NCBI GenBank assembly: GCA_023259115.1
Contig: JAHFQW010000002.1
Location: 1 to 39,359, forward strand
Direction: 5' to 3'
From: an archaeon
Lineage (GTDB): Archaea > Nanobdellota > Nanobdellia > Woesearchaeales > GW2011-AR9
DNA length: 39,359 nucleotides
The position numbers and the translations under genes were made by a program. The stretch's first letter is position 1. Every line of letters begins with the position of its first letter. This document shows, piece after piece, positions 1 to 39,359 of the stretch. The notes under the pieces are model-generated. The model did not search any database. It was not told the DNA's origin and worked only from the letters and a program-made list of their open reading frames with translations.

Positions 1-9
1 GCTAAAATC

Positions 10-47
10 TTATAAATTGTTCTTCCATTCTCTCTAAAATAGAGGTG
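10..47 (+). promoter_or_regulatory. TATA box and ribosome binding site of the lipoprotein gene
   Basis: A TATA-like TTATAAAT lies at 10-17 and a Shine-Dalgarno-like GAGGTG at 42-47, seven bases before the ATG at 55. The transcript would have a short leader. The ribosome binding site supports the chosen start. Confidence 0.6.
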
Positions 48-54
48 TATTATA

Positions 55-1533
55 ATGAAATTTAAATTATTATTTTTAGTGGGATTATTGTCGTTAGTTT
101 TGGTTGTTTCTAGTTGTGGCAAACCCGGTCAAGGACAAACTAGTTTTGCTGGTCAAGCGGTTGCGGGATTTTCTGATGTAGGATGTGTTTCGGGACAATG
201 GTGTTATGAAGTTGGTGGTAAAAATGTGGGATGTGATACAGGCTGTACTACAATGAATAATAAAGGAGTAATGGGTAAAGAAGACCCTTGGTGTGCAACA
301 AGTACTGTGAATAAAAATGGCAAACAGGTGTATGTAGGAGGGAGTGGAAAGTGGAAACCTTGTGCGAAGGAACAATCCGGTCCAGTTTCGTGTGCTGGTG
401 GAACTACATGTGATGGAACGCTTGTGACGGGAACGGATGGTCAAGTGGTGTGTGGAACTGATTTACAAAATTGGAAATGTACCACAAAAGGCTGGGTTGG
501 ACAAAAAGATTCATGCGTTTGTCCCACTACCACTAAACCCGTAACGGGCTATGGTGGAAATCCACCGTGTACGGATTCTGATGGCAAAGATTTCTTAACC
601 AAAGGGAGTATATCAGTAAATGGTGAAGTTAAAGAAGATTTTTGTTACACAGCGAATACGGGCGTAACCTATTTATTTGAAGCGGTGTGTGGAGATACGA
701 AAATAGGTAATGATCCTTATTATTATGTCCAGAAGAAGTGTGAAGAAGGGGGAACGGGAATGGAACCGGGGAAGTTTAATTGTTTGGATGGAAAATGTGT
801 GGAGAAGCCGCAGGCGGATGAGAAGAAGTGTACTCCAGGACCAACGGGGAATAAAGTGTGTGCTCAAGGAGAAGGCTCTAAGTCTGTTTATTTTGCTGAT
901 GAGATGATTTTAGGTGCAGATTGTACGGTTGGACCAAAGAAAAATCAATATGGATATATTGAGGGTACTTATTGTAGTTATACATTTAATAATGTAACTC
1001 CGCTTTGTTCACCAGATAAAGGATGTTGTAAGTTGTCTCCTGTTCCAGGTACAAGTCCTACTTGCGAAGGGAATGTTGCTGTAAATCAAACTATAGATTC
1101 TTGTACGGGTAAGGTTTTCAACATTAAGACAGATTGTACACCCTATTCGTCTAGTAGTAATAAATATACTTGTGTTGATAAAATGGGTGACTGTTGGTCC
1201 TGTGGAAAACCAATATGTCAGAAAGTTTCTATGGAAAGCCTAGATAATCAAGGGGAAGCGAAAGTAGGGTCTGTATATTTTGCATATTATGGCACTTGTG
1301 CTGAGAAGTATCCGGAAGGCACATGGAAAGATACGGGAAAGAATGTAACAGGACCGGGGTGTCCTCCTCCTCCTTGTCCGGCTACACCAAATAATCCAAT
1401 TTGTAAGGGAAATATTTTAGTAAATAATACGATAGATTGCAAAGGTGTAACCAAAAGTGAAGAAATTGATTGTGGAGCCAAGGGAAAAATTTGTGCTGTG
1501 AATTCTGCGAACTATGGGGGATGTGGGCCTTAA
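55..1533 (+). CDS. Cysteine-rich secreted lipoprotein of unknown function
   Basis: I do not recognise a named family. The 492-residue protein starts with a basic residue pair and a hydrophobic stretch ending in a lipobox-like VVSSC, so Cys21 is the likely lipid-anchored residue and the protein should face outwards on the membrane. A short SFAGQAVAG linker follows; similar TGxAV linkers after signal peptides are, to my knowledge, common in DPANN secreted proteins. The rest is rich in Cys, Gly and Thr with many Cys pairs, suggesting disulfide-stabilised small domains. Two C-terminal segments, about residues 335-361 and 448-473, are repeats of each other (PxCxGNxxVNxTID, then Cys-Gly and a second Cys). 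Start chosen at the ATG with GAGGTG seven bases upstream. Role at the cell surface is inferred from signal and composition only. Confidence 0.85.
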   Translation: MKFKLLFLVGLLSLVLVVSSCGKPGQGQTSFAGQAVAGFSDVGCVSGQWCYEVGGKNVGCDTGCTTMNNKGVMGKEDPWCATSTVNKNGKQVYVGGSGKWKPCAKEQSGPVSCAGGTTCDGTLVTGTDGQVVCGTDLQNWKCTTKGWVGQKDSCVCPTTTKPVTGYGGNPPCTDSDGKDFLTKGSISVNGEVKEDFCYTANTGVTYLFEAVCGDTKIGNDPYYYVQKKCEEGGTGMEPGKFNCLDGKCVEKPQADEKKCTPGPTGNKVCAQGEGSKSVYFADEMILGADCTVGPKKNQYGYIEGTYCSYTFNNVTPLCSPDKGCCKLSPVPGTSPTCEGNVAVNQTIDSCTGKVFNIKTDCTPYSSSSNKYTCVDKMGDCWSCGKPICQKVSMESLDNQGEAKVGSVYFAYYGTCAEKYPEGTWKDTGKNVTGPGCPPPPCPATPNNPICKGNILVNNTIDCKGVTKSEEIDCGAKGKICAVNSANYGGCGP

Positions 1534-1595
1534 ATTATATTTCCATTACATTTTTTTTTAATTATATTTAACAATAATTCCAATGGGGGTTGAAT

Positions 1596-2378
1596 TTATC
1601 CAGATGTGTTGAATAGTTGTTCTGTAGTATACTTTTTCGTGTTGTTATCAATGGTTAGAAATGTGTTCTGGGGAAGGGTTGTCCAGGTGAGGGGTGGAAG
1701 ATTTTCTGTTGAGTTGGTGTGGGGAATTTTTTCTGAACTTACGATAAGAATTTCGTTGTTTTGGCTGTGAGCAAGCGACATTTGGTAATATAATTTATCT
1801 TTATGTGGGGCGATGGCGATGTAGGTTGTTTCTTTTGTGATGAGGATGATGTTGCTGCCGGCATGATTTTTGAATTGGTTGAGAGTGTGGGAGATGGCTT
1901 GTGTAATTGGGTGGGTTTGGGCGAGGGTGAGGATGGCGTAGAAAATTTTTTCGGAGTCGGTTGTGCCTTGTGGTTTGTAGATTGTTTGGTCGTAAGGTAT
2001 GGGTTCTTTGATGCTGCCATTATGGCAGAAGATGATTTCTCCGAGTGTAGGGTGTTTGTAGTAGAAGGGGTGGGTGTTTTCTGGGCAGATGTTTGTTCCA
2101 GAAGTTTTACGGACGTGAATGAGGGTGATGGGGGAGGTAATTTTTTGGAGAGGGATAATTGAGATTTGGTCTTCATATAGGGGAGCGAGGGATTTTTGAA
2201 TGATCCAGTGGTTGTCTTGCTGGTAGGCGATACCCCAGCCGTCACTATGTTTAAATGAGCCAAGACCGTTGATTTGATTACGTTCGTGGTGGGTGGTTTG
2301 GTCTTGGGCCATGTGCGTTATGGCACTGAGAAGAGGGGAGAGGGGGATATTTCCTAGAGCGAGAAGCATTCGGCACAT
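1596..2378 (-). CDS. Class II glutamine amidotransferase domain protein (YafJ/EgtC-like)
   Basis: The protein begins Met-Cys, placing the N-terminal nucleophile Cys2 of Ntn-type glutamine amidotransferases directly after the initiator Met, which must be removed for activity. Further family signatures are HSDGWGIAY (about residues 44-52), HVRKTSG, the HNGSI turn that helps form the oxyanion hole, and a TTDSE segment. The length of 260 residues fits a stand-alone class II amidotransferase of the YafJ type, without a synthetase domain. It would release ammonia from glutamine; the acceptor is unknown. A TATA-like ATTTAAAAAC lies at 2402-2410 on this strand, about 25 bases ahead of the ATG, consistent with a nearly leaderless mRNA. 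No adjacent partner enzyme suggests a pathway. Confidence 0.88.
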   Translation of the reverse strand: MCRMLLALGNIPLSPLLSAITHMAQDQTTHHERNQINGLGSFKHSDGWGIAYQQDNHWIIQKSLAPLYEDQISIIPLQKITSPITLIHVRKTSGTNICPENTHPFYYKHPTLGEIIFCHNGSIKEPIPYDQTIYKPQGTTDSEKIFYAILTLAQTHPITQAISHTLNQFKNHAGSNIILITKETTYIAIAPHKDKLYYQMSLAHSQNNEILIVSSEKIPHTNSTENLPPLTWTTLPQNTFLTIDNNTKKYTTEQLFNTSG

Positions 2379-2476
2379 GGGCTTTTAAGAGGGATTATGG
2401 GTTTTTAAATGTTGGGGAACAGCATTTTTGTGGGGATGCGGGTTTGAGTTTGGGAGAATTTCAATTAAGAAGCGAA

Positions 2477-2620
2477 GGCTTTTTAAATAGAGTGCGATTT
2501 TTGTTCATATTCGGGTATCTATTTAGAGGGTTGTTCCAAGCTCTGGGTAACAGTTTAAAATTGGATTAAAACATGAAAAAAACAGAATTGAAACATTAAT
2601 ATTACGAGGTTATTATACAT
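2477..2620 (+). promoter_or_regulatory. Leader and promoters of the eS1 gene
   Basis: Two TATA-like elements precede eS1: GCTTTTTAAATAG at 2479-2490 and AGTTTAAAATT near 2552-2562. The first would give an mRNA leader of roughly 110 bases, the second about 30. A small imperfect hairpin (TGTTCC pairing with GG..AACA) can form near 2531-2552. A ribosome binding site GAGGT lies at 2606-2610, ten bases before the ATG. No start sites are proven. Confidence 0.4.
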
Positions 2621-3325
2621 ATGGCAGCCCCACAAAAACAAGAAGGAAAAGAAAAAGTAAGCAGAATTAAAGTGAAGAAGAAAGCATGGTATAAGATTTT
2701 GAGTCCTAAGATGTTTGGTAATCATGAATTGGGTGAGACGTATTTAACAGAGGCTAATGTAGCAATGGGGAGAATATTAAAAATTAATCTTAAAGATCTT
2801 ACAGGTAATGTGCGTGATCAGAATGCGTATGTAATATTTCAGGTTACTGGTGTTAATGGTACGAGTTTGCAGGCGAGTACGATTGGCTATGAATTGACTT
2901 CGGCGTATGTGAAGCGGGCGGTGCGTAAAAATACGAATAGATTAGACGATTATTTTGTGTTGCAGAGTAAAGATGGCAAAGCAGTGGTTGTTAAGACGCT
3001 TTTGGTGACACAGCATAAGATTCAGCGTTCATTACAATCTTCTTTACGAGAGTTGTCGCATCAATTGTTTGCGGAAGATTTAGAGAAAGGACTTGAGATG
3101 TTTTTGGAGGATGTATTTAGTTCTCGATTGCAGTCTGGTACACGCAAGCGATTGGCAAAGTTGTATCCACTCAAAGAGTTTTCAATTCGTTCGCTGATGA
3201 TTAAAGAAGGTGGAAATATGCCTGTGGTGACGGTGCAGCGACGAGTGGTGCAGGAAGCGCCGGCTGATGTGCAAGAACAGGCTCAAGAGCAAGAGTTGGG
3301 TTCAGAAGAAGAAGTTGAAGCATAG
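2621..3325 (+). CDS. rps3ae: 30S ribosomal protein eS1 (S3Ae)
   Basis: The 234-residue protein matches the archaeal/eukaryotic eS1 (Rps3a) family over most of its length: the KKKAWYKILSPKMFG start, the LGETYLTEA and GRILKINLKDLTG segments, and the FSIRSLMIKEGG end of the core. eS1 binds the 30S subunit near the mRNA exit channel. The last 35 or so residues are Gln/Glu-rich and less conserved. The start ATG has GAGGT ten bases upstream. The metallophosphoesterase gene follows after three bases, so the two are probably co-transcribed. Confidence 0.95.
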   Translation: MAAPQKQEGKEKVSRIKVKKKAWYKILSPKMFGNHELGETYLTEANVAMGRILKINLKDLTGNVRDQNAYVIFQVTGVNGTSLQASTIGYELTSAYVKRAVRKNTNRLDDYFVLQSKDGKAVVVKTLLVTQHKIQRSLQSSLRELSHQLFAEDLEKGLEMFLEDVFSSRLQSGTRKRLAKLYPLKEFSIRSLMIKEGGNMPVVTVQRRVVQEAPADVQEQAQEQELGSEEEVEA

Positions 3326-3328
3326 GCG

Positions 3329-3928
3329 ATGAAGTTTCTGGTTTTTACCGATATTCATGAAAATGAAGCGCAGTTGAAATCGCTTGTTGCGCGAGCACGA
3401 AAAGAGGATATTGATTTTATTATTTGTTTAGGAGATTTCTCGACGTTTGGACGTGGAGGACGGCATGTGGTTGAGATGTTTAAAGCGGTTGGCAAGAAGT
3501 TGTATATTATTCCGGGCAATCATGAGGAACATGGCGATGTTTTCTTGCAGGCGATTTCTAGTTATGGTGGTTGTGTGAATATGCATCAGAGAGAGGAGCG
3601 AGTAGAAGGATATGTATTTTTGGGGTATGGCGGCGGCGGCTTTAATCAAGAGGATGGAACATTTCGAAAAATTGCGCGAAATTGGTATGGTGAGTATAAA
3701 GATGAGAAAGTGGTGTTGTTATTACATGGGCCGCCGTTGGGGACGAATGTAGATTTACTCAATAATAGATATGTGGGAAATAAAGATTATCGGGCATTTA
3801 TTGAACGGATAAAACCTAAGTTAGTGTTGTGTGGGCATTTACATGAAACAGCGGGCGTTGTGGATACGATTGGTGCTACGAAGGTGGCAAATCCTGGGTG
3901 GGATGGCATGGTTATTGAGTTGAAGTAG
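3329..3928 (+). CDS. Calcineurin-like metallophosphoesterase
   Basis: All signature blocks of the calcineurin-like phosphoesterase fold are visible in 199 residues: D8-x-H10 (TDIHEN), GD36 in CLGDFS, G-N64-H65-E, H133 in LLHGPP and G-H170-L-H172-E. These supply two metal ions for phosphoester hydrolysis. The protein is a single compact domain of the YfcE/MJ0936-like size class, so the substrate may be a small phosphodiester or nucleotide; this is not decided by sequence. It begins three bases after the eS1 stop, indicating translation from the same mRNA. Confidence 0.9.
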   Translation: MKFLVFTDIHENEAQLKSLVARARKEDIDFIICLGDFSTFGRGGRHVVEMFKAVGKKLYIIPGNHEEHGDVFLQAISSYGGCVNMHQREERVEGYVFLGYGGGGFNQEDGTFRKIARNWYGEYKDEKVVLLLHGPPLGTNVDLLNNRYVGNKDYRAFIERIKPKLVLCGHLHETAGVVDTIGATKVANPGWDGMVIELK

Positions 3929-4001
3929 GAGATGTTTTTTGACGATTATGTTATTGTGGATAAGAGATATGTTTAAATAGGAATTATGGTTTGTTTGGAG
4001 T

Positions 4002-5027
4002 ATGGCGATGGATGTGTTTTCTTTACCAGGGTTGATTTTAGCAGATATTGCAAAAGCTAAAGAGCAAGATAAGAAGTTTAAAGATTTGAAGAAGAGCCTT
4101 AAGAAGAAGTATTCTGTGGATGAGATTGCGAAACTGCAGAAGAAGTATATGAAAAAGCCGGATGAGTTTAAAGTGAATTTTGCGGTACTTGTCGATACAT
4201 TTGTAATTGATTATACAGCGTTTCGTGAGGCGTATGGTGAGTTATTACGTGTGATTTTAGAGACGATGGAGGCGACGCAGCATGAGGAGTTTCAAGAGGT
4301 TTTGTCAATTGAGCAGATGATTGAGCGAGTGGAAGCGCGAGCGGCAGAGAAGCCGGGAGAGTTTTATTTTCCGGAGAAGGCACGCAAGGTATTTGCAAAA
4401 GAGTTGATGCGAGCGCTTGAGAATTTGGCGGCGCAGCTGCAAAAAGATTATTCTAACTTAAGTGGATTACAAAAAGGTAAGAAGTATGTGATGGGTTTTT
4501 TTTCTAGGTTTATTAGCAGCGGGTCGGCGGAGCGCAAAGGGATGAAGGCGGCGGGAAAAGTACGTGAGCAAGTAGATCATACTACAGAAGTGATTTCTCA
4601 TTTGCATCATGAGTTGGATACGGGTGTGCAACAGGATTTTTTGATTTTATTTTTACAGTATGTTACTGATTTAGAGAAGACAGATGATTTATTTAAGCAG
4701 TTGAAAGATGATTTAGAAAAGATAATGCAAACGATTAGAAATGAGCTGGAAGAGGTTATTATTAAGGTTGCGCCGTTTTTGGCAGCAATTCAACATGATG
4801 TACAATCAGCGGCAAAGATAAAAGATGCACGTGATACATTTATGGCATTGCAGGGGAAGATAAATGATGGATTGGGTCGGGAAGAAAAGTGGGATTTAGA
4901 GAGTGGGGCGGCACTACAAAAGCTTAATAGCAGCCAAACTACGCTCATTGCCACCCTTGCAGGAATTGAGAAAGGAGCTGTAGAGAAAATTGTGGGTGAT
5001 GTTTTAGGACGAGAATTGGGGAAATGA
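4002..5027 (+). CDS. Helical protein of unknown function
   Basis: I do not recognise this 341-residue protein. It is almost entirely charged alpha helix (many Lys/Glu heptad-like stretches at about residues 16-60, 110-160 and 190-270), has no signal peptide or membrane segment, and resembles a cytoplasmic helical-bundle or coiled-coil protein. A TATA-like TGTTTAAATAG lies at about 3969-3979, some 25 bases before the ATG at 4002, suggesting a leaderless transcript and supporting the first of two nearby ATGs (4002 and 4008). It stands between the eS1 unit and an amidohydrolase gene with its own promoter. Confidence 0.8.
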   Translation: MAMDVFSLPGLILADIAKAKEQDKKFKDLKKSLKKKYSVDEIAKLQKKYMKKPDEFKVNFAVLVDTFVIDYTAFREAYGELLRVILETMEATQHEEFQEVLSIEQMIERVEARAAEKPGEFYFPEKARKVFAKELMRALENLAAQLQKDYSNLSGLQKGKKYVMGFFSRFISSGSAERKGMKAAGKVREQVDHTTEVISHLHHELDTGVQQDFLILFLQYVTDLEKTDDLFKQLKDDLEKIMQTIRNELEEVIIKVAPFLAAIQHDVQSAAKIKDARDTFMALQGKINDGLGREEKWDLESGAALQKLNSSQTTLIATLAGIEKGAVEKIVGDVLGRELGK

Positions 5028-5062
5028 GCAACATTTATATAATTTTTTAAAATGCTTCTGTT

Positions 5063-5878
5063 ATGATTATTGATACGCATGTTCATCTGGAGAATTTCTC
5101 GACAAAAGATGTTTCTTTAGCTGAACGATTGACAAATCTAAAAAGAGTAATGAAACAAGCCCAGGTTGATAAAGCTATTATTTTATGTTGTGTGGATGCG
5201 GTGAATAGAAAAGCAGTCCAAATGGATGATATTTTGGAATTAGTGAAAAATGAGAAAAATATTTTTGTAGTAGGAACGTTGAGTATCAACTATACTCCTG
5301 CACAATTGGGATATGTCAAGGAACTGCTTCAACAGAAGAGAATTATTGGGATTAAATTTTATCCGGGATATGAAGCGTTTTATCCCAATGATAACAGATT
5401 GGATGCGGCGTATGCGTTATGCGAAGCGTATGATGTGCCGGCGGTGTTTCATTCAGGAGAGACGTATGGCCGTGGTGTGGGAATAAAATATTCTATGCCA
5501 ATTCATATTGATGATTTAGCGATACGTAGGCCAAATCTAAAGATAGTCATTGCACATTTAGGCAATCCCTGGCTGGATGAGGTGATGGTGATTTTGAATA
5601 GGCATACAAATGTCTATGCGGATATCTCAGCATTGGTGTGGCGTGGGTTTGATAGTTGTTGGAAGCCGTATTATAGTGATGCGATTGTGCGTCTTATTAA
5701 GTGGAATGATGGACAGAAACATAAGTTGTTATTTGCAACAGATTGGCCTTGTCATAATGATGCGGTTTATTATACTTTTATGAAAGAATATGTTAGGTTT
5801 GTGAAGCAGTTACGTATTTCTAAAGAGGATAAGGAATTGATGTTGTATAAGAATGCGCAGAAAGTGTTTAGGACTTAA
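5063..5878 (+). CDS. Amidohydrolase family 2 (TIM-barrel metal-dependent hydrolase)
   Basis: The 271-residue protein opens with IDTHVHLE, the H6-x-H8 metal-binding pair at the end of strand 1 of the amidohydrolase TIM barrel. Later ligand positions are visible in VFHSGETYG, IVIAHLGNPW and the FATDWP segment holding the catalytic Asp. This is the pattern of the amidohydrolase-2 family (decarboxylases and lactone hydrolases), usually using one divalent metal. The substrate cannot be named. A TATA-like TTTATATAAT lies at about 5034-5043, roughly 25 bases before the ATG, fitting a leaderless mRNA. Confidence 0.88.
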   Translation: MIIDTHVHLENFSTKDVSLAERLTNLKRVMKQAQVDKAIILCCVDAVNRKAVQMDDILELVKNEKNIFVVGTLSINYTPAQLGYVKELLQQKRIIGIKFYPGYEAFYPNDNRLDAAYALCEAYDVPAVFHSGETYGRGVGIKYSMPIHIDDLAIRRPNLKIVIAHLGNPWLDEVMVILNRHTNVYADISALVWRGFDSCWKPYYSDAIVRLIKWNDGQKHKLLFATDWPCHNDAVYYTFMKEYVRFVKQLRISKEDKELMLYKNAQKVFRT

Positions 5879-5944
5879 TTATTTCTGAGATGGGGGTAAT
5901 TATTTTTTTATGATTTGTTGTTATACCATTGAATAGAATAAAAT

Positions 5945-6910
5945 TTATTTTTGAGGTGGGGGTGGAATTTCTTGTGTTATCGCATCCATAAATACTTTAT
6001 CTGTTTTGATGGCGATGCCTTTTTGTTTGGTGTTGATTTCTACCGCAGACATTTGGGCGAGGCCTAGGGAGATAAGTTCGCCTTTTAATGTGAGGATGGC
6101 GATAGTTTGATCTTTGCGAAAGTTCTCGAGTTTACTAATTCCGGGAATGGCCAAGTCTCGTCCATGAGTAAGGGAGGGGATAGCGTTGTCAAACACCCAG
6201 CATTTGGGAAGATGTTTGAGAGCGAGTTCGACGGGTTGCAGACAGTAGTTGAGGAATTTGTCATTTTGTTCTGTGGTGTAGAAGTGCATTGCGTCTTGCA
6301 GGTCGTTGAGGGTGACGAGGTTGTCTTTTTCGGTGAAGGGGCCGGCTTGGGTTCGTCTTAATTCGGCCATATGCGCTCCTGTGCCAAGGGCTTGACCAAG
6401 ATCGTGGCAGAGTTTTCGGATATATGTTCCGGCTTGGCATTTGACGCGAAATAAGATGTCTTTGTCTTTGATTTCAATGAGTTCAAATTCATAGATTTCA
6501 CGTTCTCGAAGCTGGCGTTTGACGGCACTTTTAATAGGGGGGAGTTGTTTAATTTTACCTATGAATTTTTGAGTTGCTTGCTGGATTGTCTCAAGGGGGA
6601 GCGGTTGGTGCAGATGCATGATACCAACATATTCTTTAGGTGCGGTGAGGAGAAACTGGGTGATTCTAGTTGCTTTGCCAATGGCGATGGGTTGGACACC
6701 GGTGACGTTTGGGTCGAGGGTGCCTGAGTGGCCGGATTTATCGATATTGAGAATTTTTTGGACGTAGTCGGAGACTTGGTGCGAGGAGGGGCCGGCGGGT
6801 TTGTCGATGTTGATGATGCTGTAGTTGAGGCGTTCTTGTATGGTGCGTTCTTCTGGGGCTTTGCCAAAGATTCCCACGGCGGTTTTTTTGATGAAGATTT
6901 GGAGTGGCAT
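5945..6910 (-). CDS. cbf5: tRNA/rRNA pseudouridine synthase Cbf5 (TruB family)
   Basis: Cbf5 is the catalytic subunit of archaeal H/ACA ribonucleoproteins and can also make pseudouridine 55 in tRNA. The NIDKPAGPSSHQV segment and SGHSGTLDPNVTG, with catalytic Asp66, are diagnostic. The AGTYIRKLCHDLG and GAHMAELRRTQAGPF motifs follow. From about residue 240 there is a PUA-type RNA-binding domain (LTHGRDLAIPGI to VFMDA). The length of 321 residues is normal for archaea. A TATA-like AGATATTAAAAA lies upstream near 6938-6950 on this strand. It follows the eL31 gene on the same strand after 99 bases that contain a T-rich stretch and that promoter. Confidence 0.95.
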   Translation of the reverse strand: MPLQIFIKKTAVGIFGKAPEERTIQERLNYSIINIDKPAGPSSHQVSDYVQKILNIDKSGHSGTLDPNVTGVQPIAIGKATRITQFLLTAPKEYVGIMHLHQPLPLETIQQATQKFIGKIKQLPPIKSAVKRQLREREIYEFELIEIKDKDILFRVKCQAGTYIRKLCHDLGQALGTGAHMAELRRTQAGPFTEKDNLVTLNDLQDAMHFYTTEQNDKFLNYCLQPVELALKHLPKCWVFDNAIPSLTHGRDLAIPGISKLENFRKDQTIAILTLKGELISLGLAQMSAVEINTKQKGIAIKTDKVFMDAITQEIPPPPQK

Positions 6911-7009
6911 ACGAATGGATTTTTGGTGTGTTTTTAATATCTTTCGGCAATTAATTAAAAAAGAAGATTTCTTTGCTATACAAATGGTTAGACTACTAGA
7001 AGAATAAAT

Positions 7010-7399
7010 TTATGCACTTGCGGCAACTTCAACTTTTTTTTGAGCTGCGGGTTTGGAAGCAGCGGTTGTTTTGGCGGGCTTTTCTGTTTTTGATTTTGCT
7101 GGTGTTTTTTTTGAGGCGGGTTTTTCGTTGCCAAATAAACTTGCGGTGACAATACCTTTCTCGTCTTTTTTGGCGATGATTTTAATGTGATGAGGAGGAT
7201 TTTGGATGCCGTGCTGCCAGAGTTTTTCGTTGACTTGTTTGTCTAGGTTGATGTTTTCTGATTTCATATGTTTTACCAGAAATTCCCGCAGAGCGGTGAC
7301 GGCTTTGGGGGTGCGTTTCCAATTAGGCGCTTTTTGGTATTCTTTACGCAGAGGAACGTTGTAGGTTCGCTCGAGAGTTTGAGTGGTTGTTTTTGCCAT
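7010..7399 (-). CDS. rpl31e: 50S ribosomal protein eL31 with Lys/Ala-rich tail
   Basis: The first 95 residues match eL31: LERTYNVPLR, RTPKAVTALREFLVKHM and LNEKLW-like VNEKLWQHG segments. eL31 sits at the polypeptide exit tunnel rim of the large subunit. After residue 95 there is an added tail of about 34 residues made almost only of Lys, Ala, Pro, Thr and Ser, longer than the typical archaeal protein and probably disordered. It is the third gene of an eS19-eL39-eL31 run, 38 bases after the eL39 stop. Confidence 0.94.
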   Translation of the reverse strand: MAKTTTQTLERTYNVPLRKEYQKAPNWKRTPKAVTALREFLVKHMKSENINLDKQVNEKLWQHGIQNPPHHIKIIAKKDEKGIVTASLFGNEKPASKKTPAKSKTEKPAKTTAASKPAAQKKVEVAASA

Positions 7400-7437
7400 G
7401 TTGTTTTTATTATTTTTTTATTGTATTGAGTAGTAGT

Positions 7438-7611
7438 TTATACTTTTAATTTGATTCTGCGCCAGTTGCGTTTGACGACGGTGTGTTTGGAGGGATGGCG
7501 ACGTTTGCCTTTGCCGTGGACTTTGAAGACGGTCCAAAAGGGCGCCCATTTGGTTTGCAAGCTATATTTGATTAAGCGTTTTTTACGAGAGGGATGTCGG
7601 TTTTGGGCCAT
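7438..7611 (-). CDS. rpl39e: 50S ribosomal protein eL39
   Basis: A 57-residue reading frame between eS19 and eL31 encodes a very basic protein starting MAQNRHPSRKKRLIK and ending NWRRIKLKV. The C-terminal (H/N)WRR(T/I)KL signature, the central W and the size are those of eL39, which lines the ribosomal exit tunnel. Gene order eS19-eL39-eL31 is the usual archaeal arrangement and confirms the call. Spacing is 47 bases after eS19 and 38 bases before eL31. It is easy to miss because of its length. Confidence 0.93.
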   Translation of the reverse strand: MAQNRHPSRKKRLIKYSLQTKWAPFWTVFKVHGKGKRRHPSKHTVVKRNWRRIKLKV

Positions 7612-7658
7612 GTTTTTTTGATTGTGTTATTTTTTTATTATTCTAATTATTCATTCTT

Positions 7659-8108
7659 TTATTTTTTTAGTGCGGCGTGTTCTTCTTTGGCAACGGCTAC
7701 GGCGATTTTGTCTAGCAACGATGTGCCTTTTGGTGTGAGAATGCGGCCTTTATGGGTCTCTTTTTGAGTTTGTTTAATTAATTGTGATTTTTCTAGTTGC
7801 TGTAATACTTTTCTTAAAATGGAACCTGATGCTTTGTAGAAGCGTTCTGGTTTATGACCGCGATTTTTTTTACTGCCGTATTTGGTTCGGAGTTTTTCTG
7901 TACCTACCGGGCCGAGTTTTGCAACGGCACGAAGAACGGAGGCGGCGCGAACGTACCACCAATCAGTGTTTTCAGGCAAGCGATCTTTGCTGTGACCGGT
8001 TTTTACGAAATTGCTCCACGCAGGGGGCTGAACAAATTTTTGTTTTTTGAGTTCGTCTGCGGTGCGTTGAATCACTTTATGAGGATTCGCTTTTAAAATT
8101 GTAGTCAT
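7659..8108 (-). CDS. rps19e: 30S ribosomal protein eS19
   Basis: The 149-residue protein has the eS19 hallmarks: PPAWSNFVKTG, DWWYVRAASVLRAVA, the KYGSKKNRGHKPE basic loop and the ILRKVLQQLE helix followed by GRILTPKG. eS19 belongs to the small-subunit head. A TATA-like TTTATAAATAA lies near 8131-8141 on this strand, about 25-30 bases ahead of the ATG, so it starts the eS19-eL39-eL31 operon. In many archaea a PDCD5-type DNA-binding protein gene sits next to eS19; none is present here. Confidence 0.95.
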   Translation of the reverse strand: MTTILKANPHKVIQRTADELKKQKFVQPPAWSNFVKTGHSKDRLPENTDWWYVRAASVLRAVAKLGPVGTEKLRTKYGSKKNRGHKPERFYKASGSILRKVLQQLEKSQLIKQTQKETHKGRILTPKGTSLLDKIAVAVAKEEHAALKK

Positions 8109-8171
8109 AACGGGAATGGGGAAGGGGGTTATTTATAAAGTTTTCTAGTGTTTTGGTCGAGTGGCAGGAGA

Positions 8172-8184
8172 AAGGTTTAAATAG
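8172..8184 (+). promoter_or_regulatory. TATA-like promoter of the membrane-protein gene at 8283
   Basis: AAGGTTTAAATAGG is the best TATA-like match upstream of the plus-strand gene. A start site about 25 bases downstream would place the tandem repeats at 8208-8263 at the very beginning of the mRNA leader. The divergent eS19 promoter lies about 40 bases away. Confidence 0.45.
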
Positions 8185-8207
8185 GTTAGAGGTTTTGTAG
8201 ATGTAGT

Positions 8208-8263
8208 ATTTAGGTTTGATTTAGGTATAATTTAGGTATAATTTAAGTGTCGTTTAAGTATTT
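8208..8263 (+). repeat. Tandem 11-nt repeats in the leader of the 8283 gene
   Basis: Five successive units of 11-12 bases based on ATTTAGGTATA occur: ATTTAGGTTTG at 8208, two perfect ATTTAGGTATA copies at 8219 and 8230, ATTTAAGTGTC at 8241 and a degenerate TTTAAGTATT at 8253. The period is close to one helical turn, as expected for cooperative binding by a regulator, but slippage without function is possible. Confidence 0.7.
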
Positions 8264-8282
8264 AAAATAGGGGTGTGTGACT

Positions 8283-9665
8283 ATGAAGAAATTAGGATTA
8301 TTGATGATGTTGTTTCTATTTATTGGTATGTTTTCGTTGCCATTGGTTCAGGCGGCAGAGCCATGGGATACGATTAAGAGTATTGTGACGCTGCAGTTTA
8401 TGACGAATTTGGGTTTTGGTTCGTCTTTAGATCCGTTTGAGGGATTAGTGAGGTTTTTGCTCTTGATTTTGATGTTTACGCTGTTTTTTGTCGGGGCGGA
8501 ATTATTGAAACTTGGTCGTAATGCGAGTGTGGTTATCGCTTTAGTCTTTTCGTTGATTTCTGCGATATTTATTCCGGGTTCGGTGTTAATTGCGGCGGCG
8601 GCAAGTTATGCGACAATTGTGTCGATTGTAATATTAGGGATTCCGGTGCTGGTTTTGTTTGGAAGTTATTTTTTATTATCTGAATATCCCTGGGTGCGGT
8701 TTTGTATTATGGCGGTGGCAGTATGGGTTATATATCAGATGATGGATCACATTGCTTTGTTATCTACGGGTGCGGCTCTTTCTAGTTCACATTATGGGGC
8801 GGTGATTAGTAATGTACAAACGCCATTGAAGTGGGTGTTTGGTTTTGCGATTGCGGGATTGGTCTTATCTTTCTTTGCGGGTATTTCTCGTTCGGGCGGG
8901 GGGAGTGCATGGCATCCTAATGTGTTTGGACGGATTTGGAATCGAGTGCATCAGAAAACAGCACTGGGTGCGTATACGGAGAAGGGTAAAGAGCTGCGAC
9001 ATGCACGAGTGGAGGAAACACGATTATTGAATGATTTAGCAGTAGAGCAAAAAGAACTGGAGTTGTTGAGGGCGGGTTCTGAGAAGTTAGGGATGTATGA
9101 GCAGATTGCAGTTAAAGAATTTTTGGCTACCAGTTCAGTGAATAGTGCTAATCATCTTGATACTTTTAAGATTGCCATGGAGAATACAAAAGGGGCAATG
9201 GACGCTGTGAGGAATGTGGATCACCAATGGAAGAGAGCGGAGCGAAGAGAAGTGGCAGAAATGCGCAGATTGGTTAAAGAGATGGCAAAGAATTCTGTTT
9301 CTGATGCGGATAGAAAGAGAATTGAGGCAGAAGAACAGTTGTTGTTGAATTCGTATATTACTGTGAATCAAACTGTCAATAAGGCGTTGCGCGATTTTGA
9401 GGATGTGACGAAGTTTCATCAAACAGTGTTTGATGCTTGTCAGAAGTGGTATAAGAAGAGACCCGCTCCTACACCGGGCAAACCTATGATTTCAGTTTTG
9501 GATTTGACAAAGCTTCCAGGCATTTTACCTACGTTGGGGAAGATTGATATAAAAGTGAAGGGGATGTTAGGTGAGTTAAGTGTGGCGGCAACGGCGGAAG
9601 ATGCGGCAGTGAAGCGTACAGCCGTATTGGCTAAAGAAATTAAGGATAAGTGGGTTGTGAGTTAG
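8283..9665 (+). CDS. Polytopic membrane protein with cytoplasmic-type coiled-coil domain
   Basis: I do not recognise a named family. The 460-residue protein has a cleavable-looking signal peptide (to about LVQAAEP), then four or five hydrophobic segments between residues 50 and 200, another near residue 185-205, and a long charged helical region of about 240 residues (WNRVHQ onwards). The membrane part is clearly related to the protein encoded at 9833-10378: both have an RxLL...FTxFF helix, an ALV....AIF.P..VL.A helix and an ATIV..V..G.PV helix. The coiled-coil half corresponds in layout to the protein at 10380-11114. ATG 8283 was preferred over the in-frame GTG at 8277 because AGGGGTG lies just upstream. 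A T-rich stretch follows the stop. Confidence 0.8.
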   Translation: MKKLGLLMMLFLFIGMFSLPLVQAAEPWDTIKSIVTLQFMTNLGFGSSLDPFEGLVRFLLLILMFTLFFVGAELLKLGRNASVVIALVFSLISAIFIPGSVLIAAAASYATIVSIVILGIPVLVLFGSYFLLSEYPWVRFCIMAVAVWVIYQMMDHIALLSTGAALSSSHYGAVISNVQTPLKWVFGFAIAGLVLSFFAGISRSGGGSAWHPNVFGRIWNRVHQKTALGAYTEKGKELRHARVEETRLLNDLAVEQKELELLRAGSEKLGMYEQIAVKEFLATSSVNSANHLDTFKIAMENTKGAMDAVRNVDHQWKRAERREVAEMRRLVKEMAKNSVSDADRKRIEAEEQLLLNSYITVNQTVNKALRDFEDVTKFHQTVFDACQKWYKKRPAPTPGKPMISVLDLTKLPGILPTLGKIDIKVKGMLGELSVAATAEDAAVKRTAVLAKEIKDKWVVS

Positions 9666-9670
9666 AACTC

Positions 9671-9750
9671 GTTTTCTGATTTTCTTTTTTTGTTTTAATT
9701 TCTTTGTCTTTTTCTTGTTTTGTTTTTTTCTTGATTCTTCTTGTCTTTTG
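9671..9750 (+). terminator. T-rich transcription termination region
   Basis: Downstream of the stop at 9665 the plus strand has repeated runs of T (up to seven) over about 80 bases. Archaeal RNA polymerase terminates at such U-tracts without a required hairpin. It separates this gene from the independently promoted gene at 9833. Confidence 0.5.
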
Positions 9751-9832
9751 GTGTGTTTAGTTGAATTTTTACGATGATTTATAGTCGTGGGGAAACAAAA
9801 GGTTTATAAGTTTGTGAATTATTCTTTGGTGT

Positions 9833-10378
9833 ATGAAAAAGTGGTGGATGTCGATTGTTGCAGGCTTTGCGTTATTTCTGGCGGGATGTAGTTCAAGTAC
9901 GTCGGGGTCTGGCGGAGGTGTGGCGTCTGATATCTGGATGAAGATTTTGTCTGTGGGTAATTTATCGTTTTTGGGGTTGTCTGATGGGTCAATTGTTGTG
10001 GCGTTTACACGTTTATTGATTTGGTTGTTTGTGTTTACGGTTTTTTTTGCGGTGATTACGGTGTTTGGCGGCCGGAGTGGAACGGCGTTAGGGTTTTTGA
10101 ATCGGGGCCAGGCAATGGTTGTGGCACTGGTGATTGCGACGATTACGGCAATTTTTTTACCGGCGCAGGTATTATTGGCAACGGGTGCGGGATGGGCAAC
10201 GATTGTGGCGCTGGTGTTGATTGGCGGTCCCGTGATTGGCATTGGTCTACTTATTTTTCGAGTTCCAGGAATGATTACAACGCCAGGGAGAGGTGTGATA
10301 TTTTTACAACTCTTGTTATCGCTGTTATTATTGTGGATTTTGATGGCAATGAAATTTCATTTATCGAGGATGATTTAA
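9833..10378 (+). CDS. Small polytopic membrane lipoprotein, paralogue of the 8283 protein
   Basis: The 181-residue protein starts with a signal peptide ending in a lipobox-like FLAGC, so the mature protein may be lipid-anchored at Cys19. About four hydrophobic helices follow. Helices 1-3 align with those of the protein at 8283-9665, including FTVFF, TAIFLPAQVLLATG and WATIVALVLIGGPV. It lacks the long soluble domain, which appears to be supplied by the next gene. A TATA-like GGTTTATAAG at 9801-9810 precedes the ATG by about 25 bases, suggesting a leaderless mRNA. The stop codon is one base from the next ATG, so the two are translated from one mRNA. Function is unknown. Confidence 0.78.
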   Translation: MKKWWMSIVAGFALFLAGCSSSTSGSGGGVASDIWMKILSVGNLSFLGLSDGSIVVAFTRLLIWLFVFTVFFAVITVFGGRSGTALGFLNRGQAMVVALVIATITAIFLPAQVLLATGAGWATIVALVLIGGPVIGIGLLIFRVPGMITTPGRGVIFLQLLLSLLLLWILMAMKFHLSRMI

Positions 10379-10379
10379 G

Positions 10380-11114
10380 ATGGCAGCAGGAGTAAGCCCA
10401 GTTGTGGCAACAACGGTACTAGATTTTATAGATTATGCGATGTTTGCGGTTGGTGTGTTGATTGCGTATTTTGCATTTCAGTTAATTACGTATTCAACAG
10501 AGGAGGAGAGAACGGCACGTGATGCGGCAAGAGATGAATTGCGCGGACGTGTGGGGAGCGCAGTTACGGGGTATCGAGAGCGTAAAAAAGCGGAAGAAGG
10601 TGTGCGTGAGCGTCGTGGTTTATTGGAGCCAGCTAAAGGCTTCTTGATTAGAGCGGTGCAAAATAGTGATTCGGCGCGGGAAGAGTTTGGTGTGCAATCG
10701 GCGGCGGGATTACGACGGGGACGAGATTATGTTGAGAATGTGGTGCGTAATTTACAGTCTGCGCGTCGAGTGATACGTAGTGCATCGGTTCGGGCACGGG
10801 GTGAGAGACGAGAGTATCTTACACAATTGGCAGCGGTAGTTGAATCGTTACATGATCGAGTGCGTCGAGAGGTTGTGCCACAAATTCCTGGTAATTATAC
10901 TGTTGCTGATTGGGATGCTCGGGTGAATCTGATTAATGGGATTTTACGAGATATAGAAACGCAGTGCGGGGCGATTATTACTTCGATTGATTCGTTTGAG
11001 GATTCTGATGCTCGAAGTGTGCCGCCGATTACGCCGGGAGCGGGCGGAATGGGCGGTGGAGGAGGTGCTGGTGGTGGTAGACCACGAGCACGACCAAGTC
11101 CAGGAAGTCCTTAG
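10380..11114 (+). CDS. Single-TM protein with helical domain and Gly/Pro-rich tail
   Basis: The 244-residue product has one hydrophobic segment near residues 13-38 (DYAMFAVGVLIAYFAFQLI), then an Arg/Glu-rich helical region of about 160 residues and a low-complexity Gly/Pro/Arg tail. It starts one base after the preceding stop, with GAGGATG a few bases upstream serving as a plausible ribosome binding site. Together with the preceding gene it reproduces the two-part layout (multi-TM part, then TM plus soluble helices) of the single protein at 8283-9665. I do not recognise a family; a membrane complex is inferred. Confidence 0.78.
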   Translation: MAAGVSPVVATTVLDFIDYAMFAVGVLIAYFAFQLITYSTEEERTARDAARDELRGRVGSAVTGYRERKKAEEGVRERRGLLEPAKGFLIRAVQNSDSAREEFGVQSAAGLRRGRDYVENVVRNLQSARRVIRSASVRARGERREYLTQLAAVVESLHDRVRREVVPQIPGNYTVADWDARVNLINGILRDIETQCGAIITSIDSFEDSDARSVPPITPGAGGMGGGGGAGGGRPRARPSPGSP

Positions 11115-11141
11115 AGTTGGTGTTTAATAGGTTTAATTGGT

Positions 11142-11891
11142 TTAGTAGGGTGTTTTGTTTTCTTTGTTCCAGACTTTGAAATATTCACATATTGGTTGTT
11201 TTGGACAGTCAAAACAATGGGGGCGTTGATGGCCTATATTGGTTGCGTGCCAACGGTAATAGTAAAGATATTTATTGATTCTCTGGCAGGGATATTTTTG
11301 GGCGAGGCGCATGAAGAAATCACCGTCACTGCAGGTGATGAGGTTTTCGTTGAACCCGCCGATGCGTAGGGCTATGCTTTTTCTATACATGCCAAAATGT
11401 TGCCAGCCGAGTTGGGAGAGATTTTGTGTACTAAATGGAGGAGCGAGATAGTGGTCTGTGATGTTATTTTGTTTGTTGATGGTGTAATATCCGGAGTACA
11501 CTAGGGCAAGATTTTTTTTTGATTGGAGCAGTTGCAGTGCTTTTGTAATGGCTTGTGGATGAAGTTGATCGTCGGCATCGAGATGGCCAATATATTTTCC
11601 TTGCGTGAGTGCGAGAGCTTGATTACGTGTGGAGGCAATGCCTTGTGATGTTTGGTTTTTGTATACTTTGATTTGGGGGTGAGATTTGGAGTATGATACG
11701 GCAATAGTGAGCGTGCTGTCGCGACTGCCATCGTCAATGAGGATTAGTTCTTTATTTGGGTAGGTTTGATTGAGAAAGCTCTCAATTGCTTGTGAGAGAT
11801 ATTTTTCGGCGTTGCGTGCAGGCATGATGATAGATACTAATGGGGAAGAAGGTTTATTTTTTGTTTGTTTCACTTGTGCTGTTTGTTTCAC
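11142..11891 (-). CDS. Family 2 glycosyltransferase
   Basis: A GT-A fold inverting glycosyltransferase is indicated by VSIIMPARNAEKYL near the N-terminus, LILIDDGSRDST with the nucleotide-sugar-binding acid, and the GHLDADDQLHP metal-binding DxD-type motif around residue 105. The 249-residue length is that of a single catalytic domain with no membrane anchor. The C-terminal 30 residues carry four Cys (CFDCPxxPxC plus others), possibly a small zinc knuckle, which is not typical. The gene overlaps the end of the preceding gene by 38 bases and follows a larger glycosyltransferase, so the three form one minus-strand unit. Donor and acceptor sugars are unknown. Confidence 0.88.
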   Translation of the reverse strand: MKQTAQVKQTKNKPSSPLVSIIMPARNAEKYLSQAIESFLNQTYPNKELILIDDGSRDSTLTIAVSYSKSHPQIKVYKNQTSQGIASTRNQALALTQGKYIGHLDADDQLHPQAITKALQLLQSKKNLALVYSGYYTINKQNNITDHYLAPPFSTQNLSQLGWQHFGMYRKSIALRIGGFNENLITCSDGDFFMRLAQKYPCQRINKYLYYYRWHATNIGHQRPHCFDCPKQPICEYFKVWNKENKTPY

Positions 11892-12351
11892 TTGCTAGAA
11901 TATCACTTAATTCCATATAAGCTTTGTGGAGAATTTCTGGGGGAATGGCTGTTTCTTCATTTTTTTTAGGTATGCTGAGAGCGAGATATTTACTGAGGTG
12001 ATTATTTTCTGATTCTTTTGGGGTTTCTTTTAAGCATTGCAATGAGTAGATTTCATCTTTTTTAATATAGGTTACGGTTACAATAGAGGTGTTTGTTTGG
12101 GGGTTTTGTTGTTGTACTTTTTCTTCTAGTAAAATGCCTTGGAAGTCGAGGGCAGAGGGGTTTGTGATGTTGGCGCGCCATTTTCCTTCTATAGTACTTA
12201 AGATTGCAGGTAAACTTTGATCGATAAAGCGTTGATCACTGAGTTCGGGGAAAATGGTTGCGTAAAATGCGTTGGGCAAGCCTTGGTGAATTGCTTTAGT
12301 ACAAATTCTTTCCCAGGCTTGGGAAAAGTAGTGGAGTGGTTCTTGTGTCAT
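11854..12351 (-). CDS. Protein of unknown function in glycosyltransferase operon
   Basis: The 165-residue protein has no signal peptide or membrane helix and no motif I can name. It reads as a compact alpha/beta domain (HYFSQAWERICTKAIHQG helix, then several beta-type segments such as TSIVTVTYIKKDEIYSLQCL), ending in a Ser/Thr/Glu/Asn-rich tail. It lies 13 bases after the double glycosyltransferase gene and overlaps the following glycosyltransferase by 38 bases, so translation is probably coupled. A role with those enzymes is inferred only from position. Confidence 0.72.
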   Translation of the reverse strand: MTQEPLHYFSQAWERICTKAIHQGLPNAFYATIFPELSDQRFIDQSLPAILSTIEGKWRANITNPSALDFQGILLEEKVQQQNPQTNTSIVTVTYIKKDEIYSLQCLKETPKESENNHLSKYLALSIPKKNEETAIPPEILHKAYMELSDILASETNSTSETNKK

Positions 12352-12364
12352 TTTTGTGATGTCA

Positions 12365-14494
12365 TTATGCTTGGCGTTTTTTTTGTTCTAGTTCTGCGAT
12401 TATTCTTTGTTCTAATTGTGAGGTACTTGGACTCTTGTGGGTGATTTTTCTTAAGATGTCAAGGGCTTGTTGTTTTTTTCCTTGGCTATCTAGAAATGTT
12501 GCTTGGAAGTATAACCCGGCAGGGTTTGCGGGGTCTAGTTGTTGAAGCAGGGTTAGTTCTTGGTTTGCTACTTCTGGGGTCATCCAGCGAAAGAAGCTTA
12601 CGAGGTGTTCGAGTTCTGTGATAAGGCTTTGGTATAGTTTTGTGTTCTGTTGCGCGTGTTCTTGTGTTCTCCAAGTTTCGTATAGTGCTTCACGTCGCGC
12701 AGTAGGATGGTTTAGGTCATAGCGTTGGATACGTGTTTTTTTGCTTTCTTGGGGAATTATGTATACTTGTTTTTGTGGCTGCAGGGTATGGCGCAGGGTG
12801 CTATATTTTTTTACAACCCGATCATTTGCTAATTGGAGTTTTCCTTTGTTTGAGGTATTTCCTCCATGGTTCATATTGTAGAGGTATAATGGTTGTTTGA
12901 TATGGATGGGGATACCTACCTCAATTAGTTTTGAATAGAGTTCGTAATCTACGGCATTTTCGAGGTTGGGGTTGACGCCTTCTGTTTGAAAGAATGAATC
13001 TCGGCGGAACATGCGAGGGGAGTGAATGCGCATACTGGTTCGTAGTATGTCAATGAGATCTTTGGGTTTTACTGCTGGATTAGTTTTATACCATTGCGGG
13101 GTAAATTCGTTACAGCTCCAGTGCGGTCTTTCTTCTCCGGTTTGTATGTCGTGGTCAATACAATCACCAAATACGACGCTGGCGCGGGGATAGTTTTGCA
13201 TGCCACGATGAAGTGTGCTGATAGCGGTTGGGAGTAATTCGTCGTCGGGATCAAGTTGGATAATATACTCTCCACGGCAGGCTTGGATGGTTCTGTTGGT
13301 ATTACTGGCCATGCCATGATTTTTTTTATCATCTACGATGCGGATGGTGAGCTGTTGTTGATAGGATTTTTGGAGTTTGTAGAGGAGATCACGTGTGCCG
13401 TCGTTGCTGCCATCTTCACCGATAACGACTTCGAGTTTTGAGTGATTGTATGTTTGGTTGGCGATACTCTTTAATGCTTTTTCAATGAATTGGATTTGGT
13501 TATAGCAAGGGATGTAGATTGATACGTCTGGACGAGGGGATACTTTTTTTGCCCGAAATTGGTCTACTTTATCCCAGAATAAGTCAGTACTTTTTTGTGT
13601 TTTCTGGGTATTAATGCGTCCGCCGTGTTCCAGATGATAGGCGGTGGTTTTTACGGGGATGAAGAAGAGTTGTTCTCCTAGTTTGTTGTTGAAGTGTTCA
13701 TAGAGACGCAGGCCAAATTCGGAGTCTTCTGCCCCCCATTGATTAAAATCTTCATCGAAGAGTCCTGCTTCGAATGCGTCGCTTCTGGAGAAGCTGCAAT
13801 TTCCTCCAGAGATCGTTGTGCCTATTACGTAGGTTGGGTCTTCTATGTTGTTGGGAAGAGATTTTAAGTTGTTTGTTTCACGATAGCGTTCATGACGCCA
13901 GTCTTGTGCTGTGCCAAAGCGTCGGGAGGTGGAACGTTTTACTTGAGAGAGTTGTTTTTGTTTTATTTTTTGGTCCAAATCGGGGTTTTGATCTAGCTCG
14001 ACAAAAGCACGATCTTGTGTGGTCATGATTCTTGCGCCCTGTTGTTGTGCGGCGTAGTGTTGTTTCATGACGTTTTCTACATAGGTGTGTTCGGGGATCA
14101 TATCTGCGTCAAGAGAAATGATGGTGTCATGTGAGGCGACTTTGAGTGCTTCGTTTCTTATTTTGGCGAGCCGAAAGCCTTGGTCTGGTTGCCAGACGTA
14201 TTTTACATCAAAAGGTAGATTTGCTTTGGCAACGATATCCATGCAGCTGCCAGAACCACGGCGAGAGCCGTCGTCGGCGATGATAACTTCGATAGAATTT
14301 GGATCATAGGTTTGCTGCTGGAGAGCGAGGAGTTGTTTTTTGAGTTGTTCTTCTTGATTGTAGGTTGTGACGATGATGCTTACTTTGGTTTGGGATTGCC
14401 AGCGGCTATTTGAGAAGGTGCCATCTACTTGGTACTGATTGACGAGTTGTTCTAAACGGGTGTAGTCGTTATTTGTGTAGGGCATTTGAATCAC
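12365..14494 (-). CDS. Two-domain glycosyltransferase (GT2-GT2) with C-terminal TPR-like tail
   Basis: This 709-residue protein carries two GT-A domains. Domain 1 (about residues 30-290) has VSIIVTTYNQ, VIIADDGSRRGSG, ISLDADMIPEHTY and the galactosyltransferase-type WGAEDSEFG motif. Domain 2 (about 325-560) has SIYIPCYNQ, VVIGEDGSNDGT and IIQLDPDDELLP. This layout is that of bifunctional polymerising enzymes such as chondroitin synthase, which add two sugars alternately. The last 70 residues (LYFQATFLDSQGKKQQALD and on to the end) match, in diverged form, the C-terminal module of the neighbouring J/TPR proteins, tying it to that cluster. Its promoter element is identical over 29 bp to that of the VWA gene. 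An alternative start is Met4. Confidence 0.88.
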   Translation of the reverse strand: MIQMPYTNNDYTRLEQLVNQYQVDGTFSNSRWQSQTKVSIIVTTYNQEEQLKKQLLALQQQTYDPNSIEVIIADDGSRRGSGSCMDIVAKANLPFDVKYVWQPDQGFRLAKIRNEALKVASHDTIISLDADMIPEHTYVENVMKQHYAAQQQGARIMTTQDRAFVELDQNPDLDQKIKQKQLSQVKRSTSRRFGTAQDWRHERYRETNNLKSLPNNIEDPTYVIGTTISGGNCSFSRSDAFEAGLFDEDFNQWGAEDSEFGLRLYEHFNNKLGEQLFFIPVKTTAYHLEHGGRINTQKTQKSTDLFWDKVDQFRAKKVSPRPDVSIYIPCYNQIQFIEKALKSIANQTYNHSKLEVVIGEDGSNDGTRDLLYKLQKSYQQQLTIRIVDDKKNHGMASNTNRTIQACRGEYIIQLDPDDELLPTAISTLHRGMQNYPRASVVFGDCIDHDIQTGEERPHWSCNEFTPQWYKTNPAVKPKDLIDILRTSMRIHSPRMFRRDSFFQTEGVNPNLENAVDYELYSKLIEVGIPIHIKQPLYLYNMNHGGNTSNKGKLQLANDRVVKKYSTLRHTLQPQKQVYIIPQESKKTRIQRYDLNHPTARREALYETWRTQEHAQQNTKLYQSLITELEHLVSFFRWMTPEVANQELTLLQQLDPANPAGLYFQATFLDSQGKKQQALDILRKITHKSPSTSQLEQRIIAELEQKKRQA

Positions 14495-14541
14495 TCTTTT
14501 TGTCAGGGTGCTTGCTGATATGTGGGTAAAAGAAGTCGTAC

Positions 14542-14570
14542 TTTATAAATCTTTTGTTAATTTTGTTACT
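14542..14570 (-). promoter_or_regulatory. Promoter element of the double glycosyltransferase gene, shared with the VWA gene
   Basis: On the minus strand this 29-bp element reads AGTAACAAAATTAAC, then AAAAG and the TATA box ATTTATAAA, and ends about 48 bases before the ATG at 14494. It is identical to 17958-17986. The TATA box with upstream A-rich BRE-like bases makes it a promoter; the identity beyond the TATA box suggests a shared regulator or a recent duplication. Confidence 0.65.
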
Positions 14571-14585
14571 TTATAGTGATAATAA

Positions 14586-15587
14586 TTATGCGATGACATA
14601 GGTGGCTAGTTTTTGCGTGACACGTTCCAGAGCTTGTTTGGCAGAGGAGCCTGTACCGGCGTTTTGAAAGTGGGTGAGGGCTTGAGTTAATTCCTGTTGT
14701 GCTTCGTAGATGGTTGCGAGGAAGTAGTGTGCGTGATGATTCTGCGGCTGGTGTTGGATGATTTGTTGTCCGAGATTAAGAGCGAGGTTGTATTCTTTGA
14801 TATCACGTAGAAGACGCAGTTCTTGAATTGCTCTATCAATGTTTTGTTGTGATAGATAGTCTGGTTGGCCGGGAGTGCCAAGAAGGTTTTGGGTATGGCG
14901 TTGGAGAGCCGTTTCAAGAGTGGTTATGCGAGTGTTTGTTTTGCTGGTTTGGGCGGTGGTTTGTTCACATTCTTGCCTGAGAGTGTCTAGTGCGAATTGA
15001 TATTTGTCACGAGCAGTTTTAGCATCTTGTAGTTCTGCTTGAGCAGTTTTTCTATCTAGGGTATGTTGTTGTTCTAAAAGACTATAGCGCTGGTTTAGAT
15101 TGTCGAAGTTGTGCTGTAATGTTTCTTTGGCTTTTGTTGTTTCATCTATTATTTTATTATGTTCTTCTAATTCTTTTTTGATTTCAAAGAAATAGTGTAG
15201 TTGTTGGGCAAGTTGGGGTGTTCTTATTTTTGGACTATTTTGCAGTGTGCGTGTATATCTTTTTAGATCGGCATATTTGCCATCTCGTCCATTTTTTAAG
15301 GGTTCTTGGTAATACTGACTGTCAATTAGGAGGGCTAAATATTCTGTGACTTGTTCGGCAAGACTAATTGCTTGTTTTTGCATTATGTCTGGAAGATGGT
15401 CGATTACGGCGGGATGAAGAGTGTGTTGCAGTAAACGATAGTTTTCTTTGATATTATGCCGTAATCGTGCTTCTTCGGTATTAGATTTATCTCCTTGGAG
15501 TTCGTAGTTTTTGGGATCAATTTGAAATATGGAGAGAATATTAATTCTTTGTTCTAGTGGTTCGCCGAGCCAAAAGTAGTCTTTCAT
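14586..15587 (-). CDS. Degenerate J-like, coiled-coil and TPR-tail protein
   Basis: Three parts are visible in 333 residues. Residues 1-115 start with WLGEPLEQRINILSIF and contain a J-domain-like segment in which the HPD motif is HPA (58-60). Residues 125-235 form a coiled coil with many Gln/Leu/Glu heptads. Residues 250-333 are TPR-like helices ending in YFLATIYEAQ and the terminal AGTGSSAKQALERVTQKL motif shared by the cluster. The N-terminal part is clearly related to the proteins at 19135-19692 and 19784-20359. The missing Asp of HPD argues against normal Hsp70 stimulation, so it may be a scaffold. A TATA-like TTTATAAA at about 15610-15617 precedes the ATG by about 25 bases. Confidence 0.8.
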   Translation of the reverse strand: MKDYFWLGEPLEQRINILSIFQIDPKNYELQGDKSNTEEARLRHNIKENYRLLQHTLHPAVIDHLPDIMQKQAISLAEQVTEYLALLIDSQYYQEPLKNGRDGKYADLKRYTRTLQNSPKIRTPQLAQQLHYFFEIKKELEEHNKIIDETTKAKETLQHNFDNLNQRYSLLEQQHTLDRKTAQAELQDAKTARDKYQFALDTLRQECEQTTAQTSKTNTRITTLETALQRHTQNLLGTPGQPDYLSQQNIDRAIQELRLLRDIKEYNLALNLGQQIIQHQPQNHHAHYFLATIYEAQQELTQALTHFQNAGTGSSAKQALERVTQKLATYVIA

Positions 15588-15652
15588 GTTTTCTTTTTTA
15601 GAGCAAGGGTTTATAAATTTTGCTACTTTTAAGTTAAATCTGTGGCAGAAAT

Positions 15653-17005
15653 TTATGAGGAGAGATGGGCTTTTACGCGGGCGATACCTGCTTGGGCGGA
15701 GGAGCCAGTGCCGCTTCTGCTGTATGCGTCAAGGGCTTTCTGCCAGTCTTTTTGTTGTTCATAGGCGGTGCCTAGAAAATAGGATGCGTCTGTATTAGTT
15801 GGTTCTAGGGTTAGCAATTGTTGGCAGGTGTGTATGGTTGTTTGCAGATCTTTTGTCTGTCTGGATGTTTTTACCTGTTCTAGCATTTTTGCTTTGACTT
15901 TGTTGTATTGTTGTTGTGCGGAAGGACTTTTGGGAGCGATAGCAAGAATAGCTTGATATTGCTCTCCGGCTTGAACTAATTGGCCTTGGCTTTGATAAAT
16001 GGTACCGACGAAATATCGTACGTGGACGTTGTCTGGGTCTACAGAGAGGACCATATGAGCATATTGCAATGCTTCTTCTGTTCTTCCTGTGTCACGAAGT
16101 TCTTTGATTTTGTCCACTAATTTTTTGTCCAGAGGATTTTCACGTGCATCTTTGAGTTTTGCATCATACCCTGCTTGTCGGCTTGCCAGTTCTTTTCCAT
16201 GCACCTCATTTTGATGTTTAATAAATTGTTCTGCGGCATTTACGGCATCTCTTTGGATTTGTTCTGCTTTTGTTTTTGCCGTGCGCGTGGTTTTGAGTTC
16301 TGTTTCTAAATCACCCATTTTTCTTTCGTCTTCTTCTCTTTTTTTATTTCCGGCGGTGTGCAGTCTCTTGTAGCGATCGCGATCGGTGGTTATTTCTGTG
16401 AGTTTGGTCTCTAATCCGGTTATTGTTGCAGTGTTGCTATCCAGTTGGCGTTGATAGTCGGTGTTTCTGCGCTGTGCTGTTGTTAATTCTGTTTTTGCTG
16501 CTACTCCTTCTTGTACTCCGCGTACAAGATCATCTATTTTGGCGGGGGCATTTGCTAATGTGATGCGAATGCCCAAAGAAGTGTTATTGTACAGAATGGC
16601 ATGGGGATTAGCACTTCCACCACGAGCCATAGCCATTGCAAGAGTGCTTAGTTCTTGATCTTTATCTCTGACAAGTGAATCAAGTCGTTCGATTTCGGTC
16701 ATGGCTTGAGCAAGTAAAAGTTCATCTCCGCTATTGTTTTGCATATATCCCCTAACTAGCGTGGTGAGTTTATCATCACTCATCTTTTGGATATCCGTCT
16801 CCGCAGTTGTGAATAGTTTAAAAAAATCTTCTTTTTTCTGTTTGTTAGGATCGTCAGCGATTTTATCTGGATGATATTCTTTTGCTAGATTACGAAAATG
16901 TTTTTTTACTTTCGCTTTTACCCCTTCGACGTCTACTGATGTGTCTGTGACATAGATCGCGAGTTCTCTGCGTAAATCCAGATCCTCCAATAGTTTTTTA
17001 ACCAT
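15653..17005 (-). CDS. J-domain protein with coiled coil and two C-terminal TPR-like modules
   Basis: The 450-residue protein has an N-terminal J-domain: helix KKHFRNLAKEY followed by an intact HPD (45-47) and a helix with FFKLFTTAE. Intact HPD is needed to stimulate the ATPase of Hsp70 (DnaK), so this could be a working co-chaperone; no DnaK is in the window. Residues 170-300 are coiled coil. Two copies of the cluster's C-terminal module follow: about 320-365 (VRYFVGTIYQSQ.. SPSAQQQYNKVKAKM) and 400-450 (ASYFLGTAYEQQ.. SGTGSSAQAGIARV). It lies 25 bases downstream of the VWA gene on the same strand, so it is likely in the same operon. Confidence 0.85.
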   Translation of the reverse strand: MVKKLLEDLDLRRELAIYVTDTSVDVEGVKAKVKKHFRNLAKEYHPDKIADDPNKQKKEDFFKLFTTAETDIQKMSDDKLTTLVRGYMQNNSGDELLLAQAMTEIERLDSLVRDKDQELSTLAMAMARGGSANPHAILYNNTSLGIRITLANAPAKIDDLVRGVQEGVAAKTELTTAQRRNTDYQRQLDSNTATITGLETKLTEITTDRDRYKRLHTAGNKKREEDERKMGDLETELKTTRTAKTKAEQIQRDAVNAAEQFIKHQNEVHGKELASRQAGYDAKLKDARENPLDKKLVDKIKELRDTGRTEEALQYAHMVLSVDPDNVHVRYFVGTIYQSQGQLVQAGEQYQAILAIAPKSPSAQQQYNKVKAKMLEQVKTSRQTKDLQTTIHTCQQLLTLEPTNTDASYFLGTAYEQQKDWQKALDAYSRSGTGSSAQAGIARVKAHLSS

Positions 17006-17030
17006 GATCGTTGGGGTATTCTTTTATTTG

Positions 17031-17912
17031 TTATGATTTCCCTAACAAGCCGGCAACTTTGGTTGCTTGATATGTTGGAAGAGCTGCTAAGTATGTTCTT
17101 AATGCTTCTGGGCTTTCTTCTTTTTTGATCATGCCAATGATTGCTGGACCTAATACGCTGCGCGCACTCTCAAAGCGCAGATAGGTGGTTTTTGGTGTGT
17201 TTCCGGCGGCTTGATACGTGCCCGTTTTGAATTCATCATTATATGACGGTGCACAGTCCACAAAATAGGTGTGAGTGGCCATCGCGGTCATGCCTACTAG
17301 CTGCGCGGCATTGCGTTGATGCGGACAGCCGTCATCATTCATACTTCTTTTCCCATGAGGAACAGAGTCGCCAAAGAAAACGATCACTTGTTTCTTATTG
17401 TGATTTTTTTGTTTGTCATCGTACATTTTCTGGGTTAGGTCTGCGGCCAAACATTCATATGCTTCAGGCCCATCTCCTCCACTGGTATTTATAATGCTCT
17501 TGATTTGATTATGTAAATCATTTACACTTGTTGTAGGAGCATTATCTTGGCCGTAATCTCCTAGCATACGTACTCCTTGTTTTTGTAAATAACTTTTTTC
17601 ACAGTGATCGCTCACACTCAGAACGCAGGCTTCAATACCTCTTTTTCCATCGAGAATTTCTTGTCCCACTTGCTCAATACAGGTGTGAACCGCGTCTATA
17701 TAATTACTCATACTGCCCGTACTATCAAAGACGAGATAGGCGATGAGGGGGTTATTTTGGCGTGCGCTTATACGTTCGCCGAGTTTTTCTGCAGCAGCTC
17801 CAGTAACCGCTCCGGGTAAATATCTTTCTGCTCCATTTCCCGAAGGAAGAGCACCAGCGCTTCCTTGTAAACGTTGTTCTAATGATTTTCGTACATCGTT
17901 GTTATTTGCCAT
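17031..17912 (-). CDS. von Willebrand factor A domain protein
   Basis: The 293-residue protein is mostly one VWA domain beginning at about residue 55. The metal-ion-dependent adhesion site is complete: DSTGS at 63-67, Thr142 before SGGDGPEA (Asp146), and the FFGDSVPHG strand with Asp181. VWA domains use this site to bind partner proteins in metal-dependent assembly. There is no signal peptide, so it is cytoplasmic, unlike adhesins. The N-terminal 50 residues are Gly/Ala/Arg-rich and flexible; the last 60 are helical. It has its own promoter (17958-17986) and is followed after 25 bases by a J-domain protein, so the partner is likely in the same cluster. No MoxR ATPase or Ter protein lies nearby. 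Confidence 0.9.
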   Translation of the reverse strand: MANNNDVRKSLEQRLQGSAGALPSGNGAERYLPGAVTGAAAEKLGERISARQNNPLIAYLVFDSTGSMSNYIDAVHTCIEQVGQEILDGKRGIEACVLSVSDHCEKSYLQKQGVRMLGDYGQDNAPTTSVNDLHNQIKSIINTSGGDGPEAYECLAADLTQKMYDDKQKNHNKKQVIVFFGDSVPHGKRSMNDDGCPHQRNAAQLVGMTAMATHTYFVDCAPSYNDEFKTGTYQAAGNTPKTTYLRFESARSVLGPAIIGMIKKEESPEALRTYLAALPTYQATKVAGLLGKS

Positions 17913-17957
17913 AATTGTAACCTCTGTATTAATTTTTAATGATTAAATGAGGGTTTA

Positions 17958-17986
17958 TTTATAAATCTTTTGTTAATTTTGTTACT
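17958..17986 (-). promoter_or_regulatory. Promoter element of the VWA gene, shared with the double glycosyltransferase gene
   Basis: It is identical over 29 bp to 14542-14570, with TATA box ATTTATAAA at its downstream end and AACAAAA-type bases upstream. The distance to the ATG at 17912 is about 46 bases, almost the same as in the other copy (48). Related but shorter matches precede the gene starting at 25462. Confidence 0.65.
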
Positions 17987-17999
17987 ATGAAGTAAGAAA

Positions 18000-18515
18000 C
18001 TATAAGTATATGGCTCGAAGTTTAGCCAACTGTGCTTGGGCAGAAGAATGGTTGGGTAATTTTTCAAAGCAGGCAATCGCTTGTTCGATATTCTGTTGCT
18101 GTATATGAATTGTGCCGGCAAAATAGGTGGCGTGGGTATGCTGGGAATTGAGTTCTAAGAGCACAGCACAGTATTCCATGGCTTGGGAGTATTGTTTCTG
18201 GTCGCGAAGTTGGGGAATGGTTTTGAGCAGTTCTGTTTCGAGAAGTTGATATTGCTGTTTCGATGGTTGGTGATTTAGAAGAGCGGCTTTGTGATAATTG
18301 GTTAGAGCGTTTAGAGAATCGTGTTCTTGTTCAAAGATTTGACCTGCGATATAGAGGCAATCGGGATTAAATGGTTGGGTTAGAGCGTATTGTTTTATTT
18401 CTTGAATGAATGATTTTTCTTTTTGTAGTGTTTCTTCTAGTGCGGTTGTTCGTGCGTTCTGTAATTCTACAAGTCTTTGTATACGACTGAGTACGGTGTT
18501 ACTGCTATCTGTCAT
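18000..18515 (-). CDS. Coiled-coil and TPR-like tail protein
   Basis: The 171-residue protein starts MTDSSNTVLSRIQRLVELQ, resembling the start of the upstream 171-residue protein (N..L.R(V/I)Q.(I/L)V). A first TPR-like repeat lies near residues 52-75 (DCLYIAGQIFEQEHDSLNALTNYHKA). The C-terminal module reads ATYFAGTIHIQQQ..EQAIACFEKL, then a diverged NHSSAQAQLAKL terminus. It ends 87 bases before the VWA start, in front of the VWA promoter. Its ATG comes only eight bases after a hairpin and eight T residues, an odd position suggesting attenuation or a separate start. Confidence 0.75.
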   Translation of the reverse strand: MTDSSNTVLSRIQRLVELQNARTTALEETLQKEKSFIQEIKQYALTQPFNPDCLYIAGQIFEQEHDSLNALTNYHKAALLNHQPSKQQYQLLETELLKTIPQLRDQKQYSQAMEYCAVLLELNSQHTHATYFAGTIHIQQQNIEQAIACFEKLPNHSSAQAQLAKLRAIYL

Positions 18516-18523
18516 TTTGAATT

Positions 18524-18550
18524 AAAAAAAAGAGGAAGGTTGAGTTCCTC
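18524..18550 (-). terminator. Hairpin plus T8 between two cluster genes
   Basis: On the minus strand GAGGAA (18550-18545) pairs with TTCCTC (18537-18532) around a seven-base loop, followed at once by eight T residues (18531-18524). This looks like an intrinsic terminator. It lies between genes only 39 bases apart, and the T-run ends eight bases before the next ATG, so partial read-through or attenuation is possible. Confidence 0.55.
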
Positions 18551-18554
18551 ATTT

Positions 18555-19070
18555 TTAGATGTCTAATTTTAGACTGTCGAGATATCTGTTGACTTCATCA
18601 ATTTGTTTTTGGGTGTGCTGGATTTGTGTGTGGAGTTCGCTATTTTGCTGTTCTGCTCTGGTGTATGTTCCTTGAAGTTCTTCAACTCTTATCTGAAGTT
18701 CAAGATTGGCTTCTTCTGTTGCGGTTACTTTTCCTTCTGCATCAACATTTTGTCTTCTTAATTCTTGATATTGGGTTTCTAAGCCTGTGTACCTTGTGGT
18801 TAATTCCATTTGTTGTGTTTGCAGTGATGCATATTCTGTGGTTTTAGCACTCAGATCTCGAGTTGCCGTGGTACATCTTTCTTCTAAAGAGAGTTTCTCT
18901 CCACGTAGTTGTTCTGCAGTATCTTGTAGGGTACTCATGTCTGATTGTGCTGTTTGATATTTTGTTTCTACGTCTGTTCGTAGAGCTTGTTCTTCTGCTA
19001 GTTTTTGTTGGTATGTTCCTACTATTCCTTGTACTCGTTGTAATAATGGGTTTGCTGCTTCTTGTGTCAT
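18555..19070 (-). CDS. Coiled-coil protein of the J/TPR cluster
   Basis: The 171-residue protein is almost wholly coiled coil from residue 15 to the end, rich in Gln, Glu, Leu and Thr with no Pro after the start. Its first 15 residues (MTQEAANPLLQRVQG) resemble the next protein's start, and its end (NRYLDSLK) resembles the end of the J-like protein upstream (QDYLDSLK). It has no J domain and no terminal GTGSSAK motif, so it may be a linker or partner of the other coiled coils. GGAGGAG lies eight to fourteen bases before the ATG, a strong ribosome binding site, consistent with translation from an operon mRNA. Confidence 0.75.
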   Translation of the reverse strand: MTQEAANPLLQRVQGIVGTYQQKLAEEQALRTDVETKYQTAQSDMSTLQDTAEQLRGEKLSLEERCTTATRDLSAKTTEYASLQTQQMELTTRYTGLETQYQELRRQNVDAEGKVTATEEANLELQIRVEELQGTYTRAEQQNSELHTQIQHTQKQIDEVNRYLDSLKLDI

Positions 19071-19134
19071 ATTTCTTCTCCTCCGGTTTTTTACTTTCTC
19101 TGATTTTTCTCTTTTTATGTTTTTATTATTGTAA

Positions 19135-19692
19135 TTATTTTAATGAATCAAGATAATCTTGTATTCCATTTCTTTCTTGTACGGCTAATTTTAATAAATT
19201 TCTAGTTGTGGTTAGCTGTTCATTTAATGTGGTTGTTTCGTTTTGATGTTTTGCTATCATTTGTTCGATTTCTCTTCTTGTTTCGAGGAAATCGTTTACG
19301 ATTTGTGTGAGGGGAAGTTTTTCGGGAGTATTATTTTTGAGGTTGATGATATAAGCGGTAAGAGGGAAGGTGCTGAGGGTTACGGAAACATAACCCGCTT
19401 TCTCTCCGTCTTGAGGTCGAGGGTTGGTGTATTTTTCTTCACTGGTGAGGATGGTGTAGAGATCACTAATCTCTTTGAAGAGGTCTTCAGCTATACGTTG
19501 AATGGAACTGGGGAATTGTCTTTGACGATCGGGATGGAGTTGTTGGGATAACTCGCGATAGCCGCGTTTGATATCTCCTTTTATTCTTTCGGTTTCTTGT
19601 TTATCTTCAAAGATATAACTGTTATAATTTACTTTGAAGAGGCTGAGGATGTCGATGCCTATGTATTCGCCAAGCCAACTATTTTTGCTCAT
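19135..19692 (-). CDS. WLGE-type J-domain protein with coiled coil
   Basis: Residues 6-20 read WLGEYIGIDILSLFK, the N-terminal motif shared with the proteins at 14586-15587 and 19784-20359. The J-like core follows: IKRGYRELSQQLHPD with intact HPD at 53-55, then IAEDLFKEISDLYTIL. Residues 130-185 are a coiled coil ending in QDYLDSLK. With 185 residues it lacks the TPR-like tail. It may act on an Hsp70, since HPD is intact, while its close relatives have lost it. A TATA-like TTTATAAAT at about 19713-19721 stands roughly 25 bases before the ATG, and the coiled-coil gene follows after 64 bases. Confidence 0.82.
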   Translation of the reverse strand: MSKNSWLGEYIGIDILSLFKVNYNSYIFEDKQETERIKGDIKRGYRELSQQLHPDRQRQFPSSIQRIAEDLFKEISDLYTILTSEEKYTNPRPQDGEKAGYVSVTLSTFPLTAYIINLKNNTPEKLPLTQIVNDFLETRREIEQMIAKHQNETTTLNEQLTTTRNLLKLAVQERNGIQDYLDSLK

Positions 19693-19783
19693 GATTTGAT
19701 GGAAAAAGGCTTATTTATAAATGTTTAGGAGGTTAGGTTTACTTGGGAATAGTAATTGGTCTTTCCCATAGAATTGTTTATTT

Positions 19784-20359
19784 TTACTTAAGATAAGAAA
19801 ATCCGAGGTTGGTGGCGGCGACATATCCTTCGATACAATCAAAGGTGTGTTTTAGTGCATGATTTTCTAATTTGAGCCTATCAATTTCTTGTTGGGCGTT
19901 TCTGAGTTGTTTTTCGTGGTTTTGAGTTGCGTTGTCAAAACTGGATTTTAGTGTGATAAACAGGGCTACTGTGCGGGCGTAGTATGGTTCGATTTTTTGC
20001 GGGGTTATGGTTAAATAGGCAACGTAGTCAGTTAGGTCGTATTTGCCATAGTTGCGATTTAGTGTGCTATTTGGTTGAAAGTACTGTTTTGTTTTATCGG
20101 TGAGTAGAATATAGGTTTCGTCTACTTTTTGGGAGAGTTCTTGGGCGATGGTTTTAAATTCTTCAGGGTAGAGATGATAGTTGTCTGGGTCGATTATTTC
20201 TTTTAGAGAATGATATTTTTTTTCTATGTCCTGGCGCAGACGCTGTTCATCTACGACTGAACTTTCGGTGTTATAATATTCTGCTGCGAGAAGTCCAAAA
20301 ACGCTTAGAAGATCTATGGGGGGTTCTTGAGCGTCGCCAAGCCAGCGCAATGGAATCAT
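19784..20359 (-). CDS. WLGD-type degenerate J-like protein with coiled coil
   Basis: The 191-residue protein has WLGDAQEPPIDLLSVF at residues 6-21 and a J-like core in which HPD is replaced by DPD (57-59). A NYGKYDLTDYVAYL segment near residue 105 is also found as DGKYADLKRY in the 333-residue relative. Residues 140-175 form a short coiled coil. The loss of the first His makes Hsp70 stimulation unlikely. It has a TATA-like TTTAAAAATAA upstream near 20380-20390 and is separated from the next J protein by 91 bases. Confidence 0.8.
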   Translation of the reverse strand: MIPLRWLGDAQEPPIDLLSVFGLLAAEYYNTESSVVDEQRLRQDIEKKYHSLKEIIDPDNYHLYPEEFKTIAQELSQKVDETYILLTDKTKQYFQPNSTLNRNYGKYDLTDYVAYLTITPQKIEPYYARTVALFITLKSSFDNATQNHEKQLRNAQQEIDRLKLENHALKHTFDCIEGYVAATNLGFSYLK

Positions 20360-20436
20360 ACTTTCTTCTTTGAGCAGTTTATTTTTAAAGATTTAGCGTG
20401 TCTACTCTCAGAAATAGAAGAATGATATAGGGAAAT

Positions 20437-20691
20437 TCACTGAATATTAATTTTCTGGCCCAAAGATTGGCCGGGTAAACCAGCGTCTGCAAAGATTGCT
20501 CTGACATTACCATTTCGGCCATGAAGGGCGGAAATTTTACCTGAAATGGTTTTTCCGGCGGGGCTTGTCCATGTCGCGGTTTTACCAATGACCGTTTTTG
20601 CTTCTTGCGCACTATTTGCTACTTTGAGAATCATTTGATGGGGGTTTTGGTGATGTCGTCCTTGACGAAAATGCATGATTACGGCTTCCAT
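20437..20691 (-). CDS. rpl35ae: 50S ribosomal protein eL33 (L35Ae)
   Basis: The 84-residue protein matches eL33: MHFRQGRHHQNPHQMILKV, the IGKTATWTSPAGK strand pair and HGRNGNVRAIF..GLPGQSLG. eL33 is a large-subunit beta-barrel protein. The TATA-like TTTATAAAG near 20715-20722 lies about 25 bases ahead of the ATG at 20691, indicating a leaderless mRNA and supporting this start rather than Met6. It is a housekeeping gene standing alone inside the accessory region, between the J-like proteins and the toxin-antitoxin cassette. Confidence 0.93.
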   Translation of the reverse strand: MEAVIMHFRQGRHHQNPHQMILKVANSAQEAKTVIGKTATWTSPAGKTISGKISALHGRNGNVRAIFADAGLPGQSLGQKINIQ

Positions 20692-20756
20692 GTTGTAGCT
20701 AAAATTATGGCTTATTTATAAAGATTGTTGTTGGGGATTTGAAATGGGAATTTTTA

Positions 20757-20873
20757 TTACAGATATTTTTTCCACGTTTTTTCGTCTTTGGGATTATTCC
20801 AGATTTTTGCAAAAGCTTGTTCTGATAGGATAAGCCATCCTTTGCGTTCTTGTTGTTCTGTTATTTTGGACAT
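20757..20873 (-). CDS. 38-residue antitoxin-tail-like protein
   Basis: A 38-codon frame starting MSKITEQQER follows the PIN gene after 15 bases on the same strand. Its end, LSEQAFAKIWNNPKDEKTW, resembles the C-terminal toxin-binding tail common in small antitoxins of several VapB-like families (a Leu-Ser..sF..IWDN..D pattern). There is no visible DNA-binding part, so it could be a truncated antitoxin left from another cassette or a small third component. No clear ribosome binding site is seen. It is a short frame, so certainty is moderate. Confidence 0.5.
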   Translation of the reverse strand: MSKITEQQERKGWLILSEQAFAKIWNNPKDEKTWKKYL

Positions 20874-20888
20874 GAGGATTTATTCGAT

Positions 20889-21281
20889 TTAAGACACAAT
20901 TATTTTTTGAAGTTCTTCAATAGGTTGAAAATCGTTGTCTTTGGTTACGAGAACATAGTTATTTTCGATAGTTATAGATGCGATTAGCAAATCACTTAAT
21001 GATAGAATTATTCCTCTTTTCTCGTATTTATGTTTTAGTGTGGCGAGGGCGAGGGCGGTTTTTTTTGTGGGAAATAGTGTTTCAAAATTAGTTAAAAAAG
21101 AGAGGGCTTTTTGTTTGTTCTTTTCGTTTTTGTCTACTAATCCATACGTGAATTCAAATTCGGTGATGAAAGTTATTTTCGGGAGAAGGGGATATATTTT
21201 TGAGAGTTCTTCTATTCTTTTTATTGTGGGAATAACTTCTTTTTCGATATCAATGAGAATGGAGGTGTCTAATACGAGCAT
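20889..21281 (-). CDS. PIN-domain ribonuclease, VapC-like toxin
   Basis: The 130-residue protein has the PIN-domain acidic quartet: Asp5 in VLDTSILID, Glu in TEFEFTYG, Asp in LSLSDLLIA and Asp in VTKDNDF. These bind the metal ions that cut RNA; VapC toxins typically cleave tRNA or rRNA. The gene starts within the stop of the preceding ribbon-helix-helix gene (TAATG, one-base overlap), the usual antitoxin-first order, which makes a VapBC-type pair very likely. The RNA target is unknown. Confidence 0.9.
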   Translation of the reverse strand: MLVLDTSILIDIEKEVIPTIKRIEELSKIYPLLPKITFITEFEFTYGLVDKNEKNKQKALSFLTNFETLFPTKKTALALATLKHKYEKRGIILSLSDLLIASITIENNYVLVTKDNDFQPIEELQKIIVS

Positions 21282-21526
21282 TATATTCTGAACCCTCTCT
21301 CTTTTCTCATTTTTTTTATTTTCTCGCGAAGGTTTTCCGCATCTTCATCGTTGAGAAGTCTGCCGGATGAGAGAATTTTATGCCATGTTTTTTCGTTGTT
21401 TTTTTGATATTCATAGACCATTGTTTTGAATAATGTTCCCATTTTCACTCTGTTTCTTGCAGCGAGACCTTTGAATTCGTGCCATGTTTGGGTATCAATG
21501 TCTTTAATGGTTTTTATTTCGTTCAT
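21281..21526 (-). CDS. Ribbon-helix-helix antitoxin, VapB-like
   Basis: The 81-residue protein begins with a strand (EIKTIKDI), a helix (TWHEFKGLAARNR) and a second helix (MGTLFKTMVYEYQKN), the ribbon-helix-helix DNA-binding layout. The remaining 35 residues, including LLNDEDAENLREKIKK, are the probable toxin-binding tail. It overlaps the PIN toxin gene by one base. A perfect palindrome five bases ahead of its ATG is the likely operator by which the antitoxin represses the operon. Confidence 0.82.
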   Translation of the reverse strand: MNEIKTIKDIDTQTWHEFKGLAARNRVKMGTLFKTMVYEYQKNNEKTWHKILSSGRLLNDEDAENLREKIKKMRKERGFRI

Positions 21527-21530
21527 GAGA

Positions 21531-21547
21531 AGTAATACTGTATTACT
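21531..21547. promoter_or_regulatory. Palindromic operator of the VapBC-like operon
   Basis: AGTAATAC-T-GTATTACT is a perfect inverted repeat of 8 bp arms around one base, four bases ahead of the antitoxin ATG and next to the minus-strand TATA box ATTTAAATAAA (about 21548-21558). Its place between TATA box and start, and the encoded ribbon-helix-helix protein, indicate autoregulation. Confidence 0.7.
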
Positions 21548-21611
21548 TTTATTTAAATCTTTCTCTCTTGAAACGACAAATCCTTAAAAAGAGTGGCTTA
21601 TTTTTGATTCT

Positions 21612-23138
21612 ATGATTAAAGGTCAGGTGGTATTTGGGGATTTTGGACGTATTGTGATGCGGGTGAAGGCGGATCAAGAGGTGGAACTTGGCGAGCTTGT
21701 GGTAATTGAGCAAGGCAGAGAGAGGTTTATTTTGCAGGTGTATGATTTAGTGTATGGGAGTCAGATTTCTAGTTCCAATTTAGAGATGGTGGCAGGCATG
21801 AATTTGGAGGAGGGTGGTTTTGCGGTGATGGATGAGAAGCTGCGTAATTATCAGTTGGCGTATTTGAAGCCGGTGTTGACGGTGTCAGAACAGAGTGCGA
21901 TGTGCAAGAAGCTGCCGGCGTTTTTTGGAAAAGTGCGGGCACTCGAAAAAGAGGATTTGTCATTTATTACGATGCCCAGAGAGCCGATGTTTTTGGGTAG
22001 TGTGCGCAGTGGAAGCAAGAAGTTGGATTTTGACGTATTTTTGCCTGGACGAGAGGTGTTGAGTCATCATATTTTAATTCCAGCGAGTACGGGGAAGGGA
22101 AAGTCGAATTTGATGTCGTGCATACTCTGGGATTTGACAGATAAAGATTTTGCGGGGATGTTGGTGCTTGATCCACATGATGAGTATTATGGGCGAGGAG
22201 GTTTGGGATTGAAAGATCATCCAATGCGCGCGAATGTGAGTTATTATACCCCAATTAATCCACCTCCGGGCGCGCGGTTGTTAAAAATAAATTTGAAGAA
22301 GTTGAAGCCGGAGCATGTGCAGGGGGCAATTTTTTTAAGTGATCCACAGCGACAGTGTTTGTTTGCGTACTATCGCAAATATAAATCGGAGTGGGTGCGA
22401 GCGGTGATGGAGGAGAGAAAAATTGAAGGCGTTTCATTTCATGAGGATACGATGGCCGTTGTGAAGCGGCGGTTGATTTCGCTTCTTAATTTGGATTTGG
22501 AGAAAGGGGTGCTTACGTGTGAGGGGATTTTTGATGAGGTTGCGGGGGAGAATACGATTGAGGATATTTGTCAAGAGTTAGAGAGAGCAAAGATGGTGAT
22601 TATTGATACGAGTTATTTTTCCGGGGCGATGGAGATTATGATTGGAACGATTATTGCGTCAGAAATTTTTGAGAAATATAAATATTATAAACGAGTTGGT
22701 CGGCTGGAGGAGAAGCCGGTTGTGAGTATTGTTTTGGAGGAGGCGCCGAGAGTATTAGGCAAGAATGTGCTAGAACAAGGGAGTAATATTTTTGAGAGTA
22801 TTGCGCGCGAGGGGCGGAAATTTAAGATTGGTCTTATTGCGATTACGCAGCTGCCTTCAGAGATTCCTAAACAAGTGCTGGCAAATATGAATACAAAGAT
22901 AATATTGGGAATTGAGATGAATTCAGAGAGGCAGGCTGTGATGGAATGCGCGCCGCAGGATTTGAGCCAGGATAATAGGAATATTGCTTCTCTGGATAGA
23001 GGCGAGGCGCTGGTGACGTCGACGTTTACGCGCTTTGCGGTGCCGATTCGAGTGCCGATGTTTTCGGAGTTTGTGCGGTTGATGAAAAAAGAGAATAGAG
23101 ATAGAAAAGAAATGATGGATGGGAGTTTATTTCAATAG
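21612..23138 (+). CDS. HerA-like ATP-binding protein (DUF87 family)
   Basis: The 508-residue protein has an N-terminal beta-barrel-type region ([21 protein letters not shown]), then a P-loop, ASTGKGKS at 158-165, with [13 protein letters not shown] as the next conserved element, a Walker B type strand [11 protein letters not shown] and a sensor-like [12 protein letters not shown]. This is the HerA/FtsK-type ATPase layout with a HAS barrel, used for double-strand DNA translocation. HerA normally works with nuclease NurA in end resection; no NurA is adjacent here, so an alternative partner or a different DUF87 subtype is possible. A TATA-like CCTTAAAAAG at 21582-21591 gives a short or no leader. 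It is the only plus-strand gene in the accessory region. Confidence 0.88.
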
Positions 23139-23190
23139 AATGTTTAGGTTTGTTGATGTTTATTGATTTGGTTGTTTTAGGTTGATGTTT

Positions 23191-24312
23191 TTAGATTGGT
23201 AGTGCTGATAGTTTTTGTTCTATTCTTGCGAGTGCTGTTTTTGCAGAAGAGCCTGTTCCGGCTTGTTTATATTCTTCTAGAGCGCTTTCGAGCTGATTAG
23301 TCTGTTCATATACTGTGCCAAGAAAGTAATGGTTATGAAAGTTATCTGGTTCAATTATAGTGAGAAATTCATAGAGGGTTATTGCTTGGCTTGATTTTTT
23401 TTTATCTCGAAGAGTTTTGGCGTTTGATGCGAGTATTTGATGATATTTGTTTTCGATAATATGTTGTCGAATGGGGAGAAGCATCTCTTGTGCATTTAGA
23501 GTGATGGCTATTTGGCTATGTGTGATAGCATCTATAAGATCTGCTAGATCTTGCGTATTTGTAAATTGGGACAATTTGTGTTTTCCCATTTCCCATGCGG
23601 CAGCGTAATCTTGCAATAAAGCAAAAGGGTCAATTGAAGTTGTGGATGCTTGAGCAATATGTTTTTTGGCTTGTTCACGTATACTCTGTTCAGTATCTTT
23701 ATAATGGTATAATACTTGATATAACGACATGGCGGTCTGGTGTGAATTTAATTCAACGAGAGTGTTAGCAAGGGTGAGTGTGGCTTGTTGATACCGAGAT
23801 GATTTTTCAAATGCTGCGGTAAATGCGAGCTCTAGTTCCGCTTCTAGAGGAGTATCTTGTGGTTGTTTGTAGATTTGAATAGCGGCGGAGAGAAATTTAA
23901 AGTCATCAGGAGAGGGGAATAATAATTCGTGCAGTTCTAATTGTACTTTAAGATCATGGAGATGGTGTGTAGGGCTATAGTTGTGTTGTTGTTTCTGTTG
24001 AAGTGCTAATAATTCTTTTTCAAGAGAGGTGTATGCACTCGCCCATTGTTCAGTGTATTCCTCAGCTAGACGTCCTCTTTCTACTACCTCATTGTATTTT
24101 TCTCCTAGTTCCCTATACTCTGCTCGGACATGTTCTAATTGTTTGTGCGCATCCCAGAGTTGCTGGTTGAGATGTTGTTCTTCTGTTTGTGATTTTTCTA
24201 ATTTATATTTTGTTTCTTCTAAAGCATATTTAAGATTAAATTCGGGGATGATTTTTCTTGCTAGCCATTTCCAGAAACCTACTTTTGTGTCTTGAGGGGT
24301 GCTAGCTACCAT
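23191..24312 (-). CDS. Coiled-coil and TPR-like protein with GTGSSAK tail
   Basis: The 373-residue protein starts with a basic-hydrophobic segment (VGFWKWLARKIIPEFNLKY), which could be an amphipathic membrane-contacting helix, followed by a long coiled coil (about residues 28-115). From 118 to the end it is TPR-like helices. The final 50 residues are the cluster's module: NHYFLGTVYEQTNQLESALEEY then AGTGSSAKTALARIEQKL. No J domain is present. A TATA-like ATTTAAAAA at about 24330-24340 precedes the ATG. It is separated from the rest of the cluster by HerA and the toxin-antitoxin cassette but is clearly of the same family. Confidence 0.8.
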   Translation of the reverse strand: MVASTPQDTKVGFWKWLARKIIPEFNLKYALEETKYKLEKSQTEEQHLNQQLWDAHKQLEHVRAEYRELGEKYNEVVERGRLAEEYTEQWASAYTSLEKELLALQQKQQHNYSPTHHLHDLKVQLELHELLFPSPDDFKFLSAAIQIYKQPQDTPLEAELELAFTAAFEKSSRYQQATLTLANTLVELNSHQTAMSLYQVLYHYKDTEQSIREQAKKHIAQASTTSIDPFALLQDYAAAWEMGKHKLSQFTNTQDLADLIDAITHSQIAITLNAQEMLLPIRQHIIENKYHQILASNAKTLRDKKKSSQAITLYEFLTIIEPDNFHNHYFLGTVYEQTNQLESALEEYKQAGTGSSAKTALARIEQKLSALPI

Positions 24313-24446
24313 GGTGAGAATAAATTAGCTAGGGGGTTTTTAAATGTTATGTTCGTGAGTATTTAAAAGTAGTTAAATGAAAAAGAAGATCAAATTTGAC
24401 CTAAAATGTAATTTATAGAGGGGTTTGAGAAACTATGTCTCATTCA

Positions 24447-24480
24447 ATAAAAATGGAACATAATTGGTTATTCAATGTTC
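24447..24480 (-). terminator. Hairpin terminator after the 24482-25462 gene
   Basis: Directly after the stop, the minus strand reads GAACAT (24480-24475), a 13-base loop and ATGTTC (24461-24456), then a CATTTTTATT T-rich stretch. A six-base-pair stem plus T-tract fits an intrinsic-style terminator. Confidence 0.4.
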
Positions 24481-24481
24481 T

Positions 24482-25462
24482 TTATAGAGGTGCTAGTTTT
24501 TGAGCTACCCTATCAAAACCTTGCTTTGCAGAAGTACCCTGTCCGGCTAGTTTAAATTCGGCGAATGCTGTTTGGTAGAATGTGTTTGCTTGAACATCAT
24601 TCTTTGCTTTTACTGCTTGAGTTGCTAGCTCTTCATGGGCTCTGGCAGCATAGAAGTGCGGGTGAATATTTGTTGGTTCTAGGGCTATGGCAAAATTTGA
24701 AGAGGCAATTGCCGCGTGGTAGTCTTTTGCTTCATATTCTACTCTAATTCTGGTTATAACATTGTCTATTGAATATTTTTTTGTATCAATTGTTTGTCTA
24801 TCTGCTACAATCTGTTTGCGAGCATATTCTAGGCGGGCAGCTTGTTTTTGTTGCTCTTCTTGTGCTTGGGTGATAAGGATAGCCACAGTTTTTCCGTCAG
24901 TTATGTCATCGTGTATTTTAAACTCTGGTTCTTCTTTTTTTTGAAGAGGAAGAGTAATGCCGTAAAGTTTTAATTTTTCTTTTAGATAGATGTTTTCCAT
25001 GTTTAATCTTTCAACATCGTTTAACGTTCTCTCATGTTCTGCTGCTCTGTCGGCTACGTCATGTTGTAATTGGGCTACAACTGTGGCTCTTTTTGGCTCG
25101 TTACTATCTGAGAGGTCGTATTTTGTGAGAACATTGTGGATGTTGTATTGAATGGTAATAGGGCTGTTGTTGTTGTCTTTGTATGTGATTCCTGCTTGTT
25201 CTAAACATTGCTTTAATCGATAATTTTCAAGAGAGATATTGCACAAAATGCGATTATATTCTATTTCTGCGCCATCAATCATCCCTTTTGCGGCGTTGAG
25301 ATCATATGTTAGATCATCTAAAAGACGATCACCTTTGGTGTGGTTGCGCAGGAATTGCTGTAGGGGGTGTACGGGTTGGTCTATTCCTAATAGGATTGTA
25401 CCTAAACCAGTTAAAGTATCTCTAAATTTTCTTTTTGGTACTGTGGTAGTTGTATTTGTCAT
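24482..25462 (-). CDS. Coiled-coil and TPR-like protein with GQGTSAK tail
   Basis: The 326-residue protein has two helical coiled-coil-rich stretches (about 40-90 and 125-225) and a TPR-like C-terminus: HFYAARAHEELATQAVKAK..AFAEFKLAGQGTSAKQGFDRVAQKL. The terminal motif matches those of the proteins at 14586 and 23191, so it belongs to the same family. A TKYDLSD segment near residue 115 recalls GKYDLTD in the J-like protein at 19784. It starts with Thr-rich residues and has no signal peptide. Its promoter near 25535 shares TTTATAAATCTTT (plus-strand reading) with the VWA and glycosyltransferase promoters. Confidence 0.8.
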   Translation of the reverse strand: MTNTTTTVPKRKFRDTLTGLGTILLGIDQPVHPLQQFLRNHTKGDRLLDDLTYDLNAAKGMIDGAEIEYNRILCNISLENYRLKQCLEQAGITYKDNNNSPITIQYNIHNVLTKYDLSDSNEPKRATVVAQLQHDVADRAAEHERTLNDVERLNMENIYLKEKLKLYGITLPLQKKEEPEFKIHDDITDGKTVAILITQAQEEQQKQAARLEYARKQIVADRQTIDTKKYSIDNVITRIRVEYEAKDYHAAIASSNFAIALEPTNIHPHFYAARAHEELATQAVKAKNDVQANTFYQTAFAEFKLAGQGTSAKQGFDRVAQKLAPL

Positions 25463-25534
25463 AGTTAGTTTTTCTCTTTGTTTTAATTAGTAGTTCGTAT
25501 GAACTTACTTATTAGTAGTACTAAATTGTACTTA

Positions 25535-25547
25535 TTTATAAATCTTT
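25535..25547 (-). promoter_or_regulatory. TATA-containing promoter of the 24482-25462 gene
   Basis: The plus strand reads TTTATAAATCTTT here, the same 13 bases that form the TATA half of the 29-bp element before the VWA and double glycosyltransferase genes; the next 15 bases are similar but not identical. It stands about 75 bases before the ATG, a longer leader than for most genes here. Confidence 0.5.
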
Positions 25548-25610
25548 GGGTTATTTTATCATTATTTAGTAATTACTTAGATTTATATGGTGTGGGGAAA
25601 TTAAGATATT

Positions 25611-26498
25611 ATGAAACATCATCCGAGAATTGTAGTTTTATTATTAGTGATGTTTCTGCTGGCACAGTTTTTAGGTATTGCCATTCTCTATACGTATATT
25701 GATGCGCAGAAGAGTGCGGATACGGGAAAGACGATGTTTAAAGATTTGCCGGTGGGGGAGCGGCCGCCACTTGAGGAGAAGACGTCGTATATTTCGTTGA
25801 TGGTGTCTATATTATTGGGAACGGTGTTGCTGCTGTTTTTGATCAAGTATAATTTACAGTGGGTGTGGAAAGGATGGTTTTTGCTGGCGATTGTTGTTTC
25901 ATTGACCATGGCGTTTGGGGCGTTTGTGCGCAAAGAAGTAGCGATAGTGTTTGCGGTGATATTTGGGGTGTGGAAGATTTTTCACCCAGGCTTTTTAGTG
26001 CAGACATTTACGGAGTTGTTTGCGTATGGGGGGCTTGCAGTGATTTTTGTGCCGTTGTTGAATTTGACTTCCATGAGTATATTGTTGGTGTTGATTGGAT
26101 TATATGATGCGTATGCGGTATGGAAGAGTAAACATATGATTACGATGGCGCAATCGCAGACGAAGGCGAAGGTGTTTGCAGGATTGTTATTGCCGTATCA
26201 TGATGGAAAGATTAAAGTTAAAAGTGAAACGGGAAAAGTGGGGGCGAGAGGACATGTCAAAGTGCGCATGGCGATGCTGGGAGGTGGAGATATCGGTTTT
26301 CCTTTATTATTTGCCGGAGTTGTTCTCAAAGAGATGGGGTTGTGGCAGAGTTTAGTTATTCCATTTTTTGCGTTACTTGGTTTGGGGTATTTGTTGTATT
26401 TTGGTGATGAACATAAATTCTATCCAGCGATGCCGTTTATTGGCGCAGGATGCTTTTTGGGATTAGGGGTTGTGTGGTTGATACAGTTTCTACTTTGA
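25611..26498 (+). CDS. Presenilin-type intramembrane aspartyl protease
   Basis: The 295-residue protein has about eight or nine hydrophobic segments and the three signatures of the presenilin/signal-peptide-peptidase family: Tyr165-Asp166 in GLYDAYAV, the GxGD motif as GGGD (Asp227) in MLGGGDIGFP, and a PAL-like PAMPF at 272-276. The two Asp residues cut substrates inside the membrane. Archaeal relatives (PSH type) are soluble-tag-removing or membrane-protein-processing proteases; the substrate here is unknown. A TATA-like ATTTATATGG at about 25579-25588 precedes the ATG by about 25 bases. A loop of about 45 residues lies between the two Asp motifs. Confidence 0.92.
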   Translation: MKHHPRIVVLLLVMFLLAQFLGIAILYTYIDAQKSADTGKTMFKDLPVGERPPLEEKTSYISLMVSILLGTVLLLFLIKYNLQWVWKGWFLLAIVVSLTMAFGAFVRKEVAIVFAVIFGVWKIFHPGFLVQTFTELFAYGGLAVIFVPLLNLTSMSILLVLIGLYDAYAVWKSKHMITMAQSQTKAKVFAGLLLPYHDGKIKVKSETGKVGARGHVKVRMAMLGGGDIGFPLLFAGVVLKEMGLWQSLVIPFFALLGLGYLLYFGDEHKFYPAMPFIGAGCFLGLGVVWLIQFLL

Positions 26499-26549
26499 AT
26501 GATTTATTATTACATTAGTTTTTTAAATTGATTTTCTTTTTGGTGATTT

Positions 26550-26921
26550 ATGGCTGATTTGTGCATTGTGGATGAAAAATCGTTTGCGCGGCCATTACAA
26601 TTGTATGCTAAAGATGAAGGTTTAGAAGTATTGGTATTTACTGATTCTCTGAACTGTTTACGTTATTTGCAATCTTGTGCTGATGATGCGTTGCCACGGG
26701 CGTATTTTGTTAATTTGCATTCGGCGCGTGATACTGATTGGAATAATTCTCTTCAAATATATTCTTTTTTGAGGGGCAAAGATAAGATTGAGCGATTTTA
26801 CTTTATGAGTACTTATTTGGAAGAAAAAGATTTACAGGAAATAAAAGAGATAGAAGCACGTTTTCTTTCAAAAAGTGATGTAAATGTGTTCTTTGATTTG
26901 TTAGAGAGCTTTCGTTCATAA
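26550..26921 (+). CDS. Degenerate response-regulator receiver domain protein
   Basis: A single receiver-like domain of 123 residues: acidic pair Asp8-Glu9 in CIVDEKSF, strand AYFVNL where the phospho-accepting Asp is replaced by Asn55, Ser87/Thr88 in FMSTY and Lys108 in FLSKSD. The layout and spacing fit CheY-like folds, but without the Asp it cannot be phosphorylated in the usual way. No histidine kinase or output domain is nearby. A TATA-like AGTTTTTTAAATT at 26517-26529 gives a leaderless start at 26550. Confidence 0.65.
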   Translation: MADLCIVDEKSFARPLQLYAKDEGLEVLVFTDSLNCLRYLQSCADDALPRAYFVNLHSARDTDWNNSLQIYSFLRGKDKIERFYFMSTYLEEKDLQEIKEIEARFLSKSDVNVFFDLLESFRS

Positions 26922-26952
26922 GTTTTTTAAGCAGTAGGGTAAGTGAGGTTGG

Positions 26953-27393
26953 ATGAATAATTATGACAGAGAATTTGATCGATTGGTGCATGAGTATAAT
27001 CGTTGGTTTTATGCTCCGGTGAGGTTGTCTGTAGAACACCCGGTACAAACTTTTTTGGAAGGACGGCGTTTTCATGATGATTTACTTTCACATGATTTGG
27101 GATATATTTTTCGAGAGTATGCTTGTTTTTATGAACGAGATGATTTAACGGTGCCGCAGAAAACGGCGATTGCGTTAGGATCTGATTGTAAACGTTTAGA
27201 GCAGCGTTTAGAACGAGGATTACTTGATGGGGATATAGATGTAATTGGTGTTCGATTAGCGCTGCAAGAGTTTTATACTTTTGTTAAAGATATTTATATC
27301 TTAGACGCGATTGAGAATGGAAATGTTCAGTATCCTTTAACAGGGGATTTTAAGGTTTCCCAGCCACCTGGGGCGATGGTTAATCCATCGTAA
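26953..27393 (+). CDS. Protein of unknown function
   Basis: I do not recognise this 146-residue protein. It is helical and acidic/aromatic in places (FDRLVHEYNRWFYAP, HDLGYIFREYACFYERDD), with no signal peptide or membrane helix. A TATA-like GTTTTTTAAGC near 26921-26931 suggests a leaderless transcript starting close to the ATG. Its last 67 bases overlap, tail to tail, the end of the metallo-beta-lactamase gene on the other strand; the overlapping C-terminal residues are therefore less certain as to importance. Confidence 0.65.
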   Translation: MNNYDREFDRLVHEYNRWFYAPVRLSVEHPVQTFLEGRRFHDDLLSHDLGYIFREYACFYERDDLTVPQKTAIALGSDCKRLEQRLERGLLDGDIDVIGVRLALQEFYTFVKDIYILDAIENGNVQYPLTGDFKVSQPPGAMVNPS

Positions 27394-28127
27394 GCGGCGA
27401 TGGTTTGCACACCGGTTATGCGTTGAATTTCACGTGCTTCTATTAATGGATCGGCTTTGATTAAATCGGCGCCAAAATGAGTGAGAATGGCGAGGCGTGG
27501 TTTGATGGCGTTGACAATATGCAGGGCGGTTTCCATGTCTAGGTTTTGACCCATGGCTTTTTTTGTGAGATACGGAACATTGAGGATGAGGATATCTGAA
27601 CCGGTTAGACCATCGAGGAGTTCGGGAGTTAGTACGGTATCTCCCGTATAACTGATGGTAAATTGGGGACAGAATATTTTGAAGCCGATAGCTGTAGGAT
27701 CGGTGTGCTGAGCGGGGAGAGCATTTATTTCTACCAAGTCTAGGGCAATCTTATGATTTTTTTCAAGAGGAACACAGCGTTCTAGCAAGCTTTTATGATA
27801 AGTTGTTAAGAAAGGATGGCCTTCGGTGGGTTGGAGGATGGATTTACTGGCAAGCAGGATGCCGCGATGTTCTAGACCGGCGTGGGTCATTGCTTCGATT
27901 ACGGCATTGAGGTCATTACAGTGGTTAATGTGGTTATGGGTTACTAAGATTGCGTTGGTATGGTTAGGATTGACACCGTACTCTTTGGCTTTGTTTAAAG
28001 ATCCTGGTCCGGGGTCGATGTGCAGTTGTAATTCTTCTACTTGTAAGATAATGCCACCAGAGGAGCGAAGTTGTCGTGAGGTTACAGCGGTGCTGCCTGA
28101 TGTTCCTAGAAAAATGAGGCGTGCCAT
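27327..28127 (-). CDS. Metallo-beta-lactamase-fold hydrolase (RNase Z-like family)
   Basis: The 266-residue protein opens MARLIFLGTSGSTAV, the RNase Z/PhnP-type start, and has THNHINHCND as its metal motif (H64-x-H66-x-N68-H69), ISYTGDTVLTPELL with the bridging Asp, and LAILTHFGAD near the end. Compared with the canonical HxHxDH, Asp68 is replaced by Asn, which may weaken the second metal site. The substrate is unknown: RNA, phosphoester or other. The promoter ACAATCTTTATTAAG (minus strand) near 28152-28166 is the same as that of the PEP carboxylase gene. Confidence 0.85.
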   Translation of the reverse strand: MARLIFLGTSGSTAVTSRQLRSSGGIILQVEELQLHIDPGPGSLNKAKEYGVNPNHTNAILVTHNHINHCNDLNAVIEAMTHAGLEHRGILLASKSILQPTEGHPFLTTYHKSLLERCVPLEKNHKIALDLVEINALPAQHTDPTAIGFKIFCPQFTISYTGDTVLTPELLDGLTGSDILILNVPYLTKKAMGQNLDMETALHIVNAIKPRLAILTHFGADLIKADPLIEAREIQRITGVQTIAAYDGLTIAPGGWETLKSPVKGY

Positions 28128-28246
28128 ACGTGTCTTTTCGAGGTGGAATGGCTTAATAAAGATTGTTATGGTGGAAGATAGGGTTTTTGGTGGTTAGGGG
28201 TTGAGAAATACTATTAAATAAAATTTATCTACAGAGTGTTATTTTA

Positions 28247-29719
28247 TTATCCTAAAAATTTTCTTACTTTGCCTGCGGCGAGAATAGATTCTTGGATTTT
28301 TTGGAGGTCATTTTGTTTTAGAGCGTGGATGATGTTGCTTGAGTGTAGATGATGTTCTTGGTTTGGTTCGTGGGTGAATATATTGGCAACTCTGAGCGCA
28401 CGGGAAGAGATTTCTTTTGGGAAGTAGGAGAGGTTATCTTTGTTGAGGTATTGCAAGCTGTCAGCCATATCTTGGTCGATGGTGGGATAGGTTGATCTGA
28501 GTTTGTCGATTTCTTGTTCAGAGAGGGCGGAGATTCCTAAAAGATCAGGGGGGAGGCCTTGGGAGTATAATGCGGCACAGAATTTGATGGCACGAGGCAA
28601 TTGGATACCGTTGTCACTTTTTCTGGCGTAGCCAAATAACCCCACGTGTAATTTACGTTTGCGACGTTCAGGGATGAAAGAGCTTATGAGATTAATGTTA
28701 TTGGCAAGCAGATGAATTGATTGTTGATATTCTTGTTCGACTTTGTTTATGATTTCTGTGGCAAATTCGATGTCTACGGGTAGAGGGGCTTTACGTTTTG
28801 TTTCTTTGATGGATTCTACCGCGTCAATAATACGTTTGGGGCCGTGGTCGTATTTGAATGCGGATTGGATAGTGAATGTTTGAATACTGGGATAGCCTTG
28901 GATCATTTTGTTGGCGTTGCGAGGGGTGAAGTTGCCACGAAACGGGGCGGAGCCACAGCCAAGAATGGGGAGTATGTCTATACTGAGTTGTTCTTGGAGC
29001 TGATGGAGTTTATATGTGCCTATTTTTCCTAATAGGACGGCGGAGATTGAACCGTAGTTGAGAGCGGTGTCAGAGCGGGCGAACCAGACGCGTTGGAGTT
29101 CTTGAATTTTTTCATATTCAATGTATTTTTTGACGTAGATATCGGCGTTGAGAATAGCATCTTTGGTTTCAAAGAGAGGAGTGACGCGAATATTGTCTGG
29201 CTGCATTTGGCCAAGCCATTGGGAGATGGTGATATCATCGTTGTAGATTTTGTTATGTTGGTTTTTGATGATGAATTGTTTGTAATATTCGTGGACGCGC
29301 AGGAGATTTTTTTCTGAGGCGCACATGGGAATGACGACTTCAAAGATGGGGGCGATGTCTTGATTGTAGAATTTCTGGGCTAAATCGAAGTTTCGGGGAA
29401 TGGAGTGGAGGGCTTCGAGGAGAATTTTTCCTTCGTCTTTTTCTACTTCGGGATTTGGGACACGGAAAGTGAGAAATTTGTCTTTGCCTAGTGTGTGGTT
29501 TTTGAAGTATTCTTGGTATCGTGTGAGGAGTTTTTTGACAACGAATGTGTCTACTTCTTTTCCTTCGGCATCCCAGAGCTGTTCATCGGCGCCTAGGTGG
29601 GAAAATGCGTAGAACGCTTCTTTGATTTCATCATCCCCGCTAATGATGGGGTTTTCTGCGAAGAAGGGGGTGTTGATGTTGTCGGGGTGCTGGGTGGACA
29701 TGACGCGGGAGATTTTCAT
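28247..29719 (-). CDS. ppcA: Phosphoenolpyruvate carboxylase, archaeal type
   Basis: PpcA carboxylates PEP to oxaloacetate, feeding C4 intermediates. The 490-residue protein has the archaeal-type start MKISRVMSTQHPDN and conserved LTFRVPNPEVEKDEGKILLE, EVVIPMCASEKNL, GCGSAPFRGNFTP and GLFGYARKS segments. It is about half the size of bacterial PEP carboxylase, as expected for this family. A longer in-frame start exists 75 bases upstream, but the family begins at MKIS and the TATA-like CTTTATTAAG at about 29740-29750 lies only some 25 bases before 29719, so the shorter start is preferred. In a DPANN-like genome with reduced metabolism this enzyme stands out. Confidence 0.93.
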   Translation of the reverse strand: MKISRVMSTQHPDNINTPFFAENPIISGDDEIKEAFYAFSHLGADEQLWDAEGKEVDTFVVKKLLTRYQEYFKNHTLGKDKFLTFRVPNPEVEKDEGKILLEALHSIPRNFDLAQKFYNQDIAPIFEVVIPMCASEKNLLRVHEYYKQFIIKNQHNKIYNDDITISQWLGQMQPDNIRVTPLFETKDAILNADIYVKKYIEYEKIQELQRVWFARSDTALNYGSISAVLLGKIGTYKLHQLQEQLSIDILPILGCGSAPFRGNFTPRNANKMIQGYPSIQTFTIQSAFKYDHGPKRIIDAVESIKETKRKAPLPVDIEFATEIINKVEQEYQQSIHLLANNINLISSFIPERRKRKLHVGLFGYARKSDNGIQLPRAIKFCAALYSQGLPPDLLGISALSEQEIDKLRSTYPTIDQDMADSLQYLNKDNLSYFPKEISSRALRVANIFTHEPNQEHHLHSSNIIHALKQNDLQKIQESILAAGKVRKFLG

Positions 29720-29786
29720 GTTTGCTGGGGTTGGGGTGGTCTTAATAAAGATTGTTGTGGGGCTGATAGAATTGATCGTAAATATG

Positions 29787-30209
29787 TTATTCAAAGTTTT
29801 CTATAAATTTATTTTCTAGGCTGGTTCTGAGTTGTTTTATGGCGTTTATGATTTGGGTACATTCTTCGATGGAGATATCTTTACCGTAATAGTTCACCGT
29901 GTTTCGTGCTTTGCGAACAATATCAAATTGATCACCGAGTTCACTTTCAGATACTATTTCTTTGAGAAAAGCAGTGTAACATTCGTGGTTGTATATCTTA
30001 TATCTTTTTTGTATGGCAATGGCTTCTAATAATTCGCGCAGAGAGTCATAGCTTAATGAGAGTTTTGAGGCGGCGGTGATTTCGTTTAATACGAGTGTTT
30101 CTGAGGATAAGAGTTTGTTTTTACTTGATTTGATTAGTGAGAGTTCGAGCATTTTATCTGTGTTTACTTGTTTGATGATTCTTTTTCCACAACATTCTTT
30201 CCAGTCCAT
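29787..30209 (-). CDS. HEPN-domain protein, probable partner of the nucleotidyltransferase
   Basis: The 140-residue helical protein has the HEPN-type motif R99-KARNTVNYYG109, where many HEPN toxins have RNxxxHY; here the His is Asn106. HEPN proteins paired with minimal nucleotidyltransferases act as RNases that are inactivated by nucleotidylation. The start is one base after the stop of the nucleotidyltransferase gene, so they are coupled. Loss of the usual His may mean altered catalysis; the RNxxxYYG variant occurs in archaeal HEPN proteins as I recall. Confidence 0.72.
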   Translation of the reverse strand: MDWKECCGKRIIKQVNTDKMLELSLIKSSKNKLLSSETLVLNEITAASKLSLSYDSLRELLEAIAIQKRYKIYNHECYTAFLKEIVSESELGDQFDIVRKARNTVNYYGKDISIEECTQIINAIKQLRTSLENKFIENFE

Positions 30210-30210
30210 T

Positions 30211-30720
30211 TTAAATTGAAAGTCTCCCTACCAATATACGTCCGTTTATTATATTATTTGCCAATTCTTTATTTTTTATTTCTGTGATGGAAGAGAATGA
30301 AAAGAGTTGGATTTTTCGTTTTAATTTCTTTTCAAATGGAATTAGGTTGATGTTTTTTTGTAGAGTGATTAGGGCTAGGTCTATATCTGAGTCTTTTTTA
30401 GTTTCGCCTTTGGAGAGTGAACCAAAGAGAATGAGAGTGGGGAGGATGGTTTGAGTTTCAATGTAAGTTATTACTTTGCGGAGTTGTATGTTCCAGTACA
30501 CTTGTGAGAGCAATATAAATTCTTTGCTTTCTTTGTTGGCATAGTATAAGATGTATTGACGGTCTTTTTCTTTTTTGAGCAGACTTTCTTTTTCGTATAT
30601 TTGAAGAATTTTTGATGCGGTGGGGGGAGAGATATGCATTTTTCTAGCATATTCTCGTACACCGTAGCGCTGATAGCAATCCTCAAAGAATATATGCAGG
30701 TTGTTTATTATTTTTAACAT
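30211..30720 (-). CDS. MNT-type nucleotidyltransferase with N-terminal winged helix
   Basis: The 169-residue protein has two parts. Residues 15-65 form a winged helix-turn-helix (VREYARKMHISPPTASKILQIYEKE). Residues 90-125 hold the minimal nucleotidyltransferase motif GS (100-101) and D112-x-D114 (FGSLSKGETKKDSDIDLAL). Such proteins are antitoxins that modify the HEPN partner by adding AMP. The fused helix-turn-helix probably binds the palindrome ahead of the gene, giving autoregulation. The HEPN gene follows one base after the stop. Confidence 0.85.
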   Translation of the reverse strand: MLKIINNLHIFFEDCYQRYGVREYARKMHISPPTASKILQIYEKESLLKKEKDRQYILYYANKESKEFILLSQVYWNIQLRKVITYIETQTILPTLILFGSLSKGETKKDSDIDLALITLQKNINLIPFEKKLKRKIQLFSFSSITEIKNKELANNIINGRILVGRLSI

Positions 30721-30721
30721 G

Positions 30722-30739
30722 TGTTAATAAATATTAACA
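30722..30739. promoter_or_regulatory. Palindromic operator of the MNT/HEPN operon
   Basis: TGTTAATA-AA-TATTAACA is a perfect 8+8 bp inverted repeat with a two-base spacer, one base ahead of the ATG at 30720, directly downstream of the minus-strand TATA box TTTATAAATAA (about 30742-30752). The encoded helix-turn-helix protein is the natural repressor. Confidence 0.7.
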
Positions 30740-30831
30740 GTTATTTATAAACTTTCTGGTCAAAATTTTATGGAATGGTTTGGCTAGGTTCGATGAATGT
30801 CCCGGGTGTGGTGATTGAGTTTTAGGTTGTT

Positions 30832-31394
30832 TTAATCAGAATAAATAAATGGTGAGCCTTGTTTTAAAACACGTTCCAATTGAGGATAGAGATTTTGCTG
30901 TAGTTGCTTGGGAGAAATTCCTAACTTGTTTAAATGAGGTGAGCTAAAGAATTGTCGGGCATGTGCAACATCGATGGATTGGTCTGACAGAAAGTCTAGG
31001 GCTTGTGGATTGTCTAAGTTCACTTGGTGATATGTAAATTTTTCTTCTCCTAGGGGGCCAATATCAATGCCGATGGGGTTGCTCCTAACTGCTGTAACGC
31101 ACGACAAATCCAAGGTTCATACATACTATCTTTCAAGAAAAAGTTTCCTTCGATGTAAGGGTTTGTAGAACCACAACCAAGATCTAAAATCACTTTATGT
31201 TCTAATACATTGTCGGTAGCCCATAAGAGATATCCTAGTTGATTTCTGATGGCTAAACTAGCGTGATTCTGGGTTCTGTTGTCAAAAGTAGGGTACTTTT
31301 TTATTAGTTGAGGCAGAAGTTGTTCGAGAAGTGATACTTTTAAGCCATATATCTCTTTTGTTAGTTTAATATCATCGTAGGTAAGAATATTCAT
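30832..31394 (-). pseudogene. Frameshifted class I SAM-dependent methyltransferase
   Basis: Two overlapping frames together make one methyltransferase. The first (31394 to about 31060) has helix MNILTYDDIKLTKEIYG, motif I VILDLGCGST and YEPWICRALQQLGA; the second (from about 31080 to 30832) continues PIGIDIGPLGEEKFTY (motif II acid loop) and SIDVAHARQFFSS, ending IYSD. The join is at GCAACCCCATCGG, where one added base would restore the frame. This could be a real one-base deletion, a sequencing error, or recoding; the C-run favours an indel. Family resemblance is to archaeal methyltransferases of the YEPWLxRAL type. Target unknown. TATA-like CCTTAAAAAC precedes the ATG. Confidence 0.75.
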
Positions 31395-31456
31395 GTGGGT
31401 TCAAATATATGTAGTTCTGAGATTGTTTTTAAGGTTTGGGTATTTGTTTGCATAAT

Positions 31457-31506
31457 CTTTATAAGACGGGTCTGGGCGTTCTATTAATATTGCTATTTAT
31501 TGGAGG
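31457..31506 (+). promoter_or_regulatory. Thermosome promoter and ribosome binding site
   Basis: CTTTATAAG at 31457-31465 is a TATA box; GGAGG at 31502-31506 lies seven bases before the ATG at 31514. The expected transcript start (near 31490) lies downstream of alternative in-frame starts at 31436, which rules those out. Confidence 0.7.
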
Positions 31507-31513
31507 AATACCT

Positions 31514-33148
31514 ATGTCAAACAATCAACAACCATATCAACCCATTTTTATCTTGCCTGAGGATACGAAGCGTACAACGGGCAAAGATGCGCAACGTAAT
31601 AATATTGCGGCAGCGAAAGCGGTAGCGCAGACAGTTAGAACAACACTTGGTCCAAAAGGGATGGATAAGATGATTGTGGATAGTATGGGTGATGTGATTG
31701 TGACAAATGATGGGGTGACGATTTTGCGGGAGATGCAAATTGAACATCCGGCGGCGAAGATGGTGGTTGAGATTGCCAAGACCCAAGAAGAAGTGATTGG
31801 GGATGGTACGACGACGGCAGTGGTATTAGCGGGTGAGTTGTTGAAGAAAGCAGAGGAGTTATTGGATCAGAATATCCATCCAACTGTTTTAACAAAAGGG
31901 TATCGTATTGCAGAGGGAGAAGCGCAACGTATTTTACGTAGTATTGGTCAGAGAGTTGGTTCTGATAAGAAGGATATATTTCGACAGATTGCACTCACCG
32001 CTATGACAGGGAAAGGCGCGGAAGCAAATAAAGAGGTATTATCTGATTTAATTGTGCAGGCAGTGCTGAGGGTAGTAGATGAGAAAGATGGTGTATGTAT
32101 TGTACATAAAGATGATATTAAAGTTGAGAAAAAAGTAGGTGAAGGAACAGATAAGAGTGTGTTAATTGAGGGGATTGTGTTAGATAAAGAACGAGTGCAT
32201 CCGATGATGCCGGAAAGAGTAGAAGGAGCAAAAGTAGCGTTGCTTGATGCGGCATTGGAGATTAAGAATACGGAAATTGATGCAAAGATTCAGATAACTG
32301 ATCCTATGCAGCTGCAGTCTTTTTTAGATCAAGAGGAGAAAACGCTGCTGGAGATGGTGCGCAAAGTTAAGCAGAGTGGTGCGAGAGTATTATTTTGTCA
32401 GCGAGGGGTGGATGATTTGGCACAGCATTTTCTAGCTAAAGAGGGAATATTGGCAACACGGCGAGTGAAGAAGAGTGATATGGAGAAGTTGGCACGAGCA
32501 ACGGGGGGGAAGATTGTGAGTAGTTGGAAAGAGCTGAATGCTTCAGATTTAGGATTTGCAGGAGTGGTTAGGCAAGAGAAGATTGCAGAAGAAGAGATGT
32601 TGTTTGTAGAGCAGTGTTTGAATCCTAAAGCAGTTACGTTGCTGGTGTGCGGTGGAACAGAACATGTGGCGGAAGAAATTAAACGAGCGGTGGTTGATGC
32701 GATTGGTGATTTGAGCACCGTTTTACGTGAAGGATTTGTGGTTGCAGGAGCGGGTGCGGCGGAGATGGAAGTGGCACAAGGACTGAGGCGATTTATGGTG
32801 ACGCTTTCTGGACGTGAGCAATTGGCGGTAGAGGCGTATGCGGAAGCGATGGAAGTGATTCCTAGGACACTTGCAGAGAATGCAGGTTTAGATCCACTCG
32901 ACGTGCTTGTGAAGTTACGCGCAGCGCATGATAAAGGTCAGAAGTGGGCGGGAATTAATGTGTTTACCGGAGAGGTTATGGATGCGTGGGAAGCAGGTGT
33001 GCTTGAGCCGTTGAAGATTAAAACACAGGCGCTTTCATCTGCCACAGAAGTTGCGGAGATGATTTTGCGTATTGATGATGTGATTATGGGTGGATCTGCG
33101 AAGGGAATGCCTCGACAGACACCAGGGATGGGAATGGAGGGGATGTGA
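31514..33148 (+). CDS. thsA: Group II chaperonin (thermosome subunit)
   Basis: The 544-residue protein is a CCT/thermosome-family chaperonin: [31 protein letters not shown] (ATP-binding), [24 protein letters not shown] and [15 protein letters not shown] are all present, and the C-terminus has the Gly/Met-rich GMGMEGM tail. It folds proteins in an ATP-driven double ring in the cytoplasm. The start at 31514 fits the family and has GGAGG upstream. It may support folding of clients for the J-type proteins of the window, but no direct link is seen. Confidence 0.96.
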
Positions 33149-33231
33149 TTTTTTCTTTTTTGATGAAATGAGGTGGTTTTTCGTTGTGGGATGACAAAAG
33201 CTTTTTAACGTTGTGTGATTTGATTTATAGT

Positions 33232-34710
33232 ATGGGGTTTGCAAAGTTACAAGTGATTGTGCGTTTTTTTCTGTTATTTTTTATGGTCTATGGGTTGATG
33301 GCAGGAGGGGTTGTTGCGTTGTTGATGGGATTTTTGGCGTTTATTTTATCGGTGTGTAGTGTGATGTATGAGCGTTATTTTGTGTCAGGTGAGGAATTGA
33401 TGGATACACAGAGTAAAATGAGGTCTTTTTTACATCCGGTGCTTGATAAGTTAGGTGTGTTTTTGTTGTTTTTCTTGTTTTGGTGGGTGGGTTTATTTTC
33501 GGGATGGGTGATGATTGTTTTGTTGTTATGTGAGGTGTTTGTTAACCGGTTTCGATGGCTGGGGGCGAGATTTGCTGTGCTATTGCCGGCAGATAGGTAT
33601 ACGCTGCGAAAGAGATGGCTGACCTATTTGCTATTGTTTATGCTCTTTTTAGAGGGTGTGTTGTTAGTATTGCCTGAGAAGTTATATCTATTGTATGTGG
33701 TTGATGTGTTGGTGATCGTACTTACATTTATTTTAGTGGTGCTTTGTGTTTTTTCGATTTTGTTTATGACGTATGCCTATGGTAGAGCGCTGCGGGAGCG
33801 TATTAAGAGTGGGAAAGAAGTGCATGTTGATTCTTTGTTGGTGTTAGTTAATCCACGTTCTCGAGGGTATCGTGATATATATCGGAGACGGTTACTTAAG
33901 AAATTTATACGTCGTCGTCGGGCTAAAGTTATTTATCTGACTAATGAAGATAATATGTTTGGGCGATGGAAGAAGGAAATTACACGGTTTAATCATATTA
34001 TTATTGCGGGGGGGGATGGGACATTTGAGAGTGCGATTAATGATCCTCTTTTACGCAAGAAGAGTTTAGGTTTCTTTCCCATGGGTGCGGGTAATGCATT
34101 TTATTCTTATTTTTACAAAGGAAAGAAGTTTGAGTATTTGTGTTCTGAGTTTTTATTTCGAGAAGTTGAACTGGATGTGATGCAGGTGGAGTGGGATACG
34201 GGTAAGAAGCAGACGTTTTTTACAAGTGTAGGGTTGGATGCGGAGCTGTTGTCGTTGAGTCTTGAGAGAACTTCGCATGGATTTTGGAATTATTTTGTGG
34301 CAGGCACGCGTATTTTTTTTAAACGGGGGGTGAACTATGGTTTGATGTGTTGGGTGGATGGACGGAAGTATGTGTGGAAAAATGGGATCAATTTGACAAT
34401 TTCCAAGATTCCGTATTATGGCTTTGGTATGCGTTCGATTGTTGATTTTGTTGGTTCAGATGATGGACAATTATATGGGTTGGCGTGCGTGAATACGCAT
34501 GCGGCCGTTTTTAATAAATTGTTGAGGGCATGGGCGTTATTGTTGGCGCAGTTAGGGATTGCAAAATCGCCACTGCTTTCATTGAGAGGGAGAGAGTTTG
34601 TGGTTACAGGCGGTGTGGCGTTTCCATTACAGGCAGGAGGAGAATTTTTAGGATTTACGAAGCGGGCGAGATTTAAGATTGTGCGCAAGCAGAGGGTGTT
34701 GATGGTGTGA
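33232..34710 (+). CDS. Membrane protein fused to a diacylglycerol/sphingosine kinase-type domain
   Basis: The 492-residue protein has two parts. The first 190 residues hold about six hydrophobic helices with a layout like CDP-alcohol phosphatidyltransferases, including FLHPVLDKLG comparable to the FGxxLDPxADK segment, but the DGxxAR motif is absent, so this part looks catalytically dead. The second part is a DAGK-type kinase domain: LLVLVNPRSRG (about 204-213), the IIIAGGDGTFESA nucleotide motif (GGDGT near 260) and FFPMGAGNAF. It would phosphorylate a lipid alcohol at the membrane. The longer TTG start at 33184 is rejected because CTTTTTAA at 33203-33210 is a TATA box about 25 bases before ATG 33232. 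The Nudix gene follows closely. Confidence 0.83.
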   Translation: MGFAKLQVIVRFFLLFFMVYGLMAGGVVALLMGFLAFILSVCSVMYERYFVSGEELMDTQSKMRSFLHPVLDKLGVFLLFFLFWWVGLFSGWVMIVLLLCEVFVNRFRWLGARFAVLLPADRYTLRKRWLTYLLLFMLFLEGVLLVLPEKLYLLYVVDVLVIVLTFILVVLCVFSILFMTYAYGRALRERIKSGKEVHVDSLLVLVNPRSRGYRDIYRRRLLKKFIRRRRAKVIYLTNEDNMFGRWKKEITRFNHIIIAGGDGTFESAINDPLLRKKSLGFFPMGAGNAFYSYFYKGKKFEYLCSEFLFREVELDVMQVEWDTGKKQTFFTSVGLDAELLSLSLERTSHGFWNYFVAGTRIFFKRGVNYGLMCWVDGRKYVWKNGINLTISKIPYYGFGMRSIVDFVGSDDGQLYGLACVNTHAAVFNKLLRAWALLLAQLGIAKSPLLSLRGREFVVTGGVAFPLQAGGEFLGFTKRARFKIVRKQRVLMV

Positions 34711-34721
34711 AGGTGATGACT

Positions 34722-35180
34722 ATGGATAGATATGCATTTCAATATTGTCAGAAGATGGTGGTGTTTTCAAAAGAAGGGAAGAGAGTGCTGTTATGTAAGA
34801 GGAAAGGGGAGAGAGATTATGAGGGTATATTTTCGTTTATAGGTGGCAAGATGGAAGTAAAAGATAGAAGTATTATTGAAGGATTACGACGTGAAAAAAA
34901 TGAAGAAGTGGGTAGATTGTTTAAGGTTAAAATATATCCTACGTTTGTTACACAAGCTTTTTTTCGCAAGAGCGATGGGAATTCTATGGTGTTACCTCAT
35001 TATTATGCCCAACATGTTTCTGGGAAAGTTAAGTTGAATGAAGAATATTCAGATTATCAATGGGTAGGGTTGAAAGATTTAGAGAAATTTGAGCCAAAAA
35101 TTCCTACAGTTCCTGCGATGGTTGCGCAGTTAATACGTCTGAAAAAAATCATGAAAAATGAAGAATATATCGTTTTGTAA
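34722..35180 (+). CDS. Nudix hydrolase
   Basis: A 152-residue single Nudix domain: strand RVLLCKRKGE, FSFIGGKMEVKD and the Nudix box ending REKNEEVG (residues about 41-65), in which the second half is canonical and the first has Asp instead of Glu and one extra residue. It probably hydrolyses a nucleoside diphosphate derivative such as an oxidised nucleotide; the substrate is not defined. AGGTGA directly upstream of 34722 is the ribosome binding site; 34716 is an alternative start. It is 11 bases after the lipid-kinase-like gene and likely in its operon. Confidence 0.86.
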   Translation: MDRYAFQYCQKMVVFSKEGKRVLLCKRKGERDYEGIFSFIGGKMEVKDRSIIEGLRREKNEEVGRLFKVKIYPTFVTQAFFRKSDGNSMVLPHYYAQHVSGKVKLNEEYSDYQWVGLKDLEKFEPKIPTVPAMVAQLIRLKKIMKNEEYIVL

Positions 35181-35187
35181 TGGGAAG

Positions 35188-35280
35188 TTTTTTATAGTAG
35201 GGGTTGTTTTTGATAGTATAATGATGAATTTAACACGTCGAGTCGCTATTGCTCGTGACTTTCAGCGAGCTGAAAGAGTT
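35188..35280 (+). other. Promoter-driven, hairpin-rich stretch of unknown nature
   Basis: A TATA-like TTTTTATAG at 35188-35196 is followed, near the expected start site, by ATGATGA (35221-35227) and by two mutually exclusive hairpins: GCTCG (35251-35255) with CGAGC (35266-35270), or CTTTCAG (35259-35265) with CTGAAAG (35270-35276). No coding frame of note is present. It could be a small RNA or a structured leader; the name is withheld. Confidence 0.25.
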
Positions 35281-35332
35281 GATTGTCTTCACTGTTTTGA
35301 ATAAATGTAGTTTTAACTCTGTATTCTTTTTA

Positions 35333-35349
35333 GGAAAGGTTTTTAAAAG
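35333..35349 (+). promoter_or_regulatory. TATA box of tRNA-His
   Basis: GGAAAGG followed by TTTTTAAAAG at 35340-35349, about 30 bases before the mature tRNA 5' end, is the expected BRE/TATA arrangement for an archaeal tRNA gene. Confidence 0.6.
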
Positions 35350-35374
35350 AGATATTGAACGTAGTTCTAATAAT

Positions 35375-35450
35375 GGCGGCTGTCGTACAACGGCTAGTAT
35401 AGAAGCCTGTGGAGCTTCGGAAGGGGGTTCGATTCCCCCCAGCTGCCCCA
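35375..35450 (+). tRNA. tRNA-His (anticodon GTG)
   Basis: The sequence folds into a full cloverleaf. The extra G at 35375 pairs with discriminator C, the hallmark of tRNA-His (G-1:C73). Acceptor GCGGCTG pairs with CAGCTGC; D stem GTAC with GTAT and loop with GG; anticodon stem GAAGC/GCTTC with loop CTGTGGA, anticodon GTG; T arm GGGGG-TTCGATT-CCCCC. CCA is encoded at the 3' end and a T-run follows. No intron is seen. HisS, which charges this tRNA, lies 500 bases downstream on the same strand. Confidence 0.97.
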
Positions 35451-35480
35451 TTTTTTCTTTTGATTTATTTTATTTATTTG
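35451..35480 (+). terminator. T-tract after tRNA-His
   Basis: Immediately after CCA the plus strand reads six T, C, four T and further T-rich bases, a plausible archaeal terminator for the tRNA transcript. Confidence 0.5.
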
Positions 35481-35594
35481 TATATCATCATTGGTAGTTT
35501 TTACTTTACTGTTTATTTCTAATGTTTTTTTTTGAATAGATTAGTTAAAAAATATAAAATAATGCCGACGGGCTTAGTACGTGGAGAAGGAAAC

Positions 35595-35879
35595 ATGTCA
35601 GATGATAAATTTTATATTATGGATTTAGCGGAAACAAAATATGATTTATTTCAAGAATTACTTCGAAAGAATAATCTGAAACAGACCGACTTGCCGGAAC
35701 GTTTATCTCTGGTGATGCAAGAGTATTCTGGATGGAGATGTATCTCAAAGAGTATTTTATTTCGGGATACGTTGAAAGAATATGCTTCAATGGTTCCTTT
35801 GAAGGATGATGCTAAAAGAGAATTAGAATGGTTGGTTAATGCCTCTACTCTCTCTGAACTTCAAGAGAGACCCAATTAA
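35595..35879 (+). CDS. Small protein of unknown function between tRNA-His and hisS
   Basis: The 94-residue protein is helical and charged (KYDLFQELLRKNNLKQTDL.., DDAKRELEWLVNAS) with no membrane segment and no motif I know. ATG 35595 was chosen over upstream in-frame TTG 35532 and ATG 35562 because GGAGAAGG stands just before it. It lies between tRNA-His and HisS on the same strand, 73 bases ahead of hisS. Confidence 0.6.
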   Translation: MSDDKFYIMDLAETKYDLFQELLRKNNLKQTDLPERLSLVMQEYSGWRCISKSILFRDTLKEYASMVPLKDDAKRELEWLVNASTLSELQERPN

Positions 35880-35952
35880 TTGTTAGGCTTAATTCAAGAG
35901 AAACTCGAATACAAAGATTAATAAAACAAAAAATATTTAGGAGGATATTATT

Positions 35953-37230
35953 ATGGCAGATATACAAACGGCAAAGGGGGTTCGAGATATACCTCCCGTT
36001 GAGAAGGCACTTAAGAATAAGGTGGTTAATGTACTAACAAGTGTATTTGAGTTGTATGGGTTTCGACCACTAGAGACACCTATTTTGGAACGATATGAGA
36101 CGTTATCCGCGAAGTTTGCGGCAGGCGAGGTGAGCGATGCGTTGAAAGAGACGTTTAGACTTACAGATCAAGGGGAGCGAGCGTTAGGATTACGATTTGA
36201 TTTGACAGTGCCACTTGCTCGTTATGTGGCGATGAATCCAACGTTGAAGATGCCATTTAAACGGTATGAATTGGGTCAAGTGTTTCGAGATGGACCGGTT
36301 CGGTTGGGGAGGTATCGGGAGTTTTGGCAGTGTGATGTGGATACGATTGGGTCTACGTCAATGCTGGCAGATGCGGAAGTGCTTGCAGTAGTGAGTCGAG
36401 TTTTTTCTAAATTGGGTTTAGATGTGGTGGTGAAGGTAAGCAATCGTAGGGTGTTGAATGGTATTTTGGTTGAGGCGGGGGTGACTGATTGTGAGAGAGC
36501 AATTATTGCCATTGATAAGTTGGATAAGATTGGGGTGAGTGGTGTTTCCAAAGAGTTGAGCGAGAGAGGATTTAGCGCGAAACAGATTGAGGGAATTTTT
36601 AAGTTTGTGAAAGAAGGGGTGTCGCTCAAAGAGTTGCAAAAAGGAGTTAAGAATGCGGAAGCAGTTGAGGGGTTGAAGGAATTGGAAGAGTTATTTTTGT
36701 ATTTGAATTCGATGGGTGTTACGAATGTGCTGTTTGATGTTTCGCTGGCACGAGGGTTAGCGTATTACACGGGAACGGTGTATGAAGCGGTGCTGCGCAA
36801 TGGTGTGTTTAGGGGATCGCTGGCAGGTGGTGGACGATGGGATAACATGATTGGGAATTTTATGGGTTCGAAATTACAAGTTCCAGCTGTTGGTGTGGCG
36901 TTTGGATTGGAACCAATTATGGATGTACTTAAGATGGAGCAAAAAGTGTTGGGAGAGAGTGTGGTTCAAGTGTATGTATTACCTATTGGTGTGGTGCAGG
37001 AAGGACTTATGATTGTTGAACAGTTGAGGGCAAAAGGAATTCCAGCTGAAGTGTGTTTGGGTAAGAAAGGGGTGTCGAAAAATTTGGATTATGCGTCGGC
37101 GCTGGGTGTTCCTTACGTTGTGATGGTTGGTGAGGATGAGCTAAAACAGAAGAAAGTGAAATTACGAGATATGAAAACAGGGACGGAGCAGTTGTTGACG
37201 GTGAATGAGGTTGTGAAGAAGTTGAAATGA
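35953..37230 (+). CDS. hisS: Histidyl-tRNA synthetase
   Basis: Class II synthetase of 425 residues attaching His to tRNA-His. Motif 1 region ETPILERYE, motif 2 FRDGPVRLGRYREFWQCDVD, the histidine-specific ARGLAYYTGTVYEA and motif 3 GVAFGLEPIMD are all present. The C-terminal anticodon-binding domain starts near residue 330 (VQVYVLPIG). The length is normal. GGAGGAT lies six bases before the ATG, a strong ribosome binding site. The adjacent tRNA-His gene is its substrate. Confidence 0.96.
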   Translation: MADIQTAKGVRDIPPVEKALKNKVVNVLTSVFELYGFRPLETPILERYETLSAKFAAGEVSDALKETFRLTDQGERALGLRFDLTVPLARYVAMNPTLKMPFKRYELGQVFRDGPVRLGRYREFWQCDVDTIGSTSMLADAEVLAVVSRVFSKLGLDVVVKVSNRRVLNGILVEAGVTDCERAIIAIDKLDKIGVSGVSKELSERGFSAKQIEGIFKFVKEGVSLKELQKGVKNAEAVEGLKELEELFLYLNSMGVTNVLFDVSLARGLAYYTGTVYEAVLRNGVFRGSLAGGGRWDNMIGNFMGSKLQVPAVGVAFGLEPIMDVLKMEQKVLGESVVQVYVLPIGVVQEGLMIVEQLRAKGIPAEVCLGKKGVSKNLDYASALGVPYVVMVGEDELKQKKVKLRDMKTGTEQLLTVNEVVKKLK

Positions 37231-37397
37231 ATTCGTCGAGATTGAAAGTATTTGGGTATCTTTTTATTGTTTTATTATTTTTAAATATGCTGTTGTTTGC
37301 GCTGCGCAAGATTACGGGTGTGGTATTTTGGAGCATAATTTTAGTGGGAGCGATTATGGCGTTTTGGGTGGTACCCAGAGTGAGGGCAAAGGAGTGA
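37227..37397 (+). CDS. Small two-helix membrane protein
   Basis: A 56-codon frame whose ATG overlaps the hisS stop (ATGA). It encodes two hydrophobic segments (about 9-25 and 31-49) joined by a short basic loop (ALRKITG), with a basic C-terminus. No family is recognised. The overlap with hisS indicates translational coupling, so it is probably real despite its size. It was identified by reading the sequence after hisS. Confidence 0.6.
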   Translation: MNSSRLKVFGYLFIVLLFLNMLLFALRKITGVVFWSIILVGAIMAFWVVPRVRAKE

Positions 37398-37444
37398 GGA
37401 TTTTTGTGTGAGTATCTTTATTAAGTACTCTTATTTTATTTAAC

Positions 37445-38083
37445 ATGATGGTTGTGAGCAAATTTATTGATATAGTACTACATGTTGATACCTATTTAGG
37501 GAGTATTATTTTACAGTATGGCATAGTGACGTATGGGTTGTTGTTTTTGGTTATTTTTGTGGAGACGGGGCTTGTAGTTATGCCCTTTTTACCTGGTGAT
37601 TCGTTGTTATTTACAGCGGGAGCGTTTGCGGGGCTTGGGGTGTTGAGACTGTGGGTGTTGTTGTTGGTGTTGATGGCGGCGGCGATTTTAGGTGATACAG
37701 TGAATTATGGAATAGGACGTTATTTAGGCGTGAGGATGTTTGAGAAGAGACATTTGATTAAAAAAGAATATCTGGAGAAGACCAATGAGTTTTATGAAAA
37801 GCATGGCAAGAAGACGATTATTCTGGCACGATTTGTGCCAATTATTCGAACATTTGCACCGTTTGTTGCGGGTGTTGGAAAGATGAGGTATTCTGAATTC
37901 TTGTTGTTTAATGTGATTGGAGGGGTGGTGTGGGTTAGTTTATTTTTACTTGGAGGCTATTTCTTTGGGAATTTAGATGTTGTTCGCAGTCATTTTTCGT
38001 TGTTTGTTTTGTTGATTATTTTTATTTCTCTTGTGCCATTGGTTTTGGAAGTTATGAGGCATAAGGTGAAGAAGCGTCAGTGA
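37445..38083 (+). CDS. DedA family (VTT domain) membrane protein
   Basis: The 212-residue protein has about five hydrophobic segments and the DedA signature: FVETGLVVMPFLPGDSLLFTAGAFAG, GDTVNYGIGRYLG, the KHGKKTIILARFVPIIRTFAPFVAG stretch with conserved Arg and Pro, and a final membrane helix. DedA proteins act as lipid or undecaprenyl-type carrier transporters (flippases) in bacteria and archaea. TATA-like CTTTATTAAG at about 37416-37426 precedes the ATG by about 25 bases, indicating a leaderless mRNA. Confidence 0.93.
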   Translation: MMVVSKFIDIVLHVDTYLGSIILQYGIVTYGLLFLVIFVETGLVVMPFLPGDSLLFTAGAFAGLGVLRLWVLLLVLMAAAILGDTVNYGIGRYLGVRMFEKRHLIKKEYLEKTNEFYEKHGKKTIILARFVPIIRTFAPFVAGVGKMRYSEFLLFNVIGGVVWVSLFLLGGYFFGNLDVVRSHFSLFVLLIIFISLVPLVLEVMRHKVKKRQ

Positions 38084-38126
38084 GAATGAGTATCAATAAG
38101 AAATATGGCTTTAATATTTTTACTTT

Positions 38127-39044
38127 TTACCATTCATCATCTTGGTGACGTGTGTATACTTTTGGTTTATCTTCAACGATCATGGAGTGTTCGAATTGGG
38201 CGACCATGCCTTTGGCGACTTCTACTAGGGGGGGGTAGGCGTGGATGATGCCATCTTGCTGTAATTGTTTTAAGCCGAGAAGAGCAATACTTTTTCCTAG
38301 AGAACGAGTAGCCCATCTGGTGGTGAAGGGTAAGCCGTTTTGGTTTTTGATTTCGGGAAAATGCAAAATTTTTTGACCGTAGAGGGATCTGGTTGAGCGT
38401 TGTGATTCGATCATGAAAATGGTTGCAGGGTTACGTTCTTTGATTAGGCCTGTGCCTTCGGTGACGAATGGTTCGATGGCGATTTGCGAGCCTGCTTGCA
38501 GTTCTGTTTTGTCTTTGTTGTTGAAACTGGGAATGGAGATGCCGCCATGCACTTTGTATTGGTCGATAGTGTGGCCGGAGAGATTACGAATGGTTTTTAA
38601 TCCGAGTGCTTGGGCTTCAGAATGTTGCGCTTCGCCGAGCTGCCAGAGTTGAGTGCCGGGGCGGACGAGTTTGATGGCGGCTTTAAGAGCATTTTGCGCG
38701 GCTTTGATATGATCTTTGTATTGATTGGAGGAACCTACTTCGATGGTCATGGCGTTATCAGCGATGTAGCCGTCGAGATGTACTCCTATATCTACTTTGA
38801 TTAGTTGGCTTTCTTCTGTGACAGATTGGTCATCTTCTGTGGGACAGTAATGTGCGGCGACGTCGTTTACGGCCATCTGGGCCCAGGCGATTTGGCCGCC
38901 AAGTTGAATTATTCTTTTTTCTGCTTCGTCCATGGCTTGTAAATATGAGAATCCTGGCTGTTGGAGTTTTTTGGCGGTTTCTCGACGTACTTGAGAGGCA
39001 ATTTTACCGGCAGTGAGGATTTTTTGGAGGGTTTGGGGGTTCAT
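38127..39044 (-). CDS. map: Methionine aminopeptidase, type II
   Basis: Type II enzyme removing initiator Met. The 305-residue protein has the metal ligands Asp in KVDIGVHLDGYIADNA (two Asp), His in NLSGHTIDQYKVHGG, Glu in IAIEPFVTEG and Glu in FEHSMIVED. The inserted helical subdomain separates it from the type I form, and its closest class is archaeal/eukaryotic. A TATA-like ATTTAATAAAC near 39073-39083 precedes the ATG at 39044. It is on the opposite strand to DedA, with a short convergent gap. Confidence 0.95.
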   Translation of the reverse strand: MNPQTLQKILTAGKIASQVRRETAKKLQQPGFSYLQAMDEAEKRIIQLGGQIAWAQMAVNDVAAHYCPTEDDQSVTEESQLIKVDIGVHLDGYIADNAMTIEVGSSNQYKDHIKAAQNALKAAIKLVRPGTQLWQLGEAQHSEAQALGLKTIRNLSGHTIDQYKVHGGISIPSFNNKDKTELQAGSQIAIEPFVTEGTGLIKERNPATIFMIESQRSTRSLYGQKILHFPEIKNQNGLPFTTRWATRSLGKSIALLGLKQLQQDGIIHAYPPLVEVAKGMVAQFEHSMIVEDKPKVYTRHQDDEW

Positions 39045-39098
39045 GATAGTTCTAGGAGTAGTTTTTGGAGACGTTTATTAAATATATCTGTTATGGAA

Positions 39099-39359
39099 TC
39101 ACGTAAGCAGCCATTTCCAGAGTGGAATATACTGGATAGTTTTCTCTTCTTTTATTTCTGTGCCTTCTTCTTCACTTGTGATAATGATTCCCTCCTGAAG
39201 ATTAAATTTATGTAACGCTTCTAGTAAACTCTTAATTTCTTCCTCTTTTCTAGCTAGAGTATAGGTAACCTGAATTGCGGTGGTGATTTTCTGTCCTTCT
39301 TTTATCACAAAATCACATTCTCCTTTTCTCTTCCAGTAATACACTTCTTTTTTATTTTG
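39099..39359 (-). CDS. C-terminal part of a DUF4143-type AAA ATPase (partial)
   Basis: The frame enters from beyond the window end and stops at 39099. The readable 86 residues (NKKEVYYWKRKGECDFVIK..QVTYTL..ALHKFNLQEGIIITSEEEG..IPLWKWLL) have the restriction-endonuclease-like end found in many archaeal/bacterial AAA ATPases with DUF4143: a beta-strand Asp (CDFVIK), Gln-Val, a helix and the terminal PLWKWLL. The P-loop part lies outside. The stretch looks intact, so it is a partial gene by position, not by decay. Confidence 0.82.
   Translation of the reverse strand, partial: QNKKEVYYWKRKGECDFVIKEGQKITTAIQVTYTLARKEEEIKSLLEALHKFNLQEGIIITSEEEGTEIKEEKTIQYIPLWKWLLT

Follow-up and report, generated by a model that had tools for sequence, protein, structure and literature searches.

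The question raised by this locus is whether a double-domain glycosyltransferase, encoded beside a cluster of J-domain and TPR proteins, is tied to that cluster by protein architecture or by location only. A sequence-only reading had proposed the former: the last 70 residues of a 709-residue GT2-GT2 protein were said to align with the tail of the J/TPR family, such that the cluster might organise polysaccharide or glycoprotein synthesis. The window (the whole stretch of DNA that was analysed, 39,359 nucleotides) is a 39-kb part of a 1.57-Mb, 54-contig woesearchaeal genome. To our knowledge, the surface biology of DPANN archaea is almost wholly undescribed.

The protein is indeed present, on the minus strand, and contains two Pfam GT2 domains (1e-44, two stretches). 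Its parts are the following:

12365-14494, minus strand: GT2-GT2-TPR enzyme, 709 aa from a GTG codon or 706 aa with the start at the conserved Met4
13595-14383, minus strand: GT2 domain 1 (residues 38-300), KfoC A1-like, with DDGS, DAD (DxD) and WGAED
12815-13537, minus strand: GT2 domain 2 (residues 320-560), KfoC A2-like, with EDGS, DPD (DxD), NAVDY and HGGNTS
12368-12643, minus strand: C-terminal tail (residues 618-709), predicted TPR-like helices and a C-terminal cap helix

Met4 is the first residue of the orthologues, and translation thus probably begins in fact at the ATG of position 14485, which would give an enzyme of 706 aa. A structure model of the full 709 residues, built from three sequences, is poor (mean pLDDT 49.6) and reliable over the tail only; the catalytic part was therefore assigned by its sequence match to KfoC, and the tail was modelled separately. 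E. coli KfoC (2Z86/2Z87) aligns to residues 38-558 in a single collinear A1-A2 alignment (E 6e-58, 200 bits), while the next-best solved structure matches as a single domain with 49.5 bits. Both DxD motifs, WG(A/G)ED at the first site and NAVDY at the second are retained in this alignment. They are also retained in the orthologues, with the middle DxD residue variable in each; the WGAED of the window enzyme is YGAED in its three orthologues. The description as a double-domain glycosyltransferase can thereby be sharpened to that of a putative KfoC-like two-site enzyme. KfoC itself is bifunctional, A1 being the GalNAc site and A2 the GlcUA site (PMC2889854). As in KfoC and the class II glycosaminoglycan synthases, two GT2 domains follow one another in the same order in one cytosolic chain. 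No membrane span is predicted in the enzyme or in the tail proteins. Unlike KfoC, the enzyme is archaeal and distant in sequence, it bears a C-terminal TPR-like tail, and its gene lies in a J/TPR/VWA island rather than in a kps capsule locus.

The full-length enzyme is found in 4 of 353 Woesearchaeales genomes, namely: the window's own genome, G001, G002 and G062, the orthologues being 56-63% identical to the window copy; one further, distant two-domain relative is present in G098. When named genomes were scanned with the enzyme sequence by itself there were no matches; a scan with an alignment found the enzyme in three named archaeal records, two of them Candidatus Woesearchaeota and the third labelled 'archaeon'. 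Gemmatimonadaceae matches from the latter scan were discarded as homologues, being single GT2 domains. In a limited search of the literature on Woesearchaeota glycosyltransferases/TPR and archaeal KfoC, no description of the enzyme or its locus was found, and a survey of Woesearchaeota genomes (PMC8421398) makes no mention of glycosyltransferase, tetratricopeptide or KfoC.

The enzyme gene is surrounded by the island genes listed here, with the coordinates of their tails:

11142-11891, minus strand: GT249, single-domain GT2 of 249 aa, homologous to enzyme domain 2, co-conserved in four genomes
11854-12351, minus strand: p165, 165-aa protein with no assigned family, accompanying the enzyme in each of four genomes
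14586-15587, minus strand: J333, J-like/coiled-coil protein of 333 aa, HPD lost and no Pfam J hit, tail at 14604-14840
15653-17005, minus strand: J450, J-domain protein of 450 aa, HPD present, tail in two units, 15881-16129 and 15659-15892
17031-17912, minus strand: VWA-like protein of 293 aa, Pfam VWA_4 weak and under the cut-off
18000-18515, minus strand: T171, TPR protein of 171 aa, tail at 18003-18239
18555-19070, minus strand: coiled-coil protein of 171 aa, without tail
19135-19692, minus strand: J-domain protein of 185 aa, without tail
19784-20359, minus strand: J-like/coiled-coil protein of 191 aa, without tail, J-like by eye and no Pfam DnaJ hit
23191-24312, minus strand: T373, coiled-coil protein of 373 aa, tail at 23206-23442
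24482-25462, minus strand: 326-aa protein, variant tail at 24491-24766

These genes are embedded in a backbone of more widely conserved ones:

8277-11114, plus strand: three membrane-protein genes (8277-9665, 9833-10378, 10380-11114), conserved backbone
20437-20691, minus strand: L35Ae-like ribosomal protein gene, identified from sequence, a backbone marker in the locus
21612-23138, plus strand: HerA-like ATPase, backbone
25611-26498, plus strand: signal-peptide-peptidase-like membrane protein, backbone

The HerA-like ATPase is present in 47 of the 49 family genomes and the 181-aa membrane protein in 36 of the 49. The island site is flanked by the third membrane protein on one side and by L35Ae/HerA on the other, and in most relatives it is empty or holds other genes. 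Glycosyltransferases occupy it in the own genome, G001, G002, G009 and G062, accompanied by J/TPR proteins in all of these except G062 (the G001 locus is spread over several contigs), and the gene order GT249 - p165 - GT709 is kept in the own genome, G001, G002 and G062. The strict form of the tail occurs in 9 of the 353 Woesearchaeales genomes, at this locus in 7 of those 9. The island is an accessory element, inserted in a conserved membrane-protein/HerA locus, whose cargo varies. The locus itself, conserved across the family, may be a translocation apparatus. The three small membrane proteins (8277-11114) have no significant Pfam hits, and the HerA-like ATPase (21612-23138) also matches CedD weakly. 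Its G009 counterpart (L048:14933-18043) has 1036 aa and is interrupted by an intein-looking insertion, while in G062 (L160:2236-4268) two proteins judged by eye to be SPFH/HflK-HflC-like are encoded near HerA, towards the peptidase-like membrane protein. A PIN-domain toxin and VapB-like antitoxin pair also lies within the locus (20889-21526). The island was considered as an anti-phage system and rejected, since only the HerA-like ATPase has a good PADLOC match, the rest having none or weak TPR/coiled-coil ones.

We then consider the tail of the enzyme. Modelled alone (residues ~618-709), it is predicted to have TPR-like helix packing with a C-terminal cap (pLDDT 87, pTM 0.77), and a Foldseek search of this model against the PDB places TPR domains best, with modest E-values and a high probability each time. 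The predicted helix A/B pairs and C-terminal cap helix are shared with TPR domains at large (the Pfam TPR clan; MamA, FKBP/Cyp40, OGT); the tail differs from these in having only about two repeats, in falling below Pfam detection and in having the neighbouring island tails as its nearest sequences. Since no Pfam TPR model matches it at E<=0.05, the tail noticed by the sequence-only reading is something that a general library misses.

To compare it with the island tails, a forward profile was made from the seven non-GT J/TPR tails, with the enzyme left out, and searched against the whole genome in six frames. It matches the enzyme tail at 12407-12553 (21.1 bits, E 3.7e-4), which is the genome's top match beyond the J/TPR proteins; the next is an ordinary TPR protein of the same genome (18.9 bits, E 1.8e-3). 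When scored beside the TPR proteins of relatives, the enzyme tails reach 8-13 bits, lower than most generic TPRs (12-30). A comparison of the glycosyltransferase tails with the J/TPR tails by hhalign gives a probability of 95%. A reverse profile, made from the four enzyme tails, scores J333 at 19.0 bits, J450 at 14.2, T373 at 10.2, T171 at 10.1, J477_G2 at 9.5, T480_G1 at 9.2 and T653_G1 at 7.6. All seven of these island tail proteins outscore the 51 control ORFs, which reach at most 5.1 bits, and the 60 column-shuffled profiles, which reach at most 4.8 bits; the generic TPR controls had been picked because they closely resemble the island tail. The corresponding rank test gives a p of 0.0015, which is optimistic as the island tails are mutually related.

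Like the island tails, the enzyme tail consists of a TPR pair and a cap helix at the very end of the chain, and its gene belongs to the membrane-protein/HerA locus. The GTGSSA/SSA signature that precedes the cap helix is another matter: at this position the enzyme tails read SPST in the own genome, HPTA in G001, GGSSA in G002 and TPSA in G062, i.e. most of the signature is missing in the window enzyme, and remnants are seen as GGSSA (G002) and PSA (G062). The likeness of the enzyme tail to the J/TPR tail therefore appears to be beyond chance and somewhat specific. As the reverse profile puts all seven island tails above controls and shuffles, these are apparently the nearest relatives of what looks to be a diverged TPR. 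The proposal of a shared tail is thus borne out as kinship, with a significant profile match, while its wording as the same tail is too strong for a sequence that has diverged and lacks most of GTGSSA.

The reading we favour, and hold tentatively, is that the enzyme is a cytosolic KfoC-like two-site polymerase docked by its tail to the J/TPR assembly of the island. A first alternative is that the enzyme has long had this TPR and uses it to fold, to dimerise or to handle its acceptor, and that the likeness of the tail to the neighbours reflects just a shared TPR nature at one locus. The G098 homologue bears directly on this. It belongs to a different family, ends in a canonical TPR (Pfam 7e-9), and no J/TPR genes were seen near it in the 16 kb read. 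For this reason the enzyme TPR may be older than its link to the J/TPR proteins, and need not stem from the island as an appended piece. This alternative also agrees with the failure of the forward profile to separate the enzyme tails from generic TPRs, and with the existence of other enzyme-TPR fusions, human OGT and SPINDLY being among the fold matches. However, the reverse profile favours the island tails over every generic TPR control, and the G098 TPR cannot be aligned to the enzyme tail by BLAST, the match ending at residue 585. As to whether relatives carry the fusion, all four orthologues (own, G001, G002 and G062) are tailed, and the one homologue with a different TPR is that of G098. 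Given also that the locus has repeatedly put tails on glycosyltransferases, as described below, we regard an old, self-serving TPR as a credible but rather doubtful explanation.

Stronger evidence than that of the window enzyme comes from two relatives with tails on other glycan enzymes of the locus. In G062, a GT4-type glycosyltransferase (Pfam 4e-8) sits between L35Ae and the enzyme. The strict J/TPR tail is recognised on it with 49 bits (E ~1e-14), no control exceeding 30 bits, and the protein matches J450 from residue 345 onward (6e-9). Its homologue in G098, which is of another family and also adjoins a GT2-GT2 enzyme, has only 344 aa, and in the G062 protein the homology extends no further than residue 349. 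In the G062 GT4, the tail is thus clearly fused to a glycosyltransferase with a different fold. Two observations speak against the docking reading: the locus of G062, with its two tailed glycosyltransferases, lacks J/TPR and VWA proteins, and in G065 a tail protein is present and the GT4 is without tail. In G009, at the same syntenic site, a GT2 (441 aa), the J/TPR protein J454 and a third protein, T539, share a tail of ~85 residues (pairwise blastp 1e-10 to 1e-7). A profile of the J454 and T539 tails recovers the GT2 at 4e-14, the best of 2000 shuffles being 0.43, and the three copies in G009 are the only ones among the 49 genomes. We considered this tail as a diverged form of the window tail and rejected the idea, the hhalign probability being 1.6%. 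Because the two tails are unrelated, the sharing of a tail between enzyme and scaffold recurs with unrelated sequence.

Taken together, the GT4 tail of G062 and the shared tail of G009 indicate that glycan enzymes are tied to this locus by protein architecture. For the window enzyme itself, the same proposal is supported in part, by its orthologues and by these two cases, and is weakened by a tail whose affinity to the island tails exceeds that of generic TPRs by only a little. In a broader form, an island-specific tail would join glycosyltransferases of different folds with J-domain and coiled-coil proteins, unrelated tails in different islands acting as an exchangeable membership tag of an archaeal glycan-assembly complex; we consider this general form unlikely.

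The tails could alternatively be recombination cassettes, i.e. repeated 3' segments by which the cargo genes (glycosyltransferases, J-proteins and coiled coils) are swapped or homogenised, with docking being secondary. G001 provides evidence for this. Two neighbouring genes that otherwise differ share 95% identity across 182 nt of their tail DNA (L058:8404-10150), which demonstrates that copying or homogenisation of tails within a locus can take place. A third copy is found on another contig (L032:18886-19406), and each of the three is broken at a different place by a small deletion. The varied cargo of an accessory island at one site would also fit. Against this, misassembly at repeats may account for the interruptions in G001, and the tails of the window have diverged, with no DNA repeat across them and with the TPR residues still kept. 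We therefore judge cassettes to be an improbable explanation.

A further alternative takes the tail as a selector of protein substrates, like the TPR of OGT, so that the enzyme would glycosylate island or surface proteins and make no free polysaccharide. The OGT and SPINDLY TPRs among the fold matches are in its favour, and glycoprotein synthesis was one of the two outcomes originally envisaged. In OGT, a long TPR superhelix lies N-terminal to a catalytic part of the GT-B type. With O-GlcNAc transferase (GT41) and SPINDLY the enzyme shares the presence of a glycosyltransferase and a TPR in one chain, but its catalytic domains are two of the GT-A (GT2) type and its tail is short and C-terminal, an arrangement other than that of GT41. 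Furthermore, its catalytic part resembles KfoC, an enzyme that elongates a glycan chain; the KfoC-like, two-site architecture favours a polymer over a glycoprotein. A substrate-selecting tail is accordingly a quite unlikely reading.

Under the docked-polymerase reading, the two GT2 domains would each add a sugar of their own, in alternation, as the chain grows, by analogy with KfoC. The TPR-like tail would dock the enzyme to a partner common to the J/TPR proteins of the island, as their shared architecture suggests, and the tails of the G062 GT4 and the G009 GT2 would dock in a like manner. The polymerase and its partner glycosyltransferases could in this way be brought by their tails into one assembly with the J/TPR proteins, and this assembly, to go by gene order alone, might sit next to the membrane-protein/HerA apparatus. 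If so, tiny and probably host-dependent DPANN archaea may build themselves a coat from a polymer in which two sugars alternate, and a tail common to sugar enzymes and their chaperone-like neighbours, with an unrelated one in its place in a relative, would provide a testable rule for membership of the assembly.

As for the sugars, UDP-glucose dehydrogenase is found in the own genome, G002, G062 and G098, and none is detectable in G001, which has the enzyme; a supply of glucuronate is hence not assured. Just downstream of the window, on the same contig, lies a polysaccharide locus (L034:6795-19155, contig 39360+) with two UDP-glucose-dehydrogenase-family genes, GT2s, a flippase-like protein, nucleotidyltransferases and methyltransferases, all names except those of the dehydrogenases being read by eye.

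Finally, some of the proteins seen here end in what may be variable segments. A 220-aa protein (L034:1321-1983) has a C-terminus that resembles a C-type-lectin/DGR variable protein and ends in LRGVRR; it has no Pfam hit, and a template repeat was not found within 2.7 kb. Elsewhere in the family, in G071 (L088:1035-3363) and G010 (L087:1938-4163), related VWA-J gene pairs adjoin reverse transcriptases, and the J-protein genes end in variable/template repeats whose mismatches fall at template adenines (15 of 15 in G071 and 16 of 20 in G010). These pairs look like diversity-generating retroelements acting on the C-termini of J-proteins.
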